In this document: piece after piece, positions 1 through 64,000 of the stretch
Position numbering within the stretch: position 1 is the stretch's first letter
Layout: the number at the start of each line of letters is the position of its first letter
Assembly: GCA_903929195.1 (NCBI GenBank)
Contig: CAIYTT010000042.1
Span: 1-64,000, forward strand
Length of the DNA stretch: 64,000 nucleotides
Direction of reading: 5' to 3'
Origin: an uncultured Bacteroidota bacterium
Lineage (GTDB): Bacteria; Bacteroidota; Bacteroidia; Chitinophagales; Chitinophagaceae
Notes under the pieces: model-generated
The model's input: the letters and a program-made list of their open reading frames with translations, nothing else
The model's database searches: none
Told to the model about the DNA's origin: nothing
Made by a program: the position numbers and the translations under genes

Positions 1-270
1 AAAAGTATAAAAATAAAATTACAGACCACGAATACCTTCTAAAAGCATAACAATTAACATATTGCATCATTTAAATGACATATATAATAATCAAAATGTA
101 TAATATATTGAAAAGCATTGTTTAACTTAAAAAAATTGCAATAATTGCATTTATATAAAATTTAAATTATACATTTTTTTTAAAAAGCACCTGCAAACTT
201 ATAAAAATTAGGCATTGAAGATATATTCAATGCCTAATAAAATTTTATATACACAGATTTTTTACACAGA

Positions 271-1179
271 TTACCAACGGCTTAGCAAACCCGGACATCT
301 TGTTTTAAGATAAGCTTTGGGATTACCAAAAGCTCTAAAATATACGGTACAGGTAATATTGGCAAACCAGAACCAATCATTACTTTTAGAATCCCCACGC
401 TGAAAACCATAGTTAGGATTCACATGATCCCAATTTTGTAATTGATTACCTCTGTAAGACATTCTACGTGCCAGTTGTCCTTTATAGGCTTGTAAGGTAT
501 CTAGATTTACATAGGTTTTACTTACATCGTCAAGATAGTCGGTATTGGTGTATCTCCATCCTATTTCACCGGTCAAGAAAAATGCTTTACCAATAAAAAA
601 TTTTACGCCGCCACCAAACGGAAAAGCCAAATTTACCAAGCTGTATTCTTTTCTGTCAGGATACATTGGCAAGCCCTGCCCCTCGGTACTTAAGGGTCTT
701 AAAAATACTTTATTACCCTGAGTATCTTGTGCATAAGGATTAAAATAAAATGCCGAAATACCACCAAACAAATAAGGTGTTACCTTCATCCTAAGTACAG
801 CAATCGGTAAAAAGTTAACCTCCATTGCTCCGTGTACCTCAAAAAGATGGGTAGCAAAACTTAAATTCCTTTCTTGATTGATAGGTATAGTACTATTACT
901 GTCTGCTGCCGACAAATTGGTATAGCTTACACCAAACCTAAAGCCTACATGCGGACTGCAAAAATACTTATAAACCAAGCCCACCATTGGTTGATACCCA
1001 ATTTTTGGAAATGCCTTACCTTGAAGGTCTCCAATATAATTAGATATACCAAGTGTTACACCTACTTCATGATAATCTTCCCCGAACTGATTAATATATT
1101 TATTATAGTTATAACTATAATTTTGTGCATTACTACAAAGGGGGATAATCAATGCTAATATTAATAAAACTTTTTTCAA
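271..1179 (-). CDS. DUF6089/PorG-like outer membrane beta-barrel protein
   Basis: 302 residues with a clear signal peptide (KK, then a hydrophobic stretch, cleavage near CSNAQ). The mature part alternates short amphipathic strands with glycine and aromatic residues (VGVTLGISNYIGDLQG near residue 40; FGGGVKFFIG near 190), as in small outer membrane barrels. The N-terminal layout, with a xxxGxSNYxGDLxG block soon after the signal, matches DUF6089 proteins of Bacteroidota, the family that includes the type IX secretion component PorG. A T9SS role is inferred from family resemblance and from the T9SS cargo protein elsewhere in the window. It reads away from tyrS, with a 330-bp AT-rich spacer between them. 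It could be an unrelated OMP_b-brl protein. Confidence 0.72.
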   Translation of the reverse strand: MKKVLLILALIIPLCSNAQNYSYNYNKYINQFGEDYHEVGVTLGISNYIGDLQGKAFPKIGYQPMVGLVYKYFCSPHVGFRFGVSYTNLSAADSNSTIPINQERNLSFATHLFEVHGAMEVNFLPIAVLRMKVTPYLFGGISAFYFNPYAQDTQGNKVFLRPLSTEGQGLPMYPDRKEYSLVNLAFPFGGGVKFFIGKAFFLTGEIGWRYTNTDYLDDVSKTYVNLDTLQAYKGQLARRMSYRGNQLQNWDHVNPNYGFQRGDSKSNDWFWFANITCTVYFRAFGNPKAYLKTRCPGLLSRW

Positions 1180-1510
1180 GGCTATATAAATTTAACTTAG
1201 AAATATTATCAAATTAAAACCAAAAAATAATTAATTCACAGTATTGTTTTCAAACTATACCAAATAAAAAATGCTTTTATTCGTTATAGTCATTTTATAA
1301 AAAGCGTGTAAATACTATGTTTTAAGCAGTATTATACAATTTCTACAAAAGTTAGCAACAAATTTAGTAATTATAAAACAAAATGCAAGTACTACACAAA
1401 AAGTAATTAAATATTAAAAATACTATACTGTCTAATAATCAATTATAAAAATAAAAAATGAGCGTTTCATAACCTATTTTTGCCAAAATTAGAAGCATAA
1501 ATTTAGATAC
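1180..1510. other. AT-rich divergent intergenic spacer
   Basis: A 331-bp gene-free spacer between the starts of the barrel-protein gene and tyrS. The only element I can point to is the TATTTTTG box at 1475-1482 serving tyrS. I see no RNA gene and no coding frame in it. Confidence 0.6.
1475..1482 (+). promoter_or_regulatory. Bacteroidota -7 promoter box for tyrS
   Basis: TATTTTTG fits the TAnnTTTG -7 element of the Bacteroidota housekeeping sigma factor. It lies 28 bases before the tyrS ATG. No convincing -33 TTTG partner is visible. Confidence 0.5.
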
Positions 1511-2791
1511 ATGAACTTAATTGCCGACTTAACAGCAAGAAACCTGATACAAGACATTATTCCGGGTACAGAAGAACAATTATTAAAAGAAATGACATCG
1601 GCATACATCGGTTTCGACCCTACTGCCGATAGTTTGCATGTGGGCAATTTAGTACCTATTACTTTATTAATGAGGTTGCAGCAAGCAGGACACAAACCGT
1701 ATGCATTAGTAGGTGGGGCAACCGGCATGATAGGAGACCCATCGGGTAAATCGCAGGAAAGAAACTTGCTTGATATACAAATAATAGAAAATAATTGTAA
1801 AGCAATAAAAACACAGTTGGAAAAATTTTTAGACTTTAATACTGCCAAGCCTAATGCAGCAATAATGGTAAACAATTACGATTGGTTTAAAGATTTTACT
1901 TTTCTAGACTTTATTCGCAATATCGGCAAGCACATTTCAGTAAACTATATGCTTGCCAAAGATTCCGTACAAAATAGATTGGAAACCGGAATGTCATTTA
2001 CAGAGTTTACCTATCAATTAATACAAGGTTACGATTTCTATTACCTTAATAATAATCATAATGTACGTTTACAAGTAGGTGGTGCCGACCAATGGGGCAA
2101 TATTGTAACCGGAACCGAACTGATTCGTAAAAAAGGAGGTTCTGATGCCTTTGCTTTTACCTGTAAATTAATTACGAAAAGTGATGGCAGCAAATTCGGC
2201 AAATCGGAAGGTGGAAATGTTTGGCTTCATAGAGACCGTACTTCTCCCTACCGATTCTACCAGTTTTGGCTTAAACAAGCAGATGAAGATGCAGAAAAAA
2301 TGGCATATACATTTTCTTTTCGCAGTGTAGAAGAATTAAAAACAATTATAGAAGAACATCGCAATGCCCCTCACCTAAGAAAGTTACAAAAAACTTTAGC
2401 CGAAGAAATGACGATTATGGTACATAGCAAAGAAGACTTACTTTTTGCACAACAAGCTTCTGATATACTTTTCGGGCAATCTACAGTAGCATCTTTACGC
2501 TCTTTAAATGAATTACAGCTATTAGAAGTTATGGAAGGAGTACCACAGGTAAACAGCAATATTGAAAGCCTAAAAGAAACCGGACTAAATATCGTTTCTT
2601 TTCTTGCAGATACAAGTATATTGCCATCAAAAGGGGAGGCTAAAAAGATGGTTCAGAATGGCGGAATAAGTATAAATAAAGAAAAAATAACCGGTATAGA
2701 TTTTATGATAACAGAGGAGTACTTATTAAATAATAAGTATTTGCTTATACAAAAAGGAAAATCTAATTACACATTGGCTCTATTTAAATAA
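1511..2791 (+). CDS. tyrS: Tyrosyl-tRNA synthetase
   Basis: 426 residues, the normal length for bacterial TyrRS. The class I signature appears as HVGNL (HIGH equivalent, about residue 43) after GFDPTADSL, and the KMSKS equivalent as KFGKS at about 230. The tyrosine-binding region GGADQWGNI is intact. The C-terminal 70 residues (SKGEAKKMVQNGGISINKEK) form the S4-like RNA-binding domain. It charges tRNA-Tyr in the cytoplasm. The gene stands alone downstream of a TATTTTTG box and converges on purD across a strong inverted repeat. Confidence 0.97.
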   Translation: MNLIADLTARNLIQDIIPGTEEQLLKEMTSAYIGFDPTADSLHVGNLVPITLLMRLQQAGHKPYALVGGATGMIGDPSGKSQERNLLDIQIIENNCKAIKTQLEKFLDFNTAKPNAAIMVNNYDWFKDFTFLDFIRNIGKHISVNYMLAKDSVQNRLETGMSFTEFTYQLIQGYDFYYLNNNHNVRLQVGGADQWGNIVTGTELIRKKGGSDAFAFTCKLITKSDGSKFGKSEGGNVWLHRDRTSPYRFYQFWLKQADEDAEKMAYTFSFRSVEELKTIIEEHRNAPHLRKLQKTLAEEMTIMVHSKEDLLFAQQASDILFGQSTVASLRSLNELQLLEVMEGVPQVNSNIESLKETGLNIVSFLADTSILPSKGEAKKMVQNGGISINKEKITGIDFMITEEYLLNNKYLLIQKGKSNYTLALFK

Positions 2792-2902
2792 CAAGTAACT
2801 ACTTAAATATTATACCACGAAAAGCTCAATAACTGACGTCATTTCGTAATGAAGCACTTTTTCTGTGGAGAAATGGAGAAATCTTCCCAAAAAATAACCA
2901 AT

Positions 2903-2950
2903 GCAATAAAACACATGAATAATATATATATAATTCATGTGTTTTATTGC
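2903..2950. terminator. Bidirectional terminator between tyrS and purD
   Basis: A perfect 18-bp inverted repeat (2903-2920 with 2933-2950) around a 12-base AT loop. The arms carry runs of A and T suited to termination in both directions. It sits between the two convergent stop codons. Confidence 0.75.
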
Positions 2951-3004
2951 GTAATGTTGGTATAGAATTATAAAACATACACAATTAAGAGATTGGATTT
3001 TTAT

Positions 3005-4282
3005 TTATAAAAACTCCCAACCAATATCTTTTCTGTAATATGCACCTTCAAACTCTATGTGAGCAGCGTTTTCATAACATTTTGCCAACGCCTGCTTTAG
3101 GTCTTCGCCATAAGAAGTAACTGCCACTACCCTACCACCGTTTGTAAGTACCGTTTTTTCTACGTTTTTTGTACCTGCATGAAACAGCATACTGCCTGTA
3201 ATTTTCTCAAAACCACACATTTCCTTTCCCTTTTCAAAATCACCCGGATAGCCGCCTGAAACCATCATAACAGTACTGCAAGCTTTTTTATTTATTTTTA
3301 TTTTCACCTCATTTAGTCTATTCTCCCACATTTTAATAATCAGCTTCACCAAATCGTTTTCTAATCTTGGTATAACCACTTCTGTTTCAGGGTCGCCAAG
3401 TCTGCAATTGTATTCAATAAGATAGGGTTCGTTACCAACTTTTATTAAGCCAAAAAATATAAATCCTTTATAATCAATATTTTCTTTGTCTAAACCATTT
3501 ATAGTTGGCACTATAATAGTAGAAATTACTTTTTGCATAAACAGCTCATCGGCAAACGGAACAGGTGAAATAGCACCCATGCCCCCGGTATTAAGGCCTG
3601 TATCGCCTTCATTTATTCTTTTATAATCCTTTGCCTCAGGTAATAAAACATAATTTTTACCATCGGTAAGCACAAAAACAGACAACTCTACCCCAGTTAA
3701 AAATTGTTCTATTACTACATTTTTGCCTGCATCGCCAAATTGAGCATCTTTTATCATTGCCCTAAATACCTTAATGGCTTCAAAAGGATTAGATGTTATG
3801 ACAACACCCTTACCGGCAGCCAATCCATCAGCTTTTATTACATACGGAGGCTCCGTGCGTTTTATAAAGGCAATACCTCGTTCAAAACTTTCTTCATTAA
3901 ATTCTTGATAGGCAGCAGTAGGAATGTTATGGCGTAACATAAATTTTTTAGAAAAAGCTTTACTACCCTCCAATACTGCACCTGCCATCGAAGGCCCTAC
4001 AACTATTATATGATTTAATAAAATATCATTTTTAAAAAAGTCATAAATACCATTTACAAGCGGTTCTTCCGGTCCGGGTATTACGATTTCAATTTTATAT
4101 TCTAAGCAAACATTCTTAATACTATCGAAATCATTATATGAAATTGGCAGATTGATACCATATTCACCTGTGCCGGCATTACCGGGAGCAATATAAAAGT
4201 TACCACAAAGAGGGCTTTGGCTCAACTTCCAAGCAAGAGCACATTCTCTGCCACCAGACCCTAAAAGGAGGATATTTTTCAT
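3005..4282 (-). CDS. purD: Phosphoribosylamine-glycine ligase (GARS)
   Basis: 425 residues from the ATG at 4282, where the protein begins MKNILLLGSGGRE, the canonical PurD N-terminus; an ATG six codons upstream (4300) is less likely. ATP-grasp enzyme joining glycine to 5-phosphoribosylamine, the second step of de novo purine synthesis. Visible features are GSGGRE near residue 8, APGNAGT near 35, the ATP-grasp loop KADGLAAGKGV near 150, and metal-site residues in EYNCRLGDPETE near 290. It is not clustered with other pur genes; purF is 26 kb away on the other strand. Confidence 0.95.
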   Translation of the reverse strand: MKNILLLGSGGRECALAWKLSQSPLCGNFYIAPGNAGTGEYGINLPISYNDFDSIKNVCLEYKIEIVIPGPEEPLVNGIYDFFKNDILLNHIIVVGPSMAGAVLEGSKAFSKKFMLRHNIPTAAYQEFNEESFERGIAFIKRTEPPYVIKADGLAAGKGVVITSNPFEAIKVFRAMIKDAQFGDAGKNVVIEQFLTGVELSVFVLTDGKNYVLLPEAKDYKRINEGDTGLNTGGMGAISPVPFADELFMQKVISTIIVPTINGLDKENIDYKGFIFFGLIKVGNEPYLIEYNCRLGDPETEVVIPRLENDLVKLIIKMWENRLNEVKIKINKKACSTVMMVSGGYPGDFEKGKEMCGFEKITGSMLFHAGTKNVEKTVLTNGGRVVAVTSYGEDLKQALAKCYENAAHIEFEGAYYRKDIGWEFL

Positions 4283-4375
4283 TTTTTTTAGATTATTCAC
4301 AAAAAAACTAAAAAAAGGTGGTGTAACCCTAATTATTTTATTTATTTTGGCAGTTTGTAACTACAACACTAATTT

Positions 4376-6352
4376 ATGAGTACTCAAAACAATCAAAAAG
4401 CAGGGGCAGAATTAGATATGCCAATGGATATAGAAGCATCAAGCAAAGGACATCCCAAAGGATTATATGTATTATTTGCTACAGAATTTTGGGAAAGATT
4501 CAGTTATTATGGTATGCGAGCCATATTTTCATTATACATGTTGAAAATGTTATTGCTTGATAAGGCAGAAACAAGTAGCATATATGGTAGCTATACCGGC
4601 TTAGTATATTTAACACCATTAATTGGCGGTTATGTAGCCGATAGATACTGGGGCAATAGAAAATCAATTTTTGTCGGTGGCTTATTGATGGCATTAGGTC
4701 AATTCTTCATGTTTTTTTCTGCAACATTTGCTCATAATGCCGATAAAGGTTTCGCAATATCCCTTATGTGGGCAGGTCTAACATTTTTAATTTTCGGTAA
4801 CGGTTTCTTTAAACCTAATATCTCAACAATGGTTGGACAATTGTATAAGGATGGAGATGTGCGTAAAGACTCTGCTTATACTATATTCTACATGGGAATA
4901 AATGCAGGTGCATTTATAGCCCCTCTTATTTGTGGTTATCTTGGCGAAAATGTTGATTTTAAATGGGGATTTCTTTCGGCAGGAATTGGTATGTTAGTGA
5001 GCCTTGTTATTTTTTATTTTACTAAAAACAAATATGTTGTTGCACCAGATGGAAGGCAATTAGGTATTGGACCAAATAAACTTACAGACAATTCTGTTTC
5101 TACTTCTAATACAAAAACGAGTGGTGGTGGTTTTAGTACTCAACAATTAACCATATTAATTGGTGGAATAGTTGCTCTATTTTCTATTTTACATTTCGGC
5201 TTCGATATAGATATTTGGGGGTCTCTTATATATGGAATGACTGCCGTTGGTCCATTTGTTATCATTACGGATAAATCTTTAACAAAAACAGAAAAAGACA
5301 GATTATGGGTAATCATACTAATTATGATATTTGTAATTTTCTTTTGGATGTGTTTTGAACAAGCCGGAGCATCCTTAACTTTCTTTGCTGCCGAACAAAC
5401 TAACAGACATATTTTTGGATGGGAAATGCCGGCAAGCTATTTCCAAAGTTTCAATGCAGGCTTTATTGTTATACTTGCACCTATTATAAGCGCAATTTGG
5501 GTAAAACTTGCAAAAAAAGGACATAATGTTGCCGCACCTTACAAACAATCTTTAGGTTTATTGTTTCTATCTTTAGGTTTTCTTTTTATTGCTTTTGGTG
5601 CTAAAAGTATTCCTGTATCGGGTGCAAGTATTTTCTTCCTAACCGGTTTATACTTTTTGCACACCATAGGCGAACTTTTTTTAAGCCCTATCGGTTTATC
5701 AATGGTAAACAAATTAACCCCAGGTCGGTTTACATCGCTTATGATGGGTATTTGGTTTCTCGCAATTGCAACAGGTAATAAATTAGCTGGCACAATGAGT
5801 GGTCTGTATCCTGAAGAACAAAAAATAAACAGCACTTATAAAGTTAGAGATTTACACATTGATGCTTCTACAATTAACTGGAATGACATACAAAATGACA
5901 GAAAAGTAAATAGTACGACCGCATGGAAAATGAATCTTGTAAAAAAGAATGAAAGCTCAAAAGAGCCTGATTCTTTAGCATCAATTTCTCTTATAAATAA
6001 CCCTTCCGGGTTTAGTTATGATACTGCAAAAGTAAAACGAATTATACCATCAGCTATGACTGCACAGGAATTAAAAAATTTGCCACCGGGAGATAAAGAA
6101 CCAAAATTTATTTTTGCAGTTGCAGATAACCCTAAATATAGCTACCTACTAATTAATGATTTAAAAGAAAAACCAAACAGTGTAGTTTTACAAGTTTGGG
6201 ATATGCAACCTGCAAGACCTAAATTTTTATCAATTGTAATTGATAGTCTATATACTTACTTTATGATATTTGTTGTATTTGCAGGTGTGGCTTCTGTATT
6301 ACTTTTCTTCCTTTGCAAAAAATTGAAATCATTAATGCATGGTGTTGAGTAA
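4376..6352 (+). CDS. Proton-dependent oligopeptide transporter (POT/PTR family MFS)
   Basis: 658 residues. The POT hallmark ExxERFxYYG is at residues 37-46 (EFWERFSYYG), and FGNGFFKPNISTMVG about 100 residues later is the second family signature. Roughly 12-14 hydrophobic helices are visible. It should import di- and tripeptides with protons across the inner membrane. Between the last two helix groups (about residues 480-620) there is a hydrophilic insertion, which makes it longer than the roughly 500-residue classical members; long members are common in Bacteroidota. It is a single gene, divergent from purD with a 93-bp gap. The substrate cannot be read from sequence. Confidence 0.92.
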   Translation: MSTQNNQKAGAELDMPMDIEASSKGHPKGLYVLFATEFWERFSYYGMRAIFSLYMLKMLLLDKAETSSIYGSYTGLVYLTPLIGGYVADRYWGNRKSIFVGGLLMALGQFFMFFSATFAHNADKGFAISLMWAGLTFLIFGNGFFKPNISTMVGQLYKDGDVRKDSAYTIFYMGINAGAFIAPLICGYLGENVDFKWGFLSAGIGMLVSLVIFYFTKNKYVVAPDGRQLGIGPNKLTDNSVSTSNTKTSGGGFSTQQLTILIGGIVALFSILHFGFDIDIWGSLIYGMTAVGPFVIITDKSLTKTEKDRLWVIILIMIFVIFFWMCFEQAGASLTFFAAEQTNRHIFGWEMPASYFQSFNAGFIVILAPIISAIWVKLAKKGHNVAAPYKQSLGLLFLSLGFLFIAFGAKSIPVSGASIFFLTGLYFLHTIGELFLSPIGLSMVNKLTPGRFTSLMMGIWFLAIATGNKLAGTMSGLYPEEQKINSTYKVRDLHIDASTINWNDIQNDRKVNSTTAWKMNLVKKNESSKEPDSLASISLINNPSGFSYDTAKVKRIIPSAMTAQELKNLPPGDKEPKFIFAVADNPKYSYLLINDLKEKPNSVVLQVWDMQPARPKFLSIVIDSLYTYFMIFVVFAGVASVLLFFLCKKLKSLMHGVE

Positions 6353-6503
6353 ACATACTATAACCTTAAATATTAAAAACAAAAAAGTAAATTCCGTTTT
6401 TTTATACCCTTGCTGAAAATTTTGATTTATTAAATATTTTTATAAAAACAGTTGCTCTGCATATTTGCACTAATTTTGCAAAACAATTAAAACTGATAAA
6501 AAG

Positions 6504-6884
6504 ATGACAACAGGAAATAAATTAGGTATCTGGATGGACCACGCAAATGCCCATTTAATGGAATTTACTGCAAATACAATAGAAACAAAAACATTAGCAA
6601 CCCATTTTACACACGAAGTAAAAGAGGATACTTTGAAAAAAAGTGAAATACTGATGCATAATAAAGAACAACATGAACAAGCAGACTATTACAAGAGATT
6701 GGGTGATGTAATAAAAAATTATGAAGAAGTATTGCTTTTTGGTCCTACAGATGCAAAAGTAGAATTGCTGAATATTTTAAAAGCCGATAGACATTTCGAC
6801 AAAATAAAAATTGAATGCGTTCATGCTGATAAAATGACAGAAAACCAGCAACATGCATTTGTTAGAGACCATTTTTCAAAATAA
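6504..6884 (+). CDS. Conserved small protein, possible eRF1/pelota-like fold
   Basis: 126 residues, no signal peptide or membrane segment, so probably cytoplasmic. It starts with KLGIWMDHANAHLME, followed by an EVLLFGPTDAKVELLNILK block near residue 73, and ends with DKMTENQQHAFVRDHF. A nucleic-acid-associated eRF1 domain 2-like or host-attachment-like fold often shows this pattern (a WMDH-A-A start, then LLFGP-xAKxEL). This is a weak resemblance and no function is assigned. A TAATTTTG box about 25 bases upstream and a strong terminator behind it indicate a single-gene transcript. Confidence 0.75.
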   Translation: MTTGNKLGIWMDHANAHLMEFTANTIETKTLATHFTHEVKEDTLKKSEILMHNKEQHEQADYYKRLGDVIKNYEEVLLFGPTDAKVELLNILKADRHFDKIKIECVHADKMTENQQHAFVRDHFSK

Positions 6885-6901
6885 TTGTTTTTCAAATACT
6901 T

Positions 6902-6938
6902 AAAAAAGAGGATGTATATAAAAACATCCTCTTTTTTA
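6902..6938 (+). terminator. Rho-independent terminator
   Basis: An A-rich 14-bp stem (AAAAAAGAGGATGT with ACATCCTCTTTTTT) around an 8-base loop, ending in a T run. It closes the 126-residue gene upstream. Confidence 0.85.
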
Positions 6939-7032
6939 TTGCCTAAATTACAACAATATAAAATATAAATTACTTTAATAATTTATATTTTCAAAACATT
7001 TTTCATAATATTGCAAAAATTCAAAAAATTAT

Positions 7033-8493
7033 ATGAAAAATTATTTACTACTATTGGTAGCATTAGCAACATTCAGCTTTGCAAATGCACAAAATGCAGA
7101 CAGGCAATGGAGCATTGGTATTGAAGGCGGTGGGCAACAATATCAAGGCGACTACGGCAACGGATTTTATAGACCGGAACATGGTCTGTATGGCTTCGGT
7201 GGGTTTTCTGTTTATAAATATCTCTCGGCACATTTAGATTTAGGTGTACAGTTTTCTACCGGAACAATAGGTTATAAAAATAATGATATAACCGCATTCA
7301 GCAACAAAATGTACCAAATAAATGGCAACCTAAGATATAACTTCCTAAAAGAAGGTACAATATTAAGACCGTTTGTATTAGTAGGAATCGGGGATTTTTA
7401 TCTTTCAGATAAAAACTCACTCAATGTACATGATGCCGATATAATGACATTCCCTGATTTAGCAGCAGGGGTAAACATTCGATTAAATGCAGCATTTACT
7501 ATTAAATTACAAGAAACATTATTATTGCCATTCCGCACTTTTAATAATGGGGAAAAACAAGATGCATACCTATTACACACTATTGGTTTAAGTTATAATA
7601 TTGGTCATAAAATTGATGCTGACGGAGATGGTGTTGCAGATTCTAAAGACAAATGCCCTAATACTCCTAAAGGTGTAGCCGTAGATGGTAATGGTTGTCC
7701 ATTAGATACCGATGGCGACGGCATACCTGACTACCAAGACGAATGCCCTACCGAAAAAGGTACTATTGCAGCAAAAGGCTGTCCGGATAGTGATGGTGAC
7801 GGTGTTGCCGACAAAGACGATAAATGTCCGGGTACTCCTGCGGGTGTAGCAGTAGATGCTACCGGATGTCCGCTTGATAGAGATAAAGACGGAATAGCAG
7901 ATTATATGGATGATTGTCCCGACCAAAAAGGCTTACCTGAATTTAAAGGTTGCCCTGATACTGACGGTGATGGTGTACCGGATAAAAATGACAAATGCCC
8001 TAAAACACCGGCAGGTGTTAAGGTTGATGTAAATGGTTGCCCATTGGATAGAGATGGTGACGGTGTGCCTGATTATATGGATGCTTGTCCGGATGTACCT
8101 GGAACAAAAGAAAATAAAGGTTGCCCTGAAGTAAAAAATGAAGTTAAAGAATTATTTAAAAAGGCATTAGAAGGTATAGAATTTGAAACAGGGAAAGATG
8201 TTATTCATAAGAACTCTTATTCAATTCTAAATCAAGTAGTTACGGCATTAAAAGATAACCCTTCTTATAATTTACAGATTAACGGGCATACCGATGATAA
8301 AGGCAAACCGGAAGCCAATAAAATATTATCAGAAAAAAGAGCTGATGCTGTTAAAAAGTATTTTGTAGAAAAAGGTATTGATGAAAAACGATTAAAAACA
8401 GCAGGTTTTGGTGGCGAAAAACCAATTGCTGACAATAAAACAGAGGCAGGTAGAAAGAAAAACAGAAGAGTAGAGTTTATTGTAAATTTCTAA
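7033..8493 (+). CDS. OmpA-family protein with thrombospondin type 3 repeats
   Basis: 486 residues. Signal peptide ending near SFANAQ; N-terminal barrel region about residues 20-190; then six calcium-binding thrombospondin-3 units (DADGDGVAD, DTDGDGIPD, DSDGDGVAD, DRDKDGIAD, DTDGDGVPD, DRDGDGVPD) with paired cysteines, about residues 195-375. The C-terminal OmpA/MotB domain includes INGHTDDKGKPEANKILSEK and ends RKKNRRVEFIVNF, the peptidoglycan-binding part. It probably anchors the outer membrane to the cell wall. It is monocistronic, with a terminator 20 bp after the stop. Confidence 0.93.
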   Translation: MKNYLLLLVALATFSFANAQNADRQWSIGIEGGGQQYQGDYGNGFYRPEHGLYGFGGFSVYKYLSAHLDLGVQFSTGTIGYKNNDITAFSNKMYQINGNLRYNFLKEGTILRPFVLVGIGDFYLSDKNSLNVHDADIMTFPDLAAGVNIRLNAAFTIKLQETLLLPFRTFNNGEKQDAYLLHTIGLSYNIGHKIDADGDGVADSKDKCPNTPKGVAVDGNGCPLDTDGDGIPDYQDECPTEKGTIAAKGCPDSDGDGVADKDDKCPGTPAGVAVDATGCPLDRDKDGIADYMDDCPDQKGLPEFKGCPDTDGDGVPDKNDKCPKTPAGVKVDVNGCPLDRDGDGVPDYMDACPDVPGTKENKGCPEVKNEVKELFKKALEGIEFETGKDVIHKNSYSILNQVVTALKDNPSYNLQINGHTDDKGKPEANKILSEKRADAVKKYFVEKGIDEKRLKTAGFGGEKPIADNKTEAGRKKNRRVEFIVNF

Positions 8494-8512
8494 ATCATCT
8501 ATTTTTCTTTTT

Positions 8513-8546
8513 AAAAGTGGCTGTTTAAATAAGCAGCCACTTTTTT
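8513..8546 (+). terminator. Rho-independent terminator after the OmpA gene
   Basis: Stem GTGGCTG (8517-8523) with CAGCCAC (8534-8540), extended by flanking A4/T4 and followed by six T. Confidence 0.88.
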
Positions 8547-8576
8547 ATTTATTTTTGTTTAAAAATTATTTTCCGA

Positions 8577-8882
8577 ATGATTATCTATAATGTTACAGTT
8601 AAAGTAGAAAAAGAAATATCTGAAAATTGGGTTAACTGGATGCAGAATGAACACATACCCGATTTACTAAATACCGGATTGTTTAATGATTACACACTAT
8701 CAATGTTATTAGAACAAGACGAAAGTGATGGAATAACATATATAGTGCAATATCACTGCGAAAACATGGAAAAATACAACCATTACATAGAAGATTATGC
8801 ACCAATAATGAGGGAAAAAGCCTTTATTAAATTTGGAAATAAATTTATTGCATTTCGTACACTTATGAAACGAATGAACTAA
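8577..8882 (+). CDS. DUF4286 family protein
   Basis: 101 residues, soluble. It begins MIIYNVTVKVEKEI and contains NWMQNEHIPDLLNTGLF near residue 23, the pattern of DUF4286 proteins, which resemble small ferredoxin-like dimeric alpha/beta-barrel domains. Function unknown. The neighbours are the OmpA and HU genes, each behind its own terminator or promoter, so context gives no clue. Confidence 0.85.
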   Translation: MIIYNVTVKVEKEISENWVNWMQNEHIPDLLNTGLFNDYTLSMLLEQDESDGITYIVQYHCENMEKYNHYIEDYAPIMREKAFIKFGNKFIAFRTLMKRMN

Positions 8883-8911
8883 TTTTGCAAATGTAAAATA
8901 GTTTCTTATTT

Positions 8912-8937
8912 ACAAGTATTTATAAAATGCTTGTTTT
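8912..8937 (+). terminator. Weak terminator after the DUF4286 gene
   Basis: An 8-bp stem, ACAAGTAT with ATGCTTGT (one G-T pair), around a 7-base loop and ending in a short T run. Confidence 0.5.
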
Positions 8938-9022
8938 GGTATGATTAATATAAATATTTTTTATTAATCAAAATTTTATAGAAATTATTTTATTTAAGAA
9001 TAGGAAATTCTAAAATCTTTAT

Positions 9023-9030
9023 TAAATTTG
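9023..9030 (+). promoter_or_regulatory. -7 promoter box for the HU gene
   Basis: TAAATTTG matches TAnnTTTG exactly, 40 bases before the HU start codon. Confidence 0.5.
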
Positions 9031-9070
9031 TATAAACTAAAGCATTATTAATTTACAAAACACAACTAAC

Positions 9071-9358
9071 ATGAACAAAGCAGAATTAATTGACAAAATT
9101 TCGAAAGATGCAGGCATCACTAAAGTGCAAGCTAATGAAGCATTAAATTCTTTTACAGAATCAGTTGTTTCTACCCTAAAAAAAGGAGAACGCGTTACTT
9201 TAGTAGGTTTCGGTACATTTAGTGTATCAGAACGTGCCGAACGCAATGGTCGTAACCCACGCACTGAAGAAGTAATAAAAATCTTAGCTCGCAGAGTACC
9301 AAAGTTTAAAGCGGGTAAAGAATTTTCGGAAGAAATAGCAAAAGAAGTAAAAAACTAA
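9071..9358 (+). CDS. hup: HU/IHF-family nucleoid DNA-binding protein
   Basis: 95 residues, the standard HU length. It begins MNKAELIDKISKDAGI with the dimerisation helices in residues 1-45. GFGTFSVSERAERNGRNPRT covers the beta arm and its conserved RNPRT tip, and the protein ends with the ARRVPKFKAGKEF strand. It binds and bends DNA as a dimer in the nucleoid. It is followed 73 bp later by the ribosomal protein THX gene, and both may end at the terminator near 9566. Confidence 0.96.
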   Translation: MNKAELIDKISKDAGITKVQANEALNSFTESVVSTLKKGERVTLVGFGTFSVSERAERNGRNPRTEEVIKILARRVPKFKAGKEFSEEIAKEVKN

Positions 9359-9431
9359 TTAACAAAATACAATATCTTACTAACACTGTTTTCTAAAGTA
9401 TTGTATTATTTTCGCAACAAAATATAACAAA

Positions 9432-9548
9432 ATGGGAAGAGGAGATAAGCGCACAAAACGTGGCAAAATAGCAATAGGAAGTTTTGGTAAATCACGTCCG
9501 GCTCGTATGCCAAAAAAGAAATCAGTTAAAGATGTTGCAAAAGCATAA
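9432..9548 (+). CDS. 30S ribosomal protein THX
   Basis: A 38-residue gene that is easily missed. It encodes a highly basic peptide beginning MGRGDKRTKRGKIAIGSFGK and continuing SRPARMPKKK. The MGRGDxRTxRGKI...G..G..R block is the signature of bacterial THX, a small 30S subunit protein that fills a cavity in the head of the 16S rRNA. It lies between HU and a strong terminator; a TATTTTCG-like box precedes it. Confidence 0.92.
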   Translation: MGRGDKRTKRGKIAIGSFGKSRPARMPKKKSVKDVAKA

Positions 9549-9561
9549 TAACCGTATTTAC

Positions 9562-9596
9562 TAAAAGACCGTTCCACTTTGTGGACGGTCTTTTTT
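9562..9596 (+). terminator. Rho-independent terminator after THX
   Basis: GACCGTTCCAC pairs with GTGGACGGTC (one bulged T) around a TTT loop, followed by six T. Confidence 0.9.
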
Positions 9597-9680
9597 ATGA
9601 TTAAACTTTTCTGTTTATCATTTATTTATATAACTAATTCTATTATTATACTACTACAATATATAACCTATAATTAAATT

Positions 9681-10664
9681 ATGCCAACGTTTCATACTAA
9701 AGACATTACAGATAAACATTTTTTAATAACAGGTGGTGCCGGCTTTATAGGTTCGCATATTGTAGAATATTTACTAAATAACAATGCAGGTAAGGTAACC
9801 GTATTAGATAATTTATCTACAGGCTCTATTAAAAATGTAGAACTTTTTTTAGGTAACAGCAATTACGAATTTATTGAAGGGGATATACGAAATGCAGAAA
9901 CTTGTGCAAAAGCATGCAATAATATAGATTATGTTTCGCACCAAGCTGCATTAGGTTCGGTACCCAGGTCTGTTAAAGACCCCATTACTACTAATGAAGT
10001 AAACATAGGCGGGTTTGTAAATATGATAACCGCTGCAAAAAATGCCAAGGTAAAATCGTTTACTTACGCTTCTTCCTCTTCTGTTTATGGCGATGAACCA
10101 AATTTGCCTAAAAAAGAACAACTTACGGGCAACTTATTATCGCCCTATGCAGTAACAAAAATGACCAATGAGCTTTATGCATCTGTATTCGGACGACTTT
10201 ACGGTTTAAATGTTGTTGGGTTAAGATATTTTAATGTATTTGGTCCGCGTCAAGACCCTTTTGGTCCCTATGCTGCAGTAATACCCTTATTCATAAATGG
10301 AATAATAAATAATAAAGATGTTTTTATAAATGGTGATGGCGAACAAACCCGTGATTTCACGTTTGTAGAAAATGCAGTGCAAGCTAATATTAAAGGTATG
10401 CTTTGCGAAAATAATGATGCATTCGGGCAAGCCTATAATGTTGCTGTGGGAGCAAATTTTTCAGTTAATTTTTTATATATAACTATAAAAACATTGCTCA
10501 ATTTAGAACATAATCCTATCTATAGAGAGCAACGAGAAGGCGACATTAGAAATTCATTGGCAGATATTTCAAAAGCAAAAAATTTATTAGGATATAATCC
10601 TACTCAAAATTTTCTTGATGGACTAAAGATTACCGTTGACTTTTTCAAAAAAAATAATTTCTAA
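9681..10664 (+). CDS. NAD-dependent nucleotide-sugar epimerase (WbpP-like SDR)
   Basis: 327 residues of the extended short-chain dehydrogenase family. The nucleotide-binding motif TGGAGFIGSH is at about residues 17-26. The catalytic triad lies in SSSSVYG and YAVTK (Ser, then Tyr-x3-Lys, residues about 133-160). The pattern RYFNVFGPRQDPFGPYAAVIP and the ending GDIRNSLADISKAKNLLGY match UDP-GlcNAc/UDP-GalNAc 4-epimerases of the WbpP type used in surface polysaccharide synthesis. The exact sugar is inferred. A polysaccharide glycosyltransferase lies far away at 61-63 kb. Confidence 0.88.
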   Translation: MPTFHTKDITDKHFLITGGAGFIGSHIVEYLLNNNAGKVTVLDNLSTGSIKNVELFLGNSNYEFIEGDIRNAETCAKACNNIDYVSHQAALGSVPRSVKDPITTNEVNIGGFVNMITAAKNAKVKSFTYASSSSVYGDEPNLPKKEQLTGNLLSPYAVTKMTNELYASVFGRLYGLNVVGLRYFNVFGPRQDPFGPYAAVIPLFINGIINNKDVFINGDGEQTRDFTFVENAVQANIKGMLCENNDAFGQAYNVAVGANFSVNFLYITIKTLLNLEHNPIYREQREGDIRNSLADISKAKNLLGYNPTQNFLDGLKITVDFFKKNNF

Positions 10665-10747
10665 ATTACTTAGTATAAATATTAACAGTAATTTTAATTC
10701 TTGATAGTAAAATAATTACTCAAATAATGTTTGTTTAATTCAATATA

Positions 10748-11803
10748 ATGTCAGTAACGAGTCCTAAAAAAAAGAAAAAAGTAAAGAAAAAATCTCATTT
10801 AGGACTCTACCTAATATTAATACTATTGTGTGTAATCGGTTTTATTGGCTATAAAGTTTTCGGACCTAATACAGGAAAGCTTAAAAACGGCACTTATTTA
10901 TATATACATACAAATACCGATTATAAGCAACTTTTAAAAACACTGGAAGAAGGGGAATATATTAATGACATGTACATTTTTGACCTAATAGCACAACAAG
11001 TAAAACTTCCTCAACATATACATGCCGGAAAATATCAATTAAGAAAAGGGATGAGTAATTACGATATCATCCGTTTACTAAGGTCTGGAAAACAAACACC
11101 GGTAAAGCTTGTTATTAATAAATTACGCACAAAAAAAGAACTCATAAATCTATTGTCTTCAAACCTTGAAGCCGACTCTTTATCATTAAATCAACTATTT
11201 AACGACAAAGTATATCTTGCACAATTCGGTTTAGATACCAACACATTAATGTGTGCTATCTTCCCCGATACCTACCAGTTTTATTGGAATACAAGTGCCG
11301 ATAAATCTTTCAGGAAAATAGAAAATAACTTCTCACATTATTGGGATAAAGAACGAAAAATGAAAGCTAAAGAATTGGGCTTTACACCGATAGAAATAAC
11401 TATAATCGCATCTATTGTTGATGAAGAAACAAACAAAAATGAAGACAAGCCCAATATTGCAAGTGTTTATATTAATAGAATAAAAAAAGGTATGAAACTT
11501 CAAGCAGACCCTACTGTTAAATTTGCACTTAATGATTTTGCAATACGCAGAATAACAGGTGAAATGTTACAAACTACTTCTTTATATAATACCTATAAAT
11601 ACGAAGGCTTACCACCGGGACCAATTTGTACACCCTCTTTAAATTCAATTGAATCGGTTTTATCATCGCCCAAAACCACCTATCTATACTTTTGTGCTAA
11701 AAGCGATTTTAGCGGTTACTCGGCATTTGCTACCACATTCGACGAGCAACTAAAAAATGCCAGAGCCTATCAAAAAGCATTAGACCAAAAAGGAATTCAT
11801 TAA
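10748..11803 (+). CDS. mltG: Endolytic transglycosylase MltG (YceG)
   Basis: 351 residues. A lysine-rich cytoplasmic start is followed by one membrane helix (about residues 19-38) and a LysM-like region. The YceG catalytic domain contains IASIVDEETNKNED with the catalytic Glu, then ASVYINRIKKGMKLQADPT and GLPPGPICTPS. It cleaves nascent glycan strands in the periplasm and so sets peptidoglycan chain length. The ECF sigma gene starts about 25 bp after its stop, so the two may be cotranscribed. Confidence 0.95.
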   Translation: MSVTSPKKKKKVKKKSHLGLYLILILLCVIGFIGYKVFGPNTGKLKNGTYLYIHTNTDYKQLLKTLEEGEYINDMYIFDLIAQQVKLPQHIHAGKYQLRKGMSNYDIIRLLRSGKQTPVKLVINKLRTKKELINLLSSNLEADSLSLNQLFNDKVYLAQFGLDTNTLMCAIFPDTYQFYWNTSADKSFRKIENNFSHYWDKERKMKAKELGFTPIEITIIASIVDEETNKNEDKPNIASVYINRIKKGMKLQADPTVKFALNDFAIRRITGEMLQTTSLYNTYKYEGLPPGPICTPSLNSIESVLSSPKTTYLYFCAKSDFSGYSAFATTFDEQLKNARAYQKALDQKGIH

Positions 11804-11828
11804 TTTTATAATATAAAATTGTATTTTT

Positions 11829-12407
11829 ATTGAAAATCTGATACAAAAACTAAAGTTGGGCAATGAAAATGCTTTTAAAATGTTGGTGGAAACTTACCAA
11901 CATAAAATATATAATATTGCATATAACTTAGTTTTTGATACAGGCATTGCGGAGGATATTACACAAGAAGTATTTGTAAGTGTATTTAAATCAATCCTTA
12001 CTTTTAATGAAAAATCAAGCATTGATACTTGGTTATATCGGATAACGATAAATAAATGCTACGATTATCTTCGTGCCAAAGAAAGACGTAAAAAATTAGG
12101 GTTTATAAACAATGTCTTTTTTCCTTTTGAAGATGATGCTAACCCACTACCTGCAACAAACCATAACCCCGAATCTCAATTAGTACATAAAGAGAATACC
12201 TCCTATTTAATTATTGCTATTAATAGCTTACCCTTAAATCAAAAAACAGTTTTTATTTTAGCTCATATAGAAGAACTACCTCAAAAAGAAATTGCAGAAA
12301 TAATGAGCTTATCTATAAAAGCTATTGAATCTCTTTTACAAAGAGCAAAAATTAATTTAAGAAAAAAATTAAGTACCATATACGACCGAAGGAATAAAGC
12401 AAGTTAA
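11829..12407 (+). CDS. ECF-type RNA polymerase sigma factor
   Basis: About 192 residues. Region 2 reads ENLIQKLKLGNENAFKMLV and goes on to AEDITQEVFVSVFKS and TWLYRITINKCYDYLRAKERR; region 4 has LPLNQKTVFILAHIEELPQKEIAEIMSLSIKAIES with its helix-turn-helix. No ATG precedes the conserved region 2. The first ATG/GTG/TTG is TTG at 11856, which would remove part of the first helix, while the frame is open back to 11817 and codes recognisable family residues. I place the start at the ATT at 11829, with low certainty on that point. It heads a three-gene set with a one-TM protein and a Spy-like protein. Confidence 0.88.
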   Translation: MENLIQKLKLGNENAFKMLVETYQHKIYNIAYNLVFDTGIAEDITQEVFVSVFKSILTFNEKSSIDTWLYRITINKCYDYLRAKERRKKLGFINNVFFPFEDDANPLPATNHNPESQLVHKENTSYLIIAINSLPLNQKTVFILAHIEELPQKEIAEIMSLSIKAIESLLQRAKINLRKKLSTIYDRRNKAS

Positions 12408-12448
12408 ACGTCTAATTAAGTGATTGATAATAAAAATTCTAATAAATT

Positions 12449-12730
12449 ATGAATAAAGAACAATGGATAGAAGATATATTGAATAGTGCAGGTGAATTAA
12501 AAAATAATAGACTCAAAAACGATTTATTGAATAGCATTTTATTGAAAATAAATACCAATACTAACAATATAAATAATATTAAATTAAGATGGATAAGTAT
12601 TGCTGCTATAGTATTAATTTTCATGAATATAAGCTCTGTTTTACATGCAAAAACACATAAAAATAAACAAAATAACAATATTAGTATTCTTGCAGACGAA
12701 TTAAATGCCAATAATAATTATAATTATTAA
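12449..12730 (+). CDS. Small single-TM protein, candidate anti-sigma factor
   Basis: 93 residues: an N-terminal helical region (about 1-48) that would be cytoplasmic, one membrane helix (about residues 49-66, ISIAAIVLIFMNISSVL) and a short asparagine-rich tail. No zinc-finger motif is present. Size, topology and position directly behind an ECF sigma gene suggest an anti-sigma or regulatory partner. This is inference from context. The Spy-like gene starts 5 bp after its stop. Confidence 0.7.
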   Translation: MNKEQWIEDILNSAGELKNNRLKNDLLNSILLKINTNTNNINNIKLRWISIAAIVLIFMNISSVLHAKTHKNKQNNNISILADELNANNNYNY

Positions 12731-12735
12731 TAAAT

Positions 12736-13272
12736 ATGAATGAGACCAAAACAATAAAAATCTGGCAATACATAACAACTATTTTGGTTGCATGCAATAT
12801 AACCTTAATGCTAGTTATTTGGCTAAAACCTAATAACGACCCTGAAAGACAAAGAATAGCGCCAAGAGAAATAATTATAAACAAATTGAAATTTACAAAT
12901 GAACAAATAAAAAATTATGATTCTCTAATTGCAATTCATCGCACAAAAACAAACGAATTACATCAGAAATCGGCTAAATGGCACGAGGCATTTTTTGAAA
13001 ACTTAAAAAACAATCAATATCAACCTACAATTGCCGACTCCATCTTAAATTTAATTGCTGCTACCGAAAAAGAAAATGACTTAATGACATTTAATCATTT
13101 TAAAGCAGTAAGAGCAATTTGTACTAAAGAACAGCAGCAAGAATTTGATATTATAATAAATGAAGTATTACACACCATGAAACAGGGTAACAATAGAAGA
13201 CCCGAAAATAGACCAAGACCACCAATGCCACCCGATGGTGATAGACCTCCACCACCTAACAGAGAAAATTAA
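12736..13272 (+). CDS. Spy/CpxP-like periplasmic protein with proline-rich tail
   Basis: 178 residues: one N-terminal membrane anchor (about residues 10-30), then a helical periplasmic domain beginning INKLKFTNEQIKNYDSLI, which resembles the LTxEQ helix of Spy/CpxP and heavy-metal sensor proteins. The C-terminal 25 residues are almost all Pro, Arg and Asp. Genes of this kind often follow ECF sigma factors in Bacteroidota as envelope-stress sensors or chaperones. Function is inferred from fold pattern and neighbours. Confidence 0.72.
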   Translation: MNETKTIKIWQYITTILVACNITLMLVIWLKPNNDPERQRIAPREIIINKLKFTNEQIKNYDSLIAIHRTKTNELHQKSAKWHEAFFENLKNNQYQPTIADSILNLIAATEKENDLMTFNHFKAVRAICTKEQQQEFDIIINEVLHTMKQGNNRRPENRPRPPMPPDGDRPPPPNREN

Positions 13273-13283
13273 AATTCCTTATT

Positions 13284-15833
13284 TTACCATTCACTCTTTG
13301 TACCGTCATTACCGGTTGCATTAAAGGTAATATTGTTACCACTCATACCCAATCTGATAGCGAAATGTTGTATATTATTATTATCCCAAGAGTTAACAAA
13401 ATCTAATCTGAATAAACGCATCTTTTTAAAACCAAGATTGTCTATGCTAAAAAATGTTTCGTAATAATGTAGATTAGAATTAGCAAAGAATAAATTAGAA
13501 CCTATAATAAAAAACAATTTTGTTTGCCTGAAAACCGGTAATTTATTGCTTAATAATCCTTTCATTTTATATTCAAAATGTGCTTCGCCAAATAAAGGCT
13601 CTTTATTACTATAAGCATAAAATGGGGCATTTTGAAAACTAATAAGGTAGGGAGAAGCAAAACCAATAGAACCAACACCACCAAATAAATGGTTTAAATC
13701 GGGCAAGGAAACATAGTTTGCATTTAAAAAGCCGCCACCTGATAAACGATAAGAAAATGTACCCAATAGTTTTAATGCCATATCATCAGAAACTGTAAAT
13801 TTAATTTTATCAAAATTTGTTTTGCTTTCAAAAATTCCGGATACCCCTTTATCATAATAAAACGAAAACAAAGGATACTTGCCTGCTAATGGATATTTAT
13901 AGTTTGGATTTTGTATATACCGCACACCGGGCTTATAGCTCATAGAGAAATTAAATAATGCTGCATTATGTTGTTCCCAAGTACTTATTTTAGATAGGTT
14001 TGCAGGTAAATTACTACTATAAGAATCTACTTTACTTTTATCGAAACTGTAAGAAGTTGTATTTACTAAAGGGAAACGATTTTGGTAGCTTGCTTTTGCA
14101 TACCAAGAAAAACCATTACCATAATTGCGATTTATAAAAACTGCCCCTTCTTGTCTCTCATATAATTTAAGGTCGTTTTCTTTAAAAACTAAAGAAGTAA
14201 ACGTATTAAATATAGGTAAAATAGAATTATCAGGATTATATTGAAAAGCATATTTACCACCCGAAATACCCATCAGCCAAGTTCTACCTCGCCAGTGTTT
14301 GTCTTGCGTGGTATAAAACAATCGGGCAATTGTATTAAAATGAGTATTACTAAAACCATATCTTGGTGATACAACAAAATTTAAACTTTTGCCGGTATCT
14401 ATTTTATGTTTCCAAGTAAAAGCGGGTGCGATATTAAGACCTTCAATTGTATTAAAATTAATTGCGAACAATAAACTGCTAAAACTGTATTTATTAAAAT
14501 AACCGCTGTCATTAAAGGTTTTTCCACTCATAAAAAGACCAATCGGGTTCAATTTCCTATTTTGTTTTCTCCTCACAGAGTCTAAATAGTGTGGATTTTC
14601 AACAATTTTATTCATACTGTCCTGAACAATAAAATTTTTCTTTTCATCGCTTACCAATGGTACCGGTCTTATTTGCGTCCAATAAGTTGTATCTTTTTTA
14701 GTTGCATTTGTATCATATATACTTACAATTTTTTTATTAAAAACAGAATCGGGAATTTTCTTATTTATAAACTGATTATCATAAACAGTAACTGCATTTG
14801 CAGTAATATCGAAAGCAAATATTTTTGCTGCTAAATAAAAAAGCTGACTTTTTATTATCCATTCATCCTTATTTTTTGGCAAATAAAATTGTTGTGTCCT
14901 TATAGTATCAAATAATTCTATACCCGAATCTTTATCAAGAGTCAAATCGATACTATGTATTGCCCAAACACTATCTACAATATAAATTGTACCGTTAAAA
15001 CAAGGCTCAAATTTTCTTTTTTGCTTTACATCAATTTTATATATAGTGTGTCCTTGTTCTACAAACTGCCCTAACAATTTATATTTGTAATAAAAAAGTG
15101 CATTATCGCTTATTGGTGATATGGAGCCACGAGAACTAAAAAGTTTTATTGTATTATCATAAAAAGTAACAACAGGCGGCATTTGCGCCAGCCCTAATCC
15201 ATTTGCATTACCACTCTCCCGTACAGAATGTATTATAGTTTGTTGTTTTTTATCTTGTTTATAATAATCTGCATGTTCTTCGGCTAAGTATAATATTCCT
15301 CTCCCAAGGCTATCAACATCTAAATCAGGGGTCTTTACTTTTTGTCCCATAAATTTATCGGGTAAATTTCTAGACCTGCCGGTAACTTTTAAATAAATAG
15401 ACGTTTGGAACGATTTAATTTGGTCTAAATGGAACTGGCGTCTATTGATTGCATTTCGTATTATTTCGTAAGCAGGGTCTTCAACATTAGAATGTACCAC
15501 AACTTCATGCATCTCAAAACTCTGTTCTTCCAATGTAAAAACATGTTCCACTGTTGTATTTGCTAGCATTTCAACATTAAAAGAAGCTTGCTTATAACCC
15601 ATACTTTGGCAAATAACTTTGTATAAACCGGGTTTCACATTTAATTCATAATAACCTTTTTCGTTTGTTGTAGTACCAATAGTTGTACCCTCAAGAAACA
15701 CCGTTGCATAAGGCAAAAATTCCCCTTTGGTATTAATTGCTTTCCCCTTTATAGTAGTGGCAGACAATGCAAAAAATGGCAAAAAAACAATTAATGTGGC
15801 GAATAAAAATTTGAAATGTATAATTCTTACCAT
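13284..15833 (-). CDS. DUF5686 / carboxypeptidase-regulatory-like outer membrane protein
   Basis: 849 residues from the ATG at 15833, which gives a proper signal peptide (VRIIHFKFLFATLIVFLPFF, cut near ALSA); an in-frame ATG at 15914 adds an implausible extra hydrophobic leader. Residues about 25-110 form a CarboxypepD_reg-like beta-sandwich (KGKAINTKGEFLPYATVFLE). The remainder is DUF5686, a large beta-barrel-like region with many alternating aromatic strands. The natural ligand is unknown. It diverges from a TonB-dependent receptor that carries the same N-terminal domain type, and it converges on the Spy-like gene with 11 bp between stops. Confidence 0.88.
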   Translation of the reverse strand: MVRIIHFKFLFATLIVFLPFFALSATTIKGKAINTKGEFLPYATVFLEGTTIGTTTNEKGYYELNVKPGLYKVICQSMGYKQASFNVEMLANTTVEHVFTLEEQSFEMHEVVVHSNVEDPAYEIIRNAINRRQFHLDQIKSFQTSIYLKVTGRSRNLPDKFMGQKVKTPDLDVDSLGRGILYLAEEHADYYKQDKKQQTIIHSVRESGNANGLGLAQMPPVVTFYDNTIKLFSSRGSISPISDNALFYYKYKLLGQFVEQGHTIYKIDVKQKRKFEPCFNGTIYIVDSVWAIHSIDLTLDKDSGIELFDTIRTQQFYLPKNKDEWIIKSQLFYLAAKIFAFDITANAVTVYDNQFINKKIPDSVFNKKIVSIYDTNATKKDTTYWTQIRPVPLVSDEKKNFIVQDSMNKIVENPHYLDSVRRKQNRKLNPIGLFMSGKTFNDSGYFNKYSFSSLLFAINFNTIEGLNIAPAFTWKHKIDTGKSLNFVVSPRYGFSNTHFNTIARLFYTTQDKHWRGRTWLMGISGGKYAFQYNPDNSILPIFNTFTSLVFKENDLKLYERQEGAVFINRNYGNGFSWYAKASYQNRFPLVNTTSYSFDKSKVDSYSSNLPANLSKISTWEQHNAALFNFSMSYKPGVRYIQNPNYKYPLAGKYPLFSFYYDKGVSGIFESKTNFDKIKFTVSDDMALKLLGTFSYRLSGGGFLNANYVSLPDLNHLFGGVGSIGFASPYLISFQNAPFYAYSNKEPLFGEAHFEYKMKGLLSNKLPVFRQTKLFFIIGSNLFFANSNLHYYETFFSIDNLGFKKMRLFRLDFVNSWDNNNIQHFAIRLGMSGNNITFNATGNDGTKSEW

Positions 15834-16033
15834 ATTATAATAAAGTAAAAAGAGTAATTGTAAGTATGAAAAACAAAGAACATACAAATTACTAACTTTT
15901 AAGGTTATTATCAAAACTATAATTAGAAGTATTTACCCATTTCTTTCCCTTTTATGTAAACTTCTTTCCCTTTTAAGTAACAATAGTACCCCATATATTT
16001 TTGAATTTTGTGCCATCTTAAATTAAGTCGTTT

Positions 16034-18451
16034 ATGAAACAAGTTATAAAAATCGTATCAGTTCTAATTTTCATTTTTCAACCATCCCTACTATTCTCAC
16101 AAACAGGGAGTATAAAGGGTATTGTAACCGATACAAATGGTATAGAAATACCGGGTGTAAATATTGTAGTATCAAAAACAATTGCATCTACTACAAGCGA
16201 TATAAACGGATTATACTTATTAAATAATATACCTGTGGGTAAGCAAACAATTGCTATTCATTTTATGGGATTTAAAACCGGCACAAAACATGTAGAAATA
16301 TTCAATAACAAAACAACTGAATTAAATATAAAATTAGTACCAGATGTAGCTACATTAAATGAAGTAACAATAAAAGGGGTTTCTACAATTACCGGCATGG
16401 GGCATATTGATGATGTGCATGACGGCATAATCTATGCTGCTAAAAAGAATGAAGTATTATTATTAGACAGTATGGATGCCAATACTGCACAAAATAATCC
16501 ACGCCAAGTATTAGGTCGCATACCGGGTAGTAACTATTCCGAAACAGAAGGCGGTGGATTTCCATCTAATGGCATTGGTTTCAGAGGTTTAAATCCCACA
16601 CAATCTATAGAAACGAATACTAGACAGAATGGCTATAATATTACTGCCGATTTATATGGCTATCCGGAATCTTATTATCTACCGCCTTTAGAAGCTATAG
16701 ATAGAATTGAGGTAACAAGGGGTGCATCTTCATTACAATTTGGACCTCAGTTTGGTGGTGTTATTAACTATATTGTGAAGTCGGGGGTAAAAGACAAGCC
16801 TTTTGAATTTACAACAGAACAAACAGGAGGCAGTTTTGGCTTATTTAATACTTTTTATGCTATTAGTGGCACACATAAAAAATGGAGTTATTATACCTAC
16901 TGCCAATACAAAACAATAACCGGATGGCGAGCAAACTCACAATTGGAACAAGTATTAGGGTTCGCAAAAATTGAATATAAACCTAATGATGATTTTAAAA
17001 TAGGCTTGGAGTATTCCATTTTAAGAAATCTAATACACATGTCGGGTGGATTAGACGATTCAGAGTTTAATAAAAATCCACAATTATCCGTAAGGTCTAG
17101 AAATTGGTTAAGCTCGCCTTGGAATATTTTAGCACTTACCTCGCAGTATAAATTGTCTGCTCATACAACACTTAATTTTAAATCGTCTTTAAATATTAGC
17201 GCCCGGAATCTTGTATGGCGTAATGAGGATGGCGGCATACAAACACCTGATAGCATAAGCACTGTAACAAAAACCTATGTGCAAAGAGAAGTGCAAAGAG
17301 AAAGTTTTAGAAGTATTACCAATGAATTGCGTTTACTTACAAATTATAATATTGCCGGTTTGGAACAAAATATGGCTTATGGTGTACGTTTATTTACCGG
17401 CACTATGAAAAGACAAGGTGGCGGCCCGGGTTCTACAGGTTCTAATTTTGATTTAAATCTCTATGGTGGCGATTATGGTTATAATTTAGATTTTATGACA
17501 AATAATGTTGCCTTTTTTATTGAAAATACCTTTAAAATAAGTAAGAATTTAGCTATAGTACCCGGTATTAGATATGAATACCTAAGTTCTTATGCAAAAG
17601 GATATATAACAGACGACAATACATCGTCTTTAGTGGGTGTAAAACGAAATCAAGACAGGCAGATTCCTCTTGTAGGTTTGGGCTTACAATACAAAACAAG
17701 CAGTAAAACAAATATATATGCCAATTGTTCGCAAGCATATAGACCTACTGATTACAGCAACCAAACACCTATTGGTGTAAGTTCTAAAATAGACCCGAAT
17801 CTTAAAGATGCCAATGGTTATAATGCAGATTTAGGATGGCGAGGTGCAATAAAAAATTATTTTAATTTTGATATTAGTGGTTTTTATTTGGCTTATAACA
17901 ACAGAATAGGTATAGAAACACTTACAGATGCAAGTGGTAATCCTTATACTTATAGAACAAACGTTGCCAATAGTGTACATAAAGGCTTAGAGAGTTATGT
18001 AGAATTAAATCCGGTAAAAATGCTAAGTCATAACAATAAATATGGTACAATTAGTTTCTTTATTTCTTATTCTTATATTGATGCTAAATACGTAAATGGT
18101 CTTTTTAAAGGTAATGATGTTGAATTTGCTCCAAAAAATATTTTAAGAAGCGGTATTACTTATAATATAAAAAGATTCTCAACAACATTTTTAATAAGTA
18201 ACACCTCCCAGTCTTTTACAGATGCCAATAATACCCTTTTTAGCAAAGATGCATCATCGGGTATTATTCCGGCTTATACTGTTATGGATTGGGCTGCCAC
18301 TTTAAAAATAAGGAATTATAATTTAAAAACGGGTATCAATAATGTAGCCGATGCTAAATATTTTACTCTAAGAACCGATGAATACCCCGGTCCGGGTATT
18401 ATACCTTCAGTAGGCAGAAGCTTCTATGTAAGCATTGGGATAAAACTATAA
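16034..18451 (+). CDS. TonB-dependent outer membrane receptor, FecA-like
   Basis: 805 residues. A signal peptide ends near LLFSQ, followed by a CarboxypepD_reg-like domain (about 25-110) and the plug domain with IPGSNYSETEGGG and IDRIEVTRGASSLQFGPQFGG. The rest is a 22-strand-type barrel ending ADAKYFTLRTDEYPGPGIIPSVGR and YVSIGIKL with a terminal hydrophobic residue. The plug spacing resembles FecA (ferric dicitrate) receptors more than SusC. No SusD partner follows, so a siderophore or metal complex is the more likely substrate; the ligand is not proven. Confidence 0.92.
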   Translation: MKQVIKIVSVLIFIFQPSLLFSQTGSIKGIVTDTNGIEIPGVNIVVSKTIASTTSDINGLYLLNNIPVGKQTIAIHFMGFKTGTKHVEIFNNKTTELNIKLVPDVATLNEVTIKGVSTITGMGHIDDVHDGIIYAAKKNEVLLLDSMDANTAQNNPRQVLGRIPGSNYSETEGGGFPSNGIGFRGLNPTQSIETNTRQNGYNITADLYGYPESYYLPPLEAIDRIEVTRGASSLQFGPQFGGVINYIVKSGVKDKPFEFTTEQTGGSFGLFNTFYAISGTHKKWSYYTYCQYKTITGWRANSQLEQVLGFAKIEYKPNDDFKIGLEYSILRNLIHMSGGLDDSEFNKNPQLSVRSRNWLSSPWNILALTSQYKLSAHTTLNFKSSLNISARNLVWRNEDGGIQTPDSISTVTKTYVQREVQRESFRSITNELRLLTNYNIAGLEQNMAYGVRLFTGTMKRQGGGPGSTGSNFDLNLYGGDYGYNLDFMTNNVAFFIENTFKISKNLAIVPGIRYEYLSSYAKGYITDDNTSSLVGVKRNQDRQIPLVGLGLQYKTSSKTNIYANCSQAYRPTDYSNQTPIGVSSKIDPNLKDANGYNADLGWRGAIKNYFNFDISGFYLAYNNRIGIETLTDASGNPYTYRTNVANSVHKGLESYVELNPVKMLSHNNKYGTISFFISYSYIDAKYVNGLFKGNDVEFAPKNILRSGITYNIKRFSTTFLISNTSQSFTDANNTLFSKDASSGIIPAYTVMDWAATLKIRNYNLKTGINNVADAKYFTLRTDEYPGPGIIPSVGRSFYVSIGIKL

Positions 18452-18452
18452 G

Positions 18453-18482
18453 CCAATATTGTTTATAATAAAACAATATTGG
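18453..18482 (+). terminator. Hairpin after the TonB receptor
   Basis: A perfect 12-bp stem, CCAATATTGTTT with AAACAATATTGG, and a 6-base loop, starting right at the stop codon. It lacks a real T tail, so it may slow decay of the transcript rather than end it. Confidence 0.5.
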
Positions 18483-18541
18483 TAATTGATTATAGCATAC
18501 GATTATGCGAGATATTGATTAATTTTGCAAAAAAGTATTTT

Positions 18542-18703
18542 ATGGTTAAGGAGTATAAAATTTTAGTTGCTATAGACCCTAAAGTTTTACAAGACTTAGT
18601 AAATCAGCATATTGCAGAAGGTTGGCAACCTGTAGGTGGGGTTGCTGTTGGAGCATTGGTATCTACTTGGGGCAGCCGGATATACCAAACAATGGTTAAA
18701 TAA
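18542..18703 (+). CDS. DUF1737 small protein
   Basis: 53 residues from the ATG at 18542. The sequence KEYKILVAIDPKVLQDLVNQ followed by HIAEGWQPVGGVAVG is the DUF1737 pattern: a strand, a helix that ends in GWQPxGG, and a short C-terminal strand. Function unknown. A longer reading from 18479 would run into the upstream hairpin and lacks family similarity. Confidence 0.78.
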   Translation: MVKEYKILVAIDPKVLQDLVNQHIAEGWQPVGGVAVGALVSTWGSRIYQTMVK

Positions 18704-18786
18704 GAACTGTTTTTCTATAGGAAATATATATTTATATATTAAACTATTAAACCTCTTATAAGCAGCCTTTCTAAAGCAGGTATTAC

Positions 18787-19491
18787 CTATTTCATATTCA
18801 AATATTCTAAAAATTCATTTTTAGTAGAATCATTTGAAAATTTACCCCCATAAAATGATGTTATTGTCGATGACATAGTATCTTTAATTCCCCTTGTTGA
18901 TACACACATGTGCTTAGCATCAATAATAACCGCAACACTTTCTGTTTCCAGTATCTCTTTAAGTTCCTGTGCTATTTGTTCTGTTAGTCTTTCTTGCACT
19001 TGCGGGCGTTGCGAAAAGTATTGCACAATTCTATTTAATTTAGATAGGCCTATTACCTTACCCGATGAATAATATGCTATATGTGCTTTACCATAAATGG
19101 GTACAAAATGATGTTCACAGTTGCTAAACAATGTAATGTCTTTTTCCACAAGCATTTGTTTATAATTATATTTATTATTAAACAATGCAATTTTGGGTTT
19201 GTTTTTAGGGTTCAATCCGGAAAATATTTCTTGTACATACATTTTTGCAACTCTATTAGGCGTACCTGTAAGACTTTCATCTGTAAGGTCTAATCCTAAT
19301 ATTTCCATTATTTCTCTAAAATGAAATTCTATTTTTTCTATTTTTTCATCATCGCTTAGTTCAAATGCATCAGGTCTCAATGGTGTTTCAACACCTGTAT
19401 ATATATGGTCATCTCCTATTTCGTCTATAGACCAGCCATTAAGTGATATTTTATTAGGCAGGGTATTCAACATAGTTCCGTTCAGTTTCAT
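18787..19491 (-). CDS. folE: GTP cyclohydrolase I
   Basis: 234 residues, or 228 from the internal ATG at 19473. It converts GTP to 7,8-dihydroneopterin triphosphate, the entry to folate and other pterins. Zinc and active-site motifs are intact: LFSNCEHHFVPIYGKAHIAY, then GLSKLNRIV and FSQRPQVQERLT, then AKHMCVSTRGIKDT. Its start overlaps the end of the PTPS gene by 38 (or 20) bases, so the two are translationally coupled. Downstream folate steps are represented in the window only by folB. Confidence 0.96.
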   Translation of the reverse strand: MKLNGTMLNTLPNKISLNGWSIDEIGDDHIYTGVETPLRPDAFELSDDEKIEKIEFHFREIMEILGLDLTDESLTGTPNRVAKMYVQEIFSGLNPKNKPKIALFNNKYNYKQMLVEKDITLFSNCEHHFVPIYGKAHIAYYSSGKVIGLSKLNRIVQYFSQRPQVQERLTEQIAQELKEILETESVAVIIDAKHMCVSTRGIKDTMSSTITSFYGGKFSNDSTKNEFLEYLNMK

Positions 19492-19864
19492 ATAATGTAA
19501 TTTTCATTTCGTATTGATTATCAATTTCTTTTCTTAATATCTCATAAATTGTTAGTGCAACATTTTCGGTAGTAGGGTTTTTGCCATTAAGTTCTTCTAC
19601 ATCTAAATTCAAATTCCGATGGTCAAATTTTTCTATTATTTTATTATTTATTATTTCACTTAAATATTTGGTATCTATTACATAACCGGTAGTAGGGTTA
19701 ATATAACCTGTAACTTTTACAAAAAGTTCGTAATTATGACCGTGGTAATTTGGATTATTACATTTACCATAAATCTTTTTATTTTGCTCGTCTGTAAGCA
19801 TATTATTATGCAGTCTATGTGCTGCATTAAAATGTTCCTTTCTAACTATTGAAGCTTTTATCAT
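19454..19864 (-). CDS. 6-pyruvoyl-tetrahydropterin synthase / QueD family
   Basis: 136 residues. Zinc ligands lie in HFNAAHRLH (about residues 11-19) and HGHNY (about 41-45); the catalytic Cys is in GKCNNPNYHGHNY. FDHRNLN near 80 and PTTENVA near 96 complete the family pattern. The Cys-Asn-Asn-Pro-Asn spacing is closer to animal-type PTPS than to classical QueD. It acts on dihydroneopterin triphosphate, the product of the overlapping folE gene, to give either a tetrahydrobiopterin precursor or the queuosine precursor. Sequence alone does not decide between them, and no queC, queE or queF is in view. Confidence 0.9.
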   Translation of the reverse strand: MIKASIVRKEHFNAAHRLHNNMLTDEQNKKIYGKCNNPNYHGHNYELFVKVTGYINPTTGYVIDTKYLSEIINNKIIEKFDHRNLNLDVEELNGKNPTTENVALTIYEILRKEIDNQYEMKITLYETERNYVEYPA

Positions 19865-20171
19865 ATTCTATTATTTCTATTCAATCTGTATTTCGAAGAA
19901 CAAAATTAGATATAATGTTGTTTAAAAAAACACACAATTATTTAAACAAACATTTTTTTTCAAAAATTCTAAAACTATTTTTTATTACAACTTGCTACCA
20001 TAGCCATTTGTAGCCACAAAAAGACTATATATTGTATTTATTTATTGGTTTATTGTAATAAATGTGTTTTATGCTCCTACCATCGAACTACTTTTAGCTA
20101 TAAACGTATCTAAATATTTTATCGTTTTTTTGATTATTTTGTTTATATATTTGCATTAAAATTTAAACAAA
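19865..20171. other. Divergent AT-rich spacer with SOUL-gene promoter
   Basis: A 307-bp gene-free region between the PTPS start and the SOUL-protein start. A TATATTTG box about 20 bases before the SOUL ATG, with a TTTTG run upstream, looks like the promoter for the SOUL-photolyase pair. Nothing else is recognisable. Confidence 0.5.
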
Positions 20172-20768
20172 ATGAAAATTACAACTATTCTAATCATTAT
20201 AACAATTTTAGTAACAGTTTTATTTAGCTATATGAGTTACGCAAGTAATAGAAGAACCGAGAGACAAAAATATACCGTAACAAAAAAAGAAGATTTATTT
20301 GAAATACGCTATTACCCCAAATCAATAATGGCAACAGTTGTATCGCCGGGAGCCAATTTTGAGGGTACTAAAAATAATAATTTCAGAACATTGGCAGCTT
20401 ATATTTTTGGTGGTAATAAGGAAAATAAAAGCATTGCCATGACAGCACCTGTATATATGGAAAAAGATGGAAAGGGTAGTAAAATGAGTTTTGTATTACC
20501 GGCACAATATCAATTAAACGAACTGCCACAACCAAAAGACACAAGTATTCAAGTTCATTACTCAGATGAGGGATATTATGCTGCTTTGCGTTTTGGAGGT
20601 TTTGCTAACGATAAAAGAATAGAAGAAAAGCAAATGGAATTATTAGAAAAATTAAACCATGAGGGATACGAAATAGCAGGTAATTTTAAATACTTAGGTT
20701 ATAATGCACCTTGGGATATTGTAAATAGAGAAAATGATATAATTGTAAAAATAGCATATAAAAATTAA
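20172..20768 (+). CDS. SOUL family heme-binding protein
   Basis: 198 residues with an N-terminal hydrophobic anchor or signal (residues 3-24). The SOUL fold is recognisable from YTVTKKEDLFEIRYYPKSIM, FRTLAAYIFGGNKENKSIAM and TAPVYMEKDG, followed by NELPQPKD and ALRFGGFANDKRIEEK. SOUL proteins bind heme or related tetrapyrroles. The photolyase gene follows 16 bp after the stop, so they are probably cotranscribed. A membrane-anchored periplasmic location is likely. Confidence 0.92.
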   Translation: MKITTILIIITILVTVLFSYMSYASNRRTERQKYTVTKKEDLFEIRYYPKSIMATVVSPGANFEGTKNNNFRTLAAYIFGGNKENKSIAMTAPVYMEKDGKGSKMSFVLPAQYQLNELPQPKDTSIQVHYSDEGYYAALRFGGFANDKRIEEKQMELLEKLNHEGYEIAGNFKYLGYNAPWDIVNRENDIIVKIAYKN

Positions 20769-20784
20769 GCTACACACCTCTTTA

Positions 20785-22092
20785 ATGCAAGAAAAAATAA
20801 ATATATTTTGGTTTCGTAGAGATTTAAGATTAGAAGATAATGCCGGGCTCTATTATGCCTTAAAGAATGGATTGCCCGTTTTGCCAATATTTATTTTTGA
20901 CTCCAACATTTTAGAAAATCTAACAGATAAAAAAGATGCACGCGTTAGTTACATATATAATGCATTAAAAGTTATTCAAAAAACTTTATTTAAATACAAT
21001 TCTACCTTATTGGTTTTACACGGGCAACCAATAGATTGTTTTAAAAAGATTTGTTATGAATATAAATTAGCTACTGTTTATACAAATCATGATTACGAAC
21101 CTTATGCAAAACAAAGAGACCAAAAGGTTGCGAATTTTTTAAAAAACAGGAATATAGACTTTTATACATTTAAAGACCAAGTTGTCTTCGAAATGAACGA
21201 AATAGTAAAAGATAATAAAGAACCTTATACCATTTTTACACCTTACAGTAGAAAGTGGAAAGAAAAATTAAATAATTTTTATCTGCATCCTTATCCGGTA
21301 GAAAAGTATTGTTGCAATTTTTTAAAGCTAGAACCCATTCAATTACCTATCATTGAAGAAATCGGCTTTGAAATATCAGAACTTATTTCGCCCCTACCAC
21401 AAATAGATACTGAAATTGTAACTAATTACCATAACACCAGAAATTTGCCGGCAATTAACGGAACTACAAAATTAAGTGTGCATTTACGATTTGGCACAAT
21501 CAGTATTCGGAAGCTTGCAATACAGGCTTTACAATTAAATGAAACTTTTTTGAATGAATTAATATGGAGAGATTTTTATCAAATGATTCTCTGGCATTTC
21601 CCGGCTGTAATTAATACCTCTTTCAAAAAAGAATATGACAATATAAAATGGAGAAATAATATTGACGAGTTTCATTTATGGTGCAATGGCAATACGGGCT
21701 ACCCAATAGTTGATGCCGGAATGAGGGAATTAAATAGTACCGGTTTTATGCACAATAGAGTACGAATGATAACTGCAAGCTTTTTAACCAAACATCTATT
21801 AATAGATTGGCGATGGGGTGAAGCCTATTTTGCAGAAAAATTAATTGACTACGACCTCGCTTCTAACAATGGCGGTTGGCAATGGGCAGCAGGTAGCGGC
21901 TGCGATTCAGCACCATATTTTAGAATATTCAATCCTTACCTTCAAACACAAAAGTTTGACCCCGAATTAAAATATATTCGTAAATGGGTGCCTGAATTTG
22001 AGGAATTTTCATACCCCCACCCCATTATAAAACACGAGGTAGCCCGTGAAAGGTGTTTGAAAGTATATAAAGAAGCCTTACAAAAAATCTAA
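20785..22092 (+). CDS. phr: Deoxyribodipyrimidine photolyase (class I family)
   Basis: 435 residues. The N-terminal alpha/beta antenna domain begins INIFWFRRDLRLEDNAGLYY. The FAD domain has ELIWRDFYQMILWHFP, TGYPIVDAGMREL and TGFMHNRVRMITASFLTKHL, and then DYDLASNNGGWQWAAGSGCD plus YFRIFNP. It repairs UV-induced pyrimidine dimers with blue light. A folate (MTHF) antenna is possible and would link it to the adjacent pterin genes, but the antenna type cannot be read with confidence. It converges on ridA with 2 bp between stop codons. Confidence 0.95.
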   Translation: MQEKINIFWFRRDLRLEDNAGLYYALKNGLPVLPIFIFDSNILENLTDKKDARVSYIYNALKVIQKTLFKYNSTLLVLHGQPIDCFKKICYEYKLATVYTNHDYEPYAKQRDQKVANFLKNRNIDFYTFKDQVVFEMNEIVKDNKEPYTIFTPYSRKWKEKLNNFYLHPYPVEKYCCNFLKLEPIQLPIIEEIGFEISELISPLPQIDTEIVTNYHNTRNLPAINGTTKLSVHLRFGTISIRKLAIQALQLNETFLNELIWRDFYQMILWHFPAVINTSFKKEYDNIKWRNNIDEFHLWCNGNTGYPIVDAGMRELNSTGFMHNRVRMITASFLTKHLLIDWRWGEAYFAEKLIDYDLASNNGGWQWAAGSGCDSAPYFRIFNPYLQTQKFDPELKYIRKWVPEFEEFSYPHPIIKHEVARERCLKVYKEALQKI

Positions 22093-22094
22093 AA

Positions 22095-22475
22095 TTATTT
22101 GCCGGCAATCATGCTTATTTCAACATTCGCATTTTTGGGGAGTCCCGCTACTTGTATGGTTTCTCTTGCAGGAGGATTCGTTTTAAAATACTGACCATAT
22201 ACCTCATTTACCTGCTTAAATTGTGCCATATCCATAAGAAAAATAGATGTTTTTAGCACATGTTCGAAACCATAACCGGCAGTTTCTAAAATAGATTTCA
22301 AGTTTTCCATTACTTGTCGCGTCTCTGCTTCAATAGTATCTTGTACCATTTCGCCGGTAACAGGGTGCAAAGGTATTTGCCCTGAAATAAGCAATAAATT
22401 ACCAAATAAAACCGCTTGGCTATAAGGCCCAATTGGGGCAGGTGCCGATTCCGTAAAAACAATCTTCTTTTCCAT
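22095..22475 (-). CDS. ridA: RidA family enamine/imine deaminase
   Basis: 126 residues, the standard RidA length. AIGPYSQAV appears as APIGPYSQAVLFG near residue 14, LLISGQIPLHPVTGE follows, and the active-site Arg is in PPARETIQVAGLP near residue 104. It hydrolyses reactive 2-aminoacrylate-type imines in the cytoplasm. Likely a single-gene transcript on the minus strand. Confidence 0.96.
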   Translation of the reverse strand: MEKKIVFTESAPAPIGPYSQAVLFGNLLLISGQIPLHPVTGEMVQDTIEAETRQVMENLKSILETAGYGFEHVLKTSIFLMDMAQFKQVNEVYGQYFKTNPPARETIQVAGLPKNANVEISMIAGK

Positions 22476-22874
22476 AAAGCAAAGATAAAAGGATAAGTCT
22501 ATGTATTGTATTAAACTTTAAAAATACTATACATAGACTTATGGGGAGAACAAAATCACGATACGGTAATTAATTACCAGTTTAATCCTCTTGAAAAAAT
22601 GGCAGAGTTGTATAGCGAAAATAAAAAACTATACGAACAATTATTAGATACCGAACGCAAACGCATTGCTTTACTTGAAGAAATGCTAAGTAGGAAATAG
22701 TTGCTGTTTTATATTTATATTTACAGAATTAAATGAATATAGTTTTTTTGCATTTTAAATAACTTTTGCTTTCTCAATTCATATATGTTCTCCCATTAAG
22801 AACACTACAAACTAAATTTATTTTTCTATTTAGCAAAGTATAAGTACCTTTATAAATCATTAATATACACTATT
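22476..22874. other. Intergenic region holding a decayed regulator tail
   Basis: A 399-bp stretch between the divergent starts of ridA and the rhodanese gene. It contains the 3' remnant of an XRE-like regulator (listed separately at 22515-22700) and otherwise AT-rich sequence with no further coding frame. Confidence 0.6.
22515..22700 (+). pseudogene. C-terminal remnant of an XRE-family regulator
   Basis: An open stretch of 61 codons ending at TAG (22698-22700), with no start codon at its head and an in-frame TAA directly before it. It codes for NHDTVINYQFNPLEKMAELY and then a charged coiled coil ending RIALLEEMLSRK. This is the kind of tail found after the helix-turn-helix in many Bacteroidota XRE regulators: a linker, then a short coiled coil of repeated Glu/Lys/Leu. 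The DNA-binding part is absent. An ATG at 22600 could start a 32-residue peptide, but I regard the whole as a fragment. Confidence 0.5.
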
Positions 22875-23171
22875 ATGAAGCAAATCTCGTCTCTTGAAGT
22901 TAAAAAATGGTTAGAAGAACAAAAAGATTTCCTTCTTTTAGATGTTAGAGAGGGTTGGGAAAACGAGGAATATAATATTGGCGGTATCAATATGCCTTTA
23001 GGCGTTCTTATAAGCAGGAGAAATGAATTAGACCCTGAAAAAACAACCGTAATTTATTGCGAGAAAGGCATTAGAAGTGTTGTAGCAATACAAAGACTTG
23101 AAGAATATGGTTTTATAAATTTGTATAATTTAACAGGTGGTATGCAAGCTTGGAAAAAAAGTATGGAATAA
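22875..23171 (+). CDS. Single-domain rhodanese
   Basis: 98 residues: one rhodanese domain with LLLDVREGWENEEYNIGG near the N-terminus and the active-site loop IYCEKGIRS with the catalytic Cys at about residue 66, followed by the helix VVAIQRLEEYGF. It moves sulfane sulfur to an acceptor such as thioredoxin or cyanide. No signal peptide, so cytoplasmic. No neighbouring sulfur gene suggests the partner. Confidence 0.92.
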   Translation: MKQISSLEVKKWLEEQKDFLLLDVREGWENEEYNIGGINMPLGVLISRRNELDPEKTTVIYCEKGIRSVVAIQRLEEYGFINLYNLTGGMQAWKKSME

Positions 23172-23258
23172 TAATTTACTTATTAAATACTCCTTACTAA
23201 TTACATATATTATTTTCCGAAAACCCAACTAACATTCTTTTTGTTTTAATTTTACAAA

Positions 23259-23576
23259 ATGGATAATAACACAGACATATTAAAACGCATTAAGAATTCG
23301 GTTTCTTCTACTGCACCCAATGCAATTTTAATAGTTTATGGGTCTTACGCTCGTGGTGATTTTAGACCTGATTCTGATATTGATTTACTGATACTTTTAG
23401 ATAAAGAAAAAATTTCTTATGAAGAAAAAATAAGTATTAAATACCCATTATATCATATAGAATTTGAAACCGGAATACTAATTAGTCCATTAATACTATC
23501 AAAACAAGTATGGGAAACAAAGCATAAAATAACGCCTTTTTATGAAAATGTTACCAATGAAGGTAAAATTTTATGA
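23259..23576 (+). CDS. MNT-type minimal nucleotidyltransferase (antitoxin)
   Basis: 105 residues. GSYARGDFRPDSDID near residue 28 is an exact GS-x10-D-x-D nucleotidyltransferase motif of the polymerase-beta superfamily. In MntA-HepT systems such a protein neutralises the HEPN toxin by AMP transfer. Its stop overlaps the start of the next gene by 4 bases (ATGA), the usual coupling of these pairs. Confidence 0.9.
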   Translation: MDNNTDILKRIKNSVSSTAPNAILIVYGSYARGDFRPDSDIDLLILLDKEKISYEEKISIKYPLYHIEFETGILISPLILSKQVWETKHKITPFYENVTNEGKIL

Positions 23577-23992
23577 CAACTGAAGAAAAGATAAAAATTG
23601 TTAGATTCAGATTAAATAAGGCAAAAGAAACTTATGAAGAAGCATGTTATTTGGCAAATGGACATAAATGGAATGCAACAGTAAATAGGTTATATTATGC
23701 TTGTTATTATTCTGTAACAGCGTTATTGGCATGGCACGAAATAAAAACAAAATCGCATAGTGGTGTTAGAAATAGATTAGGTTTCCATTTTGTAAAAACC
23801 GGAATAATTAATGAAAAATATGCTGTCTTTTATTCAGATATTTTTGATATGAGACAAGCGTCTGATTATGAAGATTATTTGGAGTATGAAAAAGAGGATG
23901 TACTCATTTTACTAAAACCTGCTGAGGAATTTATTTTACAAATGGAGCATTTTATATTCAATCTAATTGAAAGTACTGAGTTTTGCAATTGA
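23573..23992 (+). CDS. HEPN domain protein (UPF0332-type, toxin partner of MNT)
   Basis: 139 residues, all helical. RLNKAKETYEEACYLANGH, NATVNRLYYACYYSVTALL and FYSDIFDMRQASDYEDYLEY are typical of UPF0332/COG1895 HEPN proteins. RNRLGFH near residue 65 gives an R-x5-H spacing, at the edge of the HEPN R-x4-6-H rule, and the Tyr two residues after the His that is the AMP acceptor in HepT is missing (Val-Lys instead). It could therefore be a variant or a non-toxic member. Coupled to the upstream MNT gene by a 4-base overlap. Confidence 0.88.
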   Translation: MTTEEKIKIVRFRLNKAKETYEEACYLANGHKWNATVNRLYYACYYSVTALLAWHEIKTKSHSGVRNRLGFHFVKTGIINEKYAVFYSDIFDMRQASDYEDYLEYEKEDVLILLKPAEEFILQMEHFIFNLIESTEFCN

Positions 23993-24011
23993 AATAAAGC
24001 ATATATAATAA

Positions 24012-24052
24012 AAAGTAAATGTATTTTTATTATATAAAAACATATTTACTTT
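24012..24052. terminator. Possible hairpin terminator between convergent genes
   Basis: A 9-bp stem, AAAGTAAAT with ATTTACTTT, continues after a 3-base internal mismatch as TTTTTAT with ATAAAAA. It lies between the stops of the HEPN gene and the minus-strand SurA-like gene. AT-only, so weak. Confidence 0.4.
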
Positions 24053-24129
24053 GTCAAAAAATGCCCTACTTATTGTGAGGAATTTTTAAATATTTATTCA
24101 TAATAAATATAAACCAACTATCACAAAAT

Positions 24130-24693
24130 CTATTTAGCCCATTCCAATAGTCTTTCTTGTTGTTTTTGAATGAGTGCAGCTTGTTTAATTCTTTCAAAAT
24201 CCTGTTTTAATGAGCTTAGTACAATAGCATTTTTTGTGTTTGTAGAATTATAATAGGCAACAACTTCAGAATCGGAAATCGTCAATGTGTCGAATAATTT
24301 GTGTTTTATCTTTTCTAAAATTATTTGTTCCTTCATAGATTCGTATAATTCCAACTTCAGCTTTTCTACTGATTTCCCTGCATTAGTTTCTAATTTTTCT
24401 TTTGTTCCATATAAACTTATAAAATAATTTATTCTGTTATCAACCTCAGTATCAAGTTCTATTTTACTTACTGTTATACCTTCATTTTGTGCTTTCTTTA
24501 CTATTTTCTTTTGTAGCATCATTTCCTGTTTTATTTCCAAAAGTTGCTTTTCTTGGTTGCCGGATTGCATTTCAGAAACTTTATATTGATTTTTCTGCAT
24601 GTTACACATCATATTAGCACAACATAAAAACATCAATAAAATAGCAAAGACTGTTTCGAAAAATAGTTGCTTTTTTCTTTTAGACATAAACAC
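24130..24693 (-). CDS. Reduced SurA-like chaperone lacking PPIase domains
   Basis: 187 residues. A charged start and hydrophobic segment (about residues 9-29, ending CCANMMC) make a signal or lipoprotein-type leader. Residues about 70-150 read KIELDTEVDNRINYFISLYG, GKSVEKLKLELYESMKEQII and TISDSEVVAYYN, which is the SurA N-terminal chaperone pattern. The end, FERIKQAALIQKQQERLLEWA, resembles the final helix of SurA. The parvulin (PPIase) domains that normally lie between, about 200 residues, are absent. It may be a stand-alone periplasmic holdase for outer membrane proteins; this is inference. Confidence 0.68.
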   Translation of the reverse strand: MFMSKRKKQLFFETVFAILLMFLCCANMMCNMQKNQYKVSEMQSGNQEKQLLEIKQEMMLQKKIVKKAQNEGITVSKIELDTEVDNRINYFISLYGTKEKLETNAGKSVEKLKLELYESMKEQIILEKIKHKLFDTLTISDSEVVAYYNSTNTKNAIVLSSLKQDFERIKQAALIQKQQERLLEWAK

Positions 24694-24714
24694 ACAATAA
24701 TATTTTATATTTTC

Positions 24715-25623
24715 TTAAAGATTGCATTGCAATTCTGCACCCTTGTTACTTACAATTAATTTATGCTTTATACCCATAGCAAGAGAGTAATTTATATCCT
24801 GATGCCCACATGGAAAATTAAAACATACGGGATAATTATATTCTTTAATTTTATCGTATAGAATTTCTTCTATACTCTGCCCATAGGGCCTATCCGTATC
24901 CTTTAAGTCTGTGAAGCCACCAAAAACAAGTCCTTTTAAATTATCTAATTTACCGGCTCTTTTTAGTTGCATCAGCATTCTGTCTATACTATAAAGGTAT
25001 TCGCCAACATCTTCTATAAATAGTATTTTACCGTTGGTATCCACCTCCGATTTTGTACCTATCAAATGGGTCATTAATGCTAGATTACCCCCTGTTAGCA
25101 ACCCTTCGCATTCGCCAAGTTTATTAAAATCACTTGCAGCAGTATAATAATTAAAAGAATGCCCATGCAATATAGAAAAGAAAGATTTAATAAAATCTTC
25201 ATTTAATGTTTCCGGTTTAAAATGCCCGCACATAGGGCTGTGTAATGTTGCAATACCATACTGAGCATGTATATGATTATGTAATACTGTAATATCGCTA
25301 AAGCCGCAAAGCCATTTAGGATTTTTTACAAAGGAAGTAAAATCTAATTTATCAATAATTCTACTCATGCCATAACCGCCACGCCCCATAAGAATTACGC
25401 CTATTGTCGCATCATCAAGCATCGTTTGTAAATCAGCAAGTCTTTCTGTATCCGTACCGGCAAAATAGCCATATTCTTTACCTATAGTATTGCCCTTTAT
25501 AACAGTATAGCCTTTGGCTTCAAATATATTAACAGCATTTACAATCCTATCAGATGATACATAGCCGGATGGGCAGGTAATACCAATTGTACTTGACTGC
25601 TTAATAAAATTAGGGATAATCAT
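24715..25623 (-). CDS. LD-carboxypeptidase (peptidase family S66)
   Basis: 302 residues. IGITCPSGYVSSDRI at the N-terminus, MGRGGYGMSRII near residue 99, the nucleophile Ser in CGFSDITVLHNH, the Glu in FIEDVGEYLYSIDRML, and the His in NFPCGHQDINY give the Ser-Glu-His set of family S66. It removes the terminal D-Ala from murein tetrapeptides during cell-wall recycling, or acts on related peptides (MccF-like). No signal peptide, consistent with a cytoplasmic enzyme. It is followed 21 bp on by the SurA-like gene on the same strand. Confidence 0.93.
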   Translation of the reverse strand: MIIPNFIKQSSTIGITCPSGYVSSDRIVNAVNIFEAKGYTVIKGNTIGKEYGYFAGTDTERLADLQTMLDDATIGVILMGRGGYGMSRIIDKLDFTSFVKNPKWLCGFSDITVLHNHIHAQYGIATLHSPMCGHFKPETLNEDFIKSFFSILHGHSFNYYTAASDFNKLGECEGLLTGGNLALMTHLIGTKSEVDTNGKILFIEDVGEYLYSIDRMLMQLKRAGKLDNLKGLVFGGFTDLKDTDRPYGQSIEEILYDKIKEYNYPVCFNFPCGHQDINYSLAMGIKHKLIVSNKGAELQCNL

Positions 25624-25656
25624 GCAGAATGAATATTAATGTTTAGTATTCTTTTT

Positions 25657-26382
25657 TTATTCTTCTTTTCCTTTAGCAAATAGTTCATCGCCTAAACCGG
25701 TATTAATAGCATATTTTAAATAACTTATCTGAATAGTACCTTTTTGCAATTTTTGTTTGCCGGTCTTTGCATTCGTATCAGGTGTTGCATTTACATTATA
25801 ATCTACTGTTACACCTTTGGGTAGCTTAAAATCTTTCACATCCAGAAAAATAGTTACTTTGTCGGGTAGTGCATATTTAATATAGTTAGCAAATTCTAAA
25901 TTCATTTTTACAGTACCATCGTTTCTTGTAGTTGTTTCGGTACGCATAGCTAATAGATTCGTTTCATCTATCCATATTTTTGTCAATACAATATTACTCA
26001 ATTCATCTTCGGGTACGGCTTTAATAATATGTACTCTTTTACCTGCCAGGGTATCATAGCCAACATCTATTACCATTACATTGCCGGTAGGTATTAAGTT
26101 GCCAAGCGTAAGGTTAATGTTTTTTTTAGGCAAAATAGATAAACCACCATTGCGTTCCATTCTCATTTTGTCGGGGCTTTTAAAATATAAGGTACCTTTT
26201 AGCAGTGGTATTCTCATATTATTTATATCAATTTTCATTTTTACATCGGCAGTAAAATCTTTTACCGACAATACTTTTGTACGTAGAGTATAAAACAACT
26301 CCGATGCTTCTTTTGCTGCAACAACAAAACTATTTAACACTATAAAAAACAGTATTGAAAGTATTTTGAAAGAAGATGGCAT
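25657..26382 (-). CDS. LolA-like outer membrane lipoprotein carrier
   Basis: 241 residues with a signal peptide (FKILSILFFIVLNSFVVAA). The mature part is an alternating strand pattern: VLSVKDFTADVKMKIDINN, then GTLYFKSPDKMRMER and VIDVGYDTLAGKRVHIIKAV. This matches LolA/DUF4292-like half-barrels that ferry lipoproteins or read outer membrane lipids. It lies just downstream of an ABC exporter on the same strand (17-bp gap), so it may be part of that transcript. Whether it is the true LolA of the cell is not settled. Confidence 0.8.
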   Translation of the reverse strand: MPSSFKILSILFFIVLNSFVVAAKEASELFYTLRTKVLSVKDFTADVKMKIDINNMRIPLLKGTLYFKSPDKMRMERNGGLSILPKKNINLTLGNLIPTGNVMVIDVGYDTLAGKRVHIIKAVPEDELSNIVLTKIWIDETNLLAMRTETTTRNDGTVKMNLEFANYIKYALPDKVTIFLDVKDFKLPKGVTVDYNVNATPDTNAKTGKQKLQKGTIQISYLKYAINTGLGDELFAKGKEE

Positions 26383-26399
26383 TTTAAAATATTTATAAA

Positions 26400-27239
26400 T
26401 TATGATTTAATATCTTTTTTATTAAAATATACAATAGTAGCTGTTAAAAAGCCAATGGTATAGAAAGCCATAACCAATGCCGAACGACCAATAGCAGCAA
26501 AGGGTACAGGGTCGTCAAAAAAGCCTTTCCACCCTACCATGTGTGTGGTAAACAAATAAGGTCTTATTATATTAAACAATGGAATTTCAAGGTTAGACAA
26601 TATGGTTAATACCACCACAACACCCATTGTTGCCATTATAGGCCCTATGGAATTGTCGGCAAAGGCAGAAAGGAATAAGGATAAAGATGCAATCGTTGTC
26701 ATGGCTAAAACTGCAAAAGCAAACGCCATAAAATAACGCCACATAATATCGTCTTTCAGAATCATTATAAATGCATCGCTTTTCATATTTACCATATCGC
26801 CGGTACCAAATAACAATAACGACAAAAAGAGAGCTACAAGTGCTAACCACAAAATGAGTAATACAGTATAAATAAAGCTACTTAAAAACTTCATTAATAC
26901 TATTTTAGCCCGCGAAATAGGCATTGTTAGTAATAGCCTAAGGGTGCCTAAGTTAGCTTCGCCCGCTAAAGCATCGCCTGCTACCAGCGCAACCAATAAG
27001 GGTATTTGCACCAGCAAACTTTGCAAAATGATATAAGTAACTAAATAACCGTTTAATATATGCCCTTGTATATCAAATTGCTCATTTATACCCTGCATTA
27101 CAAAACCTAAAAATCCCTTACCATCGGTAAGCATTGCCAATTGTATTAAAAAAGTAATAGCTGTAATTAAGCCAAAACTTATATACGTTCTTGGTCGTTT
27201 AAATATTTTATAAAGTTCAATTTTTAGTAACTGTATCAT
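26400..27239 (-). CDS. ABC-2 type transporter permease
   Basis: 279 residues with six hydrophobic helices (about 18-38, 65-85, 108-130, 140-160, 175-200, 250-270) and the ABC-2 features LVAGDALAGEANLGTLRLLL and PISRAKIVLMKFL. It forms the membrane channel for the ATPase encoded upstream; the reading frames overlap by 23 bases. The substrate is unknown. Such pairs export drugs, lipids or other envelope compounds. Confidence 0.92.
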   Translation of the reverse strand: MIQLLKIELYKIFKRPRTYISFGLITAITFLIQLAMLTDGKGFLGFVMQGINEQFDIQGHILNGYLVTYIILQSLLVQIPLLVALVAGDALAGEANLGTLRLLLTMPISRAKIVLMKFLSSFIYTVLLILWLALVALFLSLLLFGTGDMVNMKSDAFIMILKDDIMWRYFMAFAFAVLAMTTIASLSLFLSAFADNSIGPIMATMGVVVVLTILSNLEIPLFNIIRPYLFTTHMVGWKGFFDDPVPFAAIGRSALVMAFYTIGFLTATIVYFNKKDIKS

Positions 27240-28140
27240 TGGTAAGAGATATAAAATAATCTTCTAAAGAATGTTTCGATTTTATTTCCAATACTCTTAT
27301 ACCGTTTTTTACTAACCAGTTATTGAGTTCGGGCGTTGTGGCAGGATTCATTTTAAGTACTGCACTTTGTGTATCTATATGGTTTAATTTTTGTTGCCAA
27401 ACTGAATCGGCAAATAAGGTATCCCAATTTTTATCGGGTTCAATCTTAACTTCTACAAGTGTTTCATCCGGATTTAACAGTTCTATTGTTGCCCCGTCAA
27501 CCACTTTTTTACCTTTATGTATTATGAGCATCCGTGTTGCCATTTGTTCAATTTCATAAAGTAGATGCGATGAAATAATTATGGTCTTATTATGGTCTTT
27601 ATTTAAAGAAATAATAAGTGTTCTCATATCAGCTATACCTTGCGGGTCTAATCCGTTTGTAGGCTCATCTAAAATAAGTATATCCGGCTGGTGTATAAGT
27701 GCTATTGCTAAGCCTAAACGTTGTTTCATACCTTGCGAATAGGCTTTTACCTTATCCTTTTCTCTGCCTTTTAGCCCTACTAATTCTAATACTTCATATA
27801 AACGTGTATTAGGAATATTTTTATTTCTTAAAGTGGCAAATATTTTCAGATTATCCCATCCCGATAAATAACCATACATATCTGGTCTTTCTATAATTGC
27901 ACCTATGTTTTTTAGTAAACTACGGTCTTTATTACTAAATTCTTTCCCATTTATCAATATCTTGCCACTATCCGGAAATATTAAACCTAATAGCATTCTC
28001 ATCGTAGTACTCTTACCGGCACCATTCTGCCCTAAAAATCCATAAATATCCCCTTTGTTGATGGCAAAAGACAAATTATCTACTGCTTTAAAATCTTTGA
28101 AAGATTTTGTTAGATTTTGAGTTTCTATTATTTTTTCCAA
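27217..28140 (-). CDS. ABC transporter ATP-binding protein
   Basis: About 307 residues. Walker A GQNGAGKST (near residue 39), signature YSQGMKQR, Walker B ILILDEPTNGLDP and the H-loop IIISSH are all intact, followed by a C-terminal ACT-like extension. Start: TTG at 28140 gives the natural MEKIIETQNLTKSF N-terminus; a GTG at 28158 adds six residues. It powers the ABC-2 permease whose gene overlaps its 3' end. It diverges from the DUF4431 gene across a palindrome-bearing promoter region. Confidence 0.94.
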   Translation of the reverse strand: MEKIIETQNLTKSFKDFKAVDNLSFAINKGDIYGFLGQNGAGKSTTMRMLLGLIFPDSGKILINGKEFSNKDRSLLKNIGAIIERPDMYGYLSGWDNLKIFATLRNKNIPNTRLYEVLELVGLKGREKDKVKAYSQGMKQRLGLAIALIHQPDILILDEPTNGLDPQGIADMRTLIISLNKDHNKTIIISSHLLYEIEQMATRMLIIHKGKKVVDGATIELLNPDETLVEVKIEPDKNWDTLFADSVWQQKLNHIDTQSAVLKMNPATTPELNNWLVKNGIRVLEIKSKHSLEDYFISLTNDTVTKN

Positions 28141-28219
28141 AACAGCTATTAAGTACACAAAGTAAAGACATACTTATATAGTATTGTGTTAAATTGTTTT
28201 ACAATTTACTTAATTACAT

Positions 28220-28255
28220 TTTTGTATTTATATAACGTATAATATAAATACAAAA
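28220..28255. promoter_or_regulatory. 14-bp perfect palindrome in a divergent promoter region
   Basis: TTTTGTATTTATAT at 28220-28233 is the exact reverse complement of 28242-28255, with an 8-base spacer. A further copy of the half-site (GTATTTATAT) starts at about 28260. It lies between the divergent ABC operon and the DUF4431-LysE pair, so a repressor or activator site is plausible. No regulator gene adjoins it. Confidence 0.4.
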
Positions 28256-28286
28256 GTCATGTATTTATATTAGTAGCTTTTTAGCT

Positions 28287-28294
28287 TACCTTTG
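28287..28294 (+). promoter_or_regulatory. -7 promoter box for the DUF4431 gene
   Basis: TACCTTTG fits TAnnTTTG, 38 bases before the ATG at 28333. Confidence 0.45.
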
Positions 28295-28332
28295 TCTCTC
28301 CTTTTGATTTTAATATTATTTTTTGATTAATT

Positions 28333-28725
28333 ATGAAAAGTATTTTTATATTTCTAATCATGTTGATAGCCACATCTGCATACAGCCAACAAAAGGTAAA
28401 TGCAAATGAAAAAGTTACATTAACCGGAATACTTACCAATAAACTATTTTATGGGGCACCTAATTTTGGTGAAAACCCTGAAACAGATGCAAAAGAGCCT
28501 TCATATATTTTAAAATTAGACAAATCCATTTTATTAAAAGATAAAGACTTTAATGGGAATGATTGGATAAAAATAACTGAAATACATGTTTTTGATGCAA
28601 ACAGAAAAATAGACCTAAAACCTTATAATACTAAAAAAGTAAGTATAGAATGCACATTGGCAGCAGCACATACCGGTCATCATCATGCACCTGCTATTAC
28701 CTGGAACCTTTACTCTATAAAATAA
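28333..28725 (+). CDS. Secreted DUF4431-like protein
   Basis: 130 residues with a signal peptide (KSIFIFLIMLIATSAYSQ). The mature domain starts VTLTGILTNKLFYGAPNFGE and continues EPSYILKLDKSILL; the end has the His-rich LAAAHTGHHHAPAITWNLY. That layout (a small beta-barrel with AHTGHHHxP near the end) fits DUF4431. The His cluster could bind metal; not shown. The LysE gene follows 7 bp later. Confidence 0.78.
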   Translation: MKSIFIFLIMLIATSAYSQQKVNANEKVTLTGILTNKLFYGAPNFGENPETDAKEPSYILKLDKSILLKDKDFNGNDWIKITEIHVFDANRKIDLKPYNTKKVSIECTLAAAHTGHHHAPAITWNLYSIK

Positions 28726-28732
28726 TTAAATA

Positions 28733-29383
28733 ATGTATGGACAAGTTTTAGATGCAATAATAAAAGGTGGCTTAGTAGGCTTATTTATGGCTATTTCGGT
28801 AGGGCCTACTTTATTTGCAGTTATTAAATACAGCCTCAATCATAGTTATAAAGCAGGTATGGCTTTTGTTTTGGGCGTATCTATAAGCGACATAATGTAT
28901 GTTACTATTGCTAATGTTGCAGCAACTTGGTTAGCTGTTTTAGATAGTTTTAGAGTCTATATGGCTTATGGTGGTGCTACAATTTTAATTGTAGTTGGTT
29001 TAATTGGGCTGTTACATAAAACGAAACAAAAAACAAGCACTGATAAAGAAATTGTAACGATAACAGGTGGTCATTATTTTAGAATTTGGCTTAGTGGTTT
29101 TTTAATAAATACCATAAACCCGGGCGTTATTATAAGCTGGATGACTGCCGTTACAGCAACTGCTAACAGCACAGGTACTTATCGGTTTATCTTGTTTGGT
29201 ACTTGTTTAGGGTTTATTTTGTCTATAGATTTATTAAAAGTTTTTCTTGCCGATAAGATTCGTACAAAACTCACTGAAAAAAGAATTTCTTTGCTACACA
29301 ATATCTCCTCTATCATTTTATTGGTATTAGGGGTATTATTATTGCTCACAACCTTATTTAATATGAAGTTTATATCAAATTAA
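28733..29383 (+). CDS. LysE/RhtB family exporter
   Basis: 216 residues with six membrane helices. GLFMAISVGPTLFAVIKYSL near residue 17 is the family N-terminal signature (G-x-x-PGP-like), followed by KAGMAFVLGVSISDIMYV and a second half with SGFLINTINPGVIISWMTA. LysE/RhtB proteins export amino acids such as lysine, threonine or homoserine. The substrate is unknown. Starts 7 bp after the DUF4431 gene, so probably cotranscribed. Confidence 0.9.
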   Translation: MYGQVLDAIIKGGLVGLFMAISVGPTLFAVIKYSLNHSYKAGMAFVLGVSISDIMYVTIANVAATWLAVLDSFRVYMAYGGATILIVVGLIGLLHKTKQKTSTDKEIVTITGGHYFRIWLSGFLINTINPGVIISWMTAVTATANSTGTYRFILFGTCLGFILSIDLLKVFLADKIRTKLTEKRISLLHNISSIILLVLGVLLLLTTLFNMKFISN

Positions 29384-29445
29384 AATAAACAACTTTATAG
29401 AAAATAACAAACTTACTATATTGTGGTGTATAGCATAAAGATTTG

Positions 29446-29453
29446 TATATTTG
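29446..29453 (+). promoter_or_regulatory. -7 promoter box abutting the purF start codon
   Basis: TATATTTG fits TAnnTTTG, and ATTG at 29420-29423 may be the -33 element. The box ends only 7 bases before the purF ATG, so transcription would begin at or very near the start codon. Confidence 0.45.
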
Positions 29454-29460
29454 TTGCCTA

Positions 29461-31305
29461 ATGTCTGATGCAATACGTCATGAATGTGGTTTAGCATATA
29501 TACGCCTTTTACAACCACTTTCATTTTACCAACATAAATACGGAACATCCTTTTACGGATTAAATAAGTTGTGTTTACTTATGGAGAAACAGCACAATCG
29601 GGGTCAGGATGGCGCAGGTATTGCTACTGTAAAGTTAGACACCCAACCGGGTTACCAGTTTGCACACAGAATGCGAATAAGTGGTAATCAGGCAATTGCT
29701 GAGATTTTTCGGAATATTAATAATGATGTTGCCGAATTGGAAAAAATGTATCCCGAAATATTACAGCACCCTGTATTAATGAAGGGGTATATGAAATTTG
29801 TGGGCGAGGTAATGCTTGGGCATTTACGTTACGGCACACAAGGCAAAAACAATGAAGCATTTTGCCACCCGTTTGTAAAACCCGACCTAAATCCTGCCAA
29901 CCACTTAACGATGGCAGGCAACTTTAACTTAGTAAATACCGATGAGTTATTTACAATGCTTGAAGAAACACCTACCGGTGTTATGAAACAAAGTGATATG
30001 GGTGCTATGATAGAGGTTATATATCACTATCTATGTGCAAGAGATACCGAAAAAACTTCTTTAGACCACCTAATAAATGTTTTAAGGACTGCAACAACAA
30101 AATTTGACGGTGGTTATGTTTTTTGTGGCTTATTAGGTAATGGTGATAGTTTTATAATGCGGGATGCTAATGGTATAAGACCTTGTTATTTTTATAAAAA
30201 TGAAGAGGTTATTATTGCTGCCAGCGAACGAGCCGCTATTATGACGGCTTTTAATGTACCTCAAAACGAAGTTTTTCAATTGGAACCCGGACATGCAATT
30301 ATAGTAACTGCCGATGGGAACTATAATAATATTGAAATATTGCCTCCTCAAAAATTAGCGGCTTGTAGTTTCGAACGTATTTATTTTAGCCGTGGCAGCG
30401 ACCCGAATATTTATAGAGAACGAATACAATTAGGTTATAATCTGGCTGGCGAAACATTAAAAGCATTGAATAATGACCTAAAAAACACTATTGTTTCTTA
30501 TATTCCCAATACTGCCGAAACTGCCTTCTATGGCTTAATAAAAGGCTTAGAGGATTTCTTAAACGAAAAAAAACTAAAACGTATTCTTGCCAACAAGGAT
30601 ACGATGACCGAAGAAGAGCTTCGCGAACTTATAAACAGGAAAGTAAGAATAGAGAAAATAGCCATAAAAGATGTGAAAATGCGCACTTTTATTACCGAAG
30701 ATGCCAGCCGAAATGAAATGGTGCAGCATGTTTACGACATTACTTATGGCACAGTAAAAAAAGGAGATACTTTAGTAGTTATTGACGATTCTATTGTAAG
30801 GGGTACTACCTTGAGAGAAAGTATAGTAAAAATGCTGAATCGCTTAGAGCCTAAACGCATTATTATCCTTTCTTCTGCCCCACAAATAAGATACCCCGAT
30901 TGTTATGGAATTGACATGAGTAAAATGGGTGATTTTATTGCATTTCAGGCAGCAGTTGAATTATTAAAAGACACTAAAAAATCCAGAATCTTACGAGATG
31001 TTTACGAACAATGTGTTCTATCTGATTCTTTTGGACAGTTAGACAAACAAAATTATGTAAAAGCGATATACGAACCCTTTACAGCAGAACAAGTAAGCAT
31101 TAAAATTGCAGAATTATTACGCCACGAAGAAGTAGGAGCGGAGGTAGATGTTATATACCAAACACTTGAAGGATTGCACAATGCATGCCCTAATAACCAA
31201 GGAGACTGGTATTTTACAGGAAACTACCCCACCCCGGGAGGCAATAAAGTTGCCAATCGTGCTTTTATGAATTATATGGAGCAAAAAGATGGCAGAGGAT
31301 ATTAA
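29461..31305 (+). CDS. purF: Amidophosphoribosyltransferase (long Bacteroidota form)
   Basis: 614 residues from the ATG at 29461 (MSDAIRHECG). The nucleophile Cys of the glutaminase domain is Cys9, so an eight-residue propeptide must be removed. QHNRGQDGAGIAT, GHLRYGTQGKNNEAFCHPF and the PRPP loop VVIDDSIVRGTTLRE (about residues 438-452) are intact. It makes 5-phosphoribosylamine from PRPP and glutamine, the first step of purine synthesis and the substrate of PurD. It is over 100 residues longer than E. coli PurF, mostly in the central region and the C-terminus. Confidence 0.93.
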   Translation: MSDAIRHECGLAYIRLLQPLSFYQHKYGTSFYGLNKLCLLMEKQHNRGQDGAGIATVKLDTQPGYQFAHRMRISGNQAIAEIFRNINNDVAELEKMYPEILQHPVLMKGYMKFVGEVMLGHLRYGTQGKNNEAFCHPFVKPDLNPANHLTMAGNFNLVNTDELFTMLEETPTGVMKQSDMGAMIEVIYHYLCARDTEKTSLDHLINVLRTATTKFDGGYVFCGLLGNGDSFIMRDANGIRPCYFYKNEEVIIAASERAAIMTAFNVPQNEVFQLEPGHAIIVTADGNYNNIEILPPQKLAACSFERIYFSRGSDPNIYRERIQLGYNLAGETLKALNNDLKNTIVSYIPNTAETAFYGLIKGLEDFLNEKKLKRILANKDTMTEEELRELINRKVRIEKIAIKDVKMRTFITEDASRNEMVQHVYDITYGTVKKGDTLVVIDDSIVRGTTLRESIVKMLNRLEPKRIIILSSAPQIRYPDCYGIDMSKMGDFIAFQAAVELLKDTKKSRILRDVYEQCVLSDSFGQLDKQNYVKAIYEPFTAEQVSIKIAELLRHEEVGAEVDVIYQTLEGLHNACPNNQGDWYFTGNYPTPGGNKVANRAFMNYMEQKDGRGY

Positions 31306-31340
31306 ATAAAATAAATAAACCGGACAAAAAACCGTACCTT

Positions 31341-31892
31341 GTGGACAAAATACGGAAGATGAGAAAAAATAAAGAGAAAAACTACATAGTTGAAGAAAAT
31401 AATGAACAGGAAACACAACTAACAGAACCCTATTTTGCAAATTATTTACCTATACAATCTATAGCAGCAAAAACGATAGGTATTATGGGTTTAAATAAAG
31501 AAAAAGAATTTAGAACTATACAAAATGAGAGTGATTTAATAGGGGTAATACGCTCCGGAATACCTAAAAATGCAATGACTAACATGATGAATATCGCAAA
31601 TTTATCGTTGGTAGAAATGGCGAATATCATACATACCACAGATAGAACATTAAGAAGGTACACTGATAATGAAAAATTATCTTTAGACCAATCTGAAAGA
31701 ATTGTAGAATTAGCAAAGTTATATGCACGCGGCGAGGAGGTATTTGGCAATTTAAATAACTTTAGGGAGTGGATGGATTGTAAATTAATGGTGTTAGGCA
31801 ATAAAAAACCCAAAGAATATTTAGATACCTGTATAGGCATAAACATGCTTATTGAAGAATTAGGTAAAATTGAAAACGGAATTTTTGCTTAA
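31341..31892 (+). CDS. ParS/Xre/MbcA-type antitoxin (DUF2384)
   Basis: 183 residues from a GTG at 31341; the ATG at 31359 (MRKNKEKN) is an equally good start. The central helix-turn-helix-like part reads LSLVEMANIIHTTDRTLRRY. The C-terminal DUF2384 part is GNLNNFREWMDCKLMVLGNK, then PKEYLDTCIGINMLIEELGK. It binds DNA and masks the RES toxin whose gene overlaps by one base (TAATG). It lies 36 bp behind purF on the same strand. Confidence 0.93.
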   Translation: MDKIRKMRKNKEKNYIVEENNEQETQLTEPYFANYLPIQSIAAKTIGIMGLNKEKEFRTIQNESDLIGVIRSGIPKNAMTNMMNIANLSLVEMANIIHTTDRTLRRYTDNEKLSLDQSERIVELAKLYARGEEVFGNLNNFREWMDCKLMVLGNKKPKEYLDTCIGINMLIEELGKIENGIFA

Positions 31893-32347
31893 TGGTCGTA
31901 TATAGAATAGCAAAAAAAGAGTTTATTGAAGACCTAAGCGGCAAAGGGGCAGCCATGTTTGGTGGTAGATGGAACAGTAAAAATACTTATATTGTTTATA
32001 CTGCCGAAAGTAGGGCATTAGCTTTGCTTGAAAGTTTGGCTCATATAGGAAAAATTCAGGGTAGTATTTTTAGTATAGCCTCTATTTTTATTCCTGATAA
32101 TTTTATTGATATTATTCTAAAAGAAAATTTATCTCCTTATTGGTACAGTAACCCACCACCCGACTATTTAAGAATTATTGGAGATAATTTTATTAAAAAC
32201 AAAAAAAATCTTGCACTAAAAATTCCATCTGTAATTGTACCCGATGAGTATAATTATTTATTAAACCCATCGCATATAGAATTTAATAAAATAAAAATTA
32301 TGAATGTACAAGCTCTTGCATTAGATAAAAGATTACTTAATGAGTAG
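31892..32347 (+). CDS. RES-domain toxin (NAD+-consuming)
   Basis: 151 residues. VYRIAKKEFIEDLSGKGAAM, FGGRWNSKNTYIVYTAES and RALALLESLAHIG give the Arg, Tyr/Glu and Ser positions of the RES fold, an ADP-ribosyltransferase-like domain. Characterised RES toxins such as those of the MbcT/ParT/Res-Xre families destroy NAD+ or modify a target by ADP-ribosylation. The catalytic residues look intact, so the pair is probably functional. It is directly beside the methyltransferase-kinase operon, forming a defence island. Confidence 0.93.
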   Translation: MVVYRIAKKEFIEDLSGKGAAMFGGRWNSKNTYIVYTAESRALALLESLAHIGKIQGSIFSIASIFIPDNFIDIILKENLSPYWYSNPPPDYLRIIGDNFIKNKKNLALKIPSVIVPDEYNYLLNPSHIEFNKIKIMNVQALALDKRLLNE

Positions 32348-32436
32348 GTTTTAATAAATCAAATACATTAAACTGTTGTTGTAAATAAATAATATCTACT
32401 TTTCCTAAACCTACCCTTCTAATTATTATACTTCTA

Positions 32437-32468
32437 GATTCCCTTGCGGAAAATCCGGAAAAACGGAG
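32437..32468 (+). repeat. Imperfect direct repeat, left copy
   Basis: Begins GATTCCCTTGCGGAAAAT and continues CCGGAAAAACGGAG. It matches the segment at 32906-32936 at most positions (shared GATTCCCT, GAAAAT, GGAA, AAC and GA blocks, with one 1-base gap). The copies lie 469 bp apart. Confidence 0.5.
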
Positions 32469-32905
32469 GGTGGGCTTTTTGTTTTGTGTTGTTTTTCGTA
32501 GATTTTATTTGGGTTTTGCTCATTGGTTTAAAAAAGAATTTTGGGCAGTTTTATTTTTATGCTTCGTTGATATTGAGATACTTGTAAAATAAAAATTGCT
32601 CACAAATTGCCCAATTGGATTTTGAACGGGAGTTTTTATATTTGGTATATCGGGTGTAAGGTATTGTATTTATAGATTGGAGTTTGATGTTTAATTGCAC
32701 CTAATTAAGGTGGTTTTGATTTTTTTTTATTGATAGGTAAGGGTTTGAGGGTAAGTGGTTTTTGTGTGATTTTTGTTTGAACTTTAAGGTAATTTCCACC
32801 TGTTTAATACCGTTTAAACTGAGGTATGATTTCCAACAATAGAATTATACATTTAGCTTCAGTTCTTTGAATACTTTCGGAAAGGGTTTTATTTATTCGC
32901 TTCCT

Positions 32906-32936
32906 GATTCCCTGAAGAAAATTAGGAAGAACAGAC
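32906..32936 (+). repeat. Imperfect direct repeat, right copy
   Basis: Begins GATTCCCTGAAGAAAAT and continues TAGGAAGAACAGAC; pairs with the copy at 32437-32468. It ends 10 bases before the stop codon of the receiver-HEPN gene. Confidence 0.5.
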
Positions 32937-32946
32937 CTTGATAAAT

Positions 32947-33903
32947 TTATTCTAAATGAGGTAAAGTAGTTTCTCTAATCGCTTTCAAAATATCAGTATA
33001 TTTCCTTAGGTTTTTTCTTATGTGAATGCAAGTATCTTGATTAAATTTCTCCGGATGTTGTCCATCTTTTTTTGAAATAATTAAATATTCAATTCCATCA
33101 ATAGTATCACTTTTCGCATGGGCTAAATCATTTCGAATATCTAAGACATCCTTTTTGTAGTTAGAATAAAAGTCAATAAACGGTTCTGTGTTCTGTAACT
33201 GTTTTATTTTAATCAATCGGCCTATCGTACGAGCTTTTTTATCGGCATCAAAAACTCTTTCCTTTAATATCTCAGCGTTTTTATGTTCATGTAATTTGTT
33301 AGCTCGATCACAATTTGACACCGATGACTTAATGACTGAATCAATGATATATGTTCTTATTTTCTCTGTATCATCATTGTTATCGGCTAAGAAACAGGAT
33401 AAAATTTCTATTATTGTGTTGTCAAGTTCACTTGTTTCCGCCATTACCAGCCCCCTAATACTATTAATTTCTTGAAGTTTTGATATAGTCAATTCAATTA
33501 GTCGAAAAGTTCTGCTTCTAAATTCCCTCATACCTTCATCTCCCACCAAACTAAAAAATGATACCCTATCACGATATAAATTTTTTGCGATTTCATCAAA
33601 GTTTTTTTGGGCAGAATAAAACAAGACTTCAGTAAAAACCCCACCATCGCGAATCTTTTGGATAAGTACATCGCCCTGCTTTTCCTTTTCTTTTCCCTTT
33701 TCATCAATACTATAATCGGATAGTATTAGATCATATTTGGTTGATTTTAAAGATTCTTCTGCTTTATTACTATCTTCAAATGTATCAATTAGTGGTATAA
33801 ATCCGAGATTTTCTAAAAAAGAAAGAAATTCCGATTTAATTCCCATTTCAATATAGTCCTCTATATTATCATCTATCCAAAGTATTTTATAGCTCAATTT
33901 CAT
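32947..33903 (-). CDS. Receiver-domain protein with C-terminal HEPN-like module
   Basis: 318 residues. Residues about 1-125 form a response-regulator receiver: ILWIDDN gives the acidic pair D11/D12, LILSDYSI gives the phospho-acceptor D63, and FYSAQ gives the switch Ser97. The usual Lys of strand 5 is not seen (FFSLVGDEG). There is no DNA-binding domain. Residues about 150-310 are helical, and DIRNDLAHAK at 255-264 carries R257-x4-H262, the HEPN ribonuclease motif. The start overlaps the upstream ATPase gene by 4 bases (ATGA). I infer a phosphorelay output that may cut RNA; the HEPN call rests on the motif and helical pattern. Confidence 0.85.
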   Translation of the reverse strand: MKLSYKILWIDDNIEDYIEMGIKSEFLSFLENLGFIPLIDTFEDSNKAEESLKSTKYDLILSDYSIDEKGKEKEKQGDVLIQKIRDGGVFTEVLFYSAQKNFDEIAKNLYRDRVSFFSLVGDEGMREFRSRTFRLIELTISKLQEINSIRGLVMAETSELDNTIIEILSCFLADNNDDTEKIRTYIIDSVIKSSVSNCDRANKLHEHKNAEILKERVFDADKKARTIGRLIKIKQLQNTEPFIDFYSNYKKDVLDIRNDLAHAKSDTIDGIEYLIISKKDGQHPEKFNQDTCIHIRKNLRKYTDILKAIRETTLPHLE

Positions 33904-36578
33904 TTTTTAAATTTTAAAATAAATTCAACACCTTGTTTAAGCTTGTTGTTGACTGAAATTTCTCCTCCCATTTTTTCAATTACTTCTTTTGTGTGATATA
34001 GACCTAAGCCTGACCCATTGGTCGTAGTAAATCTCGGGTCAAAAATTCTTTGTAAATACTTATCTTCTATTCCCTTACCATCATCCAAAATATGCAAAAT
34101 AATTTCTGATGTACTAATACTTTCCCAACTAATGTTGACATTTTTTGCATTTGCTTTTAATGAATTATTTAAAATGTTATCCAAAATAATAATTAATTCA
34201 ATTGGTCTAAAAGAACAATCAAAAATAATATTTTGAGGGGTAGTTGCAGTCATTCTTAAATTTTGATTATTCATAATAAAATGACTATATTCCTGATAGA
34301 CATTTAGAACATATTCATTTACAAACTTAATCAAATCTGCATGTATTTTGGTAACAGTAGTGTCGAACTGTGCTTTTGTAACAAATCTTGATAATGTAAT
34401 TATCTTCTTGTTTTCAAAGGAAATTTTGCTGGCTAATTTTAATAATTCGTCTTTAGGTGAATCTTTGTTGATTGAATCAACTAATTGTTCAATATAAGCA
34501 GTAATATGTTGTGCTGAATGCCTGTATATATGATGTTGAATACTCAATAGGTCATCTTTCTCTGTACCTCTGTCTGCTTTAGAAAACAGTGTTTCAGATA
34601 TTTGTTGTTCTAATTCCTGCTTAAGTGCAGGTATTTCGATTTCCTTTAATCTATTTGTTTCTTTTTCTGCCTCGAATCGCCTATTCTTTTCTTCAATAAC
34701 CCTCTGTTCTGCAACTTCTTTTTGAGATTCAAGCAGTTGAATAATTTTTTTTTGTTCTTCTTTTTCTTCTTTTTCCTTCTCTAATTTTACTTTAAGTTCT
34801 TCGATAATTTGAGTCTGTCTTACAATCGTTTCTTTATAATATTGTAATTCCGTAATAGCCTTTGCAGTAGCCTCAGTTGTCGTATATTTAGAAAAATCTG
34901 CAAGCTGTTTTTCTAAATCTTTATTTTGCTCTGCTTTTTTCTGCAAAATTCTATTTAGAACATCAACATCAATTTTTTTGTTTTCAAAATCTGAAATTAA
35001 TTGTTCAAACTCTCGTTCTGAGTTCTTTTTCTCTTCATTTATTTTGTCAAGAATGAGATTTTCGTTAATATAAATCTTTATTACGGTATCTGCTTTTGCC
35101 GAAATAATTGAATGTATTGAAGCATAAATTCTTTTTCTTTTTGTTACATCATCCTCACGAAAAACTAAATCATTTTCGTTAGTCTCGCCAGATATAATCT
35201 TCTTCTCTATGTCGCTAATTTTATCCCTATCGTCTTCAGGAATACTATCCCAAGCAAGGCCATCTACAACATATTTTTCAAGTCGTTTAAATATCTTAAA
35301 AAAGTAGCCATTTTTTTGCTCAGTTAACTTTTTATAACTTTCATTTTTTATAATCCCTTCTCGACTTGATATAACCTTAAAATCGTTTTCCGAATCTAAA
35401 ATTTCAATTCTACCAACTAATTCTCTTTGACCTAAAAATCTAGCATACCCTTGCCCTTTTCTTAATTCTAAATTTAACCAATCATCACCAAATTCACCAT
35501 AGGGGGGAACACGAAAACCATTTAAAAAAACATAAATTGATCCATAATCAATGGGTCGCACACCTGTTTGTTTAGTGAAAAATGCTTTGGTGTATGGATT
35601 TAAGTAATAAAGTATGATTTTTACGTTTTTTATTTCAGGATAAAACTCGTTTTTTTCTTTTATCCAAAAAATTATTTGCCCCTTATCCTTTAATTCTGTA
35701 TATATGACTTTGCCTCCATCAATAATATTACTCTCAATACTTGTTGTTTTGAAATCTAATTTTTCAAAAATAGAATTTTCAACTTTTCCAATAAATTTTT
35801 CTTCATTTTTTTTTCTTTCATTTTCCCCTTCAAAACCCATTACATTTAAGTAAATGCCAAAATCACTTTTTTCAAATGCTTGGTTAGGATTTATTAATTT
35901 CTCTAAATATCTTTTTAAATCTATTAATTTTTTTGTGTCCCAATCAATAATAGTCCCTGTTTCATTTTTTACTGGATAAACCCATTTGCTCCTTAATTTT
36001 ATTACCTCTAAAACAACTCCTTGTTGAAATGGCGCAATTTTATATTCAAATAATTCATTCTCATTTAAAATGTCATACTTTATGGCGATAGATTGTATTT
36101 CTTTATCTTTATCATTTTCAATTTCAAAAGCTTTCCAATCAATGAAAATTTTTATATAGTTTTCGCTATTTTTCTGTTTTGTATAAAGGTTTAAAAACTC
36201 CCCCAATCTATCACAAGAAAATCTTCCAACTCCTTTTGCACCGGCCATCATTCTATTGTGCTGCCTCGTATTATTTTTTTTTTCTGAGTAGGCAATATTT
36301 AGCCATTTATCTTTGATGTCAACAAGACTCATCCCGACACCATCATCTTTAATAATTAATCTTGAAGTAAAATCAGTAAAATTATTATTGTTTGTAAGAT
36401 TGTTATCATCTGAATTTTTAAGATTGACAAATGTGATATCTACTTTTTTAGCGTCAGCATCAAATGAGTTTTTTACTAGTTCTAATATAGCAATATTATC
36501 ATCATTGATAAGATCTTTACCAATGATGCTTTTAAGTTGAACATTTGTTTTGAAGTGTAAATCTATATTAGTATCCAT
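33900..36578 (-). CDS. Dual GHKL ATPase: MORC/Hsp90-like plus histidine-kinase module
   Basis: 892 residues from the ATG at 36578, chosen because it overlaps the methyltransferase stop by one base (TGATG); an upstream ATG at 36611 would lie inside that gene. N-terminal GHKL ATPase: ELVKNSFDAD (33-42, Mg-binding Asn37), KDDGVGM (77-83), GAKGVGRF (113-120). Residues about 510-665 are a long charged coiled coil. A DHp-like helix follows (SIQHHIYRHSAQH, 679-691, candidate phospho-His), then a second GHKL domain with ILDNILNNSLK (798-808), DDGKGI (832-837), IFDPRFTT (845-852) and GSGLGL (855-860). Probably senses DNA or invader state and signals to the receiver protein. Cytoplasmic, no membrane helix. 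Confidence 0.9.
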   Translation of the reverse strand: MDTNIDLHFKTNVQLKSIIGKDLINDDNIAILELVKNSFDADAKKVDITFVNLKNSDDNNLTNNNNFTDFTSRLIIKDDGVGMSLVDIKDKWLNIAYSEKKNNTRQHNRMMAGAKGVGRFSCDRLGEFLNLYTKQKNSENYIKIFIDWKAFEIENDKDKEIQSIAIKYDILNENELFEYKIAPFQQGVVLEVIKLRSKWVYPVKNETGTIIDWDTKKLIDLKRYLEKLINPNQAFEKSDFGIYLNVMGFEGENERKKNEEKFIGKVENSIFEKLDFKTTSIESNIIDGGKVIYTELKDKGQIIFWIKEKNEFYPEIKNVKIILYYLNPYTKAFFTKQTGVRPIDYGSIYVFLNGFRVPPYGEFGDDWLNLELRKGQGYARFLGQRELVGRIEILDSENDFKVISSREGIIKNESYKKLTEQKNGYFFKIFKRLEKYVVDGLAWDSIPEDDRDKISDIEKKIISGETNENDLVFREDDVTKRKRIYASIHSIISAKADTVIKIYINENLILDKINEEKKNSEREFEQLISDFENKKIDVDVLNRILQKKAEQNKDLEKQLADFSKYTTTEATAKAITELQYYKETIVRQTQIIEELKVKLEKEKEEKEEQKKIIQLLESQKEVAEQRVIEEKNRRFEAEKETNRLKEIEIPALKQELEQQISETLFSKADRGTEKDDLLSIQHHIYRHSAQHITAYIEQLVDSINKDSPKDELLKLASKISFENKKIITLSRFVTKAQFDTTVTKIHADLIKFVNEYVLNVYQEYSHFIMNNQNLRMTATTPQNIIFDCSFRPIELIIILDNILNNSLKANAKNVNISWESISTSEIILHILDDGKGIEDKYLQRIFDPRFTTTNGSGLGLYHTKEVIEKMGGEISVNNKLKQGVEFILKFKK

Positions 36579-37798
36579 CAATTTACCATTTCTTTTAAAA
36601 CTATACCACATTGTTCCCCAAATAATGGTGGTATGGCATTGCCTATTTGTGAATACCTCGGCACTTCTTTTGTTCTTAATTTCCCTCCTGTAGTATATTT
36701 CCCCTGAAACTCATACCAGTCAGGGAAACTTTGTATCCTTGCATATTCCCGTACTGTTAAAATCCTCGGTTCGCTGTAGTGAATATAATCATCGGGTAGA
36801 GTAGTAATTGTTGGGCTTTTTTGTACCCCGTCCAAAGGAATTACAGTATGTTTTTTTATATTATACCTCTGCCTGAGGTCTTTAGAAACGTCTTTGTTTT
36901 TTCTGCCGCTATCACTAATTATTGCCAGAAATTTTTCTATAATATCCGGTCTGTGTTTCGGGAATCTATGGCTGTCGGCAATTTCTTTGTCCACCCCCTT
37001 TCGCATAAATACCTGATAAGGGCTATTCTGTTTTGAATACGTACCTGCCTGATAGCTTTTTGTATCCGGTGATTCGCGTAACTCGTTTTCTTTCAATAGG
37101 TCGGATATCGCATCCTGCAAATTGCTGTCAATACTTAAATTCTTTTCATTCAGGAAAGAACAAGTATTAGCTTTAATCGTATAGAAGAAATTGGCTACCA
37201 GTTCTTCTGATGCTTTTGGAATATCTTTCCTTACACCCACCAGAATAAACCTCGTTCTTTTCTGCGGGATACCGTATTCTCCAAAATTAATCAATTCTCC
37301 TTTTACATAATAACCAGAATCTTCAAGCGATTTTTGAACAAATAACGAATATTCCTTGCCTTTATCTCTGTTTTTTTTAAATTCCAACGTAAAACCCTTT
37401 ACATTCTCAAAAAAAAGAATTTTGGGCTTTACTATTTCTATAAAATCAATGTAAGATTTAATAAGGTTATTTCTGTGGTCGTTTTCATTGCGTCTGCCAG
37501 CCATTGAAAACCCTTGACAAGGTGGGCCTCCAGCTACAAGATCTACTTTACCTTGTAAATCTTTTAATTGTTCTTTATGTTTTTCAATTACTGCTTCAAT
37601 CTCTAAATGGCCGGGTTCACCTAACCATTTTGGCCAATTAAAATGACTTTTCTTATCAATTAAATTATGTTTTAGTGTTTTAAAAGCATCAGGGCTTTTT
37701 TCTATGGCAAATAACCCTTTCCACCCTGCATTATACAGACCGAGCGACAATCCACCACATCCTGCAAATAAGTCAATATAAGTCGGGTTTTTGTTCAT
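36578..37798 (-). CDS. C5-cytosine DNA methyltransferase
   Basis: 406 residues with all main m5C motifs: I DLFAGCGGLSLG (9-20), IV GGPPCQGFS with catalytic Cys94, VI ENV (131-133), VIII QKRTR (179-183), and X RYSQIGNAIPP (381-391). The target-recognition region spans about 190-340. It transfers a methyl group from SAM to carbon 5 of cytosine in a short DNA target that cannot be read from sequence. It is the first gene of a three-gene operon, and no restriction endonuclease gene adjoins it. Large palindromes lie directly upstream of its start. Confidence 0.95.
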   Translation of the reverse strand: MNKNPTYIDLFAGCGGLSLGLYNAGWKGLFAIEKSPDAFKTLKHNLIDKKSHFNWPKWLGEPGHLEIEAVIEKHKEQLKDLQGKVDLVAGGPPCQGFSMAGRRNENDHRNNLIKSYIDFIEIVKPKILFFENVKGFTLEFKKNRDKGKEYSLFVQKSLEDSGYYVKGELINFGEYGIPQKRTRFILVGVRKDIPKASEELVANFFYTIKANTCSFLNEKNLSIDSNLQDAISDLLKENELRESPDTKSYQAGTYSKQNSPYQVFMRKGVDKEIADSHRFPKHRPDIIEKFLAIISDSGRKNKDVSKDLRQRYNIKKHTVIPLDGVQKSPTITTLPDDYIHYSEPRILTVREYARIQSFPDWYEFQGKYTTGGKLRTKEVPRYSQIGNAIPPLFGEQCGIVLKEMVN

Positions 37799-37820
37799 AT
37801 ACTATAGCAAAAGAATAGCA

Positions 37821-37868
37821 AATATAATATTATTAATTTGTTTTTAAAACAATTAATAATATTATATA
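37821..37868. promoter_or_regulatory. Near-perfect ~48-bp AT palindrome upstream of the methyltransferase
   Basis: The left arm at 37821-37844 (AATATAATATTATTAATTTG, then TTTT) and the right arm at 37846-37868 are reverse complements except for one bulged A and the outermost bases, with T37845 at the centre. It lies 23 bases before the methyltransferase ATG, where a promoter operator would sit. In RNA it would fold into a long hairpin, but the minus-strand leader has no T tail, so an operator is favoured over a terminator. Confidence 0.55.
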
Positions 37869-37884
37869 CTATACATTATAGTAT
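37866..37884. promoter_or_regulatory. ATACTATA inverted repeat upstream of the methyltransferase
   Basis: ATACTATA at 37866-37873 and TATAGTAT at 37877-37884 are exact complements around CAT. The same octamer recurs at 37799-37806 next to the start codon, giving three half-sites around the promoter. This is compatible with control by a DNA-binding protein such as the methyltransferase itself. Confidence 0.45.
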
Positions 37885-38096
37885 TACTCAAGAAAACTAA
37901 AATATTCAATTAAATATTCAATAATTATATAAAATAAATATAAAAATCGAAACTGTGGTCTAATTTTCACCAATTTATTCATGAATAATAGCTGAGCCAC
38001 GCCTTTGAGAAGTATCATCCCTATTAGAAAAAGGGCAGCATGCATGTCAAAAATATAATCCTCTAAAAAGCGGAATGACGGGCTTTTTTTTAGCAT
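37884..38096 (-). CDS. Doubtful small membrane-protein frame
   Basis: 70 codons, highly hydrophobic, with two possible membrane helices (HAALFLIGMILLKGVAQLLF and FLYLFYIIIEYLIEYF). I recognise no family. It is upstream of and on the same strand as the methyltransferase operon, so a small membrane accessory or toxin is possible, but length and composition are also what AT-rich spacer gives by chance. Confidence 0.2.
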   Translation of the reverse strand: MLKKSPSFRFLEDYIFDMHAALFLIGMILLKGVAQLLFMNKLVKIRPQFRFLYLFYIIIEYLIEYFSFLE

Positions 38097-38147
38097 TCAC
38101 TAAAAAACCACCAATTTTTTAGACCAACAAAATGCATAGAATGTGAT

Positions 38148-39605
38148 TTACAACTCAATACATACATTTTTGGGTTCTGTAAAAAAGCGTAATGCGTCCC
38201 AGCCACCTTCGCGACCTACACCTGAGTTTTTAAAGCCACCGAAAGGAGTGCGTAAATCCCGTATTAGCCAACAATTTATCCAGATAATACCACTTTGCAC
38301 GGTTGCGGCTATTCTGTTTGCTTTTGTTATGTCTTGCGTCCATATGGTAGCCGATAAGCCATAATCGCTGTAATTGGCAAGCATCAAGGCTTCTTCTTCG
38401 TTTACAAAAGATTGTAAGGTAACTACCGGTCCAAATATCTCTTCTATATTGGTTCTACAGTCGGGTCCCAAACCTTCAATTATGGTAGGTTCAATAAAAT
38501 ATCCGTTTTCGCACCTGCCTGTAAGCTGTATTGCTTTACCACCTAATAGAATTTTACCGCCTTCTTGTTTCGCAAGTTCTATACACGCTAAAATTTTTTC
38601 GTAATGTAGTTTACTTACCACCGCACCTTGTTTGCTATTATCGTCTAACGGGTCGCCAACAGTCAGTTTTTTTGCACGGGCTATAAATTCGTTTTTAAAT
38701 TTCTCGTATATGCTTTCTTCAATTAGTATTCTGGAACCACAAAGGCATATTTGCCCTTGGTTACTAAAAGAAGATTGTAGTGTGGTACGCATCATTTTAT
38801 CCCAGTCGCAATCTGCAAATATAATATTGGGGTTTTTGCCACCTAATTCTAAAGACATCTTTTTAAACATAGGTGCAGCAACAGCAGCAATTTCTTTGCC
38901 TGCTCTGGTGCTACCTGTAAAAGAGATGGCTTTTATATCTTTATGGCTCACTATTACCGACCCACAATTTTGCCCTGTACCATGTACTATATTCAATACG
39001 CCTGCCGGCAAGCCTGCTTCGCGGCATATATGGCTTAACAGATAAGCCGTAGCAGGTGTTACTTCACTTGGTTTTGCTATTACACAATTACCGGCTGCCA
39101 ATGCAGGGGCAATTTTCCAAGTAAATAAATAAAGTGGCAAATTCCATGGCGAAATGCAACCTACTACCCCAATAGGTTGGCGTAGAGTATAGTTTATTGC
39201 TTTGTCTTCCATGTTATGGGCTTCGGTGCTGAAGTGCATAATACCGGTAGCAAAAAAGCGAAAATTGGCAGATGCTCTTGGTATATCTACCCTGCTACTT
39301 AGCCATAAAGGTTTGCCATTATCATTGGTTTCTGCAATAGCCAAAGCATCCATATTTGCATCTATAAGCTCGGCAATCTTATTCAGTATTTTAAAACGGT
39401 CTTCAAGAGTAGTAGTACTCCATAACGGAAACGCTGCTTTGGCAGCTCCTATTGCTTCTAATACATCTTTTGTGTTGCTGTCCGGTATTTGGCAATAGAC
39501 TTCGCCTGTGGCAGGGTTTATATTATCCAAATAATTTCCATCTATGGGTGCTTGCAGGCTGCCACCAATATAATTAGCTAATTTTGCCGGTATAGATAAA
39601 TTCAT
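38148..39605 (-). CDS. Aldehyde dehydrogenase, 2-aminomuconate/ALDH8-like
   Basis: 485 residues. The NAD-binding FTGSTRAGKEIA, the general base Glu in SLELGGKNPN, the catalytic Cys in QGQICLCGSRI and the structural EEIFGPVVTL are intact. The GQICLCGSRI context is typical of the ALDH8/2-hydroxymuconic or 2-aminomuconic semialdehyde dehydrogenase branch used in tryptophan (kynurenine) breakdown in Bacteroidota. The precise substrate is inferred; no other kynurenine genes are in the window. GC content is visibly higher than in its neighbours. Confidence 0.92.
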   Translation of the reverse strand: MNLSIPAKLANYIGGSLQAPIDGNYLDNINPATGEVYCQIPDSNTKDVLEAIGAAKAAFPLWSTTTLEDRFKILNKIAELIDANMDALAIAETNDNGKPLWLSSRVDIPRASANFRFFATGIMHFSTEAHNMEDKAINYTLRQPIGVVGCISPWNLPLYLFTWKIAPALAAGNCVIAKPSEVTPATAYLLSHICREAGLPAGVLNIVHGTGQNCGSVIVSHKDIKAISFTGSTRAGKEIAAVAAPMFKKMSLELGGKNPNIIFADCDWDKMMRTTLQSSFSNQGQICLCGSRILIEESIYEKFKNEFIARAKKLTVGDPLDDNSKQGAVVSKLHYEKILACIELAKQEGGKILLGGKAIQLTGRCENGYFIEPTIIEGLGPDCRTNIEEIFGPVVTLQSFVNEEEALMLANYSDYGLSATIWTQDITKANRIAATVQSGIIWINCWLIRDLRTPFGGFKNSGVGREGGWDALRFFTEPKNVCIEL

Positions 39606-39653
39606 ACGTTAGATATTGAATAAGTAAAGGTAACAAAATAAGATGCAGCAATA

Positions 39654-40529
39654 TTACAGTATATTCAATACTAATTCTTTTGCTTTTTCAAGTTCATCTT
39701 TCATGTTAATTACAATTTGTTGTATTTCTGCATGATTCGCTTTAGAGCCTAATGTATTCACCTCTCTACCTATTTCTTGTAAAATAAAATTTAGTTTTCT
39801 GCCAATTGCATTATCATTTACAATAATAGATTCATGAAAATAGTGGCAATGTTGTTTTAATCGTGTTTTTTCTTCGGTAAAATCTAACCTTTCTAAATAG
39901 TAAATCATTTCTTGCTCAAATCTATTGGCGTCAACTTTGTCTTTGCCTACCATATCTGCAAGCCATTGTCCAAGCTTTGTTCTTATTCGTTCCATTCGTT
40001 CGCCCTCCAGCAATATTACTTTTTCCATATATTGCTCTATGTTGGTTATGCGTAATGTAATATCTTTAAGCATTGCAGAACCTTCTTGCAAGCGATGTTC
40101 CATAAGCTGAGCAGCAGCAATATTTATAATTTTTTTTATGCTTTCCCAGTCTTCTTCGCTTACCATATCTTGGTCCGGTGCCACAACTTCGGGCATACGC
40201 ATTAAAGTAGAAATAACATTATCTTGCGTTATTCCTATTTTATCGGCTATTTGTTTCATGCCTTCATAATAAAAAAGAGCTAAGTCTGTATTTACAACCA
40301 TTGGCTTACCCGAACCTTGTTGTTTTACAATAACTGTAAGGTCAATATTGCCTCTAAGCAATACCCCGTTTAGTATATTTCTTATATCTAATTCATAAGA
40401 ACGTAAAATTGGAGGCAATTTTGTCATTACTTCAAATTGCTTACCATTAAGTGCTTTTAATTCTACTATTACCAGACGACCATTTACCATGCTTTCTGCC
40501 CGTCCAAAACCTGTCATTGAATACAACAT
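39654..40529 (-). CDS. yicC: YicC family endoribonuclease
   Basis: 291 residues. It begins MLYSMTGFGRAESMVNGRLV and ends with the DUF1732 block GREVNTLGSKANHAEIQQIV, then KDELEKAKELVLNI, which is the full YicC layout. Family members are endoribonucleases implicated in RNA turnover in stationary phase. It reads away from the EnvC-like pair. In many genomes the yicC gene is followed by gmk, but here the aldehyde dehydrogenase follows. Confidence 0.94.
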   Translation of the reverse strand: MLYSMTGFGRAESMVNGRLVIVELKALNGKQFEVMTKLPPILRSYELDIRNILNGVLLRGNIDLTVIVKQQGSGKPMVVNTDLALFYYEGMKQIADKIGITQDNVISTLMRMPEVVAPDQDMVSEEDWESIKKIINIAAAQLMEHRLQEGSAMLKDITLRITNIEQYMEKVILLEGERMERIRTKLGQWLADMVGKDKVDANRFEQEMIYYLERLDFTEEKTRLKQHCHYFHESIIVNDNAIGRKLNFILQEIGREVNTLGSKANHAEIQQIVINMKDELEKAKELVLNIL

Positions 40530-40685
40530 AATTTACCATTTAGATAATTAATAACAAACGTAAGACATTATACATAACTTATTGTTTGTTTTTATAGAAA
40601 ATAGTTGTAAAATCGTGATAAAAAATAATTATTAGGCAAAAGAAGGCTTGAAATGAATTATTTTTGGCAATTATTAAGAATTTTC

Positions 40686-42071
40686 ATGCGATTAATCTCT
40701 CTGTTTTTATTTCTTATTGTATCTTTTACTCTACAGGCGCAACAACCTGCGGTAAAGGCAGAGAATTTGCCATCACGGTCTCAATTAGAAGAAAATAGAA
40801 AAGAGATATTAAAGGCTATTGCCGAAACACAAAAAGAACTGGATGCAATAAAACAAGATAAAAATGCAAGTTTAAGCCAATTAAGTGCATTACAACAAAA
40901 ACTGGCTAATAGACAGCGACTTATAACCAATATAAACCAAGAAATAAGTAATATAGATAATTCCATACAAATTTCATCTATTGAAGTTGGCAACCTTAAA
41001 GGTTTATTAGAACAATATAGAATTAGATATGCACAATCTATACGTTATGCCTACGAAAGTAGAAGTAGTTATGATATGATGGCTTTCCTTTTCTCGTCTT
41101 ACGATTTTAATGATGCTGTAAGAAGAATGAAATACCTCCAAAAATTCAGAGATTTCAGAAAACAACAAGTAGAATTAATAAGGCAAACACAAACCAAGCT
41201 ACAAGATAAAATTGGTGCTTTAAATGTTGAGAAAACTCAAAAAGATGAGTTATTAAATTCCCAAATACAACAGAAACAAGTATTGGTAAAAGAAACAGAT
41301 GAAACAAACCAGGTGGTTACCAAGCTGAAAGGTAAAGAGGGCGAGTTGATGAAAGAAATAGAAAAGAAAAGAATTGTAGCCAATAGAATTAATGAAGCTA
41401 TTAAATTGGTTATAGAACGAGAAATGCAACTTGCCCGCGAAAAAGCAGAGGCAGAGGAGAAGAAAAGACTGGCAGCCGCTGCTAAGGCAAACCCTAATGT
41501 AAAAGAACCTGTAAAAACACCGGGTAAAAATCCGGCTGAGGTAGTAAATCCGACAAAAACACCGGTAACTAAAACACCAAAGCCTGCAAAAACGGAAACA
41601 GAACAACCTTTGTTGCTTACGCCATCAGATTTAGCATTGTCTAATAATTTTGAAGGGAATAAAGGAAAACTGTATTGGCCGGTTGAAAAAGGATTTATAT
41701 CAGACCATTTTGGTACACACCCACACCCATTGGCAGAAAAAGTAATGATTGACAACCCCGGTATCGATATACGTACAGCCGACAATGCAACCGTAAGAGC
41801 CGTATTTGAAGGTACTGTAAGCAGTGTATTTTCTACCGTGGGCAGTAATCAAGTAGTTATTGTGCAACATGGAAATTATTTTACGGTTTATAATGGATTA
41901 GCTACTGTAAACGTAAAAAAAGACCAGCATGTATCTACCAAAGAAGTAATAGGTATAGTTGCCGCAAATGATGAAGGTGTGCCTACCATTAATTTCCAGA
42001 TATGGAAGGCAGGAACTAAAAAGTCTCAAATAAAATTAAATCCCGAGCAGTGGGTAAGCAAAATAAAGTGA
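40686..42071 (+). CDS. EnvC-like murein hydrolase activator, copy 1
   Basis: 461 residues from the ATG at 40686, which starts a clear signal peptide (MRLISLFLFLIVSFTLQAQ); an ATG at 40653 would add 11 residues. Long coiled coil over about residues 35-270, then a Pro/Lys/Thr linker, then a LytM/M23 domain (GFISDHFGTHPH onward). The M23 catalytic ligands are gone: NPGIDI replaces HxGxDI, and YNGL and INFQIW replace the later histidines. This matches E. coli EnvC, a non-enzymatic activator of cell-division amidases. Tandem with a second copy 13 bp downstream. Confidence 0.88.
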   Translation: MRLISLFLFLIVSFTLQAQQPAVKAENLPSRSQLEENRKEILKAIAETQKELDAIKQDKNASLSQLSALQQKLANRQRLITNINQEISNIDNSIQISSIEVGNLKGLLEQYRIRYAQSIRYAYESRSSYDMMAFLFSSYDFNDAVRRMKYLQKFRDFRKQQVELIRQTQTKLQDKIGALNVEKTQKDELLNSQIQQKQVLVKETDETNQVVTKLKGKEGELMKEIEKKRIVANRINEAIKLVIEREMQLAREKAEAEEKKRLAAAAKANPNVKEPVKTPGKNPAEVVNPTKTPVTKTPKPAKTETEQPLLLTPSDLALSNNFEGNKGKLYWPVEKGFISDHFGTHPHPLAEKVMIDNPGIDIRTADNATVRAVFEGTVSSVFSTVGSNQVVIVQHGNYFTVYNGLATVNVKKDQHVSTKEVIGIVAANDEGVPTINFQIWKAGTKKSQIKLNPEQWVSKIK

Positions 42072-42084
42072 TTTTATTAAATAT

Positions 42085-43362
42085 ATGATGCGTTTATTAG
42101 CTGTTTTTTTACTGCTCTTATTTTCCTCGTCTGCCATATCGCAAGACAAACCAACCGTGGAAACAAGGGCGAAATTAGAAAATCAACGCAAAGAACTACT
42201 TGCAGACATTGCCGAAACACAAAAAGAGCTTACCGCCTTGCGAGATGATAAAAATGTATCCATCAATCAGTTGCAAGCACTACAACACCAGGTTGCCGAC
42301 AGACATAAATTAATGGTAAACATTAATGATGAAGTAGATGATATAAGCAGCTCTATTGCTGCCTATAAAAGTGAAATAAATTTTTTAATACAAAAAATTG
42401 AAAATTATAAACTTATTTATGCAAGGTCCATCAGGTATTCTTACGAAAGTAGAGGTAATTTAAATTTGTTTGCTTATTTGTTTTCTGCTAACGATTTTAA
42501 TGATGCTATGCGCAGAATGAAATATGTAAAGAAGCTAAGAGAATATCGGCAACAACAAGTAGAAAAAATAAAAGCTACGGAAGAAGAATTAAATAAAACC
42601 TTGCTTACGCTAAAAAGCGAACGTGTGAATAGAGAGAAACTGCTTGTATTAAATAATTCGCAAAGCAAAATACTTTTGCAAGAAACAAAAGAAGCAGAAG
42701 AATTAGTGCAGAAAATAAAAGAAAAAGAAAAACAATTAATTGCCGAACTTGATAAAAAGAAAAAAGCGGAAAAGAAAATAAGTGATGCAATAAATGAGAT
42801 TATTGTAAGCAAAATGAAAACGATAGAAGACAGTGCTGCAAAAAACAGTAATTCTAAATTAGTATTTAACCCGTTAGTACCAACAAAAACGCCCGGCAAT
42901 CAACCTAATCTTTATATGACGCCCAGTGATATGGCAGCTGCAACCAACTTCGAGAAAAGCAAAGGCAAATTAATATATCCAATTTCGCAAGGGGTTATCA
43001 GTTGTCACTTTGGGAATTACCGTGTTGGTAATATAGAATATTATAATAATGGCATAGATATACAAACCTACACAAATGGCACTGTAACAGCCGTATTTGA
43101 CGGCACAGTAAGTAGTGTAGTAAATATGGATGGTAAATTAATTGTATTAATACAACATGGTAATTATTTCACTGTATATAACAATTTATTCAACACCTTA
43201 GTTTCACCGGGAGAAAAAGTTCGTAAAATGCAACCAATAGGTATTGTAGCAAACAATGAAGACGGTAAACCTACTCTTAATTTTCAAATTTGGCGGTCGG
43301 CAGGCAGCAAAATGCAAACAATGCAGTTAAACCCCGAACAATGGGTAGGCAGAGCAGAATAA
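42085..43362 (+). CDS. EnvC-like murein hydrolase activator, copy 2
   Basis: 425 residues; signal peptide MMRLLAVFLLLLFSSSAISQ; coiled coil about residues 25-235; LytM domain with NNGIDIQTYTNG, HGNYFTVYNNLFN and LNFQIWRSAG. Again the metal ligands are missing, so it is not a peptidase. The N-terminal block KLENQRKELLADIAETQKEL matches copy 1 closely (ENRKEILKAIAETQKEL there). The linker is shorter and less Pro-rich. The two genes are a tandem duplication and probably one transcript. Confidence 0.88.
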   Translation: MMRLLAVFLLLLFSSSAISQDKPTVETRAKLENQRKELLADIAETQKELTALRDDKNVSINQLQALQHQVADRHKLMVNINDEVDDISSSIAAYKSEINFLIQKIENYKLIYARSIRYSYESRGNLNLFAYLFSANDFNDAMRRMKYVKKLREYRQQQVEKIKATEEELNKTLLTLKSERVNREKLLVLNNSQSKILLQETKEAEELVQKIKEKEKQLIAELDKKKKAEKKISDAINEIIVSKMKTIEDSAAKNSNSKLVFNPLVPTKTPGNQPNLYMTPSDMAAATNFEKSKGKLIYPISQGVISCHFGNYRVGNIEYYNNGIDIQTYTNGTVTAVFDGTVSSVVNMDGKLIVLIQHGNYFTVYNNLFNTLVSPGEKVRKMQPIGIVANNEDGKPTLNFQIWRSAGSKMQTMQLNPEQWVGRAE

Positions 43363-43394
43363 ATCTTTTTACAGCGTATCCATCACCCGATTTT

Positions 43395-43967
43395 CTAAAC
43401 CGCAGTTGGCACTAATTTTAAGGTCCAGTCGTATAAAGAATCGTATTGTTCGTCTATTAAATCATGTGGCAATGCCAAAGGTTCATATTTAGTAGTAATA
43501 AAAACGGTATGCATGCCCATTCTTTTCCCGAATTCCATATCACTAAGACTATTGCCAATCATTATGCTTCGTTTAAAATCAATATTGGGGAAATCAGCTT
43601 TTGCCTGCAATGCCATTCCTGTATTGGGTTTCCTGTTTTGGTCGGTATCCAATAGGGCAGTACAATTATAAATACGGTCTATTTTACCCCCTTGCAAACT
43701 AACTGTTTGTAAAATATTACTATTTATTTCTCTAAGGTCATTTAAGGTCATTATTCCTTTTTCTACACCACGCTGATTGGTAACAACTACAATTAAACCG
43801 AATTTAGAACTAAGTATTTTTAAAGCATCTACTGCACCTTCAAGAAAGTTAAATTCATTCCAATTAGTAATATAACTCCCCACACATTCTTCATTAATAA
43901 CACCATCTCTATCTAAAAACAGAGTCCATGTTTTGTCTATTTCATTACTATTATCAACAAAATTCAT
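43395..43967 (-). CDS. HAD-superfamily phosphatase, GmhB-like
   Basis: 190 residues from the ATG at 43967, placed one base after the gmhA stop; a longer frame from 43997 would overlap that gene. HAD motifs: TLFLDRDGVINEE with the two Asp, VVVTNQRG, and IMIGNSLSDMEFG. The zinc-ligand cysteines of classical GmhB are not evident. With GmhA next door it probably removes the 7-phosphate of a heptose bisphosphate in the nucleotide-heptose pathway for LPS or glycans. Exact substrate inferred from the neighbour. Confidence 0.88.
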   Translation of the reverse strand: MNFVDNSNEIDKTWTLFLDRDGVINEECVGSYITNWNEFNFLEGAVDALKILSSKFGLIVVVTNQRGVEKGIMTLNDLREINSNILQTVSLQGGKIDRIYNCTALLDTDQNRKPNTGMALQAKADFPNIDFKRSIMIGNSLSDMEFGKRMGMHTVFITTKYEPLALPHDLIDEQYDSLYDWTLKLVPTAV

Positions 43968-43968
43968 A

Positions 43969-44550
43969 TTATATAGTATTAAATAATTCTTTTTCAACTA
44001 ATTCGCAAACAATATGCCCTATCATAATGTGAGATTCCTGTATTCGAGGAGTATCTTTACTGGGTACATTTATTAAATAGGTGCAATTGTCTTTTAATTT
44101 ACCACCTGTTTCACCTGTAAAACATACAGTAATCATGCCAATAGCAGTAGCTTGTTCCATTGCTTTAATAATATTAACAGAATTGCCCGATGTACTTAAT
44201 CCTATCAATACATCTCCCGGCTTACCCATTCCTTTCACCATACGACTATAGACGACATCGAAGCTGTAATCGTTAGCAACGGCAGTTAAATAAGAAGTAT
44301 TACAGTGTAAAGCCTCCGATGGTAATGGGTCTCTATCTGTATAAAACCTACCGCTAAATTCCGCAGCAAGGTGTTGAGCATCGGCAGCACTACCGCCATT
44401 GCCGCAAAACAGTACTTTATTACCATTGGCAAATGCTTGGGCAACTGCTTTAGTAACTTGCTCTATTTTTAATAATAAAGTTTCGTTTGTTACTATTTGT
44501 TGCTTTACATCAACAGAGGATTGAATAATATTTTTTATTTTTTGTTGCAT
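43969..44550 (-). CDS. gmhA: Sedoheptulose-7-phosphate isomerase
   Basis: 193 residues of the SIS family. GNGGSAADAQHLAAEFSGRF near residue 50 is the GmhA signature; SGNSVNIIKAMEQA and DTPRIQESHIMIGHIVCELV follow. It converts sedoheptulose 7-phosphate to D-glycero-D-manno-heptose 7-phosphate. It overlaps the mRNA of the GmhB-like gene with a one-base gap between frames. The heptose kinase/adenylyltransferase (HldE) gene is not in the window. Confidence 0.94.
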   Translation of the reverse strand: MQQKIKNIIQSSVDVKQQIVTNETLLLKIEQVTKAVAQAFANGNKVLFCGNGGSAADAQHLAAEFSGRFYTDRDPLPSEALHCNTSYLTAVANDYSFDVVYSRMVKGMGKPGDVLIGLSTSGNSVNIIKAMEQATAIGMITVCFTGETGGKLKDNCTYLINVPSKDTPRIQESHIMIGHIVCELVEKELFNTI

Positions 44551-44649
44551 TTCGGCTGCAAAATTAAACTATTGGGTTTAAAAGTATAATTAAACCTGAA
44601 AATGCTTCTAAATAATGTATAGAATAAATTTATTTAACATAAATTTTAT

Positions 44650-44936
44650 TCAGCTCATAGAGGTATATAGCTGACTTTTTATTTCTTCTACGCTAAGCCC
44701 TGTTAAATCAGCAGTATCAAGGATGGACATTCCTTTTTTTAAGCAATTTTTAGCTACAAATAAATCCCTTCTTGTTTAGCAGTCGTAATCTTAGAAATAG
44801 TATCTCTGTATGTCTTCAAGTCGGCATTATAAGCTGCCTTTGCTACATCGCTCATTTTAGAAAGTTAGGCATCACTTAAAACATTCTTAAAACCGAAATC
44901 AGTAAAAATGTCTATATACTTTGCCATACCCATCAT
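44650..44936 (-). pseudogene. Decayed Rpn-family PD-(D/E)XK nuclease gene
   Basis: On the minus strand from ATG 44936: MAKYIDIFTDFGFKNVLSDA, then a TAA stop, then LSKMSDVAKAAYNADLKTYR and ISKITTAKQEG in the same frame, and after a one-base shift VAKNCLKKGMSILDTADLTG followed by LSVEEIKSQ. The start MAKYI...FTDFGFK and the end LSxM...Y...LxxYRD...AKxEG...LSxEEI are the two ends of Rpn (recombination-promoting nuclease/putative transposase) proteins, normally about 300 residues. The whole nuclease core between them is deleted. Clearly non-functional. Confidence 0.8.
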
Positions 44937-45041
44937 TTATATTAGTGCAAATTTAGATTTTTTATTTGGATGCCGGCAAAATATATATAACTCAATTTGT
45001 GTTGAAAAATTTATTTAAATGTTGGACGAAAATGAAACAAC

Positions 45042-45101
45042 AATTTTTTGTACAGTAATACAAACCTATCAATTAGCATTTGTATTACTGTACAAAAAAT
45101 T
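45042..45101 (-). terminator. Strong terminator after phaB
   Basis: A perfect 23-bp inverted repeat (45042-45064 with 45079-45101) around a 14-base loop, 20 bp past the phaB stop. Read on the minus strand it ends in a T-containing run; the arms are A/T-flanked, so it could work both ways. Confidence 0.75.
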
Positions 45102-45121
45102 AGACAGTGTATTATGTGATA

Positions 45122-45868
45122 CTAATACACATGTTGCCCACCATTAATACTTAAATTGGCACCTGTAATAAAATTAGCATGTTCTGATGCGAGGAAAGAA
45201 ACTAAATAAGCAACTTCTTCGGTGCCGCCCAACCTGCCCAATGGTATTTGGGCTATAATTTGATTTCTTACTTCTTCCTTCACAGCCATTACCATATCGG
45301 TACCTATGTAGCCGGGCGATATTGTATTTACGGTAATACCTTTATTGGCAACTTCCATTGCAAGTGTTTTTGTAAAACCATGCATACCTGCTTTAGCTGC
45401 CGAATAGTTTGCTTGACCGAATTGCCCTTTTTGCCCATTTACAGACGAAATATTGATGACTCTACCAAAACCTTTTTCTATCATGTGATTAATTACATGT
45501 CTTGTGCAATTAAATACACTGTCGAGGTTAGTAGAAATTACGGCACGCCAGTTCTCGTAGCTCATTTTTCTGAATGCACCGTCTTTTGTAATACCTGCAT
45601 TGTTAACTAAAACATCTACATGTCCTACTTCTTTCGCAATTTTTTCAATCATAAGACCACAAGAATCGTAATTTGCTACATCGGCAAAATAGATATCTAT
45701 ATTATAGCCTTCCTCATGCATTTTCTTTTTCCATGCCATTGCTTTTGTTTCATTATGATAATTGGCTACAACAATATATCCATCATCATATAATTTTTTG
45801 CACATAGCAGTACCTAAACCACCTGTACCACCGGTTACCAATACGATTCTCTTTTCTGTGTTTGTCAT
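45122..45868 (-). CDS. phaB: Acetoacetyl-CoA reductase-like SDR
   Basis: 248 residues from the ATG at 45868 (MTNTEKRIVLVTGGTGGLG). Classical SDR motifs: TGGTGGLG, NNAG in LVNNAGITKDG, catalytic Ser in INISSVNGQKGQFGQ, Tyr-x3-Lys in YSAAKAG. The NGQKGQFGQANYSAAKAGMH stretch is typical of PhaB, which makes (R)-3-hydroxybutyryl-CoA with NADPH for polyhydroxybutyrate. No phaA or phaC is in the window, so PHB synthesis is not proven; FabG-type activity is the alternative. A transhydrogenase (NADPH supply) is encoded divergently next door. Confidence 0.88.
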   Translation of the reverse strand: MTNTEKRIVLVTGGTGGLGTAMCKKLYDDGYIVVANYHNETKAMAWKKKMHEEGYNIDIYFADVANYDSCGLMIEKIAKEVGHVDVLVNNAGITKDGAFRKMSYENWRAVISTNLDSVFNCTRHVINHMIEKGFGRVINISSVNGQKGQFGQANYSAAKAGMHGFTKTLAMEVANKGITVNTISPGYIGTDMVMAVKEEVRNQIIAQIPLGRLGGTEEVAYLVSFLASEHANFITGANLSINGGQHVY

Positions 45869-46261
45869 TTTTTTGTGTTTTATTTTGCAATGTAAATTAA
45901 TTAAAAACATGAATAAAAAAATAGTTACAGAATTTTTTCTTTAAAAATTAGTTTATAATATATTGAATTAAATGTATTTTAAATATACAATGCAATAAAT
46001 GATTCATACATATAGGGCGTTAAATAATTAAAATATATGCATTAATAGTTTAAATTTATAATTTGAAATCGTGATTATGATTTTATTTCAATAATATTTA
46101 GATTAATTTGTTGAAAATTCTTGCATAAATTGTGTTTAATATTACTTTTGCATCGAAATAGTAAACGTTATTTCATAGGCAGCCTTGAAAAATAATATAA
46201 TGTTATTTTCAATGTAATTAATTTTATTATCTGTCTTATTTAAAGAACCGGAACAATAATT
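45869..46261. other. Divergent spacer with the transhydrogenase promoter
   Basis: A 393-bp AT-rich region between the phaB and pntAA starts. The TACTTTTG box at 46143-46150 gives a leader of about 110 bases before pntAA. I see no attenuator hairpin or riboswitch fold in the leader. Confidence 0.5.
46143..46150 (+). promoter_or_regulatory. -7 promoter box for the pnt operon
   Basis: TACTTTTG is an exact TAnnTTTG match, 111 bases before the pntAA start codon. Confidence 0.5.
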
Positions 46262-47386
46262 ATGGTCATTGGTGTATTAAAAGAACAGTCTTCAGAATCA
46301 CGTGTATCGCTGGTACCGGAGGTAGTTTCTGCCCTTGTAAAAATGAATGTTGCAGTTTGGGTGGAACATAACGCAGGCGAAACTGCCTTTTTCAATAATC
46401 AGTCTTATATAGACGCAGGGGCATTAATTAAAGACGGACAAGAAATAAGAGCAAATGCCGATGTTGTTTTGTCGTTACAAGCTGCTAATATTGGCGAAGT
46501 AAAGCCCGGAGCGGTTGTAATGGGTATTTTCCAACCTCTTTTTGTACCCGGATTAATGCAAAAATGGGCAGAAAAAGGATATACCGTATTTAGTATGGAT
46601 ACCATACCGCGTACTACCCGCGCACAATCTATGGATGTACTAAGCTCACAAGCAAATATTGCAGGTTATAAAGCCGTACTTTTAGCTGCAACTCAATATT
46701 GCAGATATTTCCCTATGTTTATGACCGCAGCGGGTAGCATACCTCCGGCTAAAGTATTGATATTAGGGGCAGGTGTTGCAGGTTTGCAAGCTATTGCTAC
46801 AGCCAGAAGATTAGGTGCGGTAGTAGAAGTGTTTGATACCAGACCGGCTGTGAAGGAAGAAGTAATGAGTTTAGGAGCAAAATTTGTAGAAGTTGAGGGT
46901 GCTGCAGACGCATCTAAAGCAGGTGGTTATGCAGTAGAACAAAGTGAAGATTTTCAGCGGAAGCAAAGAGAGAAGATTCATGAGCATGCTAAAAAATCAG
47001 ATATTATCATTTCTACAGCACAAATACCCGGGAAAAAAGCACCTATCTTAATTACAAAAGCAATGATTGAAGACATGAGAGCAGGTTCTCTTATTGTTGA
47101 TTTGGCTTCTGTAACAGGTGGAAATACGGATTTAACCGAAAACGATAAAACAATAATGCATAATGGTGTTACCATAATAGGTAATTCTGCACTTGCAGCA
47201 ACCGCACCTGCCGATGCAAGTAAACTATACAGTAAAAACCTATTAAATTTCTCTAAATTAATCATTAATAAGGAAGGTGGTATCAACCTGAATTTTGAAG
47301 ATGATATAGTTAAAGGCACTTGTATTGCACACGATGGTAAAATAGTAAACGAAAGAGTCAATTCTTTAGTTGCAGTAGCAAATTAA
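46262..47386 (+). CDS. pntAA: NAD(P) transhydrogenase subunit alpha part 1
   Basis: 374 residues: the soluble NAD(H)-binding domain I. VIGVLKEQSSESRVSLVPE starts the AlaDH/PNT N-terminal domain; the dinucleotide fold has LGAGVAGLQAIATARRLGA and VFDTRPAVKEEVMSLGAKF near residue 185. It passes hydride from NADH to NADP+ in a proton-driven reaction. First gene of a three-gene operon (alpha-1, alpha-2, beta), the split-subunit layout common outside Enterobacteria. Confidence 0.96.
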   Translation: MVIGVLKEQSSESRVSLVPEVVSALVKMNVAVWVEHNAGETAFFNNQSYIDAGALIKDGQEIRANADVVLSLQAANIGEVKPGAVVMGIFQPLFVPGLMQKWAEKGYTVFSMDTIPRTTRAQSMDVLSSQANIAGYKAVLLAATQYCRYFPMFMTAAGSIPPAKVLILGAGVAGLQAIATARRLGAVVEVFDTRPAVKEEVMSLGAKFVEVEGAADASKAGGYAVEQSEDFQRKQREKIHEHAKKSDIIISTAQIPGKKAPILITKAMIEDMRAGSLIVDLASVTGGNTDLTENDKTIMHNGVTIIGNSALAATAPADASKLYSKNLLNFSKLIINKEGGINLNFEDDIVKGTCIAHDGKIVNERVNSLVAVAN

Positions 47387-47425
47387 TAAATATATTCAAT
47401 AATCTAAAAGATTTAATCAGTAATT

Positions 47426-47740
47426 ATGGATTTTATATTACATTTATTTACAGACCCTGCCAATTATCGCTTAATAACAATTGTTATTTTGTCTATATTT
47501 TTAGGCATAGAAGTAATATCGCGAGTGCCTGCCGTATTACATACCCCATTAATGAGTGGTGCAAATGCCATACATGGTGTTGTTATTATTGGCGCCATTA
47601 TTGTTATGGGTGAGGCTACCGACATTTTCTCGCAAGTATTAGGTTTCTTAGCAGTTGTATTAGGAACATTAAATGTGGTAGGTGGTTTTGTTGTTACAGA
47701 CAGAATGTTAGAAATGTTTGACAAAAAGAAGAAAAAATAA
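47426..47740 (+). CDS. pntAB: NAD(P) transhydrogenase subunit alpha part 2
   Basis: 104 residues, four predicted membrane helices: VSRVPAVLHTPLMSGANAIH is the usual signature of the small PntA transmembrane subunit, followed by GVVIIGAIIVMG and LNVVGGFVVTDRMLEMF. It forms, with PntB, the proton channel (domain II). Sits 39 bp after pntAA. Confidence 0.95.
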   Translation: MDFILHLFTDPANYRLITIVILSIFLGIEVISRVPAVLHTPLMSGANAIHGVVIIGAIIVMGEATDIFSQVLGFLAVVLGTLNVVGGFVVTDRMLEMFDKKKKK

Positions 47741-47787
47741 TTCACAATATATTTTTAATAATAGTAGTTTTTTTAATTCAAAAAACA

Positions 47788-49194
47788 ATGGATCAAAATA
47801 TATCAACTTTAATTTTAAACCTTGCTTACCTAATTGGTTCAATAACATTTATTATAGGTCTTAAAATGTTATCACACCCCGAAACAGCCCGTAAAGGTAA
47901 TATGATAGCAGCGGTAGGTATGTCAATTGCTATTTTGGGTACTATTTTCTTGAAAGTAGGTGGTGATAATGTAGCAATAAAATATGCAATCATTTTCGGT
48001 GGTCTTATTATAGGTACTGTTGTTGGTTTTATTGCAGCTAAGAAAGTACAAATGACAGCAATGCCCGAAATGGTAAGCTTGTTTAATGGTATGGGTGGTG
48101 CTTGTGCAATGCTTATTTCCTTAATTGAGTTTCACATAGATGACAAACCGGCAATTGGCAAACTTGTTATTATTGTTTTAGGAATGATAATTGGTACTGT
48201 ATCTTTTGCAGGTAGTATTATTGCATGGGGTAAACTAAATGGTAAAATAAAAGATAAAACAATTGCAGGCGGACAAATTATCAATTTTATACTGTTTGGT
48301 GGTATTATCATTTTATCTACCGTTGTTATTGGTGGCTTTGCTCCCGACCTTACAATCTATTTATTTTATGGTATCTTATCATTAGCAGCTATATACGGTA
48401 TTCTGTTTGTAATGCCAATAGGTGGTGCAGATATGCCTGTGGTAATATCACTTTTAAACTCTTTTACGGGTGTAGCAGCTGCATTCGGTGGTTTCCTTTA
48501 CGACAATCCGGTAATGCTTACAGGTGGTATTTTAGTTGGTTCTGCCGGTACTATTTTAACCATACTAATGTGTAAAGCAATGAACCGTTCGTTGAAAAAT
48601 GTATTAATTGGTTCGTTTGGCGGGGCAAAAGCAGGAGTAGCAGGTGCTGCAAAAGAACAAGGTAATTTTAAAGAAATTTCGCTTAATGATACCGCAGTAT
48701 TAATGGCTTATGCTCAGAAAGTAATGATAATACCCGGTTATGGGCTTGCTGTTGCACAAGCACAACATACCTGCCACGAATTAGAAAAAATATTAGGTGA
48801 AAAAGGAGTAGAGGTTGTTTATGGTATTCACCCGGTTGCGGGTCGTATGCCGGGCCACATGAACGTATTATTGGCAGAGGCAGATGTACCTTATGAAAAA
48901 CTATTGGAAATGGAAGATGCCAACGACCAAATGGGAAGTACAAATGTGGTATTGATTCTTGGTGCGAATGACGTTGTGAATCCTGCTGCTAAAGAAGACC
49001 CTACAAGCCCAATATACGGTATGCCTATTCTAGAGGTTGAAAAAGCAGAACACGTAATTGTAAATAAACGTAGTATGAAGCCCGGATATGCAGGTATTGA
49101 AAACGAATTGTTCTTCCGTCCTAAAACATCTATGTTATTTGGAGATGCCAAAAAAGTACTTCAAAATCTGATAGCTGAATTGAAACAAGTATAA
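47788..49194 (+). CDS. pntB: NAD(P) transhydrogenase subunit beta
   Basis: 468 residues: about nine membrane helices over residues 5-270, then the NADP(H)-binding domain III, with VMIIPGYGLAVAQAQHTCHE, YGIHPVAGRMPGHMNVLLAE and LGANDVVNPAA. It completes the proton-translocating transhydrogenase in the inner membrane and supplies NADPH. The operon ends at a strong hairpin 31 bp after its stop. Confidence 0.97.
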   Translation: MDQNISTLILNLAYLIGSITFIIGLKMLSHPETARKGNMIAAVGMSIAILGTIFLKVGGDNVAIKYAIIFGGLIIGTVVGFIAAKKVQMTAMPEMVSLFNGMGGACAMLISLIEFHIDDKPAIGKLVIIVLGMIIGTVSFAGSIIAWGKLNGKIKDKTIAGGQIINFILFGGIIILSTVVIGGFAPDLTIYLFYGILSLAAIYGILFVMPIGGADMPVVISLLNSFTGVAAAFGGFLYDNPVMLTGGILVGSAGTILTILMCKAMNRSLKNVLIGSFGGAKAGVAGAAKEQGNFKEISLNDTAVLMAYAQKVMIIPGYGLAVAQAQHTCHELEKILGEKGVEVVYGIHPVAGRMPGHMNVLLAEADVPYEKLLEMEDANDQMGSTNVVLILGANDVVNPAAKEDPTSPIYGMPILEVEKAEHVIVNKRSMKPGYAGIENELFFRPKTSMLFGDAKKVLQNLIAELKQV

Positions 49195-49225
49195 ATTATT
49201 GGGATTGCAGTTAGTTGCAATGCAT

Positions 49226-49279
49226 AAAAAAACGTGTGATATTATGAAGAATAATCTTCAAAATATCACACGTTTTTTT
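49226..49279 (+). terminator. Rho-independent terminator of the pnt operon
   Basis: A perfect 18-bp stem, AAAAAAACGTGTGATATT with AATATCACACGTTTTTTT. Its loop contains a further 6-bp stem (TGAAGA/TCTTCA). T-rich 3' arm. Confidence 0.92.
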
Positions 49280-49351
49280 AACCGGTAGTTATATTTTTGT
49301 TTTTTGCAAAAAAAATAATATTAAAAAACTTGCTGATTCTAAAATAATCAC

Positions 49352-49359
49352 TAAATTTG
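49352..49359 (+). promoter_or_regulatory. -7 promoter box touching the EGF-lipoprotein start
   Basis: TAAATTTG matches TAnnTTTG, with a CTTG at about 49329-49332 as -33 element, 19 bases apart. The box ends 3 bases before the ATG at 49363. Confidence 0.4.
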
Positions 49360-49362
49360 AAC

Positions 49363-50034
49363 ATGATTAATAAGAAAAACCGCACCCTAATAAAGGTAGC
49401 AATCGTAATTTTATCTTTCGCAGCCATTAGTTATTTTTCTTGTACGAAAGTAGGTAAGGCACCAATTTGTAATGGTGTTAAATGTTTTAATGGTGCTTTT
49501 TGCAATGATTCTTTTGCAAATGCACAATATCTTGCACAATGGAAAGATAAAGATACCCTTAATCCAAGTTATGTATATAGAGATTCTCCAAATGGTAAAT
49601 GTATGTGTCCGGTAGGATATGAAGGTAAATATTGTGAAAAAGCCAAAATAAGTAAATATTTTGGTACATGGTATGTAAAACAAGTATATATAGGAAGTGA
49701 TTCTGCTACTTATGTAGGTAAAGATTCTTTATATTCCATTGTAATAGATACAACAAATACCCCTACAACTTTTTATATTCAAAATTTTATGGGCAATCTT
49801 AATTATAACAAAATTATTTGCACTATGGATAGTGCAAATTCTTATACTTTCGTTATAGATACAATGTCCAGCGTACAAATGTGGTTTGCTCCTTCTGATT
49901 TCCATGGTGGCAAAGGATATATTGCACCTGATGGCAGTACCATTTTTGCAACATTCAGTATAAAAATGACCGATGCTACGCATAACTGGAAGCAAGATAC
50001 CTTTAATGTGTACATGCAAAAAATGCCATTTTAA
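49363..50034 (+). CDS. EGF-like domain lipoprotein
   Basis: 223 residues. Lysine-rich start, hydrophobic segment and the lipobox-like end YFSC (Cys about residue 25) indicate an exported lipoprotein. An EGF-like module follows with six cysteines: ICNGVKCFNGAFCND, then GKCMCPVGYEGKYCE. The C-terminal 120 residues are a beta-rich domain (FGTWYVKQVYIGSDS onward) resembling lipocalin-like/DUF domains of Bacteroidota lipoproteins. Function unknown; an adhesive surface role is possible. EGF-like folds are rare in bacteria but known in this phylum. Confidence 0.85.
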   Translation: MINKKNRTLIKVAIVILSFAAISYFSCTKVGKAPICNGVKCFNGAFCNDSFANAQYLAQWKDKDTLNPSYVYRDSPNGKCMCPVGYEGKYCEKAKISKYFGTWYVKQVYIGSDSATYVGKDSLYSIVIDTTNTPTTFYIQNFMGNLNYNKIICTMDSANSYTFVIDTMSSVQMWFAPSDFHGGKGYIAPDGSTIFATFSIKMTDATHNWKQDTFNVYMQKMPF

Positions 50035-50067
50035 AACATAAATACTCACTTCTTAAATTTAGTATTT

Positions 50068-50110
50068 ATATTGGAATGCATGTATCTATTTTGAATTTGC
50101 ATTCCAATAT
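50068..50110 (+). terminator. Terminator after the EGF-lipoprotein gene
   Basis: A perfect 13-bp stem, ATATTGGAATGCA with TGCATTCCAATAT, around a 17-base loop and followed by TCATTTTTCTT. Confidence 0.75.
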
Positions 50111-50224
50111 TCATTTTTCTTGAATTTAATGTGTATCATGTACTAAATATTTATTTGTCCAAAAAAAATATTTAGTATCCTTTAAAAAGTCTGTAAAATA
50201 ATTTGCAAAATGAATTTTCTTACC

Positions 50225-50232
50225 TACTTTTG
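50225..50232 (+). promoter_or_regulatory. -7 promoter box for the tRNA-tuf cluster
   Basis: TACTTTTG, an exact TAnnTTTG match, 49 bases before the first tRNA. A TTTG about 20 bases upstream is a plausible -33 element. Confidence 0.5.
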
Positions 50233-50281
50233 CAATCCCAAATACAAAAAGGGAATAAGTTCTTTACATAATGAAACAATA

Positions 50282-50354
50282 GCCACTTTAGCTCAGATGG
50301 TAGAGCAACTGATTTGTAATCAGTAGGTCGCTGGTTCGATTCCGGCAAGTGGCT
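50282..50354 (+). tRNA. tRNA-Thr (anticodon TGT)
   Basis: Acceptor GCCACTT pairs with AAGTGGC; D arm, anticodon stem CTGAT/ATCAG with loop anticodon TGT, and T arm with GGTTCGATTCC are all present. First of four tRNAs before tuf. Confidence 0.97.
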
Positions 50355-50481
50355 CAATAAATGCAAAATTTAAAAATTTAAATATATTTATATGCAAATA
50401 CATTTAAATTTTTAATTGCAAACAATGAAATTGGAAAATCAAATACTTAAAATAGTTTTTTGATTTTTTAATTTGTAAAAT

Positions 50482-50564
50482 GGGTAGATGGCCGAGCGGC
50501 TAAAGGCGACAGACTGTAAATCTGTTCTCTCACGAGTACGGAGGTTCGAATCCTTCTCTGCCCA
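50482..50564 (+). tRNA. tRNA-Tyr (anticodon GTA)
   Basis: 83 bases with the long variable arm of class II tRNAs. Acceptor GGGTAGA pairs with TCTGCCC; anticodon GTA in CTGTAAA; T arm GAGGTTCGAATCCTTC. Confidence 0.97.
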
Positions 50565-50632
50565 CTTTTTTAATTTGTTTGTAGGGTACAATAATTTTTG
50601 GCCGCATATTGTACTTGCAAATTTTGTAATAA

Positions 50633-50705
50633 GCGGAAGTAGCTCAGTTGGTAGAGCGACAGCCTTCCAAGCTGTAGGTCGCGGGTTCGAGCCTCGTCTT
50701 CCGCT
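50633..50705 (+). tRNA. tRNA-Gly (anticodon TCC)
   Basis: Acceptor GCGGAAG pairs with CTTCCGC; anticodon stem CAGCC/GCTG region with loop TTCCAA, anticodon TCC; T loop TTCGAG. Confidence 0.97.
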
Positions 50706-50812
50706 CATATTAAAATGAAAAGGTTTAAAGCATGCAAATAAAATTTGTAGCTTAAACCTAATTTTGCATATAAAACGTTTTTTGAAGTTCTTTGCTTATA
50801 AAATAAATACAA

Positions 50813-50884
<72 letters not shown>

Positions 50885-50960
50885 CATTGCTTAGAATAGT
50901 ATAATAAATTTTTACTAATATAAAAATAAATATACTAATCAACAGCTAAAAATTGGAATA

Positions 50961-50977
50961 AACGCCATTGTGGCGTT
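50961..50977 (+). promoter_or_regulatory. Short hairpin in the tuf leader
   Basis: A perfect 7-bp stem, AACGCCA with TGGCGTT, and a 3-base loop in the 145-base spacer between tRNA-Thr and tuf. Too short and without a T run to be a clear terminator; it may affect processing or tuf translation. Confidence 0.4.
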
Positions 50978-51029
50978 ACTTATAATAATAATTAATAATA
51001 ATTTAATCAGCCTTTTAAAAAAAATAACA

Positions 51030-52217
51030 ATGGCAAAAGACGTCTTCAAGAGGGATAAACCCCATGTAAACATTGGTACCATAGGCCACGTAGACCATGG
51101 TAAAACTACCTTGACTGCAGCTATCACAACAATTCTTTCATCGAAAGGATTAGCTACAAAAAAGGGTTATGACGAAATTGATGCGGCTCCTGAAGAAAAA
51201 GAGCGCGGTATCACTATCAACACAGCTCACGTTGAATATGCAACTGTTAATCGTCACTATGCTCACGTTGACTGCCCAGGTCACGCTGACTATGTAAAGA
51301 ATATGATTACCGGTGCGGCACAAATGGATGGTGCAATACTTGTTGTTGCAGCTACAGATGGTCCTATGCCTCAAACTCGTGAACACATCCTTTTGGCTCG
51401 CCAAGTTGGTGTACCTCGTATGGTTGTTTTCATGAATAAAGTTGACTTAGTTGACGACCCGGAAATTCTTGAATTAGTAGAAATGGAAATCCGTGAGTTA
51501 CTAACTAAAAACGGTTACGATGGTGATAATACGCCTATAACTCAAGGTTCTGCAACAGGTGCTCTTGCCGGTGATCCAAAATGGGTTAAAGCAGTAGAAG
51601 ATTTAATGGATTCAGTAGATTCTTATATTCCATTGCCTCCTCGCCCAATAGATCAACCATTCTTAATGTCTGTAGAAGACGTATTTACAATTACAGGTCG
51701 TGGTACAGTTGCTACAGGTCGTATTGAGCGTGGTGTGATTAAAGTTGGTGAAAACGTTGAAATCGTTGGTTTTAACGAAGATCCACTTTCTTCTACTTGT
51801 ACAGGTGTTGAAATGTTTAAAAAATTATTAGACCGTGGTGAAGCAGGTGATAATGCAGGTTTATTATTACGCGGTATTGAGAAAAAAGATATTCGTCGTG
51901 GTATGGTAATTTGCGCTCCTAAAACCATCACTCCACACACCGAATTTAAAGGTGAGGTGTATATCTTAAGTAAAGATGAAGGTGGTCGTCATACGCCATT
52001 CTTTAACAAATACCGTCCACAATTCTACTTCCGTACCACAGACGTAACAGGTGAGTGCGAATTACCGGCTGGCGTTGAAATGGTAATGCCTGGCGATAAC
52101 GTGAATTTATTGGTTAAATTGATTGCTCCTATAGCAATGGATAAAGGTCTTAAATTTGCAATTCGTGAAGGTGGTAGAACAGTAGGTGCAGGACAGGTTA
52201 CAGAGATAATTAAATAA
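51030..52217 (+). CDS. tuf: Elongation factor Tu
   Basis: 395 residues from the ATG at 51030 ([20 protein letters not shown]). The GTPase motifs [24 protein letters not shown] and SATGAL are intact, and domains II and III follow in full. It delivers aminoacyl-tRNA to the ribosome. A reading from 50970 is an upstream extension without similarity. Codon choice is visibly more constrained than in its neighbours, as expected for a very highly expressed gene. It ends at a strong terminator; secE, nusG and ribosomal genes do not follow. Confidence 0.98.
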
Positions 52218-52250
52218 GTTTATATAGTAGTTGTTATAACTACTATATAA

Positions 52251-52302
52251 ATATAAATAGTAAAGCCAATCAAAATAAATTGATTGGCTTTACTATTTAT
52301 AT
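52251..52302 (+). terminator. Terminator after tuf
   Basis: A perfect 22-bp inverted repeat (52251-52272 with 52281-52302) around an 8-base loop. A smaller hairpin, ATAGTAGTTGTTATAACTACTAT, precedes it. This is among the longest perfect stems in the window. Confidence 0.88.
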
Positions 52303-52356
52303 TTATTTGCTTTTTTAAATTAAATTATACTATTTTTAGGTTCAAAATAATCTATT

Positions 52357-52844
52357 ATGGAACAATTTGAACAATCTATATTTCCGGAAAATCATTAAGC
52401 TATGCTACTTTCGGTAGGCGTCTTCTTGCCCTAATTATTGATGGGTTGATACTTAGTTTCATAGATAAAATAATAGGCTTGATATTTGGCATTTCTTCCG
52501 AGAATATATTTGATAGAAACAATTTTGATTTCTCCTTGTTTATATATGCCTTTTTTAAAAATAATGCACTCTATTTATTTATTACATATACAATTAGGTG
52601 GCTGTACTTTAGTTTGTTAGAATCAGGCGGCAGACAAGCTACAGTAGGAAAAATGGCTATGCGAATTAAAGTAACCGATTTGTATGGGCAACGCATTTCT
52701 TTTTTAAATGCAACCGGTAGATATTTTGGAAAGATTATTTCAGGTGCAATACTTTTAATTGGTTATTTTATGATGTTATGGGACGATAAAAACCAAACAC
52801 TACACGATAGAATGGCAGGTACTTTGGTAATAAATGATAAGTAG
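52357..52844 (+). pseudogene. RDD family membrane protein with a 5' frameshift
   Basis: From the ATG at 52357 the frame reads MEQFEQSIFPENH and stops at TAA. The next frame, starting about 52395, reads SYATFGRRLLALIIDGLILS and continues through two membrane helices to ATVGKMAMRIKVTD and ends LHDRMAGTLVINDK. Together they give a full RDD protein (the F-GRR-LA-IDG opening is the RDD signature), so one base is missing or added near 52390-52397. Translation from the TTG at 52446 would lose the signature. Either a frameshift mutation or a local sequence error in an A-rich run. Role unknown. Confidence 0.75.
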
Positions 52845-53072
52845 AAGAGGTAAAAGGATTTGGGGGGTAATAGATTCGTTTTGCAATGATATTGTTTGTT
52901 TTAAATTATTGTTTCACAATCATTAATGGGATTGCATTGTTTTAATCTAATACAAATAAAATGCCCCAAAATACATTTAAACATTCATAAATTTATTCAT
53001 TCTTTTATCTAATGCAAAAGTTTCCACATTCATAATTTTTATTTTATTGAATTCTATATGCTATGGGTTTAA

Positions 53073-54152
53073 TCAAAAATCTCTAGGGTCTAAATAAGTA
53101 TTGTTTCTAATAGCCTGCTCTTCATAATTGTATTTACCAAAATAATGACGCAAACCAATTGAAATGCCATAGTAACAATCTTGAACCTGAGAAACAGAAT
53201 TTAATAAGGAACTATATTGCCCAACTTTATCAGTAAGATGTGTATTATTAGTAGATGCATTACTATAAGGTTGATATATAATATAAGCACCCAGCATGAT
53301 TCTATTTTTCGTAGAAATTCTATAACTAATTTGTGGTTGTAATATAAACCCTAATGTAATATTATTAAAAGCAACATTACCTTTTTGGGCAGTTTTAATA
53401 CCAAGACCTACATTATAACCTTGTGCAGCTAAATCTTTAAAACTTTGTACCATACCATTCGGATTGCTCTTTTGATACTGCACCTTTGTATAATAAACAT
53501 CGTTTATTGATGGTATTGGTGAATTATCATAAACTGCTTTTTCAGTATTACCATTCACATAATGATAGATAGCTTCATAATCGAACGATGCTTTTGAATT
53601 GTAGGCAACTGTAACCGGAAAACTAATAATTGCACCACAATCCATATTAAAAACAAAACGGTCTTTACGGTCTAATTCTTTATTAATTTTAAATAATAAA
53701 GGGATACTTAAATCATAATAATTAATGGTTTCAGTAATAGGTGCATTTGAAGTAACTAATTGTCTGAAAATTCTATTTTGATAATCCGTTGATTGATATT
53801 CTACATGAAACGAATCCATTTTTATATTACCCGTAACCATAGAAAATAAAATACCAAAGCCAAAACCTATATTACGGTCATGATTAAAAAAATACCCTTT
53901 TTGGATTGAAATGCCATTTGATGAACTGGTAGTAAACTCTATTTTGCCAATATATGAGTTAAGGACATTTAAATAAGGTTTATCATTGGGAAACGGGACA
54001 GCAAAGTTTTGGAATAAAATTTGTCCACTCATCAAATTACATTCAAAGTACCTATAAGGATAATCTTTTTCATCTACATCTACTCCCCTCTGTTGTGCTG
54101 TAGAGTAAAAAGAAAAAAATGACAATAAGGTTACTAAAACTATTTTACGCAT
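53073..54152 (-). CDS. Outer membrane beta-barrel protein, partner of the giant surface protein
   Basis: 359 residues; signal peptide (KIVLVTLLSFFSFYSTAQ). The mature protein has many amphipathic strands with aromatic girdles and a C-terminal segment YGISIGLRHYFGKYN, typical of OMP_b-brl. It starts 10 bp after the 2061-residue T9SS protein stop. A large repetitive T9SS adhesin followed by a small outer membrane protein recalls the SprB-SprF pair of Flavobacterium; the family itself is not clearly PorP/SprF (no NPAYAG-type N-terminus). Role in anchoring or export of the neighbour is inferred. Confidence 0.78.
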   Translation of the reverse strand: MRKIVLVTLLSFFSFYSTAQQRGVDVDEKDYPYRYFECNLMSGQILFQNFAVPFPNDKPYLNVLNSYIGKIEFTTSSSNGISIQKGYFFNHDRNIGFGFGILFSMVTGNIKMDSFHVEYQSTDYQNRIFRQLVTSNAPITETINYYDLSIPLLFKINKELDRKDRFVFNMDCGAIISFPVTVAYNSKASFDYEAIYHYVNGNTEKAVYDNSPIPSINDVYYTKVQYQKSNPNGMVQSFKDLAAQGYNVGLGIKTAQKGNVAFNNITLGFILQPQISYRISTKNRIMLGAYIIYQPYSNASTNNTHLTDKVGQYSSLLNSVSQVQDCYYGISIGLRHYFGKYNYEEQAIRNNTYLDPRDF

Positions 54153-54162
54153 TTTAAATTAT

Positions 54163-57100
54163 TTAATTTTTAATAAATCTAACAGTTTGCATTTTAATAC
54201 CGTTTTTAATACACGTTACAAAATAACAACCGGTTGCAAACCCATGTAAATCAATCTTGTCAATGTTTTTAATTTGTTTTGTAGAAGACACAACCCTACC
54301 ATATACATCACATATTTCTAATTGTACATTATCCATATTATCTGTATTGATTACAATATTTACATAATCTAAATTTGTAGGATTTGGATATAAAGAAAGA
54401 ACCGGTATATCTGTATTGTGAATTGTATTTGTACCAAGTGGTGTGTTTACATACGTTTTTTGCATACAACCGTTCAGCATGGTAATTACCCAATAATACT
54501 TAGTAATAAAATTAGGTGTAGTATTCGTATAATATTGATTTATTTCACCGGGTATCAATGTTGAATCAAGCGTTAAAGCGTCATCATAACCCCATTGATA
54601 CGAATCTTCAAGTGCTTTTTGGCAAATAAATTGTGGGTATGAATAAAATACTTCCGGAGTATCAGAAACTGCATTAGCGGCAATATATGCCACAAAAGAG
54701 TCTTTTGCAGAGCACATTGCACCACTTTGATGTGCAGTTAGATAGACTACCCCTTTACCTGCGGAATCAAAATTAACTATACAATATTGTTTTGTAGTTC
54801 CTGTTGCCCATACAGTCGCATTATTAGATGTCCACTGATAATCAACACCGGGTATAGGTGTAGTGGTTCCAAAATTTTGATACATCGTATTGGTGCAAAG
54901 TAAATTAGGCGGCATTGTAGTTATTTTTACAGTAAGATACGGGCTAATTACAACTCTTACGGGTTCTGTATTTGTACAACCATTTGCACTAATAGTATTT
55001 AAATACACAACAGAAACAGTATCTGCCGTTGTATTTACCAATATCTCATTTATGGAGTCAATACCGGCTCCGGCACCATTAGATACACCGCTTACAACAG
55101 GGCGAACCCAACTAAAAGTAGCACCGGGAATACTACTGCCAGGTACATAATAAAATAGTGTACTATCACAAATTCCGGGTGGCGTAAGCGAGGTATTCAA
55201 AACCGGTTTAGGGTATATTTTAACTGAATCTGTCGTGAAATTTTTGCAACCATTAATTGATAATGTGTCTATGTAGAAAACAGTTACAGGTACAGATGTT
55301 AGATTAATTAAGTATTCGTTCGGGCTACCGCTACCGGAAGCAGGGGGATTACCAATACTACCATTTGCAGGACGATACCATGTAAAAACGACACCGGCAG
55401 TAGAACTGGAATCAATATAACTAAATAAAGCACTGTCGCAAATAGGTTGCGGTGGAACAATATTAGTTAATAATGGTTTTGGATTTACGGAAACAGAAAT
55501 TGTTTGAACATTTTTACAACCATTTAGTGTTAAGGTATCAACATAAGTAACCGTTATAGGATTGATAGTCGTATTTACCAATCTTTCATTGATATTGCCC
55601 GAACCGGTATCGGCAGGATTCGTTATTCCCGCTACTAAAGCCCTACTCCAAGAATAAGTAGTACCAACTGTTAAACTTGAATCTATATAAGTAAAAAGAG
55701 CACTATCACAAACAGAATGCGGGCTAAGTGTACTGCTTAATACCGGCTTAGGATTTACGATAACAGTATCGGGTTGGTAGCTTGCACAACCTGAAATTGT
55801 AAGAGATGTTAGATAAACAACATTTATTGGATTTGCAGTCGTATTTACGAGTACTTCATTTATGGAATCACCACCACTTGCAGCAGGGTTACTAATACCG
55901 GCAATACTATCTCTATGCCAATATAAAGTAGTACCCGTTGTACCACTCGATAATACATAGGTATAAAGTGTACTGTCGCAAATAGTGCTTGTAGCTACTG
56001 ATGTTGTTAATGTAGGTATTGGGCTTACATTTACCCTTATAGTATCTGTATTTACACAACCATTTGCTTTAATAGTATCAATATAGATTACAGAAACCGC
56101 ATGTAAAGTAGTATCTAGTAATACTTCACTAATATTACCGGTATCACTGTTTGCCGGATTACTGATGCCAACCATGGCAGCTCTACTCCATGCAAAAGAA
56201 ACACCGGGTGCTAAACTACTATCCGTATAATGAAATGTAGCACCGGCACAAATTGAGAACGAATTAACCGTATTACTTAGCGATAATTTTGAGTTCACAA
56301 CTACTGTAATCGTCTCAAAATTGATACAACCGTTTGCGTGTAATGTATCTATATACGTTACTGTTATAGGTAAAAAAGTTGTATTAATAAGATATTCATT
56401 AATATCACCTATACCGCTTGCAGCCGGATTACTTATTCCCGTAACCGTATCTCTGCTCCAAGTAAAAGTTGTTCCTGTAGTAAAACTCGTATCTAAATAA
56501 GAAAACAAAGTGCTATCGCAAATAGAGTGTGGCGTAAGTGTACTACTCAAATTAGGTTTTGGGTTTACTGTAACTGTTAATTGTTGTGTGTTTTGACATC
56601 CATTAGCAGTGAGTGTGTCAACATAAATAACATTGACAGACGAATATGTCGTATTTACTAGATATTCAGAGGGATTGCCCACACCTGATGCAGCAGGATT
56701 AGTGATACCGGCTGTAAATGCACGACTCCAAGAATAGGTTGTACCACTAACCAAACTTGAATCTAAATAACTGAATAAATTGCTATCGCAAATTGTAGCC
56801 GACATAACTACATTACTTAGAATAGGTTTAGGATTTACAGTAACTGTAATAGGTGCAAAATTTTGACAACCATTAATTGTAATTGTATCTATATAGGTAA
56901 CTGCAATCGAATTGAGAGTAGTATTATTTAAGTATTCATTGGGGCTGCCAGTGCCACTTGCAGCGGGATTCAGAATTCCTGCAACTGTAGTTCTACTCCA
57001 AGAATAGGTTACACCTGTAGTTAAGCTGGAATCTAAATAAACAAATAGCGTACTATCGCATACGGTTGTTGACGTAATTATATTATTAATAAAAGGCTTA

Positions 57101-60100
57101 GGATTAACAGTAACCTGAACTGCTTGGAAATTACTGCAACCATTTGCATACAAGGTATCAATATAGGTAACAACAATCGGGTTAGTTGTCGTATTTTCTA
57201 AATATTCATTCGGATTTCCAATACCACTTGCAGCCGGATTAGTGATTCCTGTTAGTATATTTCTACTCCAAGCAAATGTAGTACCTGTGGTTAAGCTGGA
57301 ATCTAAGTAACTAAATAAAGTACTATCGCAAATAGGAGTAGGTGCAAGTGTGTTACTAAGTGTAGGTTTCGGATTTACAACAACACTAACTGTTGCAATA
57401 TTACTACACCCATTTGCAGTTAAAGTATCAACATAAACAACTGTTATAGGAGCAACAGTACTATTTACAAGATATTCCAATGGATTGCCAGTACCGGATG
57501 CAGCAGCATTTGTGATACCTGTTTGCAAAGCACGGCTCCAACTAAATACTGTACCAACTGTTAAGCTTGTATCTAAATAGCTAAACAAAGTACTATCGCA
57601 AATAGCAGCAGGTGCAATTGTGTTACTTAGGGTAGGTAATGGGTTTATTGATATAGTAAACGTACGAGATATACCCGGACAACTATGTGCAGTTGGTTGC
57701 ACCGTAATATTGGCTGTTAAAATAGTATATCCGCTATTCGTAGAAGTAAAACTTAAATTACCACTGCCACTTGCCAACAAATCAATACTTGTATTGTCAT
57801 TTGTCCAATTGTAAACACTTGATAAATCACTTCCGGTAAAATTGACAGTGTCTATTGTTGTAGCACAAAATGAATGAGAAGCAATAAAATCAATTGTTGG
57901 TATTGGGTTCACACTTACAGTTAACAAGGCAGTGCTACTACAACCATTTGTTGTTCCGGTTACCGTATAAGTAATTGTACTTGTAGGGTTCGCTGTTTCA
58001 CTTGCATCGGTAGAAGTTGATAACCCTGTTGTAGGAGACCAGGAATAGGTTGTACCCCCACTTGCACTTAGGGTTGTAGAATTACCACTACAAATAGTAA
58101 CATCGCCACTTGATGTAATAATTGGTAGCGGATTTACACTTACTGTTAGCATTGCAGTATTGCTACAACCACTTGTAGTACCTGTAACCGTATAGGTTGT
58201 TGTACTTGTTGGATTCGCAGTTACACTTGCATCGGTAGAAGTTGATAACCCTGTTGTAGGAGACCATGAATACGTTGTGCCTCCACTGGCATTTAGAGTT
58301 GTTGAAGTACCACTGCAAATCGTAACATCTCCACTTGTTGTAATAATAGGAATCGGATTTACACTTACGGTTAGCGTGGCTGTACTACTACAACCACTTG
58401 TTGTCCCTGTAACTGTATAAGTAATAATACTTGTTGGGTTTGCTGTTACACTGCCGCTAGTACTACTCGATAAATCCGTTGTTGGTGACCATGAGTAGGT
58501 TGTTCCTCCACTTGCACTTATTGTAGTTGAATTACCTGTGCAAATAGCAACATCTCCACTTGTTGTAATGGTTGGTAATGGATTTACACTTACAGTTAAC
58601 GTTGCTGTATTATCACACCCGCTTGTTGTTCCGGTTACTGTATAAGTTACCGTACTTGTAGGGTTTGCTGTTACACTTGCATCGGTAGAAGTTGATAATC
58701 CGGTTGTAGGGGACCACGAATACGTTGTACCCCCGCTGGCACTTAGTGTTGTTGAAGTACCCGAACATATCGTAACATCTCCACTGGATGTAATAATGGG
58801 TAGTGGGTTCACACTTACAGTTAGTGTGGCAGTATTATCACAACCACTTGTTGTTCCGATTACCGTATAAGTAACAGTACTTGTTGGGTTTGCTGATACA
58901 CTGCCGCCAGTTGAACTTGATAAATCCGTTGTGGGAGACCATGAATACGTTGTTCCTCCGCTGGCACTTAGGGTTGTTGAAGTACCGGAACATATTGTAA
59001 CGTCTACACTTGTTGTAATGGTTGGTATCGGGTTCACACTTACGGTTAACATGGCAGTGCTGCTACAACCACCGGTAGTTCCGGTAACGGTATAAGTAAC
59101 AGTACTTGTTGGGTTTGCTGTTATACTTGCATCGGTAGAAGTTGATAATCCGGTTGAAGGAGACCATGAGTAGGATGTACCTCCACTTGCAATTAGGGTT
59201 GTAGAATTACCTGAGCAAATAGCAACATCTCCGCTAGTGGTAATTGTAGGAGAAGGATTCACACTTACTGTTAACGTTGCAGTATTATCACACCCGCTTG
59301 TTGTTCCGGTTACCGTATAAGTTACCGTACTAGTAGGGTTTGCTGTTACACTGCCACTTGTTGTACTTGATAAATCCGTTGTGGGAGACCATGAATACGT
59401 CGTTCCACCACTAGCACTTAGGGTTGTTGAAGTACCCGAACATATCGTAACATCCCCACTGGTTGTAATTGTAGGAATCGGGTTTACACTTACAGTTAGT
59501 GTAGCAGTATTATCACACCCGCTTGTAGTTCCTGTAACTGTATAAGTAACAGTACTTGTTGGGTTTGCTGTTACACTGCCGCCAGTTGAGCTTGATAAAT
59601 CAGTTGTGGGAGACCATGAGTAGGTTGTTCCTCCACTTGCACTTAGGGTTATTGAAGTACCCGAACATATCGTAACGTCGCCACTTGTTGTAATAGTGGG
59701 TAGTGGGTTAACACTTACCGTTAGTGTGGCAGTATTATCACACCCGCTTGTTGTACCGGTAACCGTATAAGTAATCGTACTTGTAGGGTTTGCCGTTACA
59801 CTTGCATCCGTAGAAGTAGATAATCCTGTTGTAGGAGACCATGAATAGGTTGTTCCTCCACTTGCACTTATGGTTGTTGAATTACCTGTACAAATAGCAA
59901 CATCACCGCTTGTTGTAATTGTAGGAGAAGGGTTTACACTGACTGTTACAATAATTGTATTTGTATTTGTACCATCACTAATTTGTATTGTAAAATTATC
60001 TGTACCTACATAACCGATTGTAGGGGTATAAATAAGACCTGAAGGCGTATTAACACCTACAACTTCAGGTGCAATAAAATCAAAGCCTGATAAGGAACCA

Positions 60101-60348
60101 TTTGTAGGATTTGCAGCTATTGACCATGTGTCGGATGGTCCACTGGCTACATCGGTTACGCTTAATAAAGAACTAATATCAAACGAAGTAGAACTTGTAC
60201 ACATAATAAAATTTGCACTAGTACCTGAAACAAATGTAGGACCTTGTGCAAGTACTCTATTTCCAAAAAGAATTAACATTAATATAATCGAAAAAATGCC
60301 AATACTTTTTACAAAACGTAGCCATTGTATCAGAAAAAATTTAATCAT
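54163..60348 (-). CDS. Giant repetitive T9SS-secreted surface protein
   Basis: 2061 residues. Signal peptide with a long hydrophobic core (about 14-34, ending VLAQ); N-terminal cadherin/VCBS-like domain (35-138). Array 1 is nine 75-residue units (139-813), each with a CSG or CTG Cys, TYSWSPTT and TLTVSVNP. One PKD-like unit follows (814-901). Array 2 is ten 90-residue PKD/Ig-like units (902-1801, ICDSTLFSYLD and NGC). A divergent module (1802-1889) and a C-terminal T9SS type A sorting domain (about 1980-2061: LSLYPNPT, DVYGRVV and VRFIKN) end it. Expected to be exported across both membranes and anchored on the cell surface. Probable adhesin or gliding-type filament. Confidence 0.92.
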   Translation of the reverse strand: MIKFFLIQWLRFVKSIGIFSIILMLILFGNRVLAQGPTFVSGTSANFIMCTSSTSFDISSLLSVTDVASGPSDTWSIAANPTNGSLSGFDFIAPEVVGVNTPSGLIYTPTIGYVGTDNFTIQISDGTNTNTIIVTVSVNPSPTITTSGDVAICTGNSTTISASGGTTYSWSPTTGLSTSTDASVTANPTSTITYTVTGTTSGCDNTATLTVSVNPLPTITTSGDVTICSGTSITLSASGGTTYSWSPTTDLSSSTGGSVTANPTSTVTYTVTGTTSGCDNTATLTVSVNPIPTITTSGDVTICSGTSTTLSASGGTTYSWSPTTDLSSTTSGSVTANPTSTVTYTVTGTTSGCDNTATLTVSVNPSPTITTSGDVAICSGNSTTLIASGGTSYSWSPSTGLSTSTDASITANPTSTVTYTVTGTTGGCSSTAMLTVSVNPIPTITTSVDVTICSGTSTTLSASGGTTYSWSPTTDLSSSTGGSVSANPTSTVTYTVIGTTSGCDNTATLTVSVNPLPIITSSGDVTICSGTSTTLSASGGTTYSWSPTTGLSTSTDASVTANPTSTVTYTVTGTTSGCDNTATLTVSVNPLPTITTSGDVAICTGNSTTISASGGTTYSWSPTTDLSSSTSGSVTANPTSIITYTVTGTTSGCSSTATLTVSVNPIPIITTSGDVTICSGTSTTLNASGGTTYSWSPTTGLSTSTDASVTANPTSTTTYTVTGTTSGCSNTAMLTVSVNPLPIITSSGDVTICSGNSTTLSASGGTTYSWSPTTGLSTSTDASETANPTSTITYTVTGTTNGCSSTALLTVSVNPIPTIDFIASHSFCATTIDTVNFTGSDLSSVYNWTNDNTSIDLLASGSGNLSFTSTNSGYTILTANITVQPTAHSCPGISRTFTISINPLPTLSNTIAPAAICDSTLFSYLDTSLTVGTVFSWSRALQTGITNAAASGTGNPLEYLVNSTVAPITVVYVDTLTANGCSNIATVSVVVNPKPTLSNTLAPTPICDSTLFSYLDSSLTTGTTFAWSRNILTGITNPAASGIGNPNEYLENTTTNPIVVTYIDTLYANGCSNFQAVQVTVNPKPFINNIITSTTVCDSTLFVYLDSSLTTGVTYSWSRTTVAGILNPAASGTGSPNEYLNNTTLNSIAVTYIDTITINGCQNFAPITVTVNPKPILSNVVMSATICDSNLFSYLDSSLVSGTTYSWSRAFTAGITNPAASGVGNPSEYLVNTTYSSVNVIYVDTLTANGCQNTQQLTVTVNPKPNLSSTLTPHSICDSTLFSYLDTSFTTGTTFTWSRDTVTGISNPAASGIGDINEYLINTTFLPITVTYIDTLHANGCINFETITVVVNSKLSLSNTVNSFSICAGATFHYTDSSLAPGVSFAWSRAAMVGISNPANSDTGNISEVLLDTTLHAVSVIYIDTIKANGCVNTDTIRVNVSPIPTLTTSVATSTICDSTLYTYVLSSGTTGTTLYWHRDSIAGISNPAASGGDSINEVLVNTTANPINVVYLTSLTISGCASYQPDTVIVNPKPVLSSTLSPHSVCDSALFTYIDSSLTVGTTYSWSRALVAGITNPADTGSGNINERLVNTTINPITVTYVDTLTLNGCKNVQTISVSVNPKPLLTNIVPPQPICDSALFSYIDSSSTAGVVFTWYRPANGSIGNPPASGSGSPNEYLINLTSVPVTVFYIDTLSINGCKNFTTDSVKIYPKPVLNTSLTPPGICDSTLFYYVPGSSIPGATFSWVRPVVSGVSNGAGAGIDSINEILVNTTADTVSVVYLNTISANGCTNTEPVRVVISPYLTVKITTMPPNLLCTNTMYQNFGTTTPIPGVDYQWTSNNATVWATGTTKQYCIVNFDSAGKGVVYLTAHQSGAMCSAKDSFVAYIAANAVSDTPEVFYSYPQFICQKALEDSYQWGYDDALTLDSTLIPGEINQYYTNTTPNFITKYYWVITMLNGCMQKTYVNTPLGTNTIHNTDIPVLSLYPNPTNLDYVNIVINTDNMDNVQLEICDVYGRVVSSTKQIKNIDKIDLHGFATGCYFVTCIKNGIKMQTVRFIKN
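54946..57645 (-). repeat. Ten tandem 270-bp coding repeats (array 2)
   Basis: Ten units of 90 codons, each starting NPKP (or NPLP/SPIP) and containing ICDSTLF, WSR, NPAASG, NEYL and NGC. Units are diverged, with only these anchors constant, so the array is older than array 1. Confidence 0.9.
57910..59934 (-). repeat. Nine tandem 225-bp coding repeats (array 1)
   Basis: Nine units of exactly 75 codons with no length change. Units differ at only a few residues (for example TGLSTSTDAS versus TDLSSSTGGS, and GCDN versus GCSS), so they were copied or homogenised recently. DNA identity between units is high enough to allow slippage or recombination. Confidence 0.95.
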
Positions 60349-60666
60349 GATATAATTATATTTATAGCTTTTATCTATTTTTTAATTTAAAAATTGCCTT
60401 TTTATTGAATAATCTGCATTAAAACAACAATATACAAAGTCATTTGGTAAATATAGTATCTTTTTTTACTTCTCAAAAATAAAATAAAAAATTATATTTA
60501 ATTTATTATTAAAATTGTATATTGCTATTCAGTTAAAAAACAATGCTTCGCTTAAAAATAAAAGATTCGAAACAAAATAAATAAACAACAGCATTAATTA
60601 AAATTTCAATATTTATGTGTTTATTTATTCTAAGCAAGAAATCACATTGCATATATTTATACAATA
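60349..60666. other. AT-rich spacer upstream of the giant gene
   Basis: A 318-bp region between the giant-gene start and the folB stop (both minus strand). Strongly AT-rich; it must carry the giant-gene promoter, but I see no clear TAnnTTTG box on the minus strand. Confidence 0.5.
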
Positions 60667-60999
60667 TTATTTTTCATAACATACCTGTGCGTAAGCAACT
60701 TTACCGGGCATTGGAGGTCTTAATTTTCTTATAATAACCCTAATTTTTTCACAAACAGGAAATTGGATTTTTAGCTCCGAATGAATTTCTAATAGGCAAG
60801 TCTCAATTAAAAATTCCGGTTTTTTAAAAACTCTAATAACAATATCATTAATAAGGGTATAATCACAAAAAGGAAAAGGAACAGAGTCAGGCAAAAATAA
60901 ATCAACATCTATTTCAAAATTATTCCCATGTATTTGCTCTTCTTCATACAAACCCACTAAAGCATGTAATTCTATTTTATGTAGTGATACTGTAAGCAT
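60667..60999 (-). CDS. folB: Dihydroneopterin aldolase
   Basis: 110 residues. It begins LTVSLHKIELHALVGLYEEE, where the HA-x-GxxxEE pattern is the FolB active-site entry (Glu20-Glu21), and ends with IIRKLRPPMPGKVAYAQVCY, the conserved K-P-x-P C-terminal strand. It converts dihydroneopterin to 6-hydroxymethyl-dihydropterin in folate synthesis, downstream of FolE. Unlike typical operons it stands alone behind tRNA-Asn. Confidence 0.92.
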   Translation of the reverse strand: MLTVSLHKIELHALVGLYEEEQIHGNNFEIDVDLFLPDSVPFPFCDYTLINDIVIRVFKKPEFLIETCLLEIHSELKIQFPVCEKIRVIIRKLRPPMPGKVAYAQVCYEK

Positions 61000-61054
61000 T
61001 TAGTTTGAATTTAATTTGCCTTATTAATAAAAGTTTGCCCTAAATGTGTCCTAA

Positions 61055-61093
61055 TAAAAAACCGTGTAATAAATCATTGATTTACAACACGGT
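61055..61093 (-). terminator. Terminator after tRNA-Asn
   Basis: On the minus strand ACCGTGT...TAAATC pairs with GATTTA...ACACGGT (with small bulges), followed by six T. It separates tRNA-Asn from folB. Confidence 0.85.
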
Positions 61094-61105
61094 ATATAAT
61101 TTTTG

Positions 61106-61179
61106 CGCTCCCTTCAGGACTTGAACCTGAGACCCTCTGATTAACAGTCAGATGCTCTAACCAACTGAGCTAAGGAAGC
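61106..61179 (-). tRNA. tRNA-Asn (anticodon GTT)
   Basis: 74 bases. Acceptor GCTTCCT pairs with AGGGAGC (one G-T), anticodon stem CTGAC/GTCAG-like with loop TGTTAAT, anticodon GTT, and T loop TTCAAGT. All four arms are present. Confidence 0.97.
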
Positions 61180-61235
61180 TTACTTTTTTAATGGAGTGCA
61201 AAAATAAGGTGTTTATCCAAATTTCAAAAATAAAT

Positions 61236-63188
61236 TTACAATCCACCCAAATATTTATAATTCTTAAGTAATAGGTTTATATCTGTCATAGGGTTGTAAT
61301 GTTGTGCATAGGCAATATTTATCTGCATTTTTACTTCATTTACCGGCTCATAATCGGTTAGTATATTATATGGTCTTATTGCTCCGGGTCTCAATTTAGG
61401 CAAATATATATTTGTGTTTAATGGCGAATACCCTACCCATGTCATTTTACCAAAAATAACTTTAAAAATAGTAGCTAAAAAAGTACCCGGTTTCTTTATA
61501 TTAATTGCTATTATCGGATAGAGTACTAAAAAAACTATTGAACAAGCTATATCTACAATTCGTTTGTTTCGCAATTGTGCAAAATCAGATAGATTATAAC
61601 TACGGTCTATTGTATATAAATCGCCCGATGTGCTACTGGAATTACTGCCTACAAAACTTTGACTACCTGGTAGATGTATTTTATATTCATATTCGCTACC
61701 GCATAACTGCATTTGCTCAAACACTTGCATATAAGATAGCCCTTTAATGCAAAAAATAACCTCATTAACATTTGCAGTAAATAAAAATTGTTTCATCTCT
61801 TTTAACGATGCTAATGCATGGTTGCTATTGTTATCATCTGCACTTATTCTACCCGATAATTCCGGTGCATAGTGTACCTTTTGCAACCTATCGGCTGTTT
61901 GTAAGTAGTCGGTTTCCGATGCTACTATAACTGCTTTTCGGGGTAGTTTATCGTAAGGTATAAATTTAAGAATTCCTAAACGGTATAGTATTTCGTGCAA
62001 TGCCAATAGTGCAACAATACCAGCAATACCCGAAAATATGATAATAGCCCTAGAGTACCTTAATTCAGGCGGCAACAACCCATAATAAGCTAATATAACA
62101 ATGGTGCCAAAAAACATACCTCTTGTTACCTTTAATGCCCTATATGGTGTATCGTAAGCATTATTAAAATATAAAGAAACCAACCAAATTAGTATATAAA
62201 CAGGGAAAGTAGCATAAATGGATGTATTGGGAATCGGAAACATGTTTTTAACTTCATCAACCCAAAAATTAGTAATACCCCAAAGCGTAGCCAATAAAAT
62301 TACAGCATCAAAAAGTGGCATGTGCATCACTTTAAGCCCTCTTTTTACAGTGCCTAATATTGCTCTTAACACTATCCCTATTTTAATAAATATAATAAAT
62401 AAATTTGCCTGCTTTTTGGTATAATGTTTTTTTACAAAGGTTATAAGTGCCTCATTAAAAATACGCACATACGAAAGTGTCATTTTTCGGGTGCTTTCGC
62501 CTTTATAATGTATTAAGTCTACTTCAGGAAAATAGATATTTTTATATCCGGCCTTTTGTATTCTGTAAGATAAATCTACATCTTCGCATTACATAAAATA
62601 ATCCTCGTCAAACGGTCCACCGGCTATATTCATAACCGATTTCCTTACTAACATGCAGCAACCCGACAAAACATCTACCTCAGCTATTTCTCTTTCGCCA
62701 ATATGCACAGCATAATACTTATTAAAATAAGCTGATTTACTGAATAATTTATTGATTCCGGTAGTTTTAAATATTGCTACCGACAGGGATGGAAACGACT
62801 TTTTTGAATCAGGAGCAAATTGCCCTTTACCGTCAATTAATCGCGGACCTAAAGCTCCGGCTTCGGGGTGTGCATCTAGATAGGCAAGTGTTTTAATAAA
62901 GAAATTTTCGGGCATTACCGTATCCGGATTAAGGAAAAGTATATATTCTCCTTTTGCTATTGCAACACCTTGATTATTTGCTTTTGAAAACCCTTTATTA
63001 TCTTTATTTGCAATTAAAATAATTTCCGGAAATTTTTCTACTAAAAAGGCACAGCTATCGTCAATCGAATTATTGTCTATAACTATAATTTCACCGTCAA
63101 TACCCTTCATTGCTTTCAGCACCGAATGAATACAAACCTCCAGAAAGTATTTTACATTATAGTTAACTATGATTACCGATAACTTCAT
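61236..63188 (-). pseudogene. Glycosyltransferase family 2 with C-terminal membrane domain, split by TAA
   Basis: From ATG 63188 the frame codes for a GT2 domain: KLSVIIVNYNVKYFLEVCIH, VIDNNSIDDS, FLNPDTVMPENF and GGPFDEDYFM. At 62589-62591 a TAA follows DYFM, and the same frame continues CEDVDLSYRIQKAGYKN and STRKMTLSYVRIFNEALI through a C-terminal part with several membrane helices and a Rossmann-like region (PRKAVIVASETDYLQTADRL). The family normally reads DYFMYCEDVDL, so TAT (Tyr) has become TAA. Total would be about 650 residues. Unless the stop is a sequence error or is read through, neither half should be fully active. It probably builds a surface glycan. Confidence 0.82.
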
Positions 63189-63294
63189 TCCTAAATATAC
63201 ATCTACAAAAAAGAGGGCGAATATAAACACTCGTACTTACAACACGAATGTTTATGAATAAAAACTAAATAGAAACGTAAAAAACTATAAAATA

Positions 63295-64000
63295 TTACTC
63301 TATCAGATAATAAATAGTTGTAACCCACTTATTACTGTCGGGTTCATTTTGCTTATTTATATTGTATTCTTCAATAATTAAATGTTGTTTTTTACCATGT
63401 TCTGTTACATACTTATTTAATGCTTCATGTGTTTTCTTGCTATTACTATACCCTCCCTTTTGAATAGCCATATACGCTTTAGTATTTTTCATATCAACTA
63501 CAAAAGATTCTTTAATTGCATTTTGTGAATCAGCAACCGGAAAAGCCGCTGCAATATCCGCATTTTTATTTATTGTATCCCAATTATATATCAATCCTAC
63601 TGCCGAACCTGCAATCTTTTTGTTCAAACCCTTGCCCAGTTTAGTATAACTATCAGCAAAAAAGCTATCTAAGTCTTCCATTTTTACCGTTTTTCTATAT
63701 CCTTGAAATAGGTGTGCAGGATAAACTGTTTCTACAATGTTAATGTTTGTTAACAAATGTAATTCACAGTACCTTTTTAAATTATCCAGCCCGTTTTCAA
63801 AATCATCACCATTCATTTTATCCATTTTATCTTTAGCAATAAACCATAATGCATTCAGCGGTTTGGGCCAATGTATTAAACAAGTCCAGCTTACTTTTGT
63901 ATATCCACCTGCACTATCTTCTGCCTTTAAAATACCTTTCGAACTTCCCGGATTGGGTTTAGTAAAATTTACAACAAAATCTAATTCATTATTTGTAACT
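63295..64000 (-). CDS. SRPBCC/GyrI-like ligand-binding domain protein, 5' end beyond window
   Basis: The frame is open from the window edge, over 234 residues. The upstream part (DFVVNFTKPNPGSSKGILKA, then YTKVSWTCLIHWPKPLNALW) resembles the end of an SRPBCC/polyketide-cyclase-like domain. The downstream part (NINIVETVYPAHLFQGYRKT, KMEDLDSFFADSYTKLGK and MAIQKGGYSNSKKTHEALNK) is a GyrI-like small-molecule-binding domain, ending YIIE-type in WVTTIYYLIE. Such two-domain proteins occur in Bacteroidota as transcription-activator effector-like proteins without a DNA-binding part in this portion. The start lies beyond 64000. Confidence 0.72.
   Translation of the reverse strand, partial: VTNNELDFVVNFTKPNPGSSKGILKAEDSAGGYTKVSWTCLIHWPKPLNALWFIAKDKMDKMNGDDFENGLDNLKRYCELHLLTNINIVETVYPAHLFQGYRKTVKMEDLDSFFADSYTKLGKGLNKKIAGSAVGLIYNWDTINKNADIAAAFPVADSQNAIKESFVVDMKNTKAYMAIQKGGYSNSKKTHEALNKYVTEHGKKQHLIIEEYNINKQNEPDSNKWVTTIYYLIE

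Follow-up and report, generated by a model that had tools for sequence, protein, structure and literature searches.

Two-component signalling has already been tied to C5 DNA methyltransferases by the two-component-like HEF_HK/Response_reg_2 pair (PF19191/PF19192) described in 2021 (Bellieny-Rabelo, PMC8011034), for which a signalling role in the control of restriction–modification (R–M) systems was proposed. GHKL ATPases of the paraMORC type had been predicted in R–M operons (Iyer 2008, PMC2292703), and a survey of HEPN proteins recorded a Ymh-type HEPN domain fused to paraMORC (PMC3710099). VcSduA, a Shedu protein with a GHKL N-terminal domain, needs both this domain and its nuclease for anti-phage activity (PMC12137116).

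The locus analysed here has much in common with the HEF_HK system: a protein combining HATPase_c_3 with a C-terminal HATPase_c kinase, an adjacent receiver-like gene, an upstream C5-methyltransferase, a soluble make-up, and HNH_2 or Vsr in some neighbourhoods. A first-pass annotation, made from the sequence alone, had said that this was not a described system, which was too strong given that the core of methyltransferase, kinase and receiver-like protein is present in PMC8011034. The two nevertheless differ, as the receiver at our locus is fused to an RN-x3-H domain and those of relatives are paired with a CHAT protease, whereas the HEF_HK paper proposes a regulatory R–M role and no killing by an effector. 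PF19191 had no match at E ≤ 1 in our dual-GHKL protein and none in the whole of its genome (it matched in five of 40 genomes), and PF19192 had no match in our receiver protein. The core is therefore already known; what we have not found described, in the openly licensed literature searched, is the set of effector forms of the relay, with their swappable killer ends.

The paraMORC/MORC systems likewise place a GHKL module beside DNA methyltransferases in R–M neighbourhoods, once with a HEPN output, but at our locus sensor and output are linked through a histidine kinase and a receiver, and the output is a separate protein. VcSduA differs in being a single protein with a nuclease, and has no methyltransferase, kinase or receiver. 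In SAVED-CHAT and other CHAT effectors, a CHAT-like protease output is shared with five relatives of our operon (L010, L068, L073, L070 and L023), not with the operon itself, and in these relatives it would be controlled by a receiver instead of a cyclic-nucleotide sensor.

Detocs is a two-component phage defence system with a TPR-type sensor kinase and a PNP effector, and resembles our locus in pairing a histidine kinase with a receiver fused to a killing domain. In Pfam, however, the N-terminus of our kinase is HATPase_c_3, not TPR, and the receiver protein has no PNP match; moreover, a DNA methyltransferase belongs to our operon. PADLOC-DB 2.0.0 models matched the sensor and receiver only at E > 0.005, which counts against a defence function, and no characterised non-defence system matched the ATPase or the receiver.

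Gene layout and predicted domains of the operon

The operon spans positions 32947–37798 on the minus strand of the window (the whole stretch of 64,000 nucleotides analysed, from a genome designated G000) and encodes, in order, an m5C methyltransferase, a dual-GHKL protein and a receiver protein. One base is common to the methyltransferase stop and GHKL start (TGATG) and four to the GHKL stop and receiver start (ATGA); coordinates, strand, boundaries and overlaps had all been correctly annotated at first pass. The features are:

36578..37798 (minus strand), m5C DNA methyltransferase, 406 aa (PF00145, motifs and PADLOC MTase_II, 2.4e-85)
33900..36578 (minus strand), dual-GHKL protein, 892 aa, P0002 (Pfam domains and motifs)
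35172..36578 (minus strand), sensor module of P0002, profile A3 (E33-N37, DDGVGM at 78, GAKGVGR at 113)
33903..34593 (minus strand), histidine kinase module of P0002 (H682, N box at 801, G1 at 832, G2 at ~855)
32947..33903 (minus strand), receiver-effector protein, 318 aa, P0003
33540..33903 (minus strand), predicted receiver domain of P0003, residues ~4–120 (D63; AlphaFold and Foldseek)
32950..33492 (minus strand), predicted C-terminal effector domain of P0003, mostly helical (invariant R257-N258-x3-H262)

Judged by its sequence, the methyltransferase is a complete enzyme, as had been claimed: PF00145 matched with E = 2.6e-56, Cys94 lies in PPCQ, and ENV (at 131) and QKRTR (the QxRxR motif, at 179) are intact. 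The accompanying claim that an endonuclease is absent holds for the operon's immediate surroundings, as no endonuclease gene adjoins it within the window. GC content is 27–32% over most of the operon compared with 35–40% at purF and the aldehyde dehydrogenase gene on either side, and the flanks of the three closest loci (window, L009 and L010) are unlike one another, so the operon is probably mobile; the operon at L023 is plasmid-borne, with transposition genes nearby. Searches with tblastn found nothing for P0003 in plasmids and phages, and only short pieces of P0002 in phages.

P0002 is made up of a MORC/MutL-like ATPase module (residues 1–~470), a coiled-coil-like linker (~470–660) and a histidine kinase (~665–892). 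The two GHKL ATP-binding domains first noticed by eye are recovered by Pfam as HATPase_c_3 at residues 28–161 (3.1e-23) and HATPase_c at residues 793–891 (4.7e-22), with intact motifs in the N-terminal domain and, in the kinase, an N box, DDGKG as G1 and GSGLGLY as G2. H682, the first His of IQHHI, precedes the HATPase_c domain, and its column is kept in 16/16 related proteins, among which the H-box consensus is (L/I/M)xH(H/Q/S/A/T)(I/V). These boxes, together with the His kept in all members, make the C-terminal half a complete and presumably active histidine kinase. With the receiver encoded next to it, this agrees with the earlier pairing of kinase and receiver: the features of a two-component system are present, the kinase having its H-box His with N and G boxes and the receiver fold its phospho-acceptor Asp.

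The receiver was recognised in Pfam by PF00072 alone, weakly and under the curated cut-off (E = 1.3e-3). The AlphaFold model of P0003 (pLDDT 79) has the (βα)5 order of a receiver, and a Foldseek search with the whole model placed receivers on top, such as ComE (target TM about 0.8); by its predicted fold, the N-terminal domain is a clear (βα)5 receiver. D63 is invariant in 12/12 receiver-effector homologues and remains so when five receivers of greater divergence are aligned. The lysine usual in β5 of receivers was not found in the window protein, which counts against the phosphorelay reading, and the domain may therefore be a divergent switch.

The C-terminal ~180 residues of P0003 are predicted to be mostly helical, and R257-N258-D-L-A-H262 ends a long helix (residues 242–261) in the AlphaFold model. 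Across the 12 homologues, only about seven residues of the domain never vary, R257, N258 and H262 among them, so the R-x4-H motif picked out at first pass is present and, like D63, fully conserved. RiboL-PSP HEPN proteins of Bacteroidota also carry RN-x3-H, as RNNILH, RNDCAH and RNSLVH. No match to HEPN was found for the effector domain in Pfam, NCBIfam, PHROG or a PDB sequence search, which counts against a HEPN effector, and an hhalign comparison with one HEPN family (RiboL-PSP) aligned RNxxAH at a non-significant probability of 1.4%. The HEPN assignment in the first-pass annotation thus survives as a motif and a predicted helical topology, since no HEPN profile matched, and we regard the domain as HEPN-type by these features and not as a proven HEPN member. 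On the same features, it most likely cleaves RNA. Profile scans found no match of this output domain to a DNA-binding family.

Recurrence of the unit and exchange of its output half

A profile of the effector domain was used to survey 396 Bacteroidota genomes and then 395 genomes of the class (~790 in total). The first survey gave matches in seven genomes besides that of the window, all within about 3 kb of a sensor-profile match, and the second gave three further true members, each with a sensor and a methyltransferase, and one weak false match. The RN-x3-H family therefore comprises ten new members plus the window and L009, with a sensor and an m5C methyltransferase alongside in 12/12, and the three genes do recur together in distant genomes, which was the check proposed at the outset. 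Across both surveys, 10/11 distinct non-window effector-profile matches lie beside a sensor. At L074 and L075 the methyltransferase gene is downstream and convergent. A match in G515 (E = 9.4e-5) was rejected, as it is partial, falls in a ~500-aa protein of other make-up and has no sensor nearby.

Sensors of all types were matched in 40/396 genomes. We examined 48 sensors, five of them taken from plasmid records. A DNA methyltransferase lies no more than three genes away from 45 of these (an m5C enzyme in 33 cases, one with just an N6/N4 motif in 12), and 47 are followed by a same-strand gene no more than 20 nt downstream. Plasmid records outside Bacteroidota include Stenotrophomonas, with a CHAT-like effector, and Campylobacter and Deinococcus, with other outputs.

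At L010, L068, L073, L070 and the plasmid locus L023, the receiver is without the RN-x3-H domain and is followed by a protein of ~217–247 aa in which HG...SC is invariant in all five cases. The L010 protein was modelled with a pLDDT of 75, and its top PDB matches were three chains of the SAVED-CHAT filament 8tl0 (E = 4.5e-4, probability 1.0). The His–Cys dyad and predicted CHAT-like fold mark this output as a caspase-like protease of the CHAT type, a class of effector typical of cell suicide.

Nearest to the window/L009 pair is L010, with 70% identity in the methyltransferase and 72% in the sensor, compared with 26–27% in the kinase and 22% in the receiver. Along the dual-GHKL protein, identity drops sharply, from about 70–80% to about 12–38%, past residue ~600. 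Because L010 keeps the methyltransferase and sensor and differs in kinase, receiver and effector, a target half and an output half are exchangeable. The simple reading is a system of two halves, in which methyltransferase and MORC-like sensor form the target half, and kinase, receiver and effector the output half. In a sensor tree (IQ-TREE, 51 rows), RN-x3-H and CHAT loci fall in one clade (support 100/98), in which the well-supported branches require each of the two labels to have changed three times or more. In a permutation test on 17 loci, similarity of the kinase (p = 0.0004) and of the receiver (p = 0.0012) predicts the effector type, whereas that of the methyltransferase does not (p = 0.44) and that of the sensor does not do so clearly (p = 0.08), while kinase and receiver similarities are the best correlated pair (r = 0.75).

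More distant sensor clades encode a receiver with an HNH protein, a receiver with a metallo-β-lactamase (MBL)-fold protein, or receivers with other C-terminal domains, with or without Vsr. L083, L100, L102, L026 and L027 form a separate clade (99/97) with an N6-type methyltransferase nearby, a receiver of ~210–225 aa and an HNH-like protein of ~190–210 aa, and this type looks like a kinase-controlled HNH nuclease system. The MBL-fold output follows sensor and receiver at two loci of one clade (100/99), L024 (12067–13780) and L089 (13326–15010). At L025, L076, L077, L098, L103 and L104, the domain fused C-terminally to the receiver has a TPSCD/NPxCD-like motif and finishes in a conserved YARQG/YNRIG; plasmids of Campylobacter jejuni/coli commonly carry the L025 form, and a Vsr gene comes after the receiver protein at L098, L103 and L104.

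A putative methylation-guarded relay and its alternatives

The reading we consider best, and on balance probable, is a putative phosphorelay, guarded by methylation, whose firing would kill the cell or make it dormant (abortive infection). The m5C methyltransferase, a complete enzyme, would mark the cell's own sites, and the N-terminal MORC/MutL-like GHKL module would sense unmethylated or invading DNA; this DNA-facing role is suggested by what is known of the family and by the module remaining beside the methyltransferase where a different output half is present. An ATP-driven rearrangement transmitted through the linker would then lead the C-terminal kinase to autophosphorylate H682, from which phosphate would pass to the conserved D63 of the receiver, and phosphorylation would free the RN-x3-H domain, most likely to cut RNA. 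In relatives, a separate CHAT protease would take the same place; further out among the sensor clades, this would be an HNH nuclease or MBL-fold protein. Methylation would presumably restrain the relay and phage would presumably trigger it. A chain of this kind had been sketched at first pass, and co-occurrence, the kinase–receiver pair and the CHAT swap speak for it, while homology gave its HEPN step no support, as no profile matched.

One alternative is regulation, in which a two-component system would control the methyltransferase or an R–M system, as proposed for HEF_HK/Response_reg_2 (PMC8011034), with the receiver a regulator and not a killer. The identical gene content and order in that work, along with the optional HNH_2 gene in three relatives, fit such a role, which we nonetheless think unlikely, as the output domain lacks a DNA-binding family match, keeps an invariant RN-x3-H and is swapped for a CHAT protease gene, and as no restriction enzyme adjoins the window operon and an HNH_2 partner is missing from G000. 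The endonuclease question bears more directly on an unusual Type II R–M system, in which an accessory HNH_2 protein, lost here, would be the endonuclease and kinase and receiver would only gate cutting. HNH_2 genes flank the operon at L009, L069 and L071, there is a weak match between the sensor module and restriction enzymes of the BbrUII/HgiDII family (6.7e-13), and in the distinct sensor clade with a nearby N6-type methyltransferase the sensor is followed by receiver and HNH. The HNH_2 profile matched in the genomes of these three loci, elsewhere in the genome in G364 and weakly in G167, whereas the same search, with positive controls matched, found no homologue in G000, G088, G271 or G207, all of which carry RN-x3-H operons. 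On its absence from G000 we rejected HNH_2 as an obligatory effector; it is an optional passenger, and this operon has its effector elsewhere. A nearby restriction enzyme as the real partner, named at first pass as a finding that would refute the defence reading, was not borne out by this search. We therefore rate the Type II reading as improbable, slightly more so than regulation, although the three relatives with adjacent HNH_2 count against abortive infection to the extent that DNA cutting may matter in some of them.

A selfish addiction or stress module, in which the relay would fire when the methyltransferase is lost, or on a cellular cue such as NTP level or DNA damage, and phage would not be the main target, appears to us the least probable of the three. 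Post-segregational killing has this layout of methyltransferase guard and predicted toxin, the operon is probably mobile, with differing flanks at the three closest loci and a plasmid copy near transposition genes at L023, and a RES/Xre toxin–antitoxin pair lies next door. By itself, however, addiction leaves unexplained both the MORC-like sensor and a diversification of effectors of the phage-conflict type, and it is also compatible with defence.

The abortive-infection relay could be one form of a broader arrangement: a putative modular immune class, to which we give an even chance, whose MORC-like sensor, paired with a matching DNA methyltransferase, would report missing self-methylation by His–Asp phosphotransfer to interchangeable suicide effectors, namely an RN-x3-H ribonuclease, CHAT protease, HNH and MBL-fold proteins. 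If so, the self/non-self check of R–M would feed into abortive infection and not into DNA cutting, joining the use of DNA marks as identity to two-component signalling with plug-in killing domains. Orphan HATPase_c_3/HATPase_c kinases and receivers near DNA methyltransferases, often annotated 'sensor histidine kinase', would gain a function, and the bacterial MORC-like ATPase would become a testable signalling sensor with a bearing on eukaryotic MORCs.

Neighbouring genes in the window and at related loci

At L067, a PADLOC Orf5/HEC-06-type protein (11451–13184; 9.4e-70) is encoded two genes downstream of the RN-x3-H operon, which points to a defence island. In the window, the operon is directly adjoined, in convergent orientation, by a type II toxin–antitoxin pair at 31341–32347 (plus strand), in which an Xre/MbcA-type antitoxin (PF20432, PF09722) precedes a RES-domain toxin (PF08808). 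Approximately 9 kb from the operon, an MNT nucleotidyltransferase and a PF05168 HEPN protein (23259–23992, plus strand) make up a typical MNT–HEPN toxin–antitoxin module. A 2061-aa protein encoded at 54163–60348 (minus strand), which carries Ig_7 domains as well as a Por secretion tail (PF18962), is a large type 9 secreted protein. At two related loci, L070 (5046–10126) and L115 (3905–8661), the sensor-kinase gene lies in two frames, which may reflect assembly error, frameshift or decay.

Follow-up and report, generated by a model that had tools for sequence, protein, structure and literature searches.

The question raised by this locus is what an operon that encodes a cytosine methyltransferase, a protein with two ATP-binding domains and a receiver-domain protein does for its host. 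The operon is located in an uncultured bacterium of the Chitinophagaceae (contig CAIYTT010000042.1), within the stretch of 64,000 nucleotides that was analysed as a whole and is called the window below. A preliminary description of this DNA proposed a candidate new defence system in which methylation marks self DNA and a kinase passes a signal to an RNA-cutting effector. Our analysis arrives at a related answer: the best reading of the locus is modification-guarded abortive infection through a two-component phosphorelay, with a probability of about 0.5. The features discussed below are listed in Table 1.

Table 1. Coordinates of the operon, of predicted functional residues, of the variable segment and of caspase-like genes in related loci.
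Feature	Position	Strand	Remarks
C5-cytosine DNA methyltransferase, 406 aa	36578-37798	minus	catalytic PCQ (Cys94), ENV, QxRxR motifs
paraMORC-like GHKL ATPase + histidine-kinase core, 892 aa	33900-36578	minus	coiled coil joins halves
Receiver (~residues 1-140) + HEPN-like helical domain (~145-318), 318 aa	32947-33903	minus	AF2 model
H682 codon, predicted phosphoacceptor histidine of H-box	34533-34535	minus	GHKL protein alignment and SrrB match
D63 codon, predicted phosphorylated aspartate of receiver	33715-33717	minus	invariant in 12/12 homologues
R257-N258-D-L-A-H262, HEPN RNase-type motif	33118-33135	minus	R, N, H in 12/12 homologues
Variable segment carrying the operon	32336-38114	n/a	without counterpart in congener G731
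Caspase-like genes (motif-level assignment)	L041 11327-12049; L042 12689-13354; L045 7043-7696; L062 9779-10459		invariant His-Gly, Ser-Cys

The three genes of the operon, their sizes and their coordinates were rechecked on the sequence and agree with the preliminary description, as do the two overlaps: the stop codon of the methyltransferase gene and the start codon of the GHKL gene have one base in common (TGATG, the A of TGA being the first base of the start codon), and the stop codon of the latter shares four bases with the start of the receiver gene (ATGA). The length of the GHKL protein is counted from the ATG at 36578, while its open frame extends to 36611. Promoter and terminator matches at the operon did not exceed chance level. 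The methyltransferase is intact, as had been described (PF00145, E 2.6e-56; PADLOC MTase_II PDLC03234, E 2e-85), and is the sole confident PADLOC-DB match among the three operon proteins.

Both GHKL domains reported for the middle protein were recovered with Pfam, HATPase_c_3 at residues 28-161 (E 3e-23) and HATPase_c at residues 793-891 (E 5e-22). Across 13 aligned homologues the motifs of both ATP sites are invariant or nearly so, namely E33, N37, D78/G80/G82 and G113-G118 in the first site, and N801/N805, D832/G834/G836 and G855/G857/G859 in the second; the region at about 180-440 is conserved as well, and the coiled coil between the two halves, as read from the sequence, is long. In a Protein Data Bank search residues 673-891 aligned with both the DHp and the CA domains of SrrB (6paj), with H682, which is nearly invariant (at least 90% of the 13 alignment rows), opposite the histidine of SHELRTP. 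The C-terminal half, earlier taken for a kinase, thus shows homology to HisKA kinases of solved structure and has the H-box histidine and the N, G1 and G2 motifs of a two-component histidine kinase, and the N-terminal half has the intact ATP motifs and the modification-locus setting of a paraMORC; judged by its sequence, the protein joins a paraMORC-type GHKL module to a true DHp+CA histidine kinase. With its intact N-terminal GHKL domain beside a cytosine methylase it resembles the paraMORC GHKL ATPases (Iyer et al., 2008, PMC2292703), but has a C-terminal histidine kinase instead of a REase, TIR or other domain, and a receiver as its partner. The N-terminal GHKL region also aligns with BbrUII/HgiDII (NCBIfam NF050001), with no C-terminal match shown. 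Assignment to a plain HgiDII-type restriction enzyme was rejected, as the alignment is limited to this region and scores 48 bits against a family cut-off of 550.

The third protein matches Response_reg at E 1e-3 in the window and at E 7e-8 in its nearest homologue. In its AF2 model (pLDDT 82) residues 3-142 adopt a receiver fold comparable to that of PorX (Z 15.6, rmsd 1.9 over 119 residues); together with D63, the codon of which was checked, this gives the protein both the phosphoacceptor aspartate and the fold of a receiver. No conserved lysine is seen at the end of beta 5 in the 12-row receiver alignment, and the receiver may therefore be atypical. A PADLOC match to PDC-M60C (E 0.009) covers the receiver part alone.

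The C-terminal domain of the same protein is predicted with pLDDT 85 when modelled alone. Foldseek gave no significant match to this model, and a search of the domain sequence against solved structures found nothing. In a structural comparison five HEPN-superfamily structures were among the top 18, including ranks 1-3: 1jog (Z 7.7, rmsd 3.1, 104 residues), 7bxo (Z 7.6, rmsd 3.5, 104 residues) and 7ae6 (Z 6.9, rmsd 4.2, 110 residues), all in the range of Z 6-8 that counts as noise for helical bundles, and, at lower ranks, MtlR (6kcr) and 2q00. We take 1jog, MtlR and 2q00 to be HEPN folds, partly on the basis of a 2013 survey. HEPN Pfam models did not match the window domain itself, while three homologues weakly matched three different HEPN families (E 0.007-0.05). 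Across 12 homologues the domain is 14-53% identical (median 24%), and only K142, R150, G151, R257, N258, H262 and R296 are invariant. The R-x4-H motif noted in the preliminary description is thus borne out, and in the form R257-N258-x3-H262 it fits the HEPN pattern R-x4-6-H with a polar residue after the arginine. This conserved motif, a feature of the aligned sequences, is the strongest support for a HEPN assignment; the HEPN fold, as modelled, is supported but not proven, and the domain is probably an RNA-cutting one.

The gene order that had been put forward as a unit recurs across Bacteroidota. With the GHKL protein as the query, 395 Bacteroidota genomes were searched first; inspection of the flanks of the matches showed the methylase, GHKL-kinase and receiver-HEPN genes in L039, L040, L043, L044, L046, L047 and L048, the methylase being convergent in the last two. 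In an additional locus, L038, the kinase and receiver genes are present and the contig stops before any methylase could appear. A search with the receiver profile alone in a fresh set of 395 Bacteroidia genomes gave three new full-length matches (L086, L087 and L088), all of them in the same methylase/kinase/receiver operon. Overall, the kinase gene adjoins the receiver gene in 12 of 12 loci including the window, and the methylase gene accompanies them in 11 of 11 assessable loci; that kinase and receiver stand together in 11 loci beyond the window (with the methylase in 10 of the 10 assessable) places the arrangement beyond chance. The methylases adjoining most relatives are 43-71% identical to the window methyltransferase, those of L043, L086 and L062 being more distant (31-35%). 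Immediately upstream of the operon in L040 lies a gene for an NB-ARC STAND protein (4911-7622), a defence-type neighbour. Relatives from Gammaproteobacteria, Campylobacter and Deinococcus came from plasmids only. A related kinase occurs on Campylobacter jejuni/coli plasmids (L063, 5992-10445; 43 Campylobacter plasmid records matched); on the conjugative plasmid examined, the genes after it encode a receiver with a C-terminal domain of the published type and, convergently, a cytosine methylase.

The preliminary description considered the proposed chain to be without described precedent, and this does not hold. The combination of methylase, paraMORC-kinase and receiver was published in 2021: Bellieny-Rabelo et al. 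(2021, PMC8011034) reported 644 regions with a C5-methylase, a HATPase_c_3/HEF_HK/HATPase_c protein and a Response_reg_2 protein, and proposed a two-component system tied to restriction-modification (R-M), with no known output domain reported. The window has the architecture of that family, a tandem of C5-methylase, HATPase_c_3...HATPase_c protein and receiver, with the methylase upstream, DHp between the ATPase domains and the receiver adjacent, and some members of both have HNH_2 or Vsr neighbours. However, the window receiver is shorter, 318 aa as against ~530-600 aa, and ends in a HEPN-like domain, and the residue after the histidine is H, Q or S in most relatives found here, not E or D. 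HEF_HK (PF19191) had no match at E<=1 in the window protein or in any of the 13 aligned members, and Response_reg_2 (PF19192) had none in the window receiver or the window genome; PF19192 exceeded its cut-off in 6 of 247 Bacteroidota and in none of the receiver-HEPN genomes found. Membership in the HEF_HK/Response_reg_2 family was rejected, as neither diagnostic Pfam model matches. No description of a receiver-HEPN or receiver/caspase-like output for the methylase/paraMORC-kinase family was found in the literature searched. Since the architecture is that of the 2021 family without its diagnostic domains, and no HEPN output was reported for that family, we regard the locus as a divergent variant, its receiver belonging to another family.

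In Detocs, a defence system described without a DNA methyltransferase or paraMORC module, a signal of invasion or damage is passed by a kinase to an effector. With PADLOC-DB 2.0.0 no Detocs label was obtained (for the methylase, among its best 25 matches), and this release may hold no Detocs models. The CapK/VapKSC GHKL-kinase systems (PMC13373217) likewise relay an invasion or damage signal from kinase to effector but, by their description, have no DNA methyltransferase or paraMORC; the residue that VapK phosphorylates is a STAS serine, and its proposed trigger is ssDNA (PMC13373217). The coupling of a HEPN domain to a paraMORC has a precedent: Anantharaman et al. (2013, PMC3710099) reported R-M loci in which a Ymh-type HEPN domain and a paraMORC form one protein. 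Both there and here a modification locus brings together a paraMORC ATPase and a HEPN RNase-type domain; however, HEPN is fused directly there, whereas here it belongs to a separate protein behind a kinase-receiver pair. Finally, a 2026 machine-learning study (PMC13092281, Figure 6F) gives a predicted system with HATPase and REC, which possibly overlaps with the system of the window.

No recognisable endonuclease is encoded within the window operon or beside most HEPN loci. The earlier statement that an endonuclease is missing therefore stands for the window operon, but not as a general rule: in L044 and L046 the gene immediately after receiver-HEPN encodes an HNH_2 restriction enzyme, and L046 has Vsr as well, so the nuclease-free state is one of two. 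A nearby nuclease as the true partner of the window operon was rejected, as none is found in the operon, the genome (99% complete, searched for the HNH_2 type) contains no HNH_2 domain, and the neighbours are a RES/Xre toxin-antitoxin pair. These relatives bring in the main rival explanation, which follows the published reading (PMC8011034): a two-component regulator that licenses or times an R-M nuclease, the C-terminus of the receiver being an adaptor and not an RNase. It is a real contender where HNH_2 is present, and is also favoured by a 75% identical HNH enzyme after the Response_reg_2-type operon in L101 and by the ATPase itself, as the GHKL protein of L086 has an N-terminal extension (6330-6680) homologous to the N-terminal domain of the L046 HNH_2 enzyme, and that of L043 (8347-8700), by similarity to L086, is probably the same HNH-family domain. 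Such fusions hint that the ATPase may share the DNA-reading domain of the nuclease. Nevertheless, we consider the regulator explanation unlikely for the operon of the window, given the lack of a recognisable nuclease gene here and beside most HEPN operons, a receiver without a DNA-binding output domain, an invariant R-N-x3-H that an adaptor would not need, and the replacement of the output by a caspase-like protein in relatives. Much less probable still is an R-M remnant that has lost its nuclease, with the remaining genes decaying or moonlighting. A nuclease missing here and present in two relatives would agree with it, as would the broken kinase frames in L087 (a receiver-HEPN locus) and L045 (a caspase-like one); but none of the three operon genes of the window is interrupted, their catalytic motifs are complete and their starts overlap, and most HEPN loci have the same nuclease-free form.

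The output differs between related loci. In L041, L042, L045 and L062 (a Stenotrophomonas plasmid) the methylase and kinase genes are followed by a shorter receiver gene and an extra gene, the product of which carries invariant His-Gly and Ser-Cys, a pattern suggestive, at the motif level, of a caspase-like cysteine protease. Pfam and PADLOC gave no convincing match for the two members scanned, and the nearest solved caspase, ancestral caspase-6, was not significant (E 0.85). A tree built from the ATPase region places the three caspase-like loci of Bacteroidota within the clade of receiver-HEPN loci (14 rows, support 100/99); its strongly supported branches force at least two changes of output label. 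Such nesting is what one would expect of effectors, HEPN and protease, that can replace each other. A third type of output, seen in the published family and in most of the other relatives, is a receiver with a conserved domain at its C-terminus. At L122 (3287-4935) a receiver gene next to a paraMORC-kinase gene is followed by a metallo-beta-lactamase gene (PF00753, E 4e-11), possibly a further type of output. PAPS-reductase-like (DndC-like) genes occur near paraMORC-kinase genes in L105 (8125-9249) and L118 (10092-10913), L105 being the one scanned, and suggest a link to non-methyl DNA modification. Within the set, a metallo-beta-lactamase, HNH or PAPS-reductase-like gene is found in single or few cases.

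The operon lies in a segment that is variable among congeners. In the congener G731 the flanks, located on two separate contigs, are 90-91% identical at the nucleotide level to those of the window, this similarity ending at 32335 and resuming at 38115; after the common RES toxin gene, Mrr-like and TIR-like genes occupy the spot of the operon. Searches of four near genomes for relatives of the GHKL or receiver protein found none, while recovering the window copy. Such variability fits a spot of defence-gene turnover, and together with the genes seen in G731 and the NB-ARC gene beside the L040 operon it supports a defence-like setting. The Mrr_cat-like and TIR_2-like genes of G731 (L134, 4387-5369) are possibly a small defence pair. 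The RES/Xre pair (31341-32347), convergent with the operon, is kept in this operon-less congener. Elsewhere in the window there are two tandem paralogous coiled-coil genes of M23-peptidase/EnvC-type appearance, about 43% identical to each other as judged in the comparison with the congener (40653-43362), and one uninterrupted minus-strand frame of 2061 residues (54163-60348).

A further rival is a methylation-guarded selfish module: as long as host DNA is methylated, the kinase would hold the receiver-HEPN toxin in an off state, either phosphorylated or bound, and cells that lose the operon would die, much as in R-M post-segregational killing. Linkage of a methyltransferase to a toxin-like effector, the variable segment, the adjoining RES/Xre pair and the related kinase-receiver-methylase set on Campylobacter conjugative plasmids point in this direction. 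However, single-sequence searches did not find the HEPN version on plasmids or viral contigs, and those of viral contigs and phages gave no full relative; moreover, a selfish module is compatible with defence and does not exclude it. We consider it an improbable account, more so than the restriction regulator.

Modification-guarded abortive infection is favoured by the recurrence of the unit, the conserved kinase and receiver residues, the SrrB-like core and the HEPN-like evidence, as well as by the exchange of effectors, the defence-like placement and the HEPN-paraMORC precedent (PMC3710099). Against it are the HEPN fold, weak by numbers, the missing beta-5 lysine of the receiver, and the HNH_2 gene in the same operon of some relatives, so that receiver-HEPN may assist restriction. 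According to this scheme, the methyltransferase, by analogy with its family, would mark host DNA, and the N-terminal paraMORC GHKL module, which could act as an ATP-driven DNA clamp in the manner of MutL and MORC, would engage DNA without the mark. This contact would release the C-terminal histidine kinase of the same protein, which would autophosphorylate at H682; the phosphate would pass to D63 of the receiver, as the conserved residues suggest, and once the receiver is phosphorylated the HEPN domain fused to it would become free to cut RNA, so that the infected cell would be arrested.

More tentatively, the family as a whole may represent a modular immunity in which DNA modification status feeds a phosphorelay with an interchangeable effector (HEPN RNase, caspase-like protease, perhaps metallo-beta-lactamase) and kinase-triggered abortive infection replaces restriction. 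Two-component signalling is classically a route to altered gene expression. If the scheme is true, epigenetic self-recognition would here be joined directly to programmed cell arrest, the kinase/receiver family described in 2021 would acquire a function, a possible caspase-like effector would be added to methylation-linked defence, and the question of what prokaryotic MORC-like ATPases sense would become tractable.

What the first reader, a model, noticed from the sequence alone, without database searches (positions are those of the whole stretch)
32947..33903. Receiver domain fused to a HEPN-like module
D11, D12, D63 and Ser97 of the receiver are visible, but no DNA-binding output domain follows. 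Instead a helical region carries R257-NDLA-H262, in a setting (DIRNDLAHAK) that closely resembles HEPN active sites. A phosphorylation-gated RNase would be an unusual output for a two-component system. The missing strand-5 Lys suggests non-standard switching.
Basis: partly seen in the sequence, partly recalled or inferred. Interest (0 to 1): 0.75.

Follow-up and report, generated by a model that had tools for sequence, protein, structure and literature searches.

The report
Phospho-switch fused to RNA-cutting toxin domain
In this bacterium a signalling switch normally used to turn genes on is fused instead to what looks like an RNA-destroying toxin, and it sits in one operon with a two-ATPase sensor kinase and a DNA-marking enzyme, so a DNA-sensing signal relay probably arms a cell-suicide weapon against phages.

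Summary
The 318-aa protein (start codon 33903, stop 32947) is a receiver domain (D11, D12, D63, S97; no strand-5 Lys) followed by an all-helical module carrying R257-N258-D-L-A261-H262. In 15 homologues down to 21% identity, D63, R257, N258, A261 and H262 are invariant. The C-terminal model (pLDDT 87) has HEPN toxins as three of its four best solved matches, though with modest Z near 7. The gene is the last of an overlapping operon: C5-cytosine methyltransferase, then a protein with an N-terminal paraMORC-type ATPase and a C-terminal histidine kinase, then REC-HEPN. The kinase/REC-HEPN pair is kept in all 15 loci, the methyltransferase in all 13 where its place can be read. An analogous methyltransferase/HEF_HK/Response_reg_2 set was published in 2021 without an output domain; the window's proteins match neither of its Pfam families. 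New here: the HEPN output, a distinct kinase subfamily (HHI/HQI H-box), and sister operons whose third slot holds a caspase-like pair. Best reading: a restriction-linked, probably anti-phage phosphorelay that activates an RNase. RNase activity, phospho-gating and defence are inferred, not shown.

The parts
32947..33903 (-). REC-HEPN protein, 318 aa, third gene of the operon
   Evidence: ORF; 15 homologues aligned; AF2 model pLDDT 82.5
33484..33903 (-). receiver (REC) domain, residues 1 to about 140: D11/D12, phospho-acceptor D63, S97; no strand-5 Lys
   Evidence: Response_reg hits in 10/10 homologues, best 6.6e-8; fold matches PorX/ComE/PmrA REC domains at Z about 14; conservation
32950..33477 (-). 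HEPN-like output domain, residues 143-318
   Evidence: AF2 model pLDDT 87.4; best solved matches HEPN toxins; HEPN_MAE_28990 and HEPN_Swt1 are recurrent Pfam hits among homologues
33118..33135 (-). R257-N-D-L-A-H262, predicted RNase active-site motif (codons for residues 257-262)
   Evidence: R, N, A, H invariant in 15/15 homologues
33900..36611 (-). dual GHKL protein, 903 aa as listed (probable start at M12, base 36578): N-terminal HATPase_c_3 (paraMORC/MutL-type), middle region and coiled coil, H-box with H693 in QHHI, C-terminal HATPase_c
   Evidence: Pfam HATPase_c_3 3.1e-23 and HATPase_c 4.9e-22; N48, DxGxG, GxKGxG, H693, N816, D843xG, GxGxG conserved in homologues
34527..34538 (-). H-box segment Q692-H693-H694-I695; H693 is the candidate phosphoryl donor
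   Evidence: H693 and I695 invariant in 15 homologues
36578..37798 (-). C5-cytosine DNA methyltransferase, 406 aa, first gene of the operon
   Evidence: DNA_methylase 2.6e-56; adjacent in 13 of 13 homologous loci where its place can be read
33900..33903 (-). ATGA overlap of kinase stop and REC-HEPN start; a second overlap, TGATG at 36576-36580, joins the methyltransferase stop and the probable kinase start
   Evidence: sequence

Best explanation
This is a restriction-linked two-component system whose response regulator carries a HEPN ribonuclease instead of a DNA-binding domain. The methyltransferase marks the cell's own DNA. The middle protein is the sensor: its N-terminal paraMORC/MutL-type ATPase probably clamps on DNA and recognises a foreign or unmethylated state, or the loss of the methyltransferase, and this switches on the C-terminal histidine kinase (H693). 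The phosphoryl group passes to D63 of the receiver, which releases or dimerises the HEPN domain so that R257/H262 form a composite active site and cut cellular RNA, arresting the cell and stopping phage spread. Shown: gene content, operon overlaps, domain architecture, conservation of the expected signalling and active-site residues, co-inheritance. Inferred: what is sensed, phosphotransfer, RNA cleavage, abortive-infection outcome.
For: R257/N258/A261/H262 and D63 invariant in 15 homologues. C-terminal model resembles HEPN toxins 7bxo, 5yep and 7ae6; profile match to HEPN_MAE_28990 and HepT at the motif, controls negative. H693 and the kinase N/G boxes kept in the homologues. Kinase and REC-HEPN genes adjoin in 15/15 loci, and a methyltransferase is adjacent in 13/13 readable loci even where its orientation has changed (L015, L016, L112). 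Distances co-vary (RR-HK r 0.87, RR-MTase r 0.71, no permutation of 5000 as high). Two copies lie on viral contigs, one beside portal, terminase and PAAR moron genes. The locus is variable: a sister species has a TIR-like/Mrr-like pair at the same edge. In sister operons with a related kinase the third slot holds another cell-death-type candidate, a GHG/SCxSN caspase-like protein. A paraMORC ATPase controlling a nuclease is a validated phage defence (VcSduA, PMC12137116).
Against: No RNase, phosphotransfer or defence assay exists. HEPN fold scores are modest (Z about 7, Foldseek alone finds nothing), and residue-level superposition of the active sites was not available. The strand-5 Lys that couples phosphorylation to switching in canonical receivers is absent in all 15. 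The trigger is unknown, and no DNA restriction nuclease is in the window operon.
Confidence: 0.58

Rival explanations
1. A restriction-modification addiction module: the kinase watches the cell's own methylation, and the REC-HEPN RNase kills or stalls cells that lose the methyltransferase, rather than acting on phage infection.
For: The methyltransferase is a constant partner and the only modification enzyme; no restriction endonuclease in the window operon. Some relatives add HNH_2 and Vsr genes (L014). The set sits next to a RES-Xre toxin-antitoxin pair.
Against: The sister species carries a restriction/TIR-like pair at the same edge, which suggests a defence site; a GHKL sensor of DNA fits invasion equally well. 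The two readings are not exclusive.
Confidence: 0.18
2. The receiver is not phospho-switched: it is a structural or ligand-binding module, as proposed for receivers without kinases in conflict systems, and the HEPN is activated by direct contact with the kinase-like ATPase.
For: Strand-5 Lys missing in all 15. Receivers in other conflict systems are proposed to work without kinases (PMC8195603; Cam2 in PMC11229360).
Against: Unlike those cases a kinase with an invariant H693 and intact N/G boxes is encoded next door in 15/15 loci, and D63, the acidic pair and S97 are kept.
Confidence: 0.14
3. The C-terminal bundle is a dimerisation or nucleic-acid-binding module that resembles HEPN but does not cut RNA; the protein controls expression or activity of the methyltransferase.
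For: Fold Z under the level that excludes chance for helical bundles. The 2021 paper on the analogous system proposed regulation of R-M (PMC8011034).
Against: The most conserved residues of the domain are exactly the HEPN catalytic R and H plus the N and A of RNxxAH; a merely structural bundle would not be expected to keep these at 21% identity.
Confidence: 0.1

Closest known systems
HEF_HK (PF19191) / Response_reg_2 (PF19192) two-component-like system next to C5 methyltransferases (Bellieny-Rabelo et al. 2021, PMC8011034)
   Same: Three-part set: C5 methyltransferase, kinase with N-terminal HATPase_c_3 and C-terminal HATPase_c, receiver protein; Vsr and HNH_2 neighbours in some relatives.
   Different: Window receiver and kinase match neither Pfam family. 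PF19192 proteins fetched here are 528-575 aa with another C-terminus. Their kinases carry HEF, the window type HHI/HQI. PF19192 is reported to keep the strand-5 Lys, the window type lacks it. That paper names no output domain and no HEPN.
HEPN superfamily RNases, notably MAE_28990/Swt1-like and HepT toxins (Anantharaman et al. 2013, PMC3710099)
   Same: RNxxAH motif at the end of a helix in a helical bundle.
   Different: Here fused to a receiver with a cognate kinase; a text search of that survey gives only a receiver sharing an N-terminal TM domain with another HEPN family, not a REC-HEPN fusion.
paraMORC/MORC GHKL ATPases in R-M systems (Iyer et al. 2008, PMC2292703) and Ymh-HEPN fused to paraMORC (PMC3710099)
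   Same: N-terminal GHKL ATPase in a restriction-type operon; RNase as final effector in the Ymh case.
   Different: In the window the ATPase is fused to a histidine kinase and the HEPN is on a separate receiver protein, so the signal would pass by phosphotransfer.
VcSduA, Shedu with GHKL N-terminus (PMC12137116)
   Same: paraMORC-type ATPase controls a nuclease; validated phage defence.
   Different: Single protein with a PD-(D/E)XK nuclease; no kinase, receiver or methyltransferase.

Membership tests
Receiver domain of response regulators (PF00072) | phospho-acceptor Asp, acidic pair, Ser/Thr and (beta-alpha)5 fold | tested here: met
   D63 15/15, D11 D/E 15/15, S97 S/T 15/15; fold Z about 14; Pfam hit below cut-off for the window protein (19.4 against 30.2 bits) but present in 10/10 members
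Receiver domain of response regulators (PF00072) | conserved Lys at end of strand 5 | tested here: not met
   no Lys in columns 114-121 in any of 15 homologues
HEPN superfamily | R-x4-6-H motif, usually RNxxxH, conserved | tested here: met
   R257, N258, A261, H262 invariant in 15/15
HEPN superfamily | HEPN helical-bundle fold with motif at helix end | tested here: inconclusive
   AF2 model fits, three of the four best chains are HEPN toxins, but Z about 7 is in the range of chance for helical bundles
HEPN superfamily | metal-independent RNase activity, dimeric active site | not testable with these tools
   needs biochemistry
HEF_HK / Response_reg_2 system (PMC8011034) | match to PF19191 and PF19192 | tested here: not met
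   no hit at E up to 1 for the window proteins; own genome has no PF19192 match
HEF_HK / Response_reg_2 system (PMC8011034) | H-box His followed by E/D (HEF) | tested here: not met
   window type H693-H/Q-I; PF19192 partners HEF
HEF_HK / Response_reg_2 system (PMC8011034) | HATPase_c_3 plus HATPase_c kinase, receiver gene and C5 methyltransferase adjacent | tested here: met
paraMORC ATPase | GHKL N-box, DxGxG and GxKGxG motifs in an R-M neighbourhood | tested here: met
   N48, D89-G91-G93, G124-K126-G127-G129 conserved; C5 methyltransferase adjacent
paraMORC ATPase | S5 domain after the GHKL domain | not tested
   conserved middle region seen; its fold was not predicted
Type II restriction-modification | cognate restriction endonuclease gene in the operon | tested here: not met
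   none in the window operon; HNH_2 and Vsr only in some relatives
Catalogued defence systems (PADLOC 2023) | confident model match for the kinase and REC-HEPN | tested here: not met
   best are 0.0064 and 0.0086; only the methyltransferase matches well

The most novel reading that the evidence does not exclude
Histidine-kinase phosphorelays form a general class of phage immunity with exchangeable killers. A DNA-clamping paraMORC ATPase fused to a kinase, guarded by a methyltransferase, phosphorylates receivers linked to different death effectors: HEPN RNase here, a caspase-like protease encoded next to a short receiver in sister operons, and an uncharacterised domain in the PF19192 branch.
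Probability: 0.35. Interest if true: 0.85.

Novelty: new variant of a known kind. Interest (0 to 1): 0.68.

Why it matters
Response regulators mostly act on transcription or on second messengers. A receiver that gates an RNase toxin, driven by a kinase that also carries a DNA-type GHKL ATPase, would make phosphorelay a direct immune trigger and give the 2021 HEF_HK/Response_reg_2-type systems, whose output was unknown, a testable kind of effector. The exchange of HEPN for a caspase-like partner in sister operons would place two-component signalling among modular immune sensors such as CBASS and type III CRISPR, where one sensor type drives many killers.

Tried and rejected
Close homologues on plasmids and in phage records: none by tblastn with the window, L014, L017 or L109 protein (plasmids) or with the window or L109 protein (phages). 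PADLOC PDC-M60C (E 0.0086) dropped: only weak receiver similarity, and no partner gene matches. NCBIfam gives only generic receiver or kinase names. phmmer/hmmsearch against solved structures found no relative. Foldseek against the PDB with the full model finds only receivers, with the C-terminal model nothing significant; against viral models nothing. The idea that every receiver in this class ends in HEPN was checked and rejected: the PF19192 proteins of L044-L047, the short receivers of L041-L043 and the receiver of L048 carry no RNxxAH-type motif. The hits below about 41 bits cover only the receiver part and were ignored as ordinary response regulators.

Full report
WHAT IS THERE. The finding lies on the minus strand. 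The ORF with start codon at 33903 and stop at 32947 encodes 318 aa; the plus strand at these coordinates is full of stops. Two genes stand upstream on the same strand. The first is a C5-cytosine methyltransferase (36578-37798; DNA_methylase 2.6e-56). The second is a 903-aa protein with two GHKL ATPase domains: HATPase_c_3 at the N-terminus (3.1e-23) and HATPase_c at the C-terminus (4.9e-22). The kinase stop and REC-HEPN start overlap as ATGA, and the methyltransferase stop and the probable kinase start (M12, base 36578) overlap as TGATG, so the three genes are likely translated as one operon.

HOMOLOGUES. One genome-contig scan, viral-contig scans and phylum/order searches gave 14 further REC-HEPN proteins: L001, L018 (same gene as L003), L011-L017, L110-L112, and L108, L109 from viral contigs. 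The system is sparse: 8 of 395 genomes of the phylum sample. Identity to the window protein is 57-62% for two and 21-32% for the other twelve. Fourteen columns are invariant: M1, D63, G77, R85, F95, Y96, K142, R150, G151, R257, N258, A261, H262, R296. Four of the seven invariant positions of the C-terminal domain fall within the six residues R257-H262. The strand-5 Lys is absent in all 15 (columns 114-121).

OPERON CONSERVATION. In all 15 loci the gene before REC-HEPN is the dual-GHKL protein. In the 13 loci where its place can be read a C5 methyltransferase is adjacent; in L015 and L016 it is convergent and in L112 divergent, so the set stays together when its order changes. L001 begins inside the kinase gene. 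L109 shows no methyltransferase upstream and ends just after REC-HEPN. Pairwise distances of receiver and kinase correlate at r 0.868, receiver and methyltransferase at 0.711; no permutation of 5000 reached either value (shared species ancestry may contribute). Kinase H693, N816, D843, G845 and G866/G868/G870 are invariant, G847 is kept in 14 of 15, and the N-terminal ATPase motifs N48, D89-G91-G93 and G124-K126-G127-G129 are kept in all 14 homologues that cover them.

THE OUTPUT DOMAIN. AF2 of the full protein gives pLDDT 82.5: a receiver, then helices 146-172, 177-193, 198-206, 220-233, 245-261, a hairpin and helix 289-313. The receiver matches PorX, ComE and PmrA receivers at Z about 14. 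Modelled alone with 15 sequences, residues 143-318 give pLDDT 87.4. Among 990 chains compared, three of the top four are HEPN toxins: 7bxo Z 7.0 (3.0 A, 101 residues), 5yep Z 6.9 (3.3 A, 99), 7ae6 Z 6.8 (3.8 A, 107) (that 7bxo and 5yep are HEPN/MNT toxin-antitoxin pairs is from my own knowledge, 7ae6 is so named in the table). These Z values alone do not exclude chance for a helical bundle, and Foldseek by itself finds nothing significant. Independent support: HEPN_MAE_28990 and HEPN_Swt1 are two of the only three Pfam families hit by more than one homologue's C-terminus (best 0.0023 and 0.044). hhalign of the family profile against HEPN_MAE_28990 and HepT alignments built here from fetched genomes aligns RN--AH to RN--AH or RN---H (P 0.0011 and 0.017) while reversed, column-shuffled and unrelated controls give 0.23 to 0.93. 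The MAE match is only 22 columns around the motif. I take HEPN membership as likely (about 0.85); RNase activity follows from the intact motif by knowledge of the superfamily and was not tested.

COMPARISON WITH THE LITERATURE. The closest known system is that of Bellieny-Rabelo et al. 2021 (PMC8011034): kinases called HEF_HK, most with an N-terminal HATPase_c_3, paired with Response_reg_2 next to C5 methyltransferases, Vsr and HNH_2 genes, proposed as paraMORC-derived and R-M linked. HEPN or any RNase is not mentioned in its main text. The window proteins match neither Pfam family. Fetched PF19192 proteins (L044-L047) are 528-575 aa and end in another domain containing an invariant C-x4-CD motif; their kinases carry HEF where the window family has HHI or HQI. 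So the window operon is a parallel branch, not a member of those two families. Anantharaman et al. 2013 describe HEPN domains fused to paraMORCs in R-M operons, the nearest functional analogy. VcSduA (PMC12137116) shows that a GHKL ATPase can control a nuclease in phage defence. Text searches for HEPN with receiver or response-regulator terms found no REC-HEPN description, but most subscription papers and preprints are not in the library, and the DefensePredictor paper (PMC13092281) mentions HATPase and REC among predicted defence domains in a figure that could not be read.

EFFECTOR EXCHANGE. Searching with the kinase alignment turned up operons with a related kinase and the methyltransferase but no REC-HEPN: L041, L042 and L043 carry a 231-240 aa receiver-like protein followed by a 217-240 aa protein with invariant GHG and SCxSN motifs. 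Weak hits to Peptidase_C25 (E 0.12) and caspase-2 (E 1.8) fall on the stretch holding these motifs, which suggests a caspase-like His-Cys dyad. L048 has a 359-aa receiver with another C-terminus. This would make the third slot a place for different killers, but it rests on few loci and weak similarity.

GENOMIC SETTING. The operon lies between purF plus a RES-Xre toxin-antitoxin pair and an aldehyde dehydrogenase gene. In a same-genus species about 91% identical in DNA, homology stops at window 32335 on one side and 38115 on the other; next to RES that species has a TIR-like (0.0011) and an Mrr-like (0.00074) gene instead. The two flanks are on different contigs there and tuf lies nearer, so the difference includes a rearrangement and is not a clean empty site. 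L109 sits in a contig with portal, terminase and a PAAR moron. Mobile, sparse, phage-borne and replaced by other restriction-type genes fits defence better than housekeeping regulation.

MECHANISM AND CONFIDENCE. Most likely: the ATPase/kinase senses a DNA state that the methyltransferase normally masks, phosphorylates D63, and the receiver releases or dimerises the HEPN domain, which cuts RNA. Confidence 0.58 for the whole chain. The missing strand-5 Lys is the main reason to doubt a textbook switch; with a kinase next door in 15/15 loci and D63 invariant I still favour phosphorylation.

Noticed in passing
window 31341-32347 (+): RES-domain toxin and Xre/MbcA/ParS antitoxin pair directly beside the operon, kept in the sister species (L144).
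   Followed up: partly
L144 4387-5369: In the same-genus species G002 a TIR-like and an Mrr_cat-like gene stand next to RES-Xre where the window has the operon: a variable defence-type site.
   Followed up: partly
L041 10980-12354, L042 10639-12049, L043 6043-7411: Methyltransferase/dual-GHKL operons ending in a short receiver-like protein and a small protein with invariant GHG and SCxSN, possibly caspase-like.
   Followed up: partly
L044 7203-8846, L045 7370-9004, L046 8197-9783, L047 7035-8762; L048 9839-10918: PF19192 response regulators share a C-terminal domain with an invariant Y-x2-C-x4-CD motif; L048 has a similar PTCDF. Function unknown, perhaps another effector.
   Followed up: no
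L108 6493-10906; L109 7612-10930: The kinase and REC-HEPN pair on two viral contigs, in L108 with the methyltransferase, in L109 beside portal, terminase and PAAR genes of a prophage.
   Followed up: partly
L043 7413-9913: The kinase gene of this operon in G488 is broken into two ORFs (2 TAG and 2 TAA in the match), a decaying copy.
   Followed up: no
L012 2911-5622: A 903-aa NB-ARC/NACHT protein directly upstream of the methyltransferase in one homologous locus.
   Followed up: no
window 32947-33903, residues K142, R150, G151, R296: Four further invariant residues outside both motifs, at the REC-HEPN junction and in the last helix; possible hinge or second active-site residues.
   Followed up: no
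window 54163-60348 (-): 2061-aa surface protein of many similar repeats with a C-terminal sorting-like tail.
   Followed up: no
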